A stretch of DNA of 64,000 nt, taken from NCBI GenBank assembly GCA_032622095.1, contig CP136064.1:174290310-174354309 (forward strand), in the 5' to 3' direction. Positions 1 to 64,000 of this stretch are shown here, piece by piece. The translations under genes were made by a program, and so were the position numbers. The notes beneath the pieces are model-generated. The model was not told the origin of the DNA. It was given only the letters and a program-made list of their open reading frames with translations, and did no database searches. Positions within the stretch are counted from its first letter, which is position 1. Each line of letters starts with the position of its first letter. The DNA is from Siphonodentalium dalli. Lineage: Eukaryota > Mollusca > Scaphopoda > Gadilida > Siphonodentaliidae.

Positions 1-1970
1 TCATATGATCCTCCCACTAGATTCGCGCTTCGGGCGATGGTTATCTCAAGAACAAGGTGCAATCGGAGGGGGGTACTTTGAACCATCGACCTGTCAGGGG
101 TCAGCCAGAAGAGCATGAATGGTTGGGGGCGCACTGCGCCTGGGTCTCTATATTTCACTAATCCAACCTTCCATCTGTTTCTGCTGGTTTTGAGCTGGTG
201 CCACAATCACGGTGCATGTTTCCTATGATTTCTCAGTTGGGCTAAACTTTGGAGCTGGCCGGTATTTCAACATTGAATATCGTCATGTGGGGAATGGAAA
301 GCCTTATTGAAACCGCGAAACATATCAATGCCAGGCTCCAAATGCATTTATTTTTTGTGAGAATCGAATGCTGAATCAAGTTAGTCACACAGCACTGAAC
401 TTTGAAAAGTTTTGCAAGAATCATTACGAGAATAGTTTTGATGATTCTCATTAAATCTCAAGGCTTGCAACCTCTTGTTGAATACTTTTGTGGACAGTTG
501 ATTAGATGTAGCCTTTCTCGGTCACTCTGATTTCTTCTCGTCCCATTCTCTTATCTTCTTATCAATGACATGAGACACATTGACAGCGACGGTTGTATTT
601 TGGGGCTTCATTTAGACCAATAAATTGTTGAATGACTGCTCATGGTCCATAATGTTCAATGATTCATTAGGATTCTCTTGTTCGCGTATTCAATGGTTCA
701 TTACAAATGTTCCGTAATTGTTTGTATGCGCGAGCTTGTGTCCACTCATTGGTGTCTCCATTGGTAATCACGGCAGTAATCCGGACTCCGTAAGCCTGTA
801 ATTCGCTCAATGTTGTGGCAAACTCAGGAAGGCAGGAACTTAATCGACGGGACACGTGCCAATGAGGTCATTCCACGAATAGATTATTCCTTTACTTCCT
901 GGTTATACGGGAAAACGCAACGTTTTCTATCTCTCGTTTCAAATGTGATTTCACATTCTCTTTTTCCAAAGAAAAATAGTTTTCAATAACATCCGTATAT
1001 CACAATGTTATTTGGGAAAAATCGCTGTTTTCTTTTTAGTAAATGCTAATACTACACGGCCCTATTTGAAACTACAGTAGTGGGTCATCTTGGCACATTT
1101 GATATTCTGTGCTTTCCGAAAACAGCATTGTAGTGTGCTCTGTCATCAAAGGGACTCTAGGTTTCCTACAAATTTTCTTTTTGTTCCAAATTACATGTTT
1201 GGTTCACTATATGTAGGATTATGTCAGTATTTCTATCCATTCGACTTCTTCCGGCTATCTTACAGAGTTGGTGCAATCAACTATTTCGGCGAGAATCTCT
1301 TCCCGGTCACTAGTAAAGATTATCGGTCGATGATATTTCAATCCTTATAGACAAAGGCATATCATGGATTAGTGGGTGTCTGGGCCCTTTTTGAGCTTAC
1401 AGCCGTTTTTTTCATCGGGCTAGATCTCGTACTAGGACACTGCCCCCCTCAAGAATTGACTTTGGGAGTGGTTCTATTGTTTTATAGGGGTCTCTTTTAT
1501 AATTTGAGGCCTTTCCCTCTGGTTGTTTCTTTGTGTCCCTATAAGGCTGTTTTGTCCTTATTGTCTTTGTTTGCACATGGGTTAGCCCGTTAAATGCATT
1601 ATTTCGAAATCCCCCTCAATTTTCATTTTCTATTCCCTTAGGAAATATATATTTCTTCCCTTCCCATTCCTTGTCCAACTGATACATTGCTAGCTCTAAG
1701 CTCTGAAGGGGAGGTCATCTCCGTCTCCATGTCTTTCTGAAACTATATACTTTATTTGCAGGGCCTTCAATCCTAGTCACCACTATGTGGTTAGTTTGGG
1801 CCCTCTGGTAGCTGGCCAACATGTATTAGTCTTATGGTGTAATTACATACATTGGCTTTTGGTGATATTGTATATATTGTAGGTTAGCGGGTCAATCCAG
1901 TTCTTTGATTAGGTGCATAGAGGTGTTTTATTTTTCCTTGTGGCCTCCACTTGCCAAAAAATTCTATATT

Positions 1971-2362
1971 ATACCATATAGTTCAGTGGGCAAGATAACT
2001 TTGACGGAGATACAATATTTTTCAAAATAAGTAAAATATATATCTCCTAGAAGTATCTTGCCCACTGAACTCTGAGCTCCCTCCCAGGTTTCGCACCCAC
2101 CCCGCTCACGAGGAATGTCCTAATGGGGGAAAAAGAGAGGATGATTCAACTTGGCAATTGGTTTTGTGGGATCGGAGATCACGTGGCCGGATATTACAGG
2201 AGGTCATGAACCATGATAAAATGTACCATAGAATTTTCTACCGTTTTCAACTCAGGGGTTTGTTAACCCTTTCTAGTTAAATTGGGAATATACCATATAG
2301 TTCAGTGGGCAAGATACTTCTAGGAGATATATATTTTACTTATTTTGAAAAATATTGTATTT
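1971..2362. repeat. Foldback repeat with nested inverted and direct copies
   Basis: AGTTCAGTGGGCAAGATA at 1980-1997 is inverted at 2054-2071, making a hairpin. The right arm with its flank (about 2009-2071) recurs inverted at about 2299-2362. The start, ATACCATATAGTTCAGTGGG, recurs directly at 2290. This is a small MITE-like structure or a pair of them; the family is not recognised. Confidence 0.7.
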
Positions 2363-2378
2363 AATAAAGAAGGGGTTG

Positions 2379-2616
2379 TTGACCCTTTCATGGCGGGAGC
2401 TGGTGCAGCATTAATGAACCTGTGCCAGTGCATTCTCTTGATGGGTGCGAGTCTCCCATAGGGAGCCTCGCAGATATAAGACAATGCACTGGCTTACAAG
2501 GTCAAGGTAAATATTGTTAGGCCAATTTACTCTCTTATATATGAGAGGCTCCCACGGGAGACTGCATATATAAGAAAATGCATTGGCACAATGTTTTCGC
2601 AAAATTAAAGGGTTAA
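2379..2616. mobile_element. TTAA-flanked element with two hairpin cores (degraded)
   Basis: The left end is TTGACCCTTTCATGGCGGGA and the right end reads AAAGGGTTAA. Two imperfect hairpins (about 2422-2493 and 2519-2589) carry the same core as the elements at 4589, 10284 and 13681 (GCCAATGCATTCTCTTATAT and its complement). TTAA plus CCCTTT ends suggest piggyBac- or Kolobok-type mobilisation. It has drifted most of the set. Confidence 0.7.
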
Positions 2617-2737
2617 ATAGCATTCATTCAGCATTTTTTGTTTTCACCATTGAAGCCGACTAATTTGAAAAAGTGATAAGAGAATCATTTACATCGAATC
2701 TCTCGCATGTTGTCTGATGAACTTCTTTTGAATATAG

Positions 2738-2970
2738 GCCTCGACTTGGAGAGCTCAGATGAATCTGGTGGTGATGTAAATGAGGATGATAGTCAATCTA
2801 CAACTTCATGGGAAGACATGTGTAAACTCGATCCTAACATGTTACTTTATAAAGCTGCGGAGGCGAGAAATCTGCCCGTTATGCTCGAAGGTCTCGCAAA
2901 TGGGGCGGATCCCAACTGGGTCAACTTCGATGATGAGGAGAAGACTCCACTCATGAAAGTTGTTGAAACG
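2738..2970 (+). CDS. ACAP2: ACAP exon a: acidic linker and first ankyrin helix
   Basis: The acceptor is the AG at 2736-2737 and the donor GTGAGT begins at 2971. The first two bases complete a split Gly codon, so the upstream intron is phase 1. The segment encodes an acidic Ser/Asp/Glu-rich linker, then DPNMLLYKAAEARNLPVM and the first ankyrin strand ending KTPLMKVVET. The frame stays open back to an ATG at 2707, so an alternative internal start is possible. Homology begins well inside the exon and the acceptor is good, so I prefer a spliced internal exon. Confidence 0.88.
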
Positions 2971-5900
2971 GTGAGTCTTGTCTAATTTATGTCCAATTTG
3001 AGTGCCCTTGTTATTGAGAAAATTGACTGTTCATTCATTCATACATATTCATTTCATTTAATCTGAAAATTAAAGTGAAATATTTAAATTATTTATGTAG
3101 CCATTATTGATTGTATTCTGTCAGTCAGGGGTGCCGGGTAGACGGCCGTCATTGGCCATGGCACTACACACAATACTACGAAAATAAATTCACTTATATT
3201 AAGATGTTTTAATGTATTGTGAAATTATCCTTATATGCAGTAATGCCCTAAATAATCGACTCCTTAACCACAGCAGATTTATGGGTAATTTTTCAGGATT
3301 TAGTCGGAAATAGTGAGAGCTTTCCGATGAATGGCAACAAGCCATATTTCTGACTAAATCCTGAAAAAATACCCATAATTCTGCTGTGGTTAAGGAGTCG
3401 ATTATTTAGGGCATTACTGTAATTGTTCCAGGCCTCAGAATATGGTGCCGGACATTTGCAGAATGAGGTTCCCAGAAGGTGAATTTAGTGACGTTACCTT
3501 GCACAGCAACGCCAAATTCATCCTCTGGGGACCTAATTATGCATGACCTCATCTGTTATGGGAGACCTAGACTCAGATTTAAATTCCCAGATGGTGATGT
3601 GCACCCATTAGGCTCCTCGATTATGCATTGTGTCATGTGCCAATTTGGAGATATAGAGAAACTAAAGACTAAAAAAAGAAAAAGAAACTTCTAAAGAAAT
3701 AATTAAAGCACTTGTTAATTTGATAATAAAGATACATTCCAGAGTCTGAGAAGATGAGGCCTAAGCAGACTGAGGTCCCCAGAGGGTGACTTTAGTGATG
3801 CTAGCCTGCTGTGCTGGGTAGCATCACTAAATTCACCCTCAGGGGACCTCATTCTGCTAATGTCCAGCACTGTATTTTGAGGCCTGAATTGTTCGGGAGC
3901 ATACTGTCTTGTAATCCATGTCACATGAATCTGTAATATATTATCAGTATGGATTTGATGTTCACTTGTAGGGTTCATTAGCAGCTTGTGAATTTCTTCT
4001 ATTGAATGGTGCTAAACTTGATAGGAAGGATCGGAATGGTCGAACTCCACTGCATCATGCTACAGAACACGGTAATACAGGGTAAGTTAGTGTCAAGTTC
4101 ATACCACAACCACTTCAATGTAAGGCCAAATTCTGCTCAGGGGAGAAACAGTTTATTGATTCATTTGTAGTCAGAGTTCAATCCACTTTATAATTGGTTA
4201 GCCCCAGAGTTTTATCTGTACACTTTGGATGCAATGAAGGGGGTTCACTCTGGACAAAACATTCTGGATTCTTGAATATTTTTCAGAAACTTTCGCCAAA
4301 TTTAAAAAACAAAATTGTTGAGAAAAAACCAAAACTAGAAAAAACAGTAGAAAAAGGCGTTCCCAAGAAACAAAATAATTGAACCAACATAAATTTAAAT
4401 ATGTACTGATTTGGTTATTGTTTGCCGTAATGTATTAGTGATACAACACAGCAGATTAATATTGACAGTTGATTAAGAAAGAATGCCGTAATAGCACATA
4501 ATCAGCAGTGTTGTGATAAGGATGGGCAACTTCTGGTATATAGTTATCCAAACGTACAGGGGTGAACAGGTACAGTACTGATAACCTATTAACCCTTCCA
4601 TGACTGGAGCTTCCTGAAATTTTGCGAAAATCCTGTGCCAATGCATTCTCTTATATATGCGAGTCTCCCCTAGGAAGCATAGAGAGCCTCACCAGCGCAG
4701 CTCCCGTCATGAAAGGGTTAAGAATAATACTAGAGAGCCTCACCAGCGCAGCTCCCGTCATGAAAGGGTTAAGAATAATACTAAGTTTGAACATTATCCT
4801 AAGGTTTCTTTCTGATTTCAGGCAAGTGTGTCAGTTCATAAAGCGAGGTGCAGATCTATCATCACAAGATTCTAGTGGCCAGGTGAGTATGCTTGAAGGG
4901 AAAAGTCATGTGATTTATGTGGTTCAGTCCACTGTCAAGGTGGTCCGGTCCGGTCCATTCCATTCCAGTACCCATGCCTTGACCGGTCCGAAGCGGTCCG
5001 GTCCACTTATATGTTTATGAATTGCACGTTTTACTCAAAGTTGTTGCCCTATAAATTAAAAAATATAGTTTACTGCATTGCAATAAGTGCATATTCAATT
5101 TTTGCAATTGTGTAGTATTGTCTGTCTCTGGTTGCAAGGACACACTGTAATGACACATGCAGTAATGCGAATACACACTATTATATATATTAAAGATGCG
5201 AACATACATGTAGGGTCAGTATGCATTTATAAAGAATCTAACATGGCAGTCAACTGATCGTATTGACTCTAGTCTGCAGGCACATTGTTTGCTGGATTGG
5301 TTGACTGCCATGTTACACTGCTTATGAATGCATACTCACCCTGGCTGCATTTTTGTCACACTGGTAGAGTAACTAGTAGTGTTGGTGTCGGATAGTAGTT
5401 ATTAAAACACAATTTAGAATGAAACAACATATTTTCATATATTTGAGAATGTTGGCATTTGCAAACAAAGTTAACTAAATGGCACAGGTAATATCTCTGA
5501 TAATATCACAACAGTACTCAACATAACAACGTCTTCCTGACACTTCGGGAGAATCAAGTGTCACACATGTATATTTATTCATCAGGTAATAATATTTTAA
5601 TATTTGGTTAACAAAACTGATGTTTCAATTTGTTTGTGTCTGTCAATCATCATTCCAGACTTTGATCTTTGAAAAGGCTCGTGCGACACATGCAGTCACC
5701 CCAGTATTTGTTTTGACAGACTACCAGCACTGAAACAATGTCACGAGTTAAAAGTAGTCTGAAATTGGTGACATCAAAGCACGTGGCTGCCCACATTGTC
5801 GCGCCTCATTCAACAGAATCGTTCACACGTGCAGATGCAAATGGGGATAGTGACATATATACATTGTTTTGGTGGCATCATTATTTGACTATTAACCACT

Positions 5901-8900
5901 TGAACCCATTAATACATCATTGCTAATTGTACATGCCTGTTGGGACAAATACGCAATAAATTTGCGATAGTTAGCTCAATGTAAAATAGTGGACCGGACC
6001 GGAAAGTACCAGGCTGGGGGTGTAAACCGATCCGAAGTTGACATGGCAACACACATTAAAAGATACACATATGTGTGGCTAAACCGGGCTCTTATCTGAT
6101 ATATGTCTATTGCTTTTATGTGTAAATAAATTCCGCATGTTATTATTACATATATTTTATATTGACCTATTTTCATCGCCGGTACATAACAAAAGTGACA
6201 AATTGAGAAAGTGAAGATTAAGGGTAATGCTCATATTTTTTCTTCTTTCAGGACCCTCTGGCAATAGCAGTACATGCTGCAGATGCAGACATTGTCACAC
6301 TGTAAGCAGATATTTATACCCCCACTTTCGAAGAAAATGGGGGGTATACTGGATTGACTGCGTCCGTCCGTCCGTCACGCTTTCTCCGTCCGTTTGTCCG
6401 TCCGACCTCATAACTCGAACAACTATGAACCGATTTCAATAATTTTTTGTATGCAATCTCCTTAGGACGGTCTCTCCGCATGATGCTAATTGCGGTTCGG
6501 TCCGACTTTTTTTTTTCTTCAAGTTACGCCTCTTTTTCGACTTATTTTAACTTAGAAAATTCTTTCTGACTTAATAACTTTAACAAATATGAACCGATTT
6601 CAATAATTTTTGGTATACATGCTTCTCACAATAGCCTCTCTACATGATGCGGCTAGGGATTGGCTCAGACTGTTTTTCGTAATATTACACCTCATTTTCG
6701 ACTTATTTTGACTTAGAAAATTCTGTCTGACTTAATAACTTTAACAAATATGAACCGATTTGAATAATTTGTTCTGTACAAGCTTCTTGTGACACCATAT
6801 CGATATTATTAGTCCGAATTTTTCTTTAAAGTTAAAAATCTTTTTGGTTGAGTTTACGGATAATGCGGGTTGAATTTGCCATGGTGGGGGTATGCTAGCA
6901 CTCGAGTGCACACCTCTTGTTGTCTCTATATCTCAATTTTATCTCACACCCAGTCTGTGTAAACATACAATCAGAGTCATACTGACATACTCAGCGCCAT
7001 TACTTGAGTAGTTACATAGTCGGGTTACCAACACAGATGACAATATTCGATCAAAGGAGTATTTATTGGAAAGAGACAATGATACACGTGGTCAAGATTT
7101 CCGACCAAAACCAAGAGAGAGAAAACCTGGTTTGTTATAATAGAGACCGCTATTGGACGGTCACACACAATACAACCAAACACAGTCTCGACTCGATACA
7201 ACCCACTGGCGCAGTCTATCGTAGTCTCATCGAAAAGTCATTTCTTGGAAGTATGCAGACTTCCCCAAAATGTTGTCACATCGTGTTACATTAATCACTA
7301 CGATTGGACACTTTTATTTTGGGGCTACTAATAGTGAGTTCTGATTGGCGCTACTGACGTGGAATCATGTGGTTTGAGAAATAGAAAAGAAGTTAACTAC
7401 AGTTAACTACAGACCAACATAGAAATAGAGGGTCTGATTACCTAACTTAAACTGTCTCCCATCCTTCTCCCAATTCAAAGATGTAGAAGAAGGTGACTGG
7501 CAAATGGTGAATTGATGAGACTACTTGAGCAATCAATAATGAGGGGGCTGATTGACAGCATGTCATTTTCAACTTCATGGATCTGTTCCGAAACAACCTG
7601 AGTTTATCGCTTATTTAATTCTATCTTCTACTTATGGTGGTTCTCTTGCAAATGACGGATTAAATTAAATATCCCTTGTTTCGATTAATGTTTATATGAG
7701 AACTTTAGACTACAGGCATTATAGAATTTGTCTTCAAACTTTATGGTTATAAATGCACGAGTTATTTCTTATATATTATGATTCTTATTACGCCACCGTA
7801 GTGTGGTGTTTATTGCTTTTGGTTTTTTTGTATCGCATGGGCGATCGATAATTCACTGGGTGATTGTACATTCGGCAAACCTCGTCAGATTCCGTCACCG
7901 TTTCATCGTACCGATAATTACGAGAGTACAACTAAGATTGGCACATGTGTTTACGTCACCGGTGTAATTGTGGGGACATGCTTCTATTATGAAGGTTTGC
8001 TATCCCGAAGGTCCGCTATTCCGAAGGTTCTCTATTCCGAAGGTTTTTGTTATTTTTAGGTTAATTCTATATTTTAAAGTATTGAGACTAATTTGAGAGG
8101 GTTCATTTTCACAAAGATTCTTTATATGGAGTGTGCGCTCACATCCGAACTGATCATGCGCGCACACCGATACAGATACAGGAGGAAATAACTTAACTTA
8201 GAACATTAAATGTGATTTTGTTTTGTTTTCGCTGGTTTTCTTGAGATTTTATGTCATTACGTGGGCCCATACCTTTGAATTCTTGGCATATACTATGAAT
8301 GTTGTGGTATATATGGACCCTCCCGCATTGGGACATGACATAGGTTCAGTTGACTTAAGTGGTGTTCTGTGTGTGCTCCAATTTGGAGTTCATTATTTTA
8401 AGGGCCAAGTTTAGAATTTTTTTTGGTCCATACCTTTGAACTCTGGGCATATAATATGAATATTGGGGGGCATGGCTCTATTCCGAAGGTTCACTATCCC
8501 GAAGGTCCACTATTCCGAAATTTCTCTGAATGTTCGCTATTCCGAAGGTTCACCAATCCGAAGGTTCGTTATTCCGAAGGTTCTGTGTTCCAAAGATTTT
8601 TTTTATTTTAAGGTTAATTCTATATTCTAAAGTAACGAGAGGGTTCATTATCACGAAGATTCTTTTGATGAAGGAAATAACGTAAAACATTAAATGTGAT
8701 TTTGTTTTGTTTTCGAGGGTTTTCTTGAGTTTAATGTCATTACGTATGACCTTATTTCTCATTACATATTCACGCCAAGGAGCCCACACAATTGCTATGT
8801 TACGATGCGATTTAATGTGATTATGTGTGACCTAATATCTCAATAATCTGAGGCAAGAGTACGCCTGCTAAAGGCGAATTATAACAGTTGGGGGTATAAC

Positions 8901-11700
8901 GCTCAATAAATACTGGAGGCTATAACAAACTGCGCAGTAGAATATCGCTGAATGGACGAGTATGAGATGAGCCTAAATGCAATTGTGACTTTGTTTAAAG
9001 GCCCACTTAATTTTCGAGTCATTAATTTTTTATAGTATATACGGTTTTAATAACAATTTATGCCATAAAATTTGAATAAACTACTATAATTCATCACCAT
9101 TTGAAAGGCAGAATACTTCTATCTCCTAGTTTGAAACACCTTCAAAATACCGCGTCGTATATCTAGCAATTAGCAACCAACATGTCCTCCTCGGCTTTCC
9201 ATAGATTTCAACGTAATTTGATACCTATGGGTATTTGTGTCCGGGAAGTGTTTTGAACGGGTCAAATCGTGACCCCGACCTGACCTTGACCTTTAAAACT
9301 GTCAATGCAAGGTCAATTTGGGTAAAACGGACAAATTTCGGCGAAATTTGATACTAGGGATACTTTGGTCTGAGGAGAGTTTTGAACGGGTCAAATCGTG
9401 ACCTCGGCCTGACCTTGACCTTCAATATGGCCAATCAAAGGTCAACTCGGATAAAACGGATAGATTTCGACGAAATTTGATACCTATGGGTACTTTTGTC
9501 GGGGGGGGGGGGTGTTTTGGACGGGTCAAATCATGACTCTGACCTTACCTTGACCTTCAAAATTGTTAATTAAAGGTCAAGTTGGGTAAAACGGACGGAT
9601 TTCGACGAAATTTGATACCTATGGGTAGTTTTCTACGGGTGGGGGTGTTTTGGACTGGACAAATCATGACCCTGACCTGACCTTGACTTTCGAAATAGTC
9701 AATTGAAGGTCAAATCGCACCTTTCACCGGAAAGCAGATGTGAAACAGCCCGGGTGAAGTCGGGCCTATCAGCTTGTGTAATAAAGAAGACAGTTTGATG
9801 AAAGTAATGTATGCCACGAGAAACGGGAAAACTTGAAATATGGAAGTACGCAAATTTCCCGCATAAAATTTGAAAGCTAGTTTATAGAATAATTGTATTA
9901 TTATTTATATTTATGGCTAATAATACGATCTTGGTGGCGTTACCATTTCTGACTATGGTTTTCTTGTCACTTACTGGTACTCGTTCTTCTTCTCAGGCTA
10001 AGGTTGGCTAAACTGAATGAAGAGATGAAAGCATCAGATTCATTTGGAAATCCAGGTGAGTTTTAAAATCCAAATCAAATTCACATACTACTGTAAAATC
10101 CTTTTAATTCGTGGGGGTCTATTATTTATTGATTTCGTGGTTTGGGCCACCCATGAAATCAATACCCAACAAAATATTGACTCTTGAGTTGGTAGAGCAA
10201 TTATCAATATGCGAGATGGAAACAATGAATCTAACAATGAATTTAACCATTTTCTTGCTATATACTCATTGACGAGTAGTTCCTTAACCCTTTACCCAAC
10301 AGAACGGCCCTGTGCCAATGCATTCTCTTATATATGCGAGTCGACCATAGGTCGCCTCGCATATATAAGAGAATGCATTGGCTTAACACATTAAAAATTA
10401 TAAAATTGTTAAAGAATGTAAGAAAAAATGGTAAAAAGTGTTAAAAAATTTTTTTTTTTAGGCCAATGCATTCTCTTATATATGCGAGGCGACCTATGGT
10501 CGACTCGCATATATAAGAGAATGCATTGGCACAGGGCATAACTGTAACTATCACAATGTGGTCAAGGAGCCGGTTCCAATGATATCCATATTTGTATGGT
10601 TTTATTGAGACAGACCGAAGATATTTTAGGCTGTTGAAGCTTTATTTGGCTGGTTTTGGCCGGTTTGTTGGGTAAAGGGTTAAGGATATGTTCACAAGAA
10701 ACAAAAGTTTGTTGAACTTATTATCTGAATATTTCCCATCAAAGAATATGAATGTATTAGCTTTTCATGTGTTTGTCGTCTGTCTTATTATCTGAACATC
10801 CCTCCAAATGAATAATAGACCATTCCAATGTATACATTTACAACTGAATGGGAGAATCGATTTAGTAAAGAAATGTTTACAGATCTATTCAAGGTCCTAA
10901 CCATTTATGTGATGACAAATTTTTATATAATTCAGTGGAATGTCTCAATGAAATATGATTCGAACTACATGTCAATAATCTGTCTATGTAAACATACTCT
11001 CAGAGTCATACTGAGTCTATCGTAGTCTTGTCGAAATGACATTTCCTGGAAGCGAGCAGACTTCCCCCAAATCACACCACACCGTGTTACGTTAATCGAT
11101 TCAATTTTACACTTTTATCTTGGAACTACTAATAGTGAGTTCTGATTGGCGCTACTGACGTGGATTCCCATGGATCGGAGAAATAGAAAGTATATGACAA
11201 GTAATCAGACCCATTATTTATTATTTTTAGCCATGCAAGTCCTTAGAATTATCTTAAATATTGTTGATATATTGGAGACAATATAAAATCTGGAGCGCTG
11301 AATACAACCAAGCCTGCAAATATGGTGTGTCATTTTGTATACTATCCTGCACAGCAGGCTAGCATCACTAATTTCATCCTCTGGGGATGGGATATAGAAA
11401 CTTCCCAGAAGGGAAAAAGTAACTAAAAACAATGAAAATTTTAGACTATAGATACTTTCCAGAAGATGAGGCCTAAGCTGAATGAGGTTACCAGAGTTTA
11501 TTGATACAAAATTCACCATCTGGGTACCTCATTCTGCAAATGACAGACAAACTATTTGCCGGCTTGAATACAATGAAATATTTTGACCTTATTACATGTG
11601 AGTAACTTCTATTGCAGGTGATGAAACATTCAATGATGTCTTCAGAGACTTCACCAACATGGCATCAAACAATCCAGAGAAACTCAAAAGAAAGACTTGA
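2738..11700 (+). CDS. ACAP2: ACAP2-like Arf GTPase-activating protein, 3' part (six exons, C-terminal ankyrin repeats)
   Basis: Joined coding segments are 2738-2970, 3972-4081, 4822-4882, 6252-6301, 9997-10055 and 11618-11700 (about 197 residues, then TGA). Seen: all five introns have GT/AG ends and the phases fit (0, 2, 0, 2, 1). The product runs through an acidic Ser-rich linker, LLYKAAEARNLPVM, three ankyrin repeats (TPLMKVVETGSLAACEFLL; TPLHHATEHGNTGQVCQFI; DPLAIAVHAADADIVTLL) and a tail with FRDF and MASNNPEKL. Known: ACAP1-3 proteins are BAR-PH-ArfGAP-ankyrin proteins that stimulate GTP hydrolysis on Arf6 at endosomes and the plasma membrane, and the ACAP2 ankyrin repeats bind Rab35. 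The order and tail resemble human ACAP2 as I remember it. Inferred: the BAR, PH and ArfGAP exons lie 5' of the window. Invertebrates usually have one ACAP, so orthology to ACAP1, 2 or 3 is not resolved. Confidence 0.93.
3238..3419. mobile_element. Palindromic mariner-type MITE in ACAP intron a
   Basis: The ends are CAGTAATGCCCTAAATAATC and its complement, and the arms pair almost to the centre, with a Tc1/mariner-like CAGT terminus. The right flank is TA (3420-3421); the left flank TG is probably a mutated TA. Other copies are at 15951 (half), 16633-16822 and inside the 4-kb elements at 43373, 43548, 51589 and 60019. Confidence 0.85.
3429..3886. mobile_element. hAT-type MITE, 458 bp, with 8-bp target duplication
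   Basis: The TIRs are CAGGCCTCAGAATA on the left and CAGGCCTCAAAATA on the reverse-complemented right. AATTGTTC flanks both ends (3421-3428 and 3887-3894), the 8-bp duplication typical of hAT elements. Each end carries a hairpin centred on GAATGAGGT(C/T)CCCAGA. It sits directly against the mariner-type MITE. Sister copies are at 11309-11566 and 17041-17499. Confidence 0.85.
3972..4081 (+). CDS. ACAP2: ACAP exon b: ankyrin repeats 1-2
   Basis: The acceptor AG is at 3970-3971 and the donor GTAAGT starts at 4082. It continues in phase from exon a with GSLAACEFLLLNGAKLDRKD and then the canonical ankyrin motif GRTPLHHATEHGNTG. It ends in phase 2, giving a Gly codon split across the intron. Confidence 0.93.
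4589..4772. mobile_element. TTAA-flanked hairpin element next to ACAP exon c
   Basis: The left end is TTAACCCTTCCATGACTGGA and the right end is the near complement, CCCGTCATGAAAGGGTTAA. The interior carries one arm of the shared hairpin core (GCCAATGCATTCTCTTATAT, 4636-4660) and the other arm is lost. The right end lies about 50 bp upstream of the exon c acceptor. Confidence 0.75.
4681..4782 (+). repeat. 51-bp exact tandem duplication
   Basis: The 51-bp unit starting AGAGAGCCTCACCAGCGCAG at 4681 is repeated from 4732 with no differences seen. It duplicates the right end of the TTAA element with its TTAA flank, so the element now has two right ends (4718-4721 and 4769-4772). Confidence 0.9.
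4822..4882 (+). CDS. ACAP2: ACAP exon c: end of ankyrin repeat 2
   Basis: The acceptor AG is at 4820-4821 after a T-rich tract, and the donor GTGAGT starts at 4883. It encodes QVCQFIKRGADLSSQDSSGQ, matching the family's QVCLFLKRGA segment as I recall it, and ends in phase 0. Confidence 0.92.
4943..5005 (+). repeat. GGTCCGGTCC block, with an inverted partner at 5991-6003
   Basis: GGTCCGGTCCGGTCC occurs twice around 4943-5005, ending GCGGTCCGGTCCAC. The complement GTGGACCGGACCGG begins at about 5990. The two face each other across roughly 985 bp of ACAP intron c, which could be the termini of an old element. No target duplication is evident. Confidence 0.45.
5211..5343. repeat. Short inverted-repeat element (133 bp) in ACAP intron c
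   Basis: The left arm TAGGGTCAGTATGCATTTAT...AACATGGCAGTCAAC pairs with the right arm; the reverse complement of the right end starts CAGGGTGAGTATGCATTCAT. The arms are about 45 bp around a 40-bp loop. It is MITE-like, with family unknown and no clear target duplication. Confidence 0.7.
6252..6301 (+). CDS. ACAP2: ACAP exon d: ankyrin repeat 3
   Basis: The acceptor AG is at 6250-6251 after TTTTCTTCTTTC, and the donor GTAAGC starts at 6302. It encodes DPLAIAVHAADADIVT plus two bases of a Leu codon (phase 2). At 50 bp it is easily missed by open-frame searches. The short frame that starts upstream at 6227 is in a different register. Confidence 0.9.
6311..6900 (+). repeat. Dispersed repeat D, copy 1: TATACC hairpin, GTCC run and tandem ~162-bp modules
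   Basis: It begins with the hairpin TATACCCCC (6317) to GGGGGGTATA (ending about 6353), followed by GTCCGTCCGTCCGTC runs. Three modules carrying ATGAACCGATTT follow at 6425, 6589 and 6750 (spacing 164 and 161 bp), and it ends near GCACTCGAGTGC. It starts 10 bp inside ACAP intron d. Relatives lie at 18235 and 22896, and in reverse within the satellite array. Confidence 0.75.
6961..7392 (+). repeat. Dispersed repeat E, long copy
   Basis: AAACATACAATCAGAGTCAT at the start and GTGAGTTCTGATTGGCGCTA near the end are shared with 10989-11195. The copy at 10989 lacks about 220 bp of the middle (7000-7200 here). There is no coding potential and the class is unknown. Confidence 0.7.
7985..8760 (+). repeat. 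CCGAAGGTT minisatellite blocks within a duplicated segment
   Basis: TATTCCGAAGGTTC-type 14-bp units occur at about 7990-8050 and 8470-8600. Each is followed by a similar stretch (AGGTTAATTCTATATT...ATTAAATGTGATTTTG, about 8057-8260 and 8610-8750). The whole is a diverged tandem duplication of roughly 500-600 bp inside the 7791-9966 element. Confidence 0.75.
9211..9720 (+). repeat. ~130-bp tandem repeat, four copies
   Basis: AATTTGATAC recurs at 9215, 9345, 9474 and 9609, with GACCTGACCTTGACCTT and AAGGTCAA blocks in each unit. The units are clearly diverged from one another. It forms the tandem core of the 7791-9966 element and has no coding sense. Confidence 0.85.
9997..10055 (+). CDS. ACAP2: ACAP exon e: start of C-terminal tail
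   Basis: The acceptor AG is at 9995-9996 after a TTCTTCTTCTC tract, and the donor GTGAGT starts at 10056. It completes the split Leu codon and encodes LRLAKLNEEMKASDSFGNP, matching the LLRLARMNEEM segment of the ACAP family, then ends in phase 1. A transposon end lies only 30 bp upstream (see 7791-9966). Confidence 0.9.
10284..10683. mobile_element. TTAA-flanked element (400 bp) with two perfect hairpin cores
   Basis: Perfect 18-bp ends, TTAACCCTTTACCCAACA and its complement. Two hairpins of about 69 bp (10314-10382 and 10462-10530) have near-perfect 33-34-bp arms starting GCCAATGCATTCTCTTATAT, and the second is in opposite register at its loop. It lies in ACAP intron e. The class is probably a piggyBac/Kolobok-type MITE on the basis of TTAA. 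Confidence 0.85.
10709..10868 (+). repeat. Dispersed repeat C, copy 1
   Basis: Shared with 16849-17026 and 17858-18039. Common blocks include TTCCCATCAAAGAATATGAA-like, GTTTGTCGTCTG, CCAAATGAATAATAGACC and GGGAGAATCGATTTAGTA. No ends are defined and the class is unknown. Confidence 0.65.
10989..11195 (+). repeat. Dispersed repeat E, internally deleted copy
   Basis: It matches both ends of 6961-7392 but lacks about 220 bp of the centre. The end block ACTACTAATAGTGAGTTCTG is nearly identical in both. Confidence 0.7.
11309..11566. mobile_element. hAT-type MITE, shorter sister of 3429-3886
   Basis: The ends are CAAGCCTGCAAATA and, reverse-complemented, CAAGCCGGCAAATA. The flanks AATACAAC (11301-11308) and AATACAAT (11567-11574) agree at 7 of 8 bases, fitting an 8-bp hAT duplication. 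It retains both GAATGAGGT-type hairpins but has lost interior sequence. It lies about 50 bp upstream of the terminal exon acceptor. Confidence 0.78.
11618..11700 (+). CDS. ACAP2: ACAP terminal exon f
   Basis: The acceptor AG is at 11616-11617. It encodes GDETFNDVFRDFTNMASNN followed by PEKLKRKT and TGA at 11698-11700. The family tail (DETYQDIFRDFSQMASNNP, from memory) is matched closely. The last residues after PEKL are short compared with vertebrate ACAP2. The 3' UTR is not delimited: a hAT-type element starts 46 bp after the stop, and I see no compelling polyadenylation signal before it. Confidence 0.93.
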
Positions 11701-11745
11701 TTTCAAAATTATGTATCGCAGAAAAACCACATCTGTGTCTGACGC

Positions 11746-12582
11746 TAGTGTTGAAACAACTAGTGAATTTCAAAGTCGACTAGTCAAGGCCCAAAAGTCG
11801 CGTTGTGTCGACTGATGCAATGACGGTCTATTGCGTAGCGCATTTCCCTGCATAGACACCAATTTATTTTGGGAAATAATACAGTAACATCTTGATATTT
11901 ATCCAACACACTGAATGTAATTATATGTGGTGGATAATGATTAGAAACACGATCATTTATACAGGTTTTAAATTTAATATCAGCGTTCGAGATTTCGTTT
12001 AGTCACGTGATCACCAATAAACCGGTGTCGAGCGGTGTCACTATAAAATGTTAATGTTCCAACTAAATACGCCCTATAGAATAGGCTACGTTGTAGAATA
12101 CGATAGCCAGTTCTTAATGTCAGTATCATTTATATACGGTAGCACCAATGACGTCACCTGAAGTGACCTTCACACAGCGTTGCATCATAACCCGACGGTG
12201 CGAGATCAATTGAAATATACAGTGTCAAGATCCAAGCGGTCTCCGACAAACGATCAAGCCACGTCAATCATTGCCATCATGTCGCAGTGATGTCTTTGAC
12301 CTCAAACGACGAGTGAGACATTGTGTTGTCAATTTCATTAATAGTCAGGTCACCGTGTGTGTCTATTCTAGTAACACTGTCAATTCTGGGTGCCACCAAA
12401 CGTTATACTTACCGTAACTTACGCGCAGTTACCATCGTTTATGCCCGAATCGATCTTGAAATCTATATCGATCTTGAAAACGTTATACATGTAACTAATA
12501 CACTATATTCCGACTAGTCGACGGCAAAATTCAGAGTCGACGTTCTGACATTTCAGCTAGTCGATTAATCGTTTCAACCCTA
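11746..12582. mobile_element. hAT-type element (837 bp) just after the ACAP stop codon
   Basis: The left end is TAGTGTTGAAAC and the reverse-complemented right end is TAGGGTTGAAAC. A perfect 8-bp duplication TCTGACGC flanks both (11738-11745 and 12583-12590). Subterminal AGTCGACTAGTC motifs occur on both sides. There is no transposase-length frame, so it is non-autonomous. It begins 46 bp after TGA at 11700, so it is probably transcribed as part of the ACAP 3' UTR. Confidence 0.88.
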
Positions 12583-12590
12583 TCTGACGC

Positions 12591-13680
12591 CACAATGTTC
12601 AAGGATATTCAATCAAAAGAATGTGGAGTAACGTTCCCGCCAGTTCTCCAGGAAGAAATGCTACATACCTTCAAGCCTCAAATTAAGCTGATAATGTCAT
12701 GCTTCTGCCATGTTCGGGATCATAATATGCTGATAAATTCATTCCTATACATATGGATTTTATATGCCCCAGAATGAATTATGGAATTAAAGATATTTTA
12801 TCAACATTCCACAGGTTTGTTAAATGGATGCTCTTTTATGTTGCATCGGGAAGAAACTAACAGATATATGCTTTATGCTGGAGAGAAAAAGATATTGTTC
12901 TCTATGTAGTGATATTTCTATAACTGACTTAAATCTTTGCAAGGCATACATTTTCTTAGAAGATATCATTTATTGATTAGCCTATACTGATTCCAGACTG
13001 ACAGAGGTGAGCAAAGCCATAATAAATACGGTTTGTTTCCAGTCACCCGACCTGTTCATCCCAAAAGGCACCTACCCAAATTATTTTGTTGTCCTTGTCA
13101 AGAAAGTTGTTTTTTTTTGTGCACCCACTGTAAATGCAGCAGACATGTATACAAATAATTGCACTTATCACTCATCCTGATAAAAAAAATTCATTTCAAC
13201 ACTTCAAACATATTGACTTGTCTCTGCATATACAGCCTTTCAAAAAAAGGTTTAATACCTACCTACATACCAGGGGGTCGATATAATTAAAAAAATTTGT
13301 ATAGCATTTTGCAGTACTGGTAGATATTGTATAGCATTTCCTACCAATACATGGTTTTTCAATGTGAATTGGTTAGCAGCAATTGCAAATTGCAATGCGA
13401 ATCCAGTTAAATCGAGCCATTCTACATACCCACATGGAAAAATATGGATATTGCGACTGCAAACAATTATTTTAATAGCGGCCCAATTGATATTTTTAAT
13501 TTGAGGCCTGAAGATTTTGAAGCGTTAATATAGTTAGGGCTCAATGGTCTTTCATGGAGTACTCATTGAAATGGAAGAGATTGCTGCAATTTTTTAATCA
13601 GCAGAAATCAGACAATACTGTCTGCTGGCATTATACTTCTCAGATAGCTGTGCCTGTGACAAAATGACCACTTATATGCC
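12591..13680. other. Non-coding, probable ACAP 3' UTR remainder then intergenic
   Basis: No gene or clear repeat. The first part continues the sequence interrupted by the hAT-type element. An AATAAA hexamer is seen at 13021-13026, which could serve for polyadenylation, but nothing else supports it. Confidence 0.4.
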
Positions 13681-13907
13681 TTAACCCTTTGAGTGCCAGG
13701 GGCCGATCTCATCGGCCCTAAACCTACAAAATAAGTCTGTTAAAGAATATAAGAATAAATTATTAAAATTGTAAAAAAAAATTGTTAGGCCAATGCATTC
13801 TCTTATATGTGCGAGGCGACCTATGGTCGACTCACATATATAAGAGAATGCATTGGCACAGGGTATATGGGTTGATACAAAAATCGACCTGGCACTCAAA
13901 GGGTTAA
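13681..13907. mobile_element. TTAA-flanked hairpin element (227 bp)
   Basis: Perfect 20-bp ends, TTAACCCTTTGAGTGCCAGG and its complement. One hairpin core (13789-13857) is almost identical to those at 10314 and 10462. A second short inverted pair, GGCCGATCTCATCGGCC, lies just inside the left end. It is the most intact single-hairpin member. Confidence 0.87.
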
Positions 13908-14050
13908 ACATCCTCACAATCTCTAACCATTTCACCAATGTAATCACCATGTCATTTTACGACTATATGACCAAAATAATTTCATAGAGTTTTTTATGCC
14001 TAATTGTCTTAGATCAAATCTAAGATATTTCACTCATATGGACCGATAAT

Positions 14051-14926
14051 CCAAGTCTGCTCGAACTAAAACCAGCTAAGATATTTGATCCCTATAGGCT
14101 TTATATGACATGAGTTACGCTTTAGTGACCAGCTCACAATTAAATGTAATCAAATATCACAATTGCGACAATAAACGTGATTATTCCATAGAAGATATAT
14201 TTGTTCTGAACACCACATCAATTGTCAATTGAAAGTGGTAATTTAATGTGAAAAAAAGACAATTGCAACAGTGTTTTAAAAAATAAAGTATGCAAACTCA
14301 ATTGAACTCACGAAGTGACATTGGCAAATTCCGGCGAAAATATTCTTGCAATAAAGTAAACATAAACAAAACCATGTGGTCGTTAATTGAATTAATTCTA
14401 TCACTTTTTTGTAAATTGCCTATATATATCGTGAGACACTCCATTCAAATAATGTATAACTAATAAGTAATATACGACACCTACAATTGGGTGCACACAT
14501 AATAGTGATGGAATATATTAACAGCACACGATGTTGAGTAAGGTGTATTCGATTGTTTGGGTGCATTCGGTTGATGACATAGAAGCCGAACTTAGCCAAG
14601 TACATTATGGAACACTTCGGCTTTCAGTTAAAACATAAACAAACCAATGTTAGTCCTTAAACTGGAATATTCTATGTGTAATTTAACATGAAAGTTAGAT
14701 TATTATACACCATTATGACCATAAGATGTCACTCTTTCCTATATATATATATATATGTATAGCATCAGGTATTGATTTGTTAGGTGAAATCGAGTAAAAT
14801 AGACAATTCCCGCCACCAACCCTGGACGTAACTCATGTCATATAAAGCCTATGGGGACGTTCTCATACTAAAATTAGCATTTCGCTATCACAATATCTTA
14901 GCTGGTTTTAGTACGAGCAGACTTGG
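14051..14926. mobile_element. Inverted-repeat element (876 bp) between 13-bp direct repeats
   Basis: The left end CCAAGTCTGCTCG, continuing ACTAAAACCAGCTAAGATAT, is matched in reverse at the right (14891-14926) with one mismatch over about 35 bp. A second block, GGCTTTATATGACATGAGTT, is also inverted (about 14097 and 14830). ATGGACCGATAAT flanks on both sides (14038-14050 and 14931-14943). The class is unknown; a 13-bp duplication is long for the common superfamilies. Confidence 0.72.
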
Positions 14927-14943
14927 ACTAATGGACCGATAAT

Positions 14944-15950
14944 AAATACAATAAATCACTTGTTTTGACAGAAATTCCTGAAATTGTTCAAGGCATTAAA
15001 TATACCATTCCAAAAACTTTACATGTAATGGATTGTCCCAAATATTAGCTAAAATGACACCTGAATTAGTTTACATTTCTGGTAGAATAGTAAAAAAGTC
15101 ATCATTTCACTAAATATCTTAGTAGAAAAAAGAGGAAAAAAACTAAATATTCCTCCACAAGATTTATGCTTCTTTCAGTTTTATATGAAATTAATTTGCT
15201 GCGATCATAAAAAAACCTCATATTAAATTCAAGGATTTTCTATAGCCTGTTGGCATTTGTATTTTTTATCCACATTTTGACATTATTTGTGATATGTTTG
15301 TGACGTTTCTACACATCTCAGTTCGTAGAACTACTCATTGAGATTACACCTCACTCTGTTAGGTCATGACATAAAATACTTCACCATGTTTTCTTGTATT
15401 GTCGCAGGTTGTGCCAGTGCTTTGTCTCAGTTTCAGTATTATTCAATCATACTTTATCATGATATATGCTAATCACAGGGGTATTTGTGTATAATTAGAC
15501 TACTATAATACGTCAGAAAACATTTCATCTATCTGACCGATAAATAATAATTTTTATGCAGAAATTGACTGACTAACATCTCAATGCATAGTCGCTTTTT
15601 ATAAAAAAAAAACTGTAGTGAAAATTTCACTCAATTATACAGCGCGATTAAAAACATTTTTCATATCCAGTAAATGATGGTTCCCATCGAGTCAATCCTG
15701 TTGTATTCATAGCTGTAATTGTTATTTTTGGGAAAGGTCTATTCTAGCCTTGCTCCCCAAAATTGGTCTTTGTCTCATATTATGAAAGTGTTTTGTATCA
15801 ACCTTCCACATTAGTTCTCTGCAAGTATTATAGTCAAGCCTGTATACCTTACCTACATATTACTCATATGCACCAATAACTATAGCTATGTTCACATAAC
15901 ATTTCCCCGGAAGCAGAATCATGGAATCGGAACTTGCAGCTTTCTGGCCA
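14944..15950. other. Intergenic, nothing recognised
   Basis: AT-rich sequence without a gene, repeat or RNA that I can support. Confidence 0.5.
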
Positions 15951-16140
15951 ACAGTAATGCCCTAAATAATCGACTCCTTAACCACACCAGAATTATGGGT
16001 AATTTTTCAGGATTTAGTCGGAAATATGGCTTGTAGCCATTTATCGGAAAGCTCTCATTGGCCTAACAATATTTACCTTGACCTTGTAAGCCAGTGTATT
16101 CTCATATATGCAAGGCTCCCCATGGTTATTCACACACATA
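15951..16140. repeat. Half of a mariner-type MITE joined to a reversed hairpin-core fragment
   Basis: 15951-16058 matches one arm of the TA-flanked palindrome (ACAGTAATGCCCTAAATAAT onward), and the other arm is missing. It runs directly into sequence matching the reverse complement of about 2411-2520 (CCTAACAATATTTACCTTGA). A second insertion or a deletion has joined the two. Confidence 0.7.
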
Positions 16141-16632
16141 AGACAATCCATCTTTAATGATGCAGGTTAATAACTCTCCTATAATGAGATATTGCATGCA
16201 AAAACCATTGTTATGTAAACATTACCGATAAAAGTCCAATTCATCCAATAAAGATACGAAAGTTTAATCAGAACTTAACAGTAAACATTGGAAAATGTCA
16301 CAGCATTGAAAAATATTCAGAAAATCATATTCAGACTAAAACAGTTTAACTTAACACACGTTTAGCAATATTCACTATCAGTTTTGTTAACATAATGGTT
16401 TCAACATGCAATATTTTGTTTTTGGAGAACTATCAATATTAATGAATAATAAAGAGCAAATCTATTTCGCCATGTTCTTCTTAGTGGTGATGTTTTTTTT
16501 TACATAATTATATATTGTTTGCACATTTACCCTGGGTCGCTTTAAGGATGAACCGATCTATAACCAAGACTGAGTTCACTTGCTTCTCTCTCATCTGGTG
16601 GTAGCCATTTTCTGAAATACTCATTTTATGAG

Positions 16633-16822
16633 TACAGTAATGCTCTTAATTAATCGACCTCTTAACCACAGCAGAATTATGGGTAACTTTTCAGGATTTA
16701 GTCGGAAATATGGCTTGTTACCATTCATCGGAAAGCTCTCGGCCATATTTCCGACTAAATCCTGAAAAGTTACCCATAATTCTGCTGTGGTTAAGAGGTC
16801 GATTAATTAGAGCATTACTGTA
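16633..16822. mobile_element. Full palindromic mariner-type MITE
   Basis: It runs from TACAGTAATGCTCTTAATTA to its complement, with TA at both outer edges (16633-16634 and 16821-16822). The arms pair over nearly their whole length around CATCGGAAAGCTCTC. Confidence 0.87.
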
Positions 16823-16848
16823 ATTCCCTTATAGGAAATTTTCAGATA

Positions 16849-17026
16849 TAAAGTTTAACGAACATTTCCCACCAATGAATAGTAATCCTTCTGCACTTCT
16901 ACTCTCTTTTTGTTTGTCTGTGTCGTCTGCTCATTTTCCTGAATACCCCTTCAAATGAATAGTAGACCATATATTATAATGTACTGTTATAACTGGGTGG
17001 GAGAATCCATTTAGTATATAAAGGGT
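16849..17026 (+). repeat. Dispersed repeat C, copy 2
   Basis: Shares CCACCAATGAATA, GTCGTCTG, AAATGAATAGTAGACCAT and GGGAGAATCCATTTAGTAT with copies at 10709 and 17858. Confidence 0.65.
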
Positions 17027-17040
17027 TAACTGCCTGCAAA

Positions 17041-17499
17041 CAAGCCTGAGTTTAGTGTGCCTGTCATTTGCAGAATGAGGTCCCCAGAGGGTGAATTTAA
17101 TGACACTATCCTGCCTAGAGGGCTAGCATCACTAAATTCACCCTCTGTGGACCTCATTCTGCTTAGGCCACATTTGCCATGGGAGACATAGACTCAGATT
17201 GAAGTTCCCAAATGGTGAATATTGTAATGTACACCCATTGGGAACCTTGATTGTGCAATATATTGTCTGCCAATTTGGGGATATAGAGAAACTAAACTAA
17301 AAAAGAAATAGAATCTATGTGAAGTTTCTATAAAAAAATTGATAATAAAGGTACTTTCCAGAGAAGATGAGGCCTAAGCAGAATGAGGTCCCCAGAGGGT
17401 GAATTTAGTGAGGCTAGCCTGCTATGTGGGATAGCAGCACTAAATTCCCCCTATGGGGACCTCATTCTGCAAATGACGGACACACTAAACTCAGGTTTG
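17041..17499. mobile_element. hAT-type MITE, third copy (459 bp)
   Basis: The ends are CAAGCCTGAGTTTAGTGTG and, reverse-complemented, CAAACCTGAGTTTAGTGTG. It keeps both terminal hairpins (about 17079-17165 and 17377-17470) and the interior block TTTGGGGATATAGAGAAACT shared with 3429-3886. The flanking 8-mers agree at only 5 of 8 positions, so it is older. A further hairpin fragment lies at about 17624-17655. Confidence 0.78.
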
Positions 17500-17857
17500 A
17501 CTGAGAAGAAATAAAATGAAATAAAAGCAAAAAAACAATCAAACAATGCTTTCTGAAAGTAATATGTTAGGTGAATTAACTCTCACTGAATGTCAATCTT
17601 TACTTGAAAATCGCATTAATATTGTCACTAAATTCACCCTCTGGGGGACCTCATTCGGGTCAAATTACAGTAAGCAATCGTTTCATAACCCTATGAGGTA
17701 CGCATGTTTCATTTAAGGTCGGTCTGGCGATAAAGTGGAATACACTGATTGCCTGTTGATAGATTGGAATGGCACACAAACAGGCAGACACTGACGCTAT
17801 CTCAAGGATGGGTTGAATGGCAATGAATAGCTCTGCAGTAAGCTAACATAGTATTAC

Positions 17858-18039
17858 ACAAGTTCAACAAACGACCATTTCCACCAATGAATATGAATCA
17901 TTCTGTTCTTGTATTTGTTTTTCTGTCTGTCGTCTGCTTTTATTACCTGAACACCCCCGCTCCAAATGAACAATAGACCTTTTGAGTGTATACTTTTATA
18001 GCTGCATGGGCAAATCCATTCAGTATAGAATGTGTTAAA
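17858..18039 (+). repeat. Dispersed repeat C, copy 3
   Basis: Shares CCACCAATGAATATGAATC, TCTGTCGTCTGC, CCAAATGAACAATAGACC and GCAAATCCATTCAGTAT with the other two copies. Confidence 0.65.
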
Positions 18040-18234
18040 GTCTGTGATTAGATCCATGCATGTCCACAGATGGGGAATAAACCCAAGATATGACAGTTAT
18101 TTTGTTCCACAGAAAGGAAGCAGAATATCGCACATGTAGGAAAATTAGAAAATCACACACTTACATAAATATGTTCAGATATGATATCCTGTTTTGATAC
18201 ATGCACAAATGGTGACTTTTTATGTTTACCCATA

Positions 18235-18690
18235 CCATAGTGTCGTTGTCCGGATTGACCACTCGTCGTTAGTCCGTCCGTCTGTCTGTAGACACTTTAC
18301 ACATGGTGCGATAACTCAAATATTTTCTATCTGATCGCAACCAAATTTGGTATGAGTTTCTCAACCCAAAATACAGATCGTGTTCGAATATGGGTTTGAT
18401 CCGACTATATTTAACTGAGTTATTGCCCTTTTTCGAAAAAATATATTCACTCTAAAAAATTTTTTTTTATTGATTTCCTTGCTCAATTTATCCAAAAAAA
18501 AATGAATATGAATAAATAAAAAAATTTAATTAATATATAAAATATTTTTAATTATTTAAAAAATATATATATTTAAAGTAAACAAATTTGAAAAACTAAC
18601 ACCATTATAACTCTGCAAAGGGTACCCCGAGTCACCACACCAAATTTGGTTTAAATCGGTCCATAATCTTGTGTTATGTACTGGTAAATT
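18235..18690 (+). repeat. Dispersed repeat D, copy 2
   Basis: It has a GTCCGTCCGTCTGTCTGT run, then GCGATAACTCAAATATTTTC and CAACCAAATTTGGTATGAG, the same order as the repeat at 6311. An AT-rich stretch (18440-18590) separates this from a second module with CACCAAATTTGGTTTAAATC near 18640. The TATACC hairpin is not clear here. Confidence 0.6.
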
Positions 18691-20203
18691 TGTTTGGAGC
18701 GACTTTAAACCCAGTGCATTCTCTTATATAAATGCAAGTGACCCATAAATTCCAATAATTTACTGTTATGTACTATTATAGACAAATGAACATAACACAT
18801 ACTCTATAATTCAACACCAAAACTCTCATTTATGATTCCGATCATAGTAATTTACTATCGCCCAAGGATGTGTTAATTAACATCTGCCGATCGTGATCGG
18901 CCTCTCATTCTATTTTGGCTTAGTCAAAAGAACAGTGACAGTCTTAAATATTTCACTATTTTAATGCAAAAACCAAATTATTTTCTTAACTGGTATATCT
19001 CTTTTGTATTACCTATCATTGAAATAGAGTATACATCTGATCTGCCTACAAATTACTCAGTGGATATCTTTCTTTCTATTTATTCATTTCTATATGTGAT
19101 AAAACTTCCCTTTTTGGATATTCCATTGTTTTCTGTTTTATCATGAGATATTTAATCTTTTGTTAGGCTGTATTATTTATTGCCTGTTGATTTGTATGTC
19201 TTTGTGCAAGTTCATGTCCATGTTGTTAATAGAATCTGTCTAATAAATAAGAGAGAGGTACTTCTGGTCTGGTTATTTATAACATGGGGGGGATAGTTTA
19301 ATCTTCCAACCATGGTTGAATCCGTCGGCACACTCTGCAGGCCGCATTGTAATGATTCGGAAATTTTACAGGTTTGTTCAGGATCACCTCTAGATGGGAG
19401 CTATCAAATTTGAATGATTTTTGATGAAAAATATGGCCGTCGGCAGCTATTTCAGAGTGACCATTGGATTTATTGGAGAAATGTTTTGAAAACTTACTCG
19501 CCTGCTATTTATCAAATTTGAACGATATTCGATCAAAAACAATCGGATGTAGCTTGTAGGGTGTGCTGAAGGTTTTAGTGATGCAATGAGTAAATGTTTT
19601 TTATCAAATTCAATATCTTCCTTCTAGAAGTGACACTAAACATCTCCATTAAATGCAGGGTGCATCGATGTATACATATGTAATCCAAGATAGACGCTGA
19701 TGGCCATGTTTTTTAAAGGAATATCATCCTGCAAATGTTAGTATTTTCATTCAATTTACCGATAATACATTTTTAAAATGTCCATTTTGCTCATATAATC
19801 TAATATTCGGCCGCTAATCTTATAACGATTAAAAAAATTCTGAAGATTTTGTGTTTTAGACAAAGTCACATGATCAGAGCAATCACATGATTGTCACATT
19901 TGAACAGAAGTATCACTTGGTAACTCATTGACAACTAATAGATACGCAATGATAGCATAAATAAAGTTTGCACTCGCAAAGCAATCATGAATTCGATCGC
20001 GGATTTTGAAGTTTGCCGCATTATGGAGGGAACACTGGGAATGCAACAACTTGGCCGAATATACGTCGCAGTTCTCAAAATAAAATGTTGTTAGCATGTT
20101 ATTATATGTATCGCGATGTGTTATTATAAAGCCATGCTCGTATTTTACGTAGGACTGTTCTCGTAAAAGAAATGACAGATGAACACTTTGGAATATTATT
20201 AAG
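18691..20203. other. Intergenic, mostly unassigned
   Basis: 18715-18770 holds a decayed piece of the hairpin core (CCAGTGCATTCTCTTATATA). 19380-19600 contains two loosely similar modules with CTATCAAATTTGAATGAT and TATCAAATTTGAACGATA about 130 bp apart. No gene is recognised. Confidence 0.5.
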
Positions 20204-22727
20204 TACTAGCAGGGTTACCCGGCGTTGCCCAGGTTAAAGTGATGTGAAACCCTCTGGATATTTGGTGGGAATAGAGAATACTCTTGCTCTCATAGTGTTA
20301 CACGTATTCTCATAAATTGTATATCCAAATGGCATCACAAAACATGATTCTTACACATGGCGATTATCATTTTGTTTATCGCGTTTAATCCGTTTCCACC
20401 AATAAAGAAGTATTTATTTATTTACAACTGCGTATACTTCAGACGTTATAGCATGAAACATGAACATCATAAACACATTAGTTCGAAAAAATAAAAGATG
20501 ACAATTGTGTTTTACATAGAGATGTATCAATCAATCAATCAATCAATCTAGTTTATTATATCTTCATGAAGATACAGATGTTTTAAAGATATGTCCAGGT
20601 GCTATACTCTGTTCTGGTGCTATATACTGGTTAATCATTTTCAGTTTAAAAGAATTGATGTTATGGATGTATAGCAGCTACATGTGCCCGACACAGCGAG
20701 ATTTTGAGTTGTTTATGTTAGGCGATGAGTCTGTTCTAAAAAATGAAAGAAATCCTCTGTATCGGGCAGATATACCCTTGTCAGATGTCAATATTGGAGG
20801 ATCCTGAAAAGTCATGTGCTACGGACTGTGTTTTCCTTTATCTCAGAAGTAACCCATATTTGACTGCACACTGTGACCACTATTTTTTAACAGGCCTGCT
20901 CTACATTTCCATATCTCTTGGCAATTGTAACTTTTTTTGTGGAAACTATATTGAATGGGACAGACTCAATCGTGTTATAATATATACATGAGCCATTCTA
21001 ATATGCAACCTCAGTTTGAATGAATATATGTATCTCTTAAATAGATTGATATAGATATACTTTTAATGCTTTCTTCTATATATCTGTTGCTAGATCATTT
21101 TAGGAATGCCCTGATTTCCATCCCCATATAAATATGACAGTTGAGAAGATATAATTGTTCAAGTGACTTAATTCGGTCACCATTTGTCGAGATTGTGAAA
21201 TTGGAATGCCAAAATCTCCTTAGAACGACATGGAGATGGCCTGGGAGATGACTATATATAACTTTGTTGGATATCGGCGAATTGAACAATCTTATAAATG
21301 CTAGTGAATCTCCTCTCGCCATCCATGACCCAAACGACCCCAAATGTGATTTAATTCATCGTTGGAGAAGAACGTGCATGAATTTGGTGGAATCAGTGCT
21401 AAATATATTTGTATCAACTTTGGTGCAACTCCCCTCATGCATGACTTGAACCGCGCCACTTTTGTCATATTTAAACCACGTCTATTCGACTCATGCATGG
21501 ATTATATAATGGAGATGATTATATATATTTTTATAAGTTTTTGTTGACCCTCCCGTCCCTATTGCGGAATCAAGAGGCGCCAATTTTGACATCATTAAAC
21601 CACACACTTAGACTCATTATAGAGATGAATATATATAAAATTTTATGAAAATTGGCGAGTATACAAATTCGTATCAAATTTAGGGGCACCATTGCATATC
21701 TCTCACCCAAAAGGCACAAATTTGGCGCATTTAAACCACACAATTAGATTATTCGTATCACGGAGAAGAATATGTATCAATCAGGTGGAAATCGGCGTTA
21801 ACATTGATCAATGTTTGTGTCCCTCTCACACTCTAGGCACCCCTGACTCGAATGACCCCACATTTAACATCTTTAAACCACACAATTAGACTCCTGATAT
21901 CATCAGATTATTATTTGTAAGTTTGGTGCTAATCCGCGACTAACAAATTTTTATCAAATTTAGTGCCCACCCCACCTCACCCCCATCTCTCACCAAAGCA
22001 GACATCTTTAAAATAACACGATTAGATTCCTCATATCATGGATAAGAATGTGTATCAATTTGGTGGAAATTGGCGCTAAAAATATTGTGTATCAATTTTG
22101 GTGCCCCTCTTCCTTTCAGTGCACCCCTGACTCGAATGACGCCACTTTTGACAGCTTTAAGCCACGCCATTAGACACCTCATAACATGGGGATGAATTTT
22201 TATAAGTTTCGTGGCAATCAGCGACTAAACCTATTATCAGATTTAGTACCACCCACCGCCCCCTCCCAAATCTCTCATCCCAACGACACCAATTTGGCGT
22301 CTTTAAATCACACAATAAGATTCCTTGTATCATGGAGAAGATCTCAGAAGAATGTGCATCAATTTGGTGAAATTCGGCGCTAAAATTATTTTGATCAATT
22401 TTGGTGCCCCTCTCCCCTTCCGGGCATCCCTGACACGAACGGCGCGACTTTTGACATATTTAAAAAAAACCATTAGATTCCTCATATTATGGGGATGATT
22501 ATATATAAGTTTGGTGGCAATCGGCGACAAATATTTTTTTTCTGCCACTCCCTCTTTTCTGCCCCTGACAACAACGGCATCACTTTAGAAAATTCTAACC
22601 CTCGCCATTATCTTTCTCATAAAAAATTACCCCTATTAGACCCCTTTTGTGCCATCTAGATGGTCCCCTGTGAATTTCTATAGAACAGACAGACAGACAT
22701 TCACAAATATAGATATAGATATTCTAC
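20204..22727 (+). mobile_element. Probable non-autonomous Helentron/HINE-like element with tandem core
   Basis: The 5' end has TACTAGCAGGGTTACCCGGC continuing GTTGCCCAGGT, a motif I recall as the start of widespread invertebrate Helitron-like repeats (for example Lep1/HINE types). An AATC microsatellite sits at 20527-20549 and the core tandem repeats at 21259-22620. The 3' end reads AACAGACAGACAGACATTCA and AATATAGATATAGATATTC. There is no replication-helicase frame and no target duplication is expected for this class. The class is an inference from memory of the end motifs. Confidence 0.6.
21259..22620 (+). repeat. Diverged ~150/300-bp tandem repeat
   Basis: A two-part unit recurs: TTTGGTGCCCCTCT with TGACTCGAATGAC and ACTTTTGACA, then CCTCATATCATGG with GAATGTGTATCAATTTGGTG. 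Like-for-like positions fall near 21803, 22096 and 22399, so the period is about 295-303 bp. The units are AT-rich and diverged, and short open frames in them are incidental. Confidence 0.8.
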
Positions 22728-22895
22728 CAAGATGTATTAATACATTATCGTATATTATTTTGGTTTCACGTGCAATCTACATGTGCATAAACATGTGCTT
22801 GTATTTCATGTCTTTTCGTTACCAGAATAGTTATTTTATATTTATTATATTCATATACAGATTGCAAATTTGCGAAGATTTGCAAAGTTATATAT

Positions 22896-23192
22896 AAAAG
22901 AGTTATGGGTCTTAGTTTGTCTATTTTTAGCAATTTTATCACCGTTAGCACGATAACTCGATGAAATATTAACCGATTTCAACAATATTTGGTATATGAG
23001 TCTCCTGCAACAATATCTCGGACAGTTCGAAAACCAGGTTTGTCCGAATTTTTTTCGCAGAGTTATGGGTCTTAGTTTGTCTATTTTAATAAATTTTTTA
23101 TCACCATTAGTGCGAACTCAATGAAATATTAACGGATTCAATTGATATTTGGTATATATGTCTATTGCAATAATATACCACCGTCCGACTTT
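22896..23192 (+). repeat. Dispersed repeat D modules at the edge of the satellite
   Basis: Two ~175-bp modules each start GAGTTATGGGTCTTAGTTTG (22900) or its near copy (23060). Each carries ATGAAATATTAAC(C/G)GATT and ATTTGGTATAT. They end at CCGTCCGACTTTTG, where the satellite consensus starts without a break. Confidence 0.75.
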
Positions 23193-26100
23193 TGTCTTGG
23201 ATGTGGCCATCTTCTGTATGCTTCCGAGTATCTGAAATATTGTACCCTCTCCAATCTGGAAGACAAAACAGAATGACAAAAATAATGAGATCTGTCCTGT
23301 CTATAATGTGGAATACCAAATGAAAGAACAAAAAAAATGAAATTTAAATCAGTGCAAAAACAAGATATACTGTCGTCCGGTGCATACATTGAACAGATGC
23401 AATTGAATGTCCTTATAGTGGTGAACATCCATACCAAATATCATTGAGAACCGAGCATTATTGTTCAAGTTATGTCCTGAAAAGACATCAGACAGACCAA
23501 AAAGCCAACATTTCCAGATAAACAAAGATGAATAACTCTAGAATGAATAATCTGAACAAAACGATGGAATATTCTACTGAGTATACTCATAGGGAACATC
23601 CATACCAAATTTCATTCAGAACCGAGCACTATGGCATGAACAGACATTGGGCGGATGTACGTATGAACGTACGGACAGACAGATACAAAACAATATACCT
23701 TTTTTAAAAAGGGGCTATAACAATAACCACAGACATTTGATTCGCTGCGTTATCTTGGATGTGGCCATCTTCTGTATGCTTCCGAGTATCTGAAATAATG
23801 TACGCTCCAATCTGGAAGACAAAACAGAATGACAAAAATAATGAGATCTGTCCTGCCTAATGTGGAATACAAAATGAAAGAACAAAAATAATGAAATTTA
23901 AATCAGTGCAAAAACAAGATATACTGTCGTCCGGTGCATACATTGAACAGATGCCATTGAATGTCCTTATAGTGGTGAACACCCATACCAAATTTCATTG
24001 AGATCAGAGCACTACAGTTCAAGTTATAACATTGAACAGACATTGTGCGGATGTACGAACGCATGTCCGGACAGACACGTGCAAAACAATATACCCTTTT
24101 TTAATAAGGGGCTATAATAATAACCCGACATTTGATTCGCTGCGTTATCTTGGATGTGGCCATCTTCTATATGCTTCCGAGTATCTGAAATCTTCTACCC
24201 TCTCCAATCTGGAAGACAAAACAGAATGACAAAAATAATGAGATCTGTCCTGTCTATAATGTGGAATACCAAATGAAAGAACAAAAATAATGAAATTTAA
24301 ATCAGTGCAAAAACAAGATATACTGTCGTCCGGTGCATACATTGAGCAGATGCCATTGAATGTCCTTATAGTGGTGAACATCCATACCAAATATCATTGA
24401 GAACCGAGCATTATTGTTCAAGTTATGTCCTGAAAAGACATCAGACAGACCAAAACGCCAATATTTCCAGATAAACAAAGATGAATAACTCTAGAATGAA
24501 TAATCTGAACAAAACGATGGAATATTCTACTGAGTATACTCATAGGGAACATCCATACCAAATTTCATTCAGAACCGAGCACTATGGCATGAACAGACAT
24601 TGGGCGGATGTACGTATGAACGTACGGACAGACAGATGCAAAACAATATACCTTTTTAAAAAAGGGGCTATAACAATAACCACAGACATTTGATTCGCTG
24701 CGTTATCTTGGATGTGGCCATCTTCTGTATGCTTCCGGGTATCTGAAATATTGTACCCTCTCCAATCTGGAAGACAAAACAGAATGACAAAATTAATGAG
24801 ATCTGTCCTGCCTAATGTGGAATACAAAATGAAACAACAAAAATAATGAAATCCAAATGTAATTGAGAACCGAGCATTATTGTTCAAGTTATGTCCTGAA
24901 AAGACATCAGACAGACCAAAAAGCAACATTTCCAGATAAACAAAGATGAATAACTCTAGAATGAATAATCTGAACAAAACGATGGAATATTCTACTGAGT
25001 ATACTCATAGTAGGGAACATCCATACCAAATTTCATTCAGAACCGAGCACTATGGCATGAACAGACATTGGGCGGATGTACGTACGAACGTCCGGACAGA
25101 CAGATGCAAAACAATATACCTTTTTTAAAAAGGGGCTATAACAATAACCACAGACATTTGATTCGCTGCGTTATCTTGGATGTGGCCATCTTCTGTATGC
25201 GTCCGAGTATCTGAAATATTGTACCCTCTCCAATCTGGAAGACAAAACAGAATGACAAAAATAATGAGATCTGTCCTGCCTAATGTGGAATACAAAATGA
25301 AAGAACAAAAATAATGAAATTTAAATCCGTGCAAAAACAAGATATACTGTCGTCCGGTGCATACATTGAACAGATGCCATTGAATGTCCTTATAGTGGTG
25401 AACACCCATACCAAATTTCATTGAGATCAGAGCACTACGGTTCAAGTTATAACATTGAACAGACATTGTGCGGATGTACGAACGCATGTCCGGACAGACA
25501 CGTGCAAAACAATATACCCTTTTTTAATAAGGGGCTATAATAATAACCAGACATTTGATTCGCTGCGTTATCTTGGATGTGGCCATCTTCTATATGCTTC
25601 CGAGTATCTGAAATCTTCTACCCTCTCCAATCTGGAAGACAAAACAGAATGACAAAAATAATGAGATCTGTCCTGTCTATAATGTGGAATACCAAATGAA
25701 AGAACAAAAATAATGAAATTTAAATCAGTGCAAAAACAGGATATACTGTCATCCGGTGCATACATTGAGCAGATGCCATTGAATGTCCTTATAGTGGTGA
25801 ACATCCATACCAAATATCATTGAGAACCGAGCATTATTGTTCAAGTTATGTCCTGAAAAGACATCAGACAGACCAAAAAGCCAACATTTCCATGCAGATA
25901 AACAAAGATGAATAACTCTAGAATGAATAATCTGAACAAAACGATGGAATATTCTACTGAGTATACTCATAGTAGGGAACATCCATACCAAATTTCATTC
26001 AGAACCGAGCACTATGGCATGAACAGACATTGGGCGGATGTACGTACGAACGTCCGGACAGACAGATGCAAAACAATATACCTTTTTTTAAAAGGGGCTA

Positions 26101-26418
26101 TAACAATAACCACAGACATTTGATTCGCTGCGTTATCTTGGATGTGGACATCTTCTGTATGCTTCCGAGTATCTGAAATATTGTACCCTCTCCAATCTGG
26201 AAGACAAAACAGAATGACAAAAATAATGAGATCTGTCCTGCCTAATGTGGAATACAAAATGAAAGAACAAAAATAATGAAATTTAAATCTGTGCAAAAGC
26301 AAGATATACTGTCGTCCGGTGCATACATTGAACAGATGCCATTGAATGTCCTTATAGTGGTGAACACCCATACCAAATTTCATTGAGATCAGAGCACTAC
26401 GGTTCAAGTTATAACATT
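23193..26418 (+). repeat. Satellite array, left block
   Basis: Head-to-tail copies of a satellite with two kinds of half-unit. Type A contains ACATTGTGCGGATGTACGAA and AATAAGGGGCTATAATAATA. Type B contains ACATTGGGCGGATGTACGTA and AAAAAGGGGCTATAACAATA. The halves are about 557 and 398 bp and alternate, giving a 955-bp dimer. Several left-edge copies lack parts (for example 24840-24860). Open frames of 60-155 codons recur on both strands at fixed positions in the unit, as expected of any homogenised array. Confidence 0.95.
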
Positions 26419-28797
26419 GGGTCCTACTAAACAACGAACACAAACGAACACAAACGAACATAAACGAACACAGGTCCAAAAAGCGGAATAGAAGGGTGAA
26501 ATTGGGTTTGTGGGTGCGTGTGGGTCCACTCTATGTGTATGTGGTGTTATTTCCAACTTTGATCACTTATTTTTTGAGTTATTAGCATTATTTGAATACA
26601 AAACTACTAAACAACGAACACAAACGAACATAAGATTAGCCACACTGCAAAGGTGTTAATTAACTACGGCTTACTCTGTCTCCTTGTTAATTGCACATCT
26701 GTTAGTTGTTTTTACTGCCAGGTGATTGTTAGTTTTGTCACTGATGGCAATAAAAACACGGGAAACATCAGAGGTCGGCGGTATGTATGAATTCATGTAT
26801 GAATGTGATCCGAAGTACGAACTATTGTTTCGCACATAGCCACACATACATATGGTTCTTTCTAAGTTTAATTTCGTCGTTCGATTTTCCACATCTCCTC
26901 GATAGAGGATATTATGTTCGTTATTTTTATCAGTCGAAAAAGTTGCACATCAAATTTGTTCAACTTCCATCTTAAGATACTACAGGTAAGGTCAGTCCCG
27001 TCGTAGTTTAGACATCGAATTGCAGCGACATGAAGTTGAAAAAAATTTATGTAGTTCGATCGGTTGTTGTGTTTTATAAAGGAGATGACAGTTCGCCAGA
27101 CTTGTGTCTGTTTTTGCCTCTTTCAATGCGGAAGCGCAGTTGTTTTCTTATTTGAATTGGTGTAGCGAGAATATCTCAGACTATACACGTATACATGTAT
27201 ATGTATTATGTTTCGGACCTTTTTCGTGTGTTGATCGATCATATTTTGTGGGCATGGAACTATATATAGATGTCTCATGTACCCGTCCACGGTAATAACT
27301 ATAACCGAGAAACCATCTTTAGAATATTGTGTTGTTGGAGAACAAATCAATGCGACCAGCAGTCTACCAGATGGTGAACCAAAGCATTATCAAAATACCT
27401 CAACGTTATAGTTATTAACTGAGTTGTTCCTTCGAAAATCCAAAGGATGGAACCAGTCTGGCTTTCATGTTTTTGTTTTTGGTGAAATTGGTTATTAGGG
27501 AGATTCTGTTACGTGTATCTACCGAAATTATTCGCTCCTTATTCGGAAAATAATAAATACTAGTTTAGAGTGCACCTAACCTTTCCCATTGGCTTGTCTG
27601 ATACTGTGCGCGAGACATAGCTCCAAACCTCTTTTTGTTCCTATTCCTTTGAGGTTTTTGCAGTTGAAATATAATATTATATGTTTAGTGTAAACATATT
27701 TTATTCCAATCAAAATAATAACATATTTAAACATATGACAAACATTTTACAGTAAGACAGAATAATATAAATAATCGATTGATTGGAAATTATTGTTTCG
27801 TTCATTTCCATGGTGCGTGAATGCTTGTGAACCTGGAAAATGTGAGAAGTTATTCTGCGCGTCACGCCATTTTCAGGCCTATATATATGCATTCTTACCC
27901 ATTAAATTGAAAGAGACAACCATTCGTTTCCCAAAATGGCAAAGAATAGTGACCACTCGCTCATATACTCTAACACAATCCCCTCACAAACTGCGAGAGA
28001 AAATACAACATATTTCTTGATTAACTGCATGCTGTAGAATTTAACCACATAGGCCTACTACTTAAAATGGAGGAAAAATTCAGGCTAGAGAGTTCCATCT
28101 CCATGTGCACTCTGATCCGGAAGCGAGGGTTTCGTAAGCAAAAGGGTTCTATCTCTAAACACATTTTTCGTAGTGTCTTTTATTATAAAACTGGCAAGTT
28201 TCTAGAACTGAGACTTCGGATATAATAATATTTTAGTTAGCTTTAACATTTTGAAACATGACGACACACACTGAAAACGATTTACATGGTAATTCCCGTC
28301 TCGAAATTTCAACATCGATTTCCCAACAAAATGATTAATGTTGGATAGAACCATCTGATTCTCACACGACGATATATAAGGTCGATAAAAAGAGCAACTC
28401 AAATGTTTTGTTAGATATGCATTCAAACGCCGACCTCTGATGTTTCCCGTGTTTTATTGCCATCAGTGACAATACTGACAATCACATCAATTGCAGTAAA
28501 AACAACTCACAGATGTGCAAAGAGTAAGCCATAGTTAATTAACACCTTTGCAGTGTGGCTATATATATAATCTTATGTTCGTTTGTGTTCGTTGTTTAGT
28601 AGTTTTGTATTCAAATAATGCTAATAACTCAAAAAATAAGTGATCAAAGTTGGAAATAACACCACATACACATAGAGTGGACCCACACGCACCCACAAAC
28701 CAAATTTCACCCTTCTATTCCGTTTTTTGGACCTGTGTTCGTTTATGTTCGTTTGTGTTCGTTTGTGTTCGTTTGTGTTCGTTGTTTAGTAGGACCG
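26419..28797. mobile_element. Long-TIR DNA transposon (2379 bp) inserted in the satellite
   Basis: The left TIR is 26419-26780 and the right 28428-28797. The outer ends are GGGTCCTACTAAACAACGAA and, reverse-complemented, CGGTCCTACTAAACAACGAA. ATAACATT is duplicated at 26411-26418 and 28798-28805, and the uninterrupted satellite has it once, so the 8-bp target duplication is secure. ACGAACACAA units are repeated below each terminus, and the ACTACTAAACAACGAACAC terminus recurs internally near 26605 and 28585. The 1.65-kb interior has no recognisable transposase. Long TIRs with an 8-9-bp duplication suggest a MULE-like or unclassified non-autonomous element. Confidence 0.9.
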
Positions 28798-31700
28798 ATA
28801 ACATTGAACAGTCATTGTGCGGATGTACGAACGCATGTCCGGACAGACACGTGCAAAACAATATACCATTTTTTAATAAGGGGCTATAATAATAACCAGA
28901 CATTTGATTCGCTGCGTTATCTTGGATGTGGCCATCTTCTATATGCTTCCGAGTATCTGAAATATTCTACCCTCTCCAATCTGGAAGACAAAACAGAATG
29001 ACAAAAATAATGAGATCTGTCCTGTCTATAATGTGGAATACCAAATGAAAGAACAAAAATAATGAAATTTAAATCAGTGCAAAAACAAGATATACTGTCG
29101 TCCGGTGCATACATTGAGCAGATGCCATTGAATGTCCTTATAGTGGTGAACATCGATACCAAATATCATTGAGAACCGAGCATTATTGTTCAAGTTATGT
29201 CCTGAAAAGACATCAGACAGACCAAAAAGCCAACATTTCCAGATAAACAAAGATGAATAACTCTAGAATGAATAATCTGAACAAAACGATGGAATATTCT
29301 ACTGAGTATACTCATAGTAGGGAACATCCATACCAAATTTCATTCAGAACCGAGCACTATGGCATGAACAGACATTGGGCGGATGTACGTACGAACATCC
29401 GGACAGACAGATGCAAAACAATATACCTTTTTTAAAAAGGGGCTATAACAATAACCACAGACATTTGATTCGCTGCGTTATCTTGGATGTGGCCATCTTC
29501 TGTATGCTTCCGAGTATCTGAAATATTGTACCCTCTCCAATCTGAAAGACAAAACAGAATAACAAAAATAATGAGATCTGTCCTGCCTAATGTGGAATAC
29601 AAAATGAAAGAACAAAAATAATGAAATTTAAATCAGTGCAAAAACAAGATATACTGTTGTCCGGTGCATACATTGAACAGATGCCATTGAATGTCCTTAT
29701 AGTGGTGAACACCCATACCAAATTTCATTGAGATCAGAGCACTACGGTTCAAGTTATAACATTGAACAGACATTGTGCGGATGTACGAACGCATGTCCGG
29801 ACAGACACGTGCAAAACAATATACCCTTTTTTAATAAGGGGCTATAATAATAACCAGACATTTGATTCGCTGCGTTATCTTGGATGTGGCCATCTTCTAT
29901 ATGCTTCCGAGTATCTGAAATCTTCTACCCTCTCCAATCTGGAAGACAAAACAGAATGACAAAAATAATGAGATCTGTCCAGTCTATAATGTGGAATACC
30001 AAATGAAAGAACAAAAATAATGAAATTTAAATCAGTGCAAAAACAAGATATACTGTCGTCCGGTGCATACATTGAGCAGATGCCATTGAATGTCCTTATA
30101 GTGGTGAACATCCATACCAAATATCATTGAGAACCGAGCATTATTGTTCAAGTTATGTCCTGAAAAGACATCAGACAGACCAAAAAGCCAACATTTCCAG
30201 ATAAACAAAGATGAATAACTCTAGAATGAATAATCTGAACAAAACGATGGAATATTCTACTGAGTATACTCATAGGGAACATCCATACCAAATTTCATTC
30301 AGAACCGAGCACTATGGCATGAACAGACATTGGGCGGATGTACGTATGAACGTACGGACAGACAGATGCAAAACAATATACCTTTTTTAAAAAGGGGCTA
30401 TAACAATAACCACAGACATTTGATTCGCTGCGTTATCTTGGATGTGGCCATCTTCTGTATGCTTCCGGGTATCTGAAATATTGTACCCTCTCCAATCTGG
30501 AAGACAAAACAGAATGACAAAATTAATGAGATCTGTCCTGCCTAATGTGGAATACAAAATGAAAGAACAAAAATAATGAAATTTAAATCAGTGCAAAAAC
30601 AAGATATACTGTCGTCCGGTGCATACATTGAACAGATGCCATTGAATGTCCTTATAGTGATGAACACCCATACCAAATTTCATTGAGATCAGAGCACTAC
30701 GGTTCAAGTTATAACATTGAACAGACATTGTGCGGATGTACGAACGCATGTCCGGACAGACACGTGCAAAACAATATACCCTTTTTTAATAAGGGGCTAT
30801 AATAATAACCAGACATTTGATTCGCTGCGTTATCTTGGATGTGGCCATCTTCTATATGCTTCAGAGTATCTGAAATATTCTACCCTCTCCAATCTGGAAT
30901 TCAAAACAGAATGACAAAAATAATGAGATCTGTCCTGTCTATAATGTGGAATACCAAATGAAAGAACAAAAATAATGAAATTTAAATCAGTGCAAAAACA
31001 AGATATACTGTCATCTGGTGCATACATTGAGCAGATGCCATTGAATGTCCTTATAGTGGTGAACATCCATACCAAATATAATTGAGAACCGAGCATTATT
31101 GTTCAAGTTATGTCCTGAAAAGACATCAGACAGACCAAAAAGCAACATTTCCAGATAAACAAAGATGAATAACTCTAGAATGAATAATCTGAACAAAACG
31201 ATGGAATATTCTACTGAGTATACTCATAGTAGGGAACATCCATACCAAATTTCATTCAGAACCGAGCACTATGGCATGAACAGACATTGGGCGGATGTAC
31301 GTATGAACGTCCGGACAGACAGATGCAAAACAATATACCTTTTTTAAAAAGGGGCTATAACAATAACCACAGACATTTGTTTCGCTGCGTTATCTTGGAT
31401 GTGGCCATCTTCTGTATGCTTCCGAGTATCTGAAATATTGTACCCTCTCCAATCTGGAAGACAAAACAGAATGACAAAAATAATGAGATCTGTCCTGCCT
31501 AATGTGGAATACAAAATGAAAGAACAAAAATAATGAAATTTAAATCAGTGCAAAAACAAGATATACTGTCGTCCGATGCATACATTGAACAGATGCCATT
31601 GAATGTCCTTATAGTGGTGAACACCCATACCAAATTTCATTGAGATCAGAGCACTACGGTTCAAGTTATAACATTGAACAGACATTGTGCGGATGTACGA

Positions 31701-34700
31701 ACGCATGTCTGGACAGACACGTGCAAAACAATATACCCTTTTTTAATAAGGGGCTATAATAATAACCAGACATTTGATTCGCTGCGTTATCTTGGATGTG
31801 GCCATCTTCTATATGCTTCCGAGTATCTGAAATCTTCTACCCTCTCCAATCTGGAAGACAAAACAGAATGACAAAAATAATGAGATCTGTCCTGTCTATA
31901 ATGTGGAATACCAAATGAAAGAACAAAAATAATGAAATTTAAATCAGTGCAAAAACAAGATATACTGTCGTCCGGTGCATACATTGAGCAGATGCAATTG
32001 AATGTCCTTATAGTGGTGAACATCCATACCAAATATCATTGAGAACCGAGCATTATTGTTCAAGTTATGTCCTGAAAAGACATCAGACAGACCAAAAAGC
32101 CAACATTTCCAGATAAACAAAGATGAATAACTCTAGAATGAATAATCGGAACAAAACGATGGAATATTCTACTGAGTATACTCATAGTAGGGAACATCCA
32201 TACCAAATTTCATTCAGAACCGAGCACTATGGCATGAAGACATTGGGCGGATGTACGTACGAACGTCCGGACAGACAGATGCAAAACAATATACCTTTTT
32301 TAAAAAGGGGCTATAACAATAACCACAGACATTTGATTCGCTGCGTTATCTTGGATGTGGCCATCTTCTGTATGCTTCCGAGTATCTGAAATATTGTACC
32401 CTCTCCAATCTGGAAGACAAAACAGAATGACAAAAATAATGAGATCTGTCCTGCCTAATGTGGAATACAAAATGAAAGAACAAAAATAATGAAATTTAAA
32501 TCAGTGTAAAAACAAGATATACTGTCGTCCGGTGCATACATTGAACAGATGCCATTGAATGTCCTTATAGTGGTGAACACCCATACCAAATTTCATTGAG
32601 ATCAGAGCACTACGGTTCAAGTTATAACATTGAACAGACATTGTGCGGATGTACGAACGCATGTCCGGACAGACACGTGCAAAACAATATACCCTTTTTA
32701 ATAAGGGGCTATAATAATAACCAGACATTTGATTCGCTGCGTTATCTTGGATGTGGCCATCTTCTATATGCTTCCGAGTATCTGAAATCTTCTACCCTCT
32801 CCAATCTGGAAGACAAAACAGAATGACAAAAATAATGAGATCTGTCCTGTCTATAATGTGGAATACCAAATGAAAGAACAAAAATAATGAAATTTAAATC
32901 AGTGCAAAAACAAGATATACTGTCGTCAGGTGCATACATTGAGCAGATGCCATTGAATGTCCTTATAGTGGTGAACATCGATACCAAATATCATTGAGAA
33001 CAGAGCATTATTGTTCAAGTTATGTCCTGAAAAGACATCAGACAGACCAAAAAGCCAACATTTCCAGATAAACAAAGATGAATAACTCTAGAATGAATAA
33101 TCTGAACAAAACGATGGAATATTCTACTGAGTATACTCATAGGGAACATCCATACCAAATTTCATTCAGAACCGAGCACTATGGCATGAACAGACATTGG
33201 GCGGATGTACGTATGAACGTACGGACAGACAGATGCAAAACAATATACCTTTTTTAAAAAGGGGCTATAACAATAACCACAGACATTTGATTCGCTGCGT
33301 TATCTTGGATGTGGCCATCTTCTGTATGCTTCCGGGTATCTGAAATATTGTACCCTCTCCAATCTGGAAGACAAAACAGAATGACAAAATTAATGAGATC
33401 TGTCCTGCCTAATGTGGAATACAAAATGAAAGAACAAAAATAATGAAATTTAAATCAGTGCAAAAACAAGATATACTGTCGTCCGGTGCATACATTGAAC
33501 AGATGCCATTGAATGTCCTTATAGTGGTGAACACCCATACCAAATTTCATTGAGATCAAAGCACTAAGGTTCAAGTTATAACATTGAACAGACATTGTGC
33601 GGATGTACGAACGCATGTCCGGACAGACACGTGTAAAACAATATACCCTTTTTTAATAAGGGGCTATAATAATAACCAGACATTTGATTCGCTGCGTTAT
33701 CTTGGATGTGGCCATCTTCTATATGCTTCCGAGTATCTGAAATCTTCTACCCTCTCCAATCTGGAAGACAAAACAGAATGACAAAAATAATGAGATCTGT
33801 CCTGTCTATAATGTGGAATACCAAATGAAAGAACAAAAATAATGAAATTTAAATCAGTGCAAAAACAAGATATACTGTCGTCTGGTGCATACATTGAGCA
33901 GATGCCATTGAATGTCCTTATAGTGGTGAACATCCATACCAAATATCATTGAGAACCGAGCATTATTGTTCAAGTTATGTCCTGAAAAGACATCAGACAG
34001 ACCAAAAAGCCAACATTTCCAGATAAACAAAGTTGAATAACTCTAGAATGAATAATCTGAACAAAACGATGGAATATTCTACTGAGTATACTCATAGAAG
34101 GGAACATCCATACCAAATTTCATTGAGAACCGAGCATTATTGTTCAAGTTATGTCCTGAAAAGACATCAGACAGACCAAAAAGCCAACATTTCCAGATAA
34201 ACAAAGTTGAATAACTCTAGAATGAATAATCTGAACAAAACGATGGAATATTCTACTGAGTATACTCATAGTAGGGAACATCCATACCAAATTTCATTCA
34301 GAACCGAGCACTACGGCATGAACAGACATTGGGCGGATGTATGTACGAACGTCTGGACAGACAGATGCAAAACAATATACCTTTTTAAAAAAGGGGCTAT
34401 AACAATAACCACAGACATTTGATTCGCTGCGTTTTCTTGGATGTGGCCATCTTCTGTATGCTTCCGAGTATCTGAAATATTGTACCCTCTCCAATCTGGA
34501 AGACAAAACAGAATGACAAAAATAATGAGATCTGTCCTGTCTATAATGTGGAATACCACATGAAAGAACAAAATTAATGAAATTTAAATCAGTGCAAAAA
34601 CAAGATATACTGTCATCCGGTGCATACATCGAGCAGATGCCATTGAATGTCCTAATAGTGGTGAACATCCATACCAAATATCATTGAGAACCGAGCATTA

Positions 34701-37700
34701 TTGTTCAAGTTATGTCCTGAAAAGACATCAGACAGACCAAAAAGCCAACATTTCCAGATAAACAAAGATGAATAACTCTAGAATGAATAATCTGAACAAA
34801 ACGATGGCATATTCTACTGAGTATACTCATAGTAGGGAACATCCATACCAAATTCCATTCAGAACCGAGCACTATGGCATGAAGACATTGGGCGGATGTA
34901 CGTACGAACGTCCGGACAGACAGATGCAAAACAATATACCTTTTTTAAAAAGGGGCTATAACAATAACCACAGACATTTGTTTCGCTGCGTTATCTTGGA
35001 TGTGGCCATCTTCTGTATGCTTCCGAGTATCTGAAATATTGTACCCTCTCCAATCTGGAAGACAAAACAGAATGACAAAAATAATGAGATCTGTCCTGCC
35101 TAATGTGGAATACAAAATGAAAGAACAAAAATAATGAAATTTAAATCAGTGCAAAAACAAGATATACTGTCGTCCGGTGCATACATTGAACAGATGCCAT
35201 TGAATGTCCTTATAGTGGTGAACACCCATACCAAATTTCATTGAGATCAGAGCACTACGGTTCAAGTTATAACATTGAACAGACATTGTGCGGATGTACG
35301 AATGCATGTCCGGACAGACACGTGCAAAACAATAAACCCTTTTTTAATAAGGGGCTATAATAATAACCAGACATTTGATTCGCTGCGTTATCTTGGATGT
35401 GGCCATCTTCTATATGCTTCCGAGTATCTGAAATCTTCTACCCTCTCCAATCTGGAAGACAAAACAGAATGACAAAAATAATGAGATCTGTCCTGTCTAT
35501 AATGTGGAATACCAAATGAAAGAACAAAAATAATGAAATTTAAATCAGTGCAAAAACAAGATATACTGTCGTCCGGTGCATACATTGAGCAGATGCAATT
35601 GAATGTCCTTATAGTGGTGAACATCCATACCAAATATCATTGAGAACCGAGCATTATTGTTCAAGTTATGTCCTGAAAAGACATCAGACAGACCAAAAAG
35701 CCAACATTTCCAGATAAACAAAGATGAATAACTCTAGAATGAATAATCTGAACAAAACGATGGAATATTCTACTGAGTATACTCATAGTAGGGAACATCC
35801 ATACCAAATTTCATTCAGAACCGAGCACTATGGCATGAAGACATTGGGCGGATGTACGTACAAACGTCCGGACAGACAGATGCAAAACAATATACATTTT
35901 TTAAAAAGGGGCTATAACAATAACCACAGACATTTGATTCGCTGCGTTATCTTGGATGTGGCCATCTTCTGTATGCTTCCGAGTATCTGAAATATTGTAC
36001 CCTCTCCAATCTGGAAGACAAAACAGAATGACAAAAATAATGAGATCTGTCCTGCCTAATGTGGAATACAAAATGAAAGAACAAAAATAATGAAATTTAA
36101 ATCAGTGCAAAAACAAAGTATACTGTCGTCCGGTGCATACATTGAACAGATGCCATTGTATGTCCTTATAGTGGTGAACACCCATACCAAATTTCATTGA
36201 GATCAGAGCACTACGGTTCAAGTTATAACATTGAACAGACATTGTGCGGATGTACGAACGCATGTCCGGACAGACACGTGCAAAACAATATACCCTTTTT
36301 TAATAAGGGGCTATAATAATAACCAGACATTTGATTCGCTGCGTTATCTTGGATGTGGCCATCTTCTATATGCTTCCGAGTATCTGAAATCTTCTACCCT
36401 CTCCAATCTGGAAGACAAAACAGAATGACAAAAATAATGAGATCTGTCCTGTCTATAATGTGGAATACCAAATGAAAGAACAAAAATAATGAAATTTAAA
36501 TCAGTGCAAAAACAAGATATACTGTCGTCCGGTGCATACATTGAGCAGATGCCATTGAATGTCCTTATAGTGGTGAACATCCATACCAAATATCATTGAG
36601 AACCGAGCATTATTGTTCAAGTTATGTCCTGAAAAGACATCAGACAGACCAAAAAGCCAACATTTCCAGATAAACAAAGATGAATAACTCTAGAATGAAT
36701 AATCTGAACAAAACGATGGAATATTCTACTGAGTATACTCATAGTAGGGAACATCCATACCAAATTTCATTCAGAACCGAGCACTATGGCATGAAGACAT
36801 TTGGCGGATGTACGTACGAACGTCCGGACAGACAGATGCAAAACAATATACCTTTTTTAAAAAGGGGCTATAACAATAACCACAGACATTTGATTCGCTG
36901 CGTTATCTTGGATGTGGCCATCTTCTGTATGCTTCCGAGTATCTGAAATATTGTACCCTCTCCAATCTGGAAGACAAAACAGAATGACAAAAATAATGAG
37001 ATCTGTCCTGTCTATAATGTGGAATACCACATGAAAGAACAAAAATAATGAAATTTAAATCAGTGCAAAAACAAGATATACTGTCATCCGGTGCATACAT
37101 TGAGCAGATGCCATTGAATGTCCTTATAGTGGTGAACATCCATACTAAATATCATTGAGAACCGAGCATTATTGTTCAAGTTATGTCCTGAAAAGACATC
37201 AGACAGACCAAAAAGCCAACATTTCCAGATAAACAAAGATGAATAACTCTAGAATGAATAATCTGAACAAAACGATGGAATATTCTACTGAGTATACTCA
37301 TAGGGAACATCCATACCAAATTTCATTCAGAACCGAGCACTATGGCATGAACAGACATTGGGCGGATGTACGTATGAACGTACGGACAGACAGATGCAAA
37401 ACAATATACCCTTTTTAAAAAGGGGCTATAACAATAACCACAGACATTTGATTCGCTGCGTTATCTTGAATGTGGCCATCTTCTATATGCTTCCGAGTAT
37501 CTGAAATATTCTACCCTCTCCAATCTGGAAGACAAAACAGAATGACAAAAATAATGAGATCTGTCCTGTCTATAATGTGGAATACCAAATGAAAGAACAA
37601 AAATAATGAAATTTAAATCAGTGCAAAAACAAGATATACTGTCTTCCGGTGCATACATTGAGCAGATGCCATTGAATGTCCTTATAGTGGTGAAAATCCA

Positions 37701-40700
37701 TACCAAATATCATTGAGAACCGAGCATTATTGTTCAAGTTATGTCCTGAAAAGACATCAGACAGACCAAAAAGCCAACATTTCCAGATAAACAAAGATGA
37801 ATAACTCTAGAATGAATAATCTGAACAAAACGATGGAATATTCTACTGAGTATACTCATAGGGAACATCCATACCAAATTTCATTCAGAACCGAGCACTA
37901 TGGCATGAACAGACATTGTGCGGATGTACGAACGCATGTCCGGACAGACACGTGCAAAACAATATACCCTTTTTTAATAAGGGGCTATAATAATAACCAG
38001 ACATTTGATTCGCTGCGTTATCTTGGATGTGGCCATCTTCTATATGCTTCCGAGTATCTGAAATATTGTACCCTCTCCAATCTGGAAGACAAAACAGAAT
38101 GACAAAAATAATGAGATCTGTCCTGCCTAATGTGGAATACAAAATGAAAGAACAAAAATAATGAAATTTAAATCAGTGCAAAAACAAAGTATACTGTCGT
38201 CCGGTGCATACATTGAACAGATGCCATTGTATGTCCTTATAGTGGTGAACACCCATACCAAATTTCATTGAGATCAGAGCACTACGGTTCAAGTTATAAC
38301 ATTGAACAGACATTGTGCGGATGTACGAACGCATGTCCGGACAGACACGTGCAAAACAATATACCCTTTTTTAATAAGGGGCTATAATAATAACCAGACA
38401 TTTGATTCGCTGCGTTATCTTGGATGTGGCCATCTTCTATATGCTTCCGAGTATCTGAAATCTTCTACCCTCTCCAATCTGGAAGACAAAACAGAATGAC
38501 AAAAATAATGAGATCTGTCCTGTCTATAATGTGGAATACCAAATGAAAGAACAAAAATAATGAAATTTAAATCAGTGCAAAAACAAGATATACTGTCGTC
38601 CGGTGCATACATTGAGCAGATGCCATTGAATGTCCTTATAGTGGTGAACATCCATACCAAATATCATTGAGAACCGAGCATTATTGTTCAAGTTATGTCC
38701 TGAAAAGACATCAGACAGACCAAAAAGCCAACATTTCCAGATAAACAAAGATGAATAACTCTAGAATGAATAATCTGAACAAAACGATGGAATATTCTAC
38801 TGAGTATACTCATAGTAGGGAACATCCATACCAAATTTCATTCAGAACCGAGCACTATGGCATGAAGACATTTGGCGGATGTACGTACGAACGTCCGGAC
38901 AGACAGATGCAAAACAATATACCTTTTTTAAAAAGGGGCTATAACAATAACCACAGACATTTGATTCGCTGCGTTATCTTGGATGTGGCCATCTTCTGTA
39001 TGCTTCCGAGTATCTGAAATATTGTACCCTCTCCAATCTGGAAGACAAAACAGAATGACAAAAATAATGAGATCTGTCCTGTCTATAATGTGGAATACCA
39101 CATGAAAGAACAAAAATAATGAAATTTAAATCAGTGCAAAAACAAGATATACTGTCATCCGGTGCATACATTGAGCAGATGCCATTGAATGTCCTTATAG
39201 TGGTGAACATCCATACTAAATATCATTGAGAACCGAGCATTATTGTTCAAGTTATGTCCTGAAAAGACATCAGACAGACCAAAAAGCCAACATTTCCAGA
39301 TAAACAAAGATGAATAACTCTAGAATGAATAATCTGAACAAAACGATGGAATATTCTACTGAGTATACTCATAGGGAACATCCATACCAAATTTCATTCA
39401 GAACCGAGCACTATGGCATGAACAGACATTGGGCGGATGTACGTATGAACGTACGGACAGACAGATGCAAAACAATATACCCTTTTTAAAAAGGGGCTAT
39501 AACAATAACCACAGACATTTGATTCGCTGCGTTATCTTGAATGTGGCCATCTTCTATATGCTTCCGAGTATCTGAAATATTCTACCCTCTCCAATCTGGA
39601 AGACAAAACAGAATGACAAAAATAATGAGATCTGTCCTGTCTATAATGTGGAATACCAAATGAAAGAACAAAAATAATGAAATTTAAATCAGTGCAAAAA
39701 CAAGATATACTGTCTTCCGGTGCATACATTGAGCAGATGCCATTGAATGTCCTTATAGTGGTGAAAATCCATACCAAATATCATTGAGAACCGAGCATTA
39801 TTGTTCAAGTTATGTCCTGAAAAGACATCAGACAGACCAAAAAGCCAACATTTCCAGATAAACAAAGATGAATAACTCTAGAATGAATAATCTGAACAAA
39901 ACGATGGAATATTCTACTGAGTATACTCATAGGGAACATCCATACCAAATTTCATTCAGAACCGAGCACTATGGCATGAACAGACATTGTGCGGATGTAC
40001 GAACGCATGTCCGGACAGACACGTGCAAAACAATATACCCTTTTTTAATAAGGGGCTATAATAATAACCAGACATTTGATTCGCTGCGTTATCTTGGATG
40101 TGGCCATCTTCTATATGCTTCCGAGTATCTGAAATCTTCTACCCTCTCCAATCTGGAAGCCGAAACAGAATGACAAAAATAATGAGATCTGTCCTGTCTA
40201 TAATGTGGAATACCAAATGAAAGAACAAAAATAATGAAATTTAAATCAGTGCAAAAACAAGATATACTGTCGTCCGGTGCATACATTGAGCATATGCCAT
40301 TGAATGTCCTTATAGTGGTGAACATCCATACCAAATATCATTGAGAACCGAGCATTATTGTTCAAGTTATGTCCTGAAAAGACATCAGACAGACCAAAAA
40401 GCCAACATTTCCAGATAAACAAAGATGAATAACTCTAGAATGAATAATCTGAACAAAACGATGGAATATTCTACTGAGTATACTCATAGTAGGGAACATC
40501 CATACCAAATTTCATTCAGAACCGAGCACTATGGCATGAACAGACATTGGGCGGATGTACGTATGAACGTACGGACAGACAGATGCAAAACAATATACCT
40601 TTTTTAAAAAGGGGCTATAACAATAACCACAGACATTTGATTCGCTGCGTTATCTTGGATGTGGCCATCTTCTGTATGCTTCCGGGTATCTGAAATATTG

Positions 40701-41700
40701 TACCCGCTCCAATCTGGAAGACAAAACAGAATGACAAAATTAATGAGATCTTTCCTGCCTAGCTAATGTGGAATACAAAATGAAAGAACAAAAATAATGA
40801 AATTTAAATCAGTGCAAAAACAAGATATACTGTCGTCCGGTGCATACATTGAACAGATGCCATTGAATGTCCTTATAGTGGTGAACACCCATACCAAATT
40901 TCATTGAGATCAGAGCACTACGGTTCAAGTTATAACATTGAACAGACATTGTGCGGATGTACGAACGCATGTCCGGACAGACACGTGCAAAACAATATAC
41001 CCTTTTTTAATAAGGGGCTATAATAATAACCAGACATTTGATTCGCTGCGTTATCTTGGATGTGGCCATCTTCTATATGCTTCCGAGTATCTGAAATCTT
41101 CTACCCTCTCCAATCTGGAAGACAAAACAGAATGACAAAAATAATGAGATCTGTCCTGTCTATAATGTGGAATACCAAATGGAAGAACAAAAATAATGAA
41201 ATTTAAATCAGTGCAAAAACAAGATATACTGTCGTCCGGTGCATACATTGAGCAGATGCCATTGAATGTCCTTATAGTGGTGAACATCCATACCAAATAT
41301 CATTGAGAACCGAGCATTATTGTTCAAGTTATGTCCTGAAAAGACATCAGACAGACCAAAAAGCCAACATTTCCAGATAAACAAAGATGAATAACTCTAG
41401 AATGAATAATCTGAACAAAACGATGGAATATTCTACTGAGTATACTCATAGTAGGGAACATCCATACCAAATTTCATTCAGAACCGAGCACTACGGCATG
41501 AAGACATTTGGCGGATGTACGTACGAACGTCCGGACAGACAGATGCAAAACAATATACCTTTTTTAAAAAGGGGCTATAACAATAACCACAGACATTTGA
41601 TTCGCTGCGTTATCTTGGATGTGGCCATCTTCTGTATGCTTCCGAGTATCTGAAATATTCTACCCTCTCCAATCTGGAAGACAAAACAGAATGACAAAAA
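28798..41700 (+). repeat. Satellite array, right block
   Basis: The same 955-bp A+B dimer: type A starts recur at 29764, 30719 and 31676 (955-957 bp) and again at 35277 and 36233. Irregular units occur where a B half is replaced by an A tail (near 34200, 36980 and 39050), and one sub-module of about 178 bp is doubled at 33943-34300. Copies are very similar, often differing at a few sites per unit, so amplification or homogenisation is recent. Confidence 0.95.
36231..40130 (+). repeat. 2071-bp higher-order duplication inside the satellite
   Basis: 36231-38055 recurs from 38302 with an offset of exactly 2071 bp, including rare variants: the mutated AACAAAGTATACTG, the ACATTTGGCGG junction and the GTCTTCCGGTGC site. 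The match ends near 40130. It shows a recent block duplication above the dimer level. Confidence 0.9.
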
Positions 41701-41998
41701 TAACAAGAAAACCATAGTCAGAAATGGTAACGCCACCAAGATTATAGTATTACATATAAATAGAAATTATAAAAAAATACATAAAATATTTTAATAACAA
41801 TTGCGTTTAAACAAGTAATCCTTCAAATTATTACTAACAAAGCAAGTAAATGACTGTGGGGCCACTCAACAGATTATAAAGACTTGGACTTAGTATACTG
41901 TAAATACTGGGACTGTATATTTTTTAATTTTAATCTAAAATTTAAATGAAATAATTAAAAGGTAAAATTTAGCAAGTAGTAAAAATTAATTTTCTCAT

Positions 41999-42590
41999 TT
42001 AAAGGTGTACTGTACGCCAAATGTTGTTGTTGGTTTCTATAGTCTCCGAGTCGGAGAATAAGGTAACATTTTTTTCAATATTTGAAAGTCTGTTGAGTAC
42101 GAAGTAGTGTTACGGATGACAAATTTACCGGAATGCAAAAATACAAATTGTCGTTGTCGAGTAATTTTTGTACAGTTTTCAACCAAATGAATCAAATAAA
42201 AGTTATATTATAGGCATACTAGTCCCATATAATTATTTTTAGTTATTGTATCATCGCTAGTAGGTGAGTGGCTTGAGTGTTCTCCCCGTATCATCATAAT
42301 ATTTTAAGCGATCGTGTGTGCGATCGGTTTAACAGTCCAGTATCCCTCAATTACTTTGTTTGATTAGGGAAATTCGTAATTTAATTGACGCCATTTTATG
42401 GCTCCAGTCATAAATTCAATTTATATCAAATTATTAACTTTTAAATTATTAAATTTTAAGATAGCCTATTAACCTGAGCGTTTAAAGAATACATCTTCGA
42501 CTCAAATTACTTATGTTTCTATATATTATCGATATTAGATCGTTGTTGTCACCGGAAATTTAATGAAAATGGCGTACAGTACCCCTTTAA
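41999..42590. mobile_element. Nested TTAA element (592 bp) in copy 1
   Basis: TTAA, then AGGTGTACTGTACGCCA at the left, and TGGCGTACAGTACCCCT-type sequence with TTAA at the right. The TIRs are about 16-18 bp. The same insertion is present in copies 2 and 3, so it predates the macro-duplication. No transposase frame. Confidence 0.75.
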
Positions 42591-43280
42591 TTTTTTGTTT
42601 TGTTAAATAAAGCAATAATTTAAATGTAAAATTTGGTTTTAATAAAATTATTGACCGTGGCTCTTCCAATAATTGCGCGACTGACCTGGTCAATTGTTCT
42701 TAAGAAGTTGTTTTGAGAATTACTTTGGAGGGAAATAGTTATGGCTGTGGCTTCGCAAGTAATTGACTTGGTGACGTGATGTTAACAAATCTGAACTCCA
42801 GTAAACCAAGGACGCTCCATACCAATTATAAGGTAAATAAATAATTCTTTAGAAGTTGTTTTAAGATTTACTATGGATGGAAAGAATTGTGGTGCTGGCT
42901 TCGCAACTATTTGACCCCATTGTAACAAATATAGATATTAGTCACTCTGGTCACTCAGGAAATAGATGTATCTATTCTGTATATTAAGTTATTGCCCGGG
43001 TCTTACGTGTCTTGAGATGTCTAAATACGTTTTGATGGACAGATCGCGCAAGCGCAAGGGACCCCCGCCAATCTTCTCTGTTGTGATTCCAATTGTTGGC
43101 TTATTAAATATGCACATATGTTTAAGAAACAGTCGCGCGCGAAGCGCGCTCCCGTAGGTCGGTTTTTGGATCCCAGTTAATGAAAATATCATTGAAATAA
43201 TCGGTTTCCCCCCCCCCAATAAACATCCATATATCCAACATACATGTTTTTGGAGCAGAATTAGGTAGACCATATTGGAC

Positions 43281-43682
43281 GCCATAATTCTGCTGTGGTT
43301 AAGTGGTCAATTACTTTGGACATTACTGTATGTAGATGGAGTTATCATTAGACCTCACATCCTTATATGGGATACAGTAATGCCCAAAGTAATTGACCAC
43401 TTAACCACATCAGAATTATGGGTAATTTTTCAGGATTTTAAATCCTGAAAAATTACCCATAATTCTGCTGTGGTTAAGTGGTCAATTACTTTGGACATTA
43501 CTGTATGTGGATGGAGTTATCATTAGACCTCACATCCTTATATGGGCTACAGTAATGCCTAAAGTAATTGACCAATTAACCACAGCAGAATTATGGGTAA
43601 TTTTTCAGGATTTAAAATCTTGAAAAATTACCCATAATTCTGCTGTGGTTAAGTGGTCAATTACTTTGGACATTATACTGTA
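43281..43682. repeat. Tandem mariner-type palindromes in copy 1
   Basis: A right half (43281-43330) is followed by two full palindromes (43373-43505 and 43548-43682), each TA-flanked. They are separated by the same spacer (TGTAGATGGAGTTATCATTA onward). Unit plus spacer is about 175 bp, so this is a tandem expansion of one insertion with its flank. Copies 2 and 3 have one full palindrome fewer. Confidence 0.85.
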
Positions 43683-45826
43683 TGTAGATGGAGTTAAACC
43701 TCACATCAGTGTGTTGGACATTTTGGACCTTGACTTGGGACCTTTGGTTTTTAACGCAACAAATGCGAGTACACCTTATACACAAATTTCTGATGTAGCC
43801 AGAGTTTTTCTTGGATAATATGAGTTTGAAGCCTGCTTACATTTCAAAATGTTGTCAGTTTTGTATTGTCTGCACCAGAACTCGGCGCGTTGAAGCAAAA
43901 GTTATAGGAGATAAAATGTGTATGTAACGAGACTATAATACAAATGAAAAAAATAAATTGAGGGAGGGGTGGGCATTACAGGGAACTAAGGGTTGAACCG
44001 ATATAAATTTGTAGAGCGATAACGACCAATGTTGACATATTATGCATCTCAACTCTACTGTTGCAACAAGGTTAAAAAATAGGGGGGTGTCAGAATCTTA
44101 GTCATCTCTATATAGTGCCAGAATAGTCATTTATGGACTTCTATACTCTATAGTGGTACAATACAAATTAGAATAAAATGATAAAAATATGTATGTAACA
44201 CAACTATACCGATGAAAATAAAAATAATAATTTAGGCCGGGATAAGATGTTGGGTTGGTTATATGGACTTGGAGAAAAAGGGGTTCGTACCGATGAACTG
44301 ACATAAATTAGTGGAGCGATGTTGCCATGTAATGCATCGCGACTGTACTAAAGCAGCAATGATATAAAATTGGGAGGGGGAGGGGTCAGAAATTATCTCT
44401 ATCTCTATAGATGGCACCAGAATTATATAGAAAGGAATAGCAATTGATATACGTATACGGTGTACTATAGTAATACCATAGACATATAAGTACAAGTATC
44501 ACGCATTAAAATATTTCGTAACGTGACTATAGCGATGAAAAAAATAAATAAATTGGACCGGGATTAGAGGTTGGGTTGGTTATATGTAGATAATTGGATA
44601 TGGAATTCATACCGATGAAATGATACAAATTAGAGGAGCGATAAAGACCAATGTTGACACTTAGTCAGGCTACGCGGGGGAAATAGGGGTTGATACAATA
44701 GACCGAAATAAATTTGTCGAGTGATAATGACCAATGTTGACGTATAAAGTAACGCGACTGTACTGTCGAACAATTATCAGGTAGAACCGGTCAAATATGG
44801 ACTCTGGTGCCCAATATGGAACAGCTCAGAAAACATTTGAAGGGCCCTAAAATTTATTTAACATGGGATCTGCCATACAAATCGATTTATGTTGATAAAT
44901 CTCTTATTTTTCAAAATTTTAAGCTGAGACTTGGTGTGTCAGCGTGGGATACTTATATATTCCTAAAATGATAGGGTACAGCACATAATTATGTTTTAGG
45001 TGGAAGAAATCATTTTTTTTCGATGATAAAATTTAACATGGGATTTGCAATTAAAATCGATTTATGTCGATAAAACTGTCATTTTTCAAAATTTTGAGTT
45101 GAGAATTCGTGTGTCTGTGTGTAATACTTATATATTCTTAAAATGACAGAGTTCAGCGCGTAATTATGTTTTAGATGGAAGAAATTGAATTTGTTTTCGA
45201 TAACAAATTTACAGCATGTACGGCCGTACTACGGGTTTATCGAGTACGCTATTTTATAAACAAACTTTTGTCAATAGCCGTTTTGGTCAAACTAAACCTT
45301 TTTCGACCGGGACAGCAGATCCGAATAGTAGCTAAGATGTATTTAGATAGAATTATCAAAAGAATTTGACCGATTAGGGTGCATTTTAAAAGAATCGAGT
45401 GGAGAAATATTGCTGACATTTTCATAAAACACGCCGATAATTCCAAAAGATAAAAGATGGCGGTTATCACAATAGAACAGGCATAATATTACCCATAATT
45501 CACCTCACTATACCAGGGGGCTCCCAATGGGTTATATATTATTTTCAGGCTATCAGATTATTTATATTTTTAATAACATATTATTACACCGGTGACTTTA
45601 AGATTACAATTTCAGCCTGTCCTGACTATCAATACGATTGAGTCATATTTTCAAAAACATATTATACACCGGTGGTGTTAACTTTACAATTTCAGCATCT
45701 ATGTGATTCTATCGGTACGATTTGAGTAAGGTACAAAAAAAAACAATCTTCGCCCACTCGACCACAGAATTAGAGACTACCACTGAATATGAAAAACAGC
45801 AACACTAGAAACACCACATGGTGGCG

Positions 45827-48800
45827 TAATGAGATCTGTCCTGTCTATAATGTGGAATACCAAATGAAAGAACAAAAATAATGAAATTTAAATCAGTGCA
45901 AAAACAAGATATACTGTCGTCCGGTGCATACATTGAGCAGATGCCATTGAATGTCCTTATAGTGGTGAACATCCATACCAAATATCATTGAGAACCGAGC
46001 ATTATTGTTCAAGTTATGTCCTGAAAAGACATCAGACAGACCAAAAAACCAACATTTCCAGATAAACAAAGATGAATAACTCTAGAATGAATAATCTGAA
46101 CAAAACGATGGAATATTCTACTGAGTATACTCATAGTAGGGAACATCCATACCAAATTTCATTCAGAACCGAGCACTATGGCATGAACAGACATTGGGCG
46201 GATGTATGTACGAACGTCCGGACAGACAGATGCAAAACAATATACCTTTTTTAAAAAGGGGCTATAACAATAACCAGACATTTAATTCGCTGCGTTATCT
46301 TGGATGTGGCCATCTTCTGTATGCTTCCGAGTATCTGAAATATTGTACCCTCTCCAATCTGGAAGACAAAACAGAATGACAAAAATAATGAGATCTGTCC
46401 TGCCTAATGTGGAATACAAAATGAAAGAACAAAAATAATGAAATTTAAATCAGTGCAAAAACAAGATATACTGTCGTCCAGTGCATACATTGAACAGATG
46501 CCATTGAATGTCCTTATAGTGGTGAACAACCATACCAAATTTCATTGAGATCAGAGCACTACGGTTCAAGTTATAACATTGAACAGACATTGGGCGGATG
46601 TACGAACGCATGTCCAGACAGACACGTGCAAAACAATATACCCTTTTTTAATAAGGGGCTATAATAATAACCAGACATTTGATTCGCTGCGTTATCTTGG
46701 ATGTGGCCATCTTCTATATGCTTCCGAGTATCTGAAATCTTCTACCCTCTCCAATCTGGAAGACAAAACAGAATGACAAAAATAATGAGATCTGTCCTGT
46801 CTATAATGTGGAATACCAAATGAAAGAACAAAATAATGAAATTTAAATCAGTGCAAAAACAAGATATACTGTCGTCCGGTGCAAACATTGAGCAGATGCC
46901 ATTGAATGTCCTTATAGTGGTGAACATCCATACCAAATATCATTGAGAACCGAGCATTATTGTTCAAGTTATGTCCTGAAAAGACATCAGACAGACCAAA
47001 AAGCCAACATTTCCAGATAAACAAAGATGAATAACTCTAGAATGAATAATCTGAACAAAACGATGGAATATTCTACTGAGTATACTCATAGTAGGGAACA
47101 TCCATACCAAATTTCATTCAGAACCGAGCACTATGGCATGAACAGATATTGGGCGGATGTATGTACGAACGTCCGGACAGACAGATGCAAAACAATATAC
47201 CTTTTTTAAAAAGGGGCTATAACAATAACCAGACATTTAATTCGCTGCGTTATCTTGGATGTGGCCATCTTCTGTATGCTTCCGAGTATCTGAAATATTG
47301 TACCCTCTCCAATCTGGAAGACAAAACAGAATGACAAAAATAATGAGATCTGTCCTGCCTAATGTGGAATACAAAATGAAAGAACAAAAATAATGAAATT
47401 TAAATCAGTGCAAAAACAAGATATACTGTCGTCCAGTGCATACATTGAACAGATGCCATTGAATGTCCTTATAGTGGTGAACAACCATACCAAATTTCAT
47501 TGAGATCAGAGCACTACGGTTCAAGTTATAACATTGAACAGACATTGGGCGGATGTACGAACGCATGTCCAGACAGACACGTGCAAAACAATATACCCTT
47601 TTTTAATAAGGGGCTATAATAATAACCAGACATTTGATTCGCTGCGTTATCTTGGATGTGGCCATCTTCTATATGCTTCCGAGTATCTGAAATCTTCTAC
47701 CCTCTCCAATCTGGAAGACAAAACAGAATGACAAAAATAATGAGATCTGTCCTGTCTATAATGTGGAATACCAAATGAAAGAACAAAATAATGAAATTTA
47801 AATCAGTGCAAAAACAAGATATACTGTCGTCCGGTACATTCATTGAGCAGATGCCATTGAATGTCCTTATAGTGGTGAACATCCATACCAAATATCATTG
47901 AGAACCGAGCATTATTGTTCAAGTTATGTCCTGAAAAGACATCAGACAGACCAAAAAGCCAACATTTCCAGATAAACAAAGATGAATAACTCTAGAATGA
48001 ATAATCTGAACAAAACGATGGAATATTCTACTGAGTATACTCATAGTAGGGAACATCCATACCAAATTTCATTCAGAACCGAGCACTATGGCATGAACAG
48101 ACATTGGGCGGATGTATGTACGAACGTCCGGACAGACAGATGCAAAACAATATACCTTTTTTAAAAAGGGGCTATAACAATAACCAGACATTTAATTCGC
48201 TGCGTTATCTTGGATGTGGCCATCTTCTGTATGCTTCCGAGTATCTGAAATATTGTACCCTCTCCAATCTGGAAGACAAAACAAAATGACAAAAATAATG
48301 AGATCTAGCTGTCCTGCCTAATGTGGAATACAAAATGAAAGAACAAAAATAATGAAATTTAAATCAGTGAACAGACATTGTGCAGATGTACGCACGCATA
48401 TCTGGATAGACAGTTGCAAAACAGTATACCCTTTTTTATAAAAGGGGCTATAACGATACCCACTGACATTGCTTCGCTACATTATCTTGGATGTGACCGT
48501 CTTCTGTATCGTTCCGAATATCTGACATCTTCTATCCTCTCTAATCTGGAACACAAAAGAGAATGACAAAAAAATGAGATATATCCTGTCTAATCTGCTA
48601 TACAAAATGAAAGAACAAAACTAATGAAATTTAAATCAGACCAAAAACAAGATATACTGTCGTCCGGTGCATATATTGAACATATGCCATTGAATGTCCT
48701 TATAGTGGTGAACATCCATACCAAATTTTAATGAGATTCGAGCATTATTGTTCAAGTTATGTCCTGAACAGACATCAGACAGACCAAAAAGCCAACATTT

Positions 48801-49924
48801 CCAGATAAACAAAGATGAATAACACTAGAATGGAAAATCTGAACAAAACGATGGAATATTCTACTGAATATACTCATAGTAGGGAACATCCGTACCAAAT
48901 GTCATTGAGATACGAGCACTATGGCACGAACAGACATTAGGAGGATGTACGTACGAACGTCCGGACAGACAGATGCAAATCAATATACCTTTTTTTAAAA
49001 GGGGCTATAATATTAATCACAGACATTTGATTCGCTGCGTTATCTTGGATGTGGTCATCTTCTGTATGCTTCCGAGTATCTGAAATCTTGTACTCTCTCC
49101 AATCTGGAAGACAAAACAAAATGTTAAAAATGATGAGATCTGTCCTGTCTAATGTGGAATACAAAATGAAAGAACAAAAATAATGAAATTTAAATAAGTG
49201 CAAAAACAAGATATACTGTCGTCCGGTGCATACATTGAACATATGCCATTGAATGTCCTTATAGTGTTGAACATGCATACCAAATTTCATTGAGATCCGA
49301 GCACTACGGTTCAAGTTATGACATGAACGAATATTGGGCGGATGTACGAATGCACGTCTGGACAGACAGGTGCAAAACAATATACCCTTTTTTGAAAAGG
49401 GGCTATAATAACCACAGACATTTGGTTCGCTGCGTTATCTTGGATGTGGCCATCTTATGTATACTTCCGAGTATCTGAAATATTCTACCTTCTCCAATCT
49501 GGAAGACAAAACAGAATGACAAAAATAATGAGATCTGTCCTGTCTAATGTGGAATACAAAATGAAGAACAAAAATAATGAAATTGAAATCAGTGCAAAAA
49601 CAAGATATACTGTCGCCCGATGCATACATCGAACAGATGCCATTGAATGTCCTTATAGTGGTGAACACCCATACCAAATTTCATTGAGATCAGAGCACTA
49701 CGGTTCAAGTTATAACATTGAACAGACATTGTGCGGATGTACGAACGCATGTCCGGACAGACACGTGCAAAACAATATACCCTTTTTTAATAAGGGGCTA
49801 TAATAATAACCAGACATTTGATTCGCTGTGTTATCTTGGATGTGGCCATCTTCTATATGCTTCCGAGTATCTGAAATATTCTACCCTCTCCAATCTGGAA
49901 GACAAAACAGAATGACAAAAATAA
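45827..49924 (+). repeat. Satellite segment between element copies 1 and 2
   Basis: The same dimer as the main array, with a clean 955-bp period at 46072, 47027 and 47982. It is followed by more diverged units from about 48370 onward (variants such as GCACGCATATCTGGATAGAC). The right end returns to consensus before the next element at 49925. Confidence 0.93.
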
Positions 49925-50217
49925 CAAGAAAACCATAGTCAGAAATGGTAACGCCACCAAGATTATAGTATTACATATAAATAGAAATTATAAAAAAATA
50001 CATAAAATATTTTAATAACAATTGCGTTTAAACAAGTAATCCTTCAAATTATTACTAACAAAGCAAGTAAATGACTGTGGGGCCACTCAACAGATTATAA
50101 AGACTTGGACTTAGTATACTGTAAATACTGGGACTATATTTTTAAATTTTAATCTAAAATTTAAATGAAATAATTAAAAGGTAAAATTTAGCAAGTAGTA
50201 AAAATTAATTTTCTCAT

Positions 50218-50809
50218 TTAAAGGGGTACTGTACGCCAAATGTTGTTGTTGGTTTCTATAGTCTCCGAGTCGGAGAATAAGGTAACATTTTTTACATTAT
50301 TTGAAAGTCTGTTGAGTACGAAGTAGTGTTACGGATGACAAATTTACCGGAATGCAAAAATACAAATTGTCGTTGTCGAGTAATTTTTGTACAGTTTTCA
50401 ACCAAATGAATCAAATAAAAGTTATATTATAGGCATACTAGTCCCATATAATCATTTTTAGTTATTGTATCATCGCTAGTAGGTGAGTAGCTTGAGTGTT
50501 CTCCCCGTATCATCATAATATTTTAAGCAATCGTGTGTGCGATCGGTTTAACAGTCCAGTATCCCTCAATTACTTTGTTTGATTAGGGAAATTCGTAATT
50601 TAATTGACGCCATTTTATGGCTCCAGTCATAAATTCAATTTATATCAAATTATTAACTTTTAAATTATTAAATTTTAAGATAGCCTATTAACCTGAGCGT
50701 TTAAAGAATACATCTTCGACTCAAATTACTTATGTTTCTATATATTATCGATATTAGATCGTTGTTGTCACCGGAAATTTAATGAAAATGGCGTACAGTA
50801 CCCCTTTAA
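50218..50809. mobile_element. Nested TTAA element in copy 2
   Basis: TTAA-flanked, with AGGGGTACTGTACGCCA and its complement at the ends. Same insertion site as 41999-42590. Confidence 0.75.
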
Positions 50810-51588
50810 TTTTTTTTTGGGTTAAATAAAGCAATAATTTAAATGTAAAATTTGGTTTAAAAAAAATTATTGACTGTGGCTCTTCCAATAATTGCGCGAC
50901 TGACCTGGTCAATTGTTCTTAAGAAGTTGTTTTGAGAATTACTATGGAGGGAAATAGTTATGGCTGTGGCTTCGCAAGTAATTGACTTGGTGACGTGATG
51001 TTAACAAATCTGAACTCCAGTAAACCAAGGACGCTCCATACCAATTATAAGGTAAATAAATAATTCTTTAGAAGGTGTTTTAAGATTTACTATGGATGGA
51101 AAGAATTGTGGTGCTGGCTTCGCAACTATTTGACCCCATTGTAACAAATATAGATATTAGTCACTCTGGTCACTCAGGAAATAGATGTATCTATTCTGTA
51201 TATTAAGTTATTGCCCGGGTCTTACGTGTCTTGAGATGTCTAAATACGTTTTGATGGACAGATCGCGCAAGCGCAAGGGACCCCCGCCAATCTTCTCTGT
51301 TGTGATTCCAATTGTTGGCTTATTAAATATGCACATATGTTTAGGAAACAGTCGCGCGCGAAGCGCGCTCCCGTATGTCGGTTTTTGGATCCCAGTTAAT
51401 GAAAATATCATTGAAATAATCGGTTTCCCCCCCAATAAACATCCATATATCCAATATACATGTTTTTGGAGCAGAATTAGGAAGACCATATTGGACGCCT
51501 TAATTCTGCTGTGGTTAAGTGGTCAATTACTTTGGACATTACTGTATGTAGATGGAGTTATCATTAGACCTCACATCCTTATATGGGC

Positions 51589-51723
51589 TACAGTAATGCC
51601 TAAAGTAATTGACCAATTAACCACAGCAGAAGTATGGGTAATTTTTCAGGATTTAAAATCTTGAAAAATTACCCATAATTCTGCTGTGGTTAAGTGGTCA
51701 ATTACTTTGGACATTATACTGTA
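51589..51723. mobile_element. Mariner-type palindrome in copy 2
   Basis: TA-flanked CAGTAATGCCTAAAGTAATT and its complement, with arms nearly perfect. A preceding half copy ends near 51545. Confidence 0.82.
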
Positions 51724-53854
51724 TGTAGATGGAGTTAAACCTCACATCAGTTGGACCTTGACTTGGGACCTTTGGTTTTTAACGCAACAAATGCGAGTAC
51801 ACCTTATACACAAATTTCTGATGTAGCCAGAGTTTTTCTTGGATAATATGAGTTTGAAGCCTGCTTACATTTCAAAATGTTGTCAGTTTTGTATTGTCTG
51901 CACCAGAACTCGGCGCGTTGAAGCAAAAGTTATAGGAGATAAAATGTGTATGTAACGAGACTATAATACAAATGAAAAAAATAAATTGAGGGAGGGGTGG
52001 GCATTACAGGGAACTAAGGGTTGAACCGATATAAATTTGTAGAGCGATAACGACCAATGTTGACATATTATGCATCTCAACTCTACTGTTGCAACAAGGT
52101 TAAAAAATAGGGGGGTGTCAGAATCTTAGTCATCTCTATATAGTGCCAGAATAGTCATTTATGGACTTCTATACTCTATAGTGGTACAATACAAATTAGA
52201 ATCAAATGATAAAAATATGTATGTAACACAACTATACCGATGAAAATAAAAAAAATAATTTAGGCCGGGATAAGATGTTGGGTTGGTTATATGGACTCGG
52301 AGAAAAAGGGGTTCGTACCGATGAACTGACATAAATTAGTGGAGTGATGTTGCCATGTAATGCGTCGCGACTGTACTAAAGCAGCAATGATATAAAATTG
52401 GGGGGGGAGGGGTCAGAAATTATCTCTATCTCTATAGATGGCACCAGAATTATATAGAAAGGAATAGCAATTGATATACGTATACGGTATACTATAGTAA
52501 TACCATAGACATATAAGTACAAGTATCACGCAATAAAATATTTCGTAACGTGACTATAGCGATGAAAAAAATAAATAAATTGGACCGGGATTAGAGGTTG
52601 GGTTGGTTATATGTAGATAATTGGATATGGAATTCATACCGATGAAATGATACAAATTAGTGGAGCGATAAAGACCAATGTTGACACTTAGTCAGGCTAC
52701 GCGGGGGAAATAGGGGTTGATACGATAGACCGAAATAAATTTGTCGAGTGATAATGACCAATGTTGACGTATAAAGTAACGCGACTGTACTGTCGAACAA
52801 TTATCAGGTAGAACCGGTCAAATATGGACTCTGGTGCCCAATATGGAACAGCTCAGAAAACATTTGAAGGGCCCTAAAATTTATTTAACATGGGATCTGC
52901 CATACAAATCGATTTATGTTGATAAATCTCTTATTTTTCAAAATTTTAAGCTGAGACTTGGTGTGTCTGCGTGGGATACTTATATATTCCTAAAATGATA
53001 GGGTACAGCACATAATTATGTTTTAGGTGGAAGAAATCTTTTTTTTTTCGATGATAAAATTTAACATGGGATTTGCAATTAAAATCGATTTATGTCGATA
53101 AAACTGTCATTTTTCAAAATTTTGAGTTGAGAATTCGTGTGTCTGTGTGTAATACTTATATATTCTTAAAATGACAGAGTTCAGCGCGTAATTATGTTTT
53201 AGATGGAAGAAATTGAATTTGTTTTCGATAACAAATTTACAGCATGTACGGCCGTACTACGGGTTTATCGAGTACGCTATTTTATAAACAAACTTTTGTC
53301 AATAGCCGTTTTGGTCAAACTAAACCTTTTTCGACCGGGACAGCAGATCCGAATAGTAGCTAAGATGTATTTAGATAGAATTATCAAAAGAATTTGACCG
53401 ATTAGGGTGCATTTTAAAAGAATCGAGTGGAGAAATATTGCTGACATTTTCATAAAACACGCCGATAATTCCAAAAGATAAAAGATGGCGGTTATCACAA
53501 TAGAACAGGCATAATATTACCCATAATTCACCTCACTATACCAGGGGGCTCCCAATGGGTTATATATTATTTTCAGGCTATCAGATTATTTATATTTTTA
53601 ACAACATATTATTACACCGGTGACTTTAAGATTACAATTTCAGCCTGTCCTGACTATCGATACGATTGAGTCATATTTTCAAAAACATATTATACACCGG
53701 TGGTGTTAACTTTACAATTTCAGCATCTACGTGATTCTATCGGTACGATTTGAGTAAGGTACAAAAAAAAACAATCTTCGCCCACTCGACCACAGAATTA
53801 GAGACTACCACTGAATATGAAAAACAGCAACACTAGAAACACCACATGGTGGTG

Positions 53855-56800
53855 TAATGAGATCTGTCCTGTCTATAATGTGGAATACCAAATGAAAGAA
53901 CAAAAATAATGAAATTTAAATCAGTGCAAAAACAAGATATACTGTCGTCCGGTGCATACATTGAACAGATGCCATTGAATGTCCTTATAGTGGTGAACAT
54001 CCATACCAAATATCATTGAGAACCGAGCATTATTGTTCAAGTTATGTCCTGAAAAGACATCAGACAGACCAAAAAGCCAACATTTCCAGATAAACAAAGA
54101 TGAATAACTCTAGAATGAATAATCTGAACAAAACGATGGAATATTCTACTGAGTATACTCATAGTAGGGAACATCCATACCAAATTTCATTCAGAACCGA
54201 GCACTATGGCATGAACAGACATTGGGCGGATGTACGTACGAACGTCCGGACAGACAGATGCAAAACAATATACCTTTTTAAAAAAGGGGCTATAACAATA
54301 ACCACAGACATTTGATTCGCTGCGTTATCTTGGATGTGGCCATCTTCTGTATGCTTCCGATTATCTGAAATATTGTACCCTCTCCAATCTGGAAGACAAA
54401 ACAGAATGACAAAAATAATGAGATCTGTCCTGCCTAATGTGGAATACAAAATGAAAGAACAAAAATAATGAAATTTAAATCAGTGCAAAAACAAGATATA
54501 CTGTCGTCCAGTGCATACATTGAACAGATGCCATTGAATGTCCTTATAGTGGTGAACAACCATACCAAATTTCATTGAGATCAGAGCACTACGGTTCAAG
54601 TTATAACATTGAACAGACATTGGGCGGATGTACGAACGCATGTCCAGACAGACACGTGCAAAACAATATACCCTTTTTTAATAAGGGGCTATAATAATAA
54701 CCAGACATTTGATTCGCTGCGTTATCTTGGATGTGGCCATCTTCTATATGCTTCCGAGTATCTGAAATCTTCTACCCTCTCCAATCTGGAAGACAAAACA
54801 GAATGACAAAAATAATGAGATCTGTCCTGTCTATAATGTGGAATACCAAATGAAAGAACAAAATAATGAAATTTAAATCAGTGCAAAAACAAGATATACT
54901 GTCGTCCGGTGCATACATTGAGCAGATGCCATTGAATGTCCTTATAGTGGTGAACATCCATACCAAATATAATTGAGAACCGAGCATTATTGTTCAAGTT
55001 ATGTCCTGAAAAGACATCAGACAGACCAAAAAGCCAACATTTCCAGATAAACAAAGATGAATAACTCTAGAATGAATAATCTGAACAAAACGATGGAATA
55101 TTCTACTGAGTATACTCATAGTAGGGAACATCCATACCAAATTTCATTCAGAACCGAGCACTATGGCATGAACAGACATTGGGCGGATGTATGTACGAAC
55201 GTCCGGACAGACAGATGCAAAACAATATACCTTTTTTAAAAAGGGGCTATAACAATAACCAGACATTTAATTCGCTGCGTTATCTTGGATGTGGCCATCT
55301 TCTGTATGCTTCCGAGTATCTGAAATATTGTACCCTCTCCAATCTGGAAGACAAAACAAAATGACAAAAATAATGAGATCTAGCTGTCCTGCCTAATGTG
55401 GAATACAAAATGAAAGAACAAAAATAATGAAATTTAAATCAGTAAACAGACATTGTGCAGATGTACGCACGCATATCTGGATAGACAGTTGCAAAACAGT
55501 ATACCCTTTTTTATAAAAGGGGCTATAACGATACCCACTGACATTGCTTCGCTACATTATCCTGGATGTGACCGTCTTCTGTATCGTTCCGAATATCTGA
55601 CATCTTCTATCCTCTCTAATCTGGAACACAAAAGAGAATGACAAAAAAATGAGATATATCCTGTCTAATCTGCTATACAAAATGAAAGAACAAAACTAAT
55701 GAAATTTAAATCAGACCAAAAACAAGATATACTGTCGTCCGGTGCATATATTGAACATATGCCATTGAATGTCCTTATAGTGGTGAACATCCATACCAAA
55801 TTTTAATGAGATTCGAGCATTATTGTTCAAGTTATGTCCTGAACAGACATCAGACAGACCAAAAAATCAACATTTCCAGATAAACAAAGATGAATAACTC
55901 TAGAACGGAAAATCTGAACAAAACGATGGAATAGTCTACTGAATACACTCATAGATGGGAACATTCGTACCAAATTTCATTGAGATCCGAGCACTGTGAC
56001 ATGAACAGACATTGTGCGGATGTAAATACGAACGTCCGGACAGACATGTGCAAAACAATATACCTTTTTTAAAAAGGGGCTATAATAATAACCACAGACA
56101 TTTGATTCGGTGCGTTATCTTGGATGTGGCCATCTTCTGTATGCTTCCGAGTATCTGAAATCTTCTACCCTCTCCAATCTGGAAGACAGAACAAAATGAC
56201 AAAATGATGAGATCTGTCCTGTCTAATGTGTAATACAAAATGAAAGAAGAAAATAATGAAATTTAAATCAGTGCAAGAACAAGATATACTGTCGTCCGGT
56301 ACATACATTGAACATATGCCATTGAATTTCCTTATAGTGATGAACATCCATATCAAATATCATTGAGATTGGAGCACTACAGTTCAAGTTATGACATGAA
56401 CAGACATTGTGCGGATGTACAAACGCACGGCCGGACAGACAGGTGCAAAACAATATACCCTTTTTTAAAAAGGGGCTATAATAATAACCACAGACATTTG
56501 ATTCACTGCTTTATCTTGGATGAAGCCATCTTCTGTATGCTTCTGAGTATCTGAAATCTTCTACCCTCTCCAATCTGGAAGACAAAACAGAATGACAAAA
56601 ATAATGAGATCTGTCCTGCCTAATGTGGAATACAAAATGAAAGAACAAAAATAATGAAATTTAAATCAGTGCAAAAACAAGATATACTGTCGTCCAGTGC
56701 ATACATTGAACAGATGCCATTGAATGTCCTTATAGTGGTGAACAACCATACCAAATTTCATTGAGATCAGAGCACTACGGTTCAAGTTATAACATTGAAC

Positions 56801-58352
56801 AGACATTGGGCGGATGTACGAACGCATGTCCAGACTGACACGTGCAAAACAATATACCCTTTTTTAATAAGGGGCTATAATAATAACCAGACATTTGATT
56901 CGCTGCGTTATCTTGGATGTGGCCATCTTCTATATGCTTCCGAGTATCTGAAATCTTCTACCCTCTCCAATCTGGAAGACAAAACAGAATGACAAAAATA
57001 ATGAGATCTGTCCTGTCTATAATGTGGAATACCAAATGAAAGAACAAAATAATGAAATTTAAATCAGTGCAAAAACAAGATATACTGTCGTCCGGTGCAT
57101 ACATTGAGCAGATGCCATTGAATGTCCTTATAGTGGTGAACATCCATACCAAATTTTAATGAGATTCGAGCATTATTGTTCAAGTTATGTCCTGAACAGA
57201 CATCAGACAGACCAAAAAGCCAACATTTCCAGATAAACAAAGATGAATAACACTAGAATGGAAAATCTGAACAAAACGATGGAATATTCTACTGAATATA
57301 CTCATAGTAGGGAACATCCGTACCAAATGTCATTGAGATACGAGCACTATGGCACGAACAGACATTAGGAGGATGTACGTACGAACGTCCGGACAGACAG
57401 ATGCAAATCAATATACCTTTTTTTAAAAGGGGCTATAATATTAATCACAGACATTTGATTCGCTGCGTTATCTTGGATGTGGTCATCTTCTGTATGCTTC
57501 CGAGTATCTGAAATCTTGTACTCTCTCCAATCTGGAAGACAAAACAGAATGTTAAAAATGATGAGATCTGTCCTGTCTAACGTGGAATACAAAATGAAAG
57601 AACAAAAATAATGAAATTTAAATAAGTGCAAAAACAAGATATACTGTCGTCCGGTGCATACATTGAACATATGCCATTGAATGTCCTTATAGTGTTGAAC
57701 ATGCATACCAAATTTCATTGAGATCCGAGCACTACGGTTCAAGTTATGACATGAACGAATATTGGGCGGATGTACGAATGCACGTCTGGACAGACAGGTG
57801 CAAAACAATATACCCTTTTTTGAAAAGGGGCTATAATAACCACAGACATTTGGTTCGCTGCGTTATCTTGGATGTGGCCATCTTATGTATACTTCCGAGT
57901 ATCTGAAATATTCTACCTTCTCCAATCTGGAAGACAAAACAGAATGACAAAAATAATGAGATCTGTCCTGTCTAATGTGGAATACAAAATGAAGAACAAA
58001 AATAATGAAATTGAAATCAGTGCAAAAACAAGATATACTGTCGCCCGATGCATACATCGAACAGATGCCATTGAATGTCCTTATAGTGGTGAACACCCAT
58101 ACCAAATTTCATTGAGATCAGAGCACTACGGTTCAAGTTATAACATTGAACAGACATTGTGCGGATGTACGAACGCATGTCCGGACAGACACGTGCAAAA
58201 CAATATACCCTTTTTTAATAAGGGGCTATAATAATAACCAGACATTTGATTCGCTGTGTTATCTTGGATGTGGCCATCTTCTATATGCTTCCGAGTATCT
58301 GAAATATTCTACCCTCTCCAATCTGGAAGACAAAACAGAATGACAAAAATAA
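53855..58352 (+). repeat. Satellite segment between element copies 2 and 3
   Basis: It starts and ends at the same satellite positions as the first segment. One 955-bp unit is missing relative to 45827-49924, and about 1.35 kb of diverged units (around 55850-57200) is added. The last 1.2 kb (57200-58352) matches 48770-49924 closely. Confidence 0.93.
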
Positions 58353-58645
58353 CAAGAAAACCATAGTCAGAAATGGTAACGCCACCAAGATTATAGTATT
58401 ACATATAAATAGAAATTATAAAAAAATACATAAAATATTTTAATAACAATTGCGTTTAAACAAGTAATCCTTCAAATTATTACTAACAAAGCAAGTAAAT
58501 GACTGTGGGGCCACTCAACAGATTATAAAGACTTGGACTTAGTATACTGTAAATACTGGGACTATATTTTTAAATTTTAATCTAAAATTTAAATGAAATA
58601 ATTAAAAGGTAAAATTTAGCAAGTAGTAAAAATTAATTTTCTCAT

Positions 58646-59237
58646 TTAAAGGGGTACTGTACGCCAAATGTTGTTGTTGGTTTCTATAGTCTCCGAGTCG
58701 GAGAATAAGGTAACATTTTTTACATTATTTGAAAGTCTGTTGAGTACGAAGTAGTGTTACGGATGACAAATTTACCGGAATGCAAAAATACAAATTGTCG
58801 TTGTCGAGTAATTTTTGTACAGTTTTCAACCAAATGAATCAAATAAAAGTTATATTATAGGCATACTAGTCCCATATAATCATTTTTAGTTATTGTATCA
58901 TCGCTAGTAGGTGAGTAGCTTGAGTGTTCTCCCCGTATCATCATAATATTTTAAGCAATCGTGTGTGCGATCGGTTTAACAGTCCAGTATCCCTCAATTA
59001 CTTTGTTTGATTAGGGAAATTCGTAATTTAATTGACGCCATTTTATGGCTCCAGTCATAAATTCAATTTATATCAAATTATTAACTTTTAAATTATTAAA
59101 TTTTAAGATAGCCTATTAACCTGAGCGTTTAAAGAATACATCTTCGACTCAAATTACTTATGTTTCTATATATTATCGATATTAGATCGTTGTTGTCACC
59201 GGAAATTTAATGAAAATGGCGTACAGTACCCCTTTAA
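58646..59237. mobile_element. Nested TTAA element in copy 3
   Basis: Same element and site as 50218-50809, with the ends intact. Confidence 0.75.
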
Positions 59238-60018
59238 TTTTTTTTTGGGTTAAATAAAGCAATAATTTAAATGTAAAATTTGGTTTAAAAAAAATTATTG
59301 ACTGTGGCTCTTCCAATAATTGCGCGACTGACCTGGTCAATTGTTCTTAAGAAGTTGTTTTGAGAATTACTATGGAGGGAAATAGTTATGGCTGTGGCTT
59401 CGCAAGTAATTGACTTGGTGACGTGATGTTAACAAATCTGAACTCCAGTAAACCAAGGACGCTCCATACCAATTATAAGGTAAATAAATAATTCTTTAGA
59501 AGGTGTTTTAAGATTTACTATGGATGGAAAGAATTGTGGTGCTGGCTTCGCAACTATTTGACCCCATTGTAACAAATATAGATATTAGTCACTCTGGTCA
59601 CTCAGGAAATAGATGTATCTATTCTGTATATTAAGTTATTGCCCGGGTCTTACGTGTCTTGAGATGTCTAAATACGTTTTGATGGACAGATCACGCAAGC
59701 GCAAGGGACCCCCGCCAATCTTCTCTGTTGTGATTCCAATTGTTGGCTTATTAAATATGCACATATGTTTAGGAAACAGTCGCGCGCGAAGCGCGCTCCC
59801 GTAGGTCGGTTTTTGGATCCCAGTTAATGAAAATATCATTGAAATAATCGGTTTCCCCCCCCCAATAAACATCCATATATCCAATATACATGTTTTTGGA
59901 GCAGAATTAGGTAGACCATATTGGACGCCGTAATTCTGCTGTGGTTAAGTGGTCAATTACTTTGGACATTACTGTATGTAGATGGAGTTATCATTAGACC
60001 TCACATCCTTATATGGGC

Positions 60019-60153
60019 TACAGTAATGCCTAAATTAATTGACCAATTAACCACAGCAGAATTATGGGTAATTTTTCAGGATTTAAAATCTTGAAAAATT
60101 ACCCATAATTCTGCTGTGGTTAAGTGGTCAATTACTTTGGACATTATACTGTA
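60019..60153. mobile_element. Mariner-type palindrome in copy 3
   Basis: Same as 51589-51723 with minor substitutions; TA at both edges. Confidence 0.82.
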
Positions 60154-62085
60154 TGTAGATGGAGTTAAACCTCACATCAGTGTGTTGGACATTTTGGACC
60201 TTGACTTGGGACCTTTGGTTTTTAACGCAACAAATGCGAGTACACCTTATACACAAATTTCTGATGTAGCCAGAGTTTTTCTTGGATAATATGAGTTTGA
60301 AGCCTGCTTACATTTCAAAATGTTGTCAGTTTTGTATTGTCTGCACCAGAACTCGGCGCGTTGAAGCAAAAGTTATAGGAGATAAAATGTGTATGTAACG
60401 AGACTATAATACAAATGAAAAAAATAAATTGAGGGAGGGGTGGGCATTACAGGGAACTAAGGGTTGAACCGATATAAATTTGTAGAGCGATAACGACCAA
60501 TGTTGACATATTATGCATCTCAACTCTACTGTTGCAACAAGGTTAAAAAATAGGGGGGTGTCAGAATCTTAGTCATCTCTATATAGTGCCAGAATAGTCA
60601 TTTATGGACTTCTATACTCTATAGTGGTACAATACAAATTAGAATCAAATGATAAAAATATGTATGTAACACAACTATACCGATGAAAATAAAAAAAATA
60701 ATTTAGGCCGGGATAAGATGTTGGGTTGGTTATATGGACTCGGAGAAAAAGGGGTTCGTACCGATGAACTGACATAAATTAGTGGAGCGATGTTGCCATG
60801 TAATGCGTCGCGACTGTACTAAAGCAGCAATGATATAAAATTGGGGGGGGAGGGGTCAGAAATTATCTCTATCTCTATAGATGGCACCAGAATTATATAG
60901 AAAGGAATAGCAATTGATATACGTATACGGTATACTATAGTAATACCATAGACATATAAGTACAAGTATCACGCAATAAAATATTTCGTAACGTGACTAT
61001 AGCGATGAAAAAAATAAATAAATTGGACCGGGATTAGAGGTTGGGTTGGTTATATGTAGATAATTGGATATGGAATTCATACCGATGAAATGATACAAAT
61101 TAGTGGAGCGATAAAGACCAATGTTGACACTTAGTCAGGCTACGCGGGGGAAATAGGGGTTGATACGATAGACCGAAATAAATTTGTCGAGTGATAATGA
61201 CCAATGTTGACGTATAAAGTAACGCGACTGTACTGTCGAACAATTATCAGGTAGAACCGGTCAAATATGGACTCTGGTGCCCAATATGGAACAGCTCAGA
61301 AAACATTTGAAGGGCCCTAAAATTTATTTAACATGGGATCTGCCATACAAATCGATTTATGTTGATAAATCTCTTATTTTTCAAAATTTTAAGCTGAGAC
61401 TTGGTGTGTCTGCGTGGGATACTTATATATTCCTAAAATGATAGGGTACAGCACATAATTATGTTTTAGGTGGAAGAAATCATTTTTTTTTCGATGATAA
61501 AATTTAACATGGGATTTGCAATTAAAATCGATTTATGTCGATAAAACTGTCATTTTTCAAAATTTTGAGTTGAGAATTCGTGTGTCTGTGTGTAATACTT
61601 ATATGTTCTTAAAATGACAGAGTTCAGCGCGTAATTATGTTTTAGATGGAAGAAATTGAATTTGTTTTCGATAACAAATTTACAGCATGTACGGCCGTAC
61701 TACGGGTTTATCGAGTACGCTATTTTATAAACAAACTTTTGTCAATAGCCGTTTTGGTCAAACTAAACCTTTTTCGACCGGGACAGCAGATCCGAATAGT
61801 AGCTAAGATGTATTTAGATAGAATTATCAAAAGAATTTGACCGATTAGGGTGCATTTTAAAAGAATCGAGTGGAGAAATATTGCTGACATTTTCATAAAA
61901 CACGCCGATAATTTCAAAAGATAAAAGATGGCGGTTATCACAATAGAACAGGCATATTATTACCCATAATTCACCTCACTATACCAGGGGGCTCCCCAAG
62001 CTGCAAGGCAGAGTTCAGTCCCCTACGCTGCGCTGGACTTACCGCTGCCCGCTCCTCTGCACTATTTAAGACTGTCTATTTTTAG

Positions 62086-62299
62086 AAATGTGAAAAACCC
62101 AGAAAATGGCTGTCACTTGGGTGGCGAAACTCCAACTAAGACTTACATTTCGGCTTGTTTCTCTTGGTTAACGTCCGATAGATGGAGATGCTATAAGCTA
62201 AACCAAAATAAGTGCGCTAAAGAAGATATCAGCCGCAAGTTAAAGTTGTTAATTGGAGATTTAGCGGACGAGATTCCAAAATCATCTTGTGAATTGTAA
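62086..62299 (+). other. Open frame, possible terminal exon of an unknown gene
   Basis: It follows CTATTTTTAG at 62076-62085, a possible acceptor, and runs to TAA at 62297-62299 in the frame NVKNPENGCHLGGETPTKTY and onward. It has four Cys and three Trp residues and a basic stretch near the end. There is no ATG at the start, so if real it would be a last exon. I do not recognise the protein, and chance is a serious alternative. Confidence 0.2.
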
Positions 62300-62818
62300 A
62301 TTCTAAGCGGATCAACAAAATTTCTTCTTGTTTTGCTTATAATTAATATAAAGAGAGTTTATTTACAAATATACCGTACAAAAAGACAAAGAGATTGATT
62401 CGAACACCTGGTACTCCACACTCTTGCTCTCAGAAAAGTCCACGGAGTACATGCAAGACATCTAATTCTGAAAGTGTGACTTGCAGAACACCAGGCAAGA
62501 AGTTGAAAAAGAAAGTAGGCCCAACCAGCTAACACTAACTGGACTAAGTGACTAACAGTTAAGAAAGCCAGAGTGAAGAAGAGGTTGATGAATAGCAACT
62601 CTCCTTTATTGTCTGTTTTCCAAACAAATGATCTAAATTGGTGGCCAGGTGGCACATGCATGCAATTGACATAAACATCATAGTCACTGGATAGTTTTCA
62701 GGATCATTGAACAGTTTGTCACATTCTAGTATGAATATTGCATCATATTTGGCAACATTGTCCTCTAAATTTACCTCGAAGCACTTGTTCAAAAATATTT
62801 GGCCTAGACCAAAATAAA

Positions 62819-63270
62819 AATTGACCTGTGTTTCTGGTGACCCACCCGCCCCTATTCCAGTGCCCCCGAACGTTTTCATTTTATTGATTTTGCAAAATTA
62901 GTACGCATTTTGATTTTATTTTCTGTGTAAACCGATTGATTTCCATGTAAAATGGACACATCATGTGTACTGTTAAACCGTAAATTATACCACACTTCAA
63001 TTAGGTCACAGCCAAATTAAACTTATTTTTCATGTGTTATTCAATAAAACAATAAATTACACTCTATTCTAATATTATGTACTTAAGTTTTATTTATTTC
63101 ATAGTACATTAAAAACAAGGAGAAGCAGCCTAGGATAGTATCCATATATTCATTTTGAGCAAAGGTGAAAATAAAATAAAATGAAAAAATAAAATAAAAT
63201 GAAAAGCCACCCGCCCGCCCCTATTTTTTTCTTGCATGTCACCAGAAACACAGGATTATATTATTTTGGC
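62819..63270. repeat. Inverted CACCAGAAACACAGG module
   Basis: TCACCAGAAACACAGG followed by an AT-rich TATTTTGG block occurs on the minus strand (about 62800-62840) and on the plus strand (63238-63270). CCACCCGCCC(GCCC)CTATT lies next to both, but in the same orientation, so the module is partly inverted and partly direct. Confidence 0.55.
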
Positions 63271-64000
63271 CCTATCAGCATTTTCTTGGACTTCACTGGC
63301 TTTAAATATCTAAACCGAGTGTCTTGGGTAGATTACTTAACATTTGAGTTGTCAGACTCCCACTCATGGCAACAAAGGAAATCCCAGGGAAGATAATAAC
63401 TTCAACTTTTTGTAAGCAGTACGGAATTTTTTTTCATTGAAATGGTGAAATGTGATGATTTTGATAATATTTTTTAAAACATTTTTTATGTATGACTTGG
63501 ACAACTTGTGATAATTATGTTAGTACCAACCCTGGTGTAATTGCGCTCTGTTGTGTATTTTCCATTTTGATTAATATAGCAATAAATAAGTTGAATCTTC
63601 TTTCTTTCCAAAAGTATTCCCCCCCACAAACAATTTGAACAGTGGGTGAGATATACATCTGCTTTGATGGATGGACAGATGTATGAAGGACTAGATTCAT
63701 GTACATGTAATACAGTTAGTGTTTATACCCACCATTCCTATGGGACATTGGGGTATAATCATTATTGTTATAGTCAATGTTATTTGAAACAAGTAAAAGC
63801 TGATTACTACATTTACATGCAGACAACTGGCTTTATGAACCATGGGGCCTCAAGCGATCTGCCCCTTCACATGAATATTTAGAACACAATTAAAGATGCT
63901 CTATCTCTTCCCAGCATCACTTCAAAGTTCAAACTAACTCAATGAAACTCATTTTCAATTACTATTTGAATTATTATTATCAGAGGCTACCAAAGCCACA

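Follow-up and report, generated by a model that had tools for sequence, protein, structure and literature searches.

The element in an intron of the ACAP gene and the 4.1-kb element carried by a satellite array in the same window (the whole 64,000-nucleotide stretch of the Siphonodentalium dalli contig CP136064.1 that was analysed) very probably belong to the same terminal family of non-autonomous Helentrons (HINEs) with ends of the Helitron2 type, whose autonomous partner would lie elsewhere in the genome; we put the probability of this reading at about 0.86. It is based on inverted repeats that are placed asymmetrically, potential hairpins at both ends, a clean insertion into a satellite site that is also found empty, the lack of recognisable coding in the ORFs scanned and the tandem repeats of the interiors. 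Counting against it are the shortness of the exact inverted repeat (6-9 bp), the ambiguity of the target TT and a 3' hairpin that is no more stable than those of shuffled sequences. The copies, and the 5' end blocks by which the family can be recognised, are as follows.

7788-9966, plus strand: ACAP-intron element, a HINE-like, putatively non-autonomous Helentron copy; ends in common with the satellite copies, flanks not
41704-45829, minus strand: satellite copy 1, the 4.1-kb relative; 5' end at 45829, 3' end at 41704
49925-53857, minus strand: satellite copy 2; 5' repeat with one G to A difference
58353-61996, minus strand: satellite copy 3, without the 5' end; other DNA from 61997
5' end blocks of the terminal family: TTACGCCAC...GTGGTGTTT

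The 3' ends are the more strongly conserved. The 18-mer CAAGAAAACCATAGTCAG has four matches in the window at a tolerance of 3 mismatches, where shuffled sequences lead one to expect 0.01, and all four are exact (9949-9966 on the minus strand; 41704, 49925 and 58353 on the plus strand). The last 34 bp are identical (34/34) across all four copies, and between the ACAP and satellite elements 65 of 75 positions agree, or 53 of the last 60. By BLAST the 3' end is found in the window with an E value of 1.3e-20 over 76 bp, and in the comparison of the ACAP element with copy 1 with an E value of 3e-18 (65/75). The 5' ends are similar and not identical, reading TTACGCCACCGTAGTGTGGTGTTT in the ACAP element, TTACGCCACCATGTGGTGTTT in copy 1 and TTACACCACCATGTGGTGTTT in copy 2. 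The 16-mer ACACCACATGGTGGCG occurs exactly at 45811-45826 and with one mismatch at 53839-53854; since 0.33 matches are expected at up to 3 mismatches, it is weak evidence alone. The first 24 bases of the 5' ends align with a 3-nt gap; before it, the ACAP element and copy 1 have 10 identical bp of the repeat. The BLAST alignment of these two 5' ends matches at 54 of 80 positions with gaps (E 0.004), and their local score of 33 was reached by none of about 20,000 40-mers drawn at random from the window, where draws near the 5' ends of the elements were skipped.

A reading of this DNA from the sequence alone had proposed that the two loci share both ends around different interiors, and the 3' identity of 65/75 together with the 5' score of 33 bears this out. 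Its statement that the ends are found as complements is exact for one of them, CAAGAAAACCATAGTCAG at 9949-9966; the other end has no exact complement, as TTACGCCACCGTAGTGTGGTGTTT and TTACGCCACCATGTGGTGTTT differ. The constant edge at CAAGAAAACC was also confirmed: similarity stops there, and an ungapped comparison of the 60 bases beyond each edge gives 20/60 and 21/60 identical positions, which is near the chance level for AT-rich DNA. Within the edges, the next-best BLAST match of the ACAP element to copy 1 has an E value of only 0.2, so that the interiors do differ as proposed. Judged from their sequences, the ACAP and satellite types are old relatives, because even the 3' end is only 65/75 alike. 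As the common part is limited to some 24 bp at the 5' end and 75 bp at the 3' end, unrelated interiors could be carried between these ends.

It could be argued that the ends are a repeat from some other source, such as a captured segment or fragments of separate origin, and that the loci are not complete elements. That only the short ends are common, around interiors without significant likeness, would suit such an origin, which is nevertheless scarcely credible: each locus has both ends, which are oriented to one another in the same way, and the 4.1 kb between the exact edges is missing from 46 satellite monomers. These monomers carry the uninterrupted site CAGAATGACAAAAATAATGAGATCTGTCC at up to 4 substitutions, and 37 of the 46 are exact over the 29 bp tested. 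Half-sites broken by the element number three on the left and two on the right, a count from which a right half at 56205, beside a variant left half, was left out. The empty site reads GACAAAAATAATGAG; in the filled site GACAAAAATAA is followed by the element, from CAAGAAAACC to GGTGGCG, and then by TAATGAG. The search for empty sites that the sequence-only reading had called for thus succeeded within the window itself, and these 46 paralogous empty sites are clean proof of the element edges.

The satellite insertion has TAA on both sides and the empty monomer has one TAA, as would be expected from a duplication of 3 bp but also from an element that brings its own TAA without duplication. The triplets of the ACAP copy differ from one another, with TTA at 7788-7790 and TCA after 9966, and weakly favour an element with its own TAA and no duplication. 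Both this and the target reading come from two independent insertions (n=2). For the target, the satellite site, taken on the strand complementary to the empty monomer (CTCATTATTTTTGTC), allows A^T or T^T, and the ACAP site allows A^T or T^C.

The check proposed in the sequence-only reading, to look for a 3-bp TAA/TTA duplication, implies a cut-and-paste transposase. MITEs of the PIF/Harbinger type have inverted repeats at their true termini and a 3-bp TWA target duplication. A derivative of such a transposon would account for the TAA on both sides of the satellite insertion against one TAA in the empty monomer. However, the ACAP triplets do not agree (TTA against TCA), although one later mutation could explain this, and the termini that the element would have on this model, CAAGAAAACC at one edge and at the other the complement of CGCCACC, do not form an inverted pair. 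A MITE-like origin is therefore improbable, and the duplication is not shown: the TAA/TTA repeat is present at only one of the two independent insertions, and a duplication is not required to explain it.

The HINE reading also places the ACAP element somewhat differently from the 7791-9966 first proposed. The 3' edge at 9966 stands; the 5' edge is better set at 7788, and the TTA that had been noted at the edge becomes part of the end structure. The element is then 2.18 kb long, with edges that are ambiguous by up to 3 bp. Likewise, the ACAP and satellite copies do lie on opposite strands, and by the Helitron2 convention it is the ACAP copy that runs 5' to 3' on the plus strand and the satellite copies that run on the minus strand, so that the former is not the reversed one. 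The structures at the two ends of the ACAP element are given below.

7788-7797, plus strand: 5' asymmetric terminal inverted repeat TTACGCCACC, of which ACGCCACC matches the 3' copy exactly
7790-7809, plus strand: potential 5' hairpin, stem of 7 bp ACGCCAC/GTGGTGT, loop CGTAGT; DNA fold -4.0, with 3.4% of 1000 shuffles as low
9933-9942, plus strand: 3' subterminal inverted repeat GGTGGCGTTA, 24 bp inside the 3' edge
9942-9959, plus strand: potential 3' hairpin ACCAT(TTCTGACT)ATGGT, then TTTCTTG to the edge; fold -2.0; placed as in Helitron2

The outermost bases are not mutually inverted; of the two copies of the repeat, the 5' one is terminal and the 3' one lies 24 bp from its edge. When the first 30 nt are compared with the last 45, the longest stretch of exact inverted identity measures 8 bp in the ACAP element; in copy 1 it measures 9 bp and in copy 2 it measures 6 bp. 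A match of 8 bp was reached by 7 of 3000 shuffles, yet by 40 of 3000 random pairs of places in the window. The 7-bp stem of the 5' hairpin is present in all three copies that keep a 5' end, with 0.4-3.4% of 1000 shuffles equally stable. Satellite copies 1 and 2 have the same stem as ACAP around a loop that reads CAT, and a G-T pair of copy 1 is A-T in copy 2. The energy of the 3' hairpin is unexceptional, being matched by 14.6% (ACAP) and 17.5% (copy 1) of 1000 shuffles.

This arrangement is that of Helitron2. In the available part of its description, the repeats are 8-15 bp long, the 5' repeat lies 0-2 bp from the end and within a hairpin, the 3' repeat immediately precedes a hairpin at a distance of about 20-30 bp from its end, and the preferred first base is T (PMC3627910). 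The elements here have in common with it the asymmetric repeats, the 5' terminal repeat in a hairpin, the 3' repeat before a potential 3' hairpin and the first base T. They differ in not showing the TTTT^T/C target that Helitron-1N1_CRe has, and autonomous Helitron2 members, as far as that part goes, encode Rep/helicase, which is not seen here (PMC3627910). Of the targets listed in the portion of PMC5148889 at hand (A^T for Helitron1, TTTT^T/C for Helitron2 and TT for Helentrons), that of Helitron1 can be read at both insertions. A derivative of a canonical Helitron (Helitron1) would explain this reading, and a potential hairpin near the 3' end is also present. It is, however, very improbable, as the ends are TTAC and CTTG here and not the 5'-TC and CTRR-3' of Helitron1, and the inverted repeat and 5' hairpin seen here are absent from Helitron1 according to the accessible section of PMC3627910.

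HINEs, in the part of PMC4067079 that was available, combine subterminal repeats with a 3' palindrome and central repeats, and their T-rich targets are left without modification. The naming rules given there place elements in one family when they have at least 11 bp of identical subterminal inverted repeats, and in one subfamily at 80% or more over the last 60 bp. In comparison with DINE-1 and the HINEs of that source, the inverted repeat here is shorter than the 11 bp of the family rule, and the 3' repeat is at 24 bp where the mite HINEs have it 38-60 bp from the end (PMC4067079). There is also a likeness to the Cg_HINE elements of Crassostrea gigas and to the Pearl elements of bivalves. According to the part of PMC7492417 to hand, HINE interiors account for the 13 clusters of satellite-like arrays that are most abundant in the oyster assembly, Cg_HINE group 2 has unrelated repeats between related ends, and the bivalve Pearl elements have been re-categorised as non-autonomous Helentrons. 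Common to these elements and ours are the subterminal inverted repeats, a potential 3' palindrome, the central satellite-like repeats, copies in the non-coding parts of genes and, for group 2, unrelated repeats enclosed by related ends. The likeness is one of build. With 8-9 bp, the exact inverted repeat here is shorter than the 11-12 bp of Cg_HINE. The satellite-borne copy further differs in its mosaic interior of 4.1 kb, and for Cg_HINE this part of the source reports no target duplication (PMC7492417). The build of the CvA element is given in the portion of PMC5874043 available, where it is not called a Helitron. Literature searches with the letters of the repeat gave no relevant paper by title or start of abstract among the matches listed, and searches on HINE or Helentron with satellite and intron gave no title naming this case among the matches listed. 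The kind of element is already known and the phenomena are already in print; the family is new.

Central tandem repeats, a frequent but not an obligatory feature of HINEs, are present in both types. Those of the ACAP element, where minisatellites had already been remarked upon, were located as follows.

7984-8045, plus strand: 16-bp minisatellite with unit GAAGGTTCGCTATTCC, from a tandem-repeat search
8478-8595, plus strand: further stretch of the 16-bp minisatellite, within a larger duplication (7967-8262 against 8462-8745)
9203-9717, plus strand: central tandem array, 3.9 copies of 135 bp

The interior of the satellite copies has two 175-bp arrays and other duplications. Within the 175-bp tandem repeat at 43282-43696 lies a fold-back repeat that has relatives at 3227-3421 and 16621-16833, while one arm alone is found at 15945-16016; it seems that a fold-back element became the tandem repeat. 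A nested element lies at 41999-42590, with inverted ends of 21 bp with one mismatch (AGGTGTACTGTACGCC...) and, by eye, TTAA on both sides. Elsewhere in the window, at 4680-4783, 51 bp are duplicated exactly head-to-tail.

The satellite itself, which took up the 4.1-kb element, extends from 23283 to 58352; its unit is about 399 bp long and its higher-order period about 958 bp, position 28798 being matched to 29756. All copies are at the identical satellite position, and where copies 2 and 3 align with copy 1 they are 98.1-99.2% alike to it. In copy 3 the segment 59928-61996 is 99.2% alike to 43457-45525 of copy 1, and the match stops there. The starts of the copies are spaced 8221 and 8428 bp apart, and the likeness continues into the satellite (48356-53553 against 56784-61996, 98.5%). 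Because of the common position, the likeness of 98.1-99.2% and its continuation into the satellite, the sequences suggest that there was probably a single insertion, later multiplied with the array to three places.

The host of the other copy is ACAP, as had been proposed: the ankyrin exon matches the ACAP2 and ACAP1 PDB chains with E values of 4e-9 and 7.6e-7. The exon downstream of the element, reading LRLAKLNEEMKASDSFGNPG, resembles the ACAP C-terminus. By eye, the splice acceptor AG is at 9995-9996, some 30 bp past the 3' edge of the element. The CTGAC at 9949-9953 in the 3' hairpin is a possible branch-point sequence. A role in splicing is not claimed for the element, as the host CTTAC at 9970-9974 would, by eye, serve equally. 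No Rfam family reached its gathering score anywhere in the window.

The scanned ORFs were 30 in number, picked out of overlapping lists of 87 and 29, all of them unspliced reading frames. None of the 10 element ORFs (8 from copy 1 and 2 from the ACAP copy) reached a curated Pfam cut-off, nor did any of 20 further window ORFs, which include one in copy 2 and another that overlaps the end of copy 3. Sub-threshold matches to EPSP_synthase (0.25), TMIE (0.41), Neurexophilin (0.2), Nuclease_act (0.031), CAAD (0.094) and LIM (0.026) were judged to be due to chance. There is accordingly no Rep/helicase domain or other recognisable mobilising enzyme among these 30 ORFs, in agreement with the earlier description of a non-autonomous family. 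When a collection of viral and prokaryote DNA was searched with exact patterns of the 3' end, the 16-bp minisatellite, the 135-bp repeat and the satellite there was no match, which says little for an animal element. A match of a 20-base 3' pattern in Parapedobacter defluvii was set aside; about 0.5 such matches are expected in 257 billion bases if composition is ignored, and the TATGG of the hairpin does not come next in it.

Because of the end type, the mobilising enzyme should be a Rep/helicase, to whose Rep (HUH) and helicase domains Helentrons add an endonuclease, rather than a DDE transposase. Under the HINE reading, an autonomous Helentron elsewhere in the genome would supply the Rep/helicase protein, which would nick at the 5' end. 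One strand would then be peeled off through rolling-circle replication, and replication may halt once the 3' repeat, with the hairpin behind it, has paired with its 5' counterpart. The strand would be inserted without target duplication. A further and rather doubtful suggestion is that these elements represent a Helentron lineage with Helitron2-type ends and yet with A^T insertion, in which only about 100 bp of the ends are constrained, interiors including nested transposons are exchanged, and one element was amplified with a satellite array.

The pair of ACAP and satellite elements leaves current understanding unchanged. What had appeared to be an orphan transposon family with swapped interiors becomes a recognisable Helentron/HINE, and this names the class of its enzyme. 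Two cases are added besides: a satellite that has taken up and multiplied a HINE, and a HINE that lies about 30 bp from a splice acceptor.
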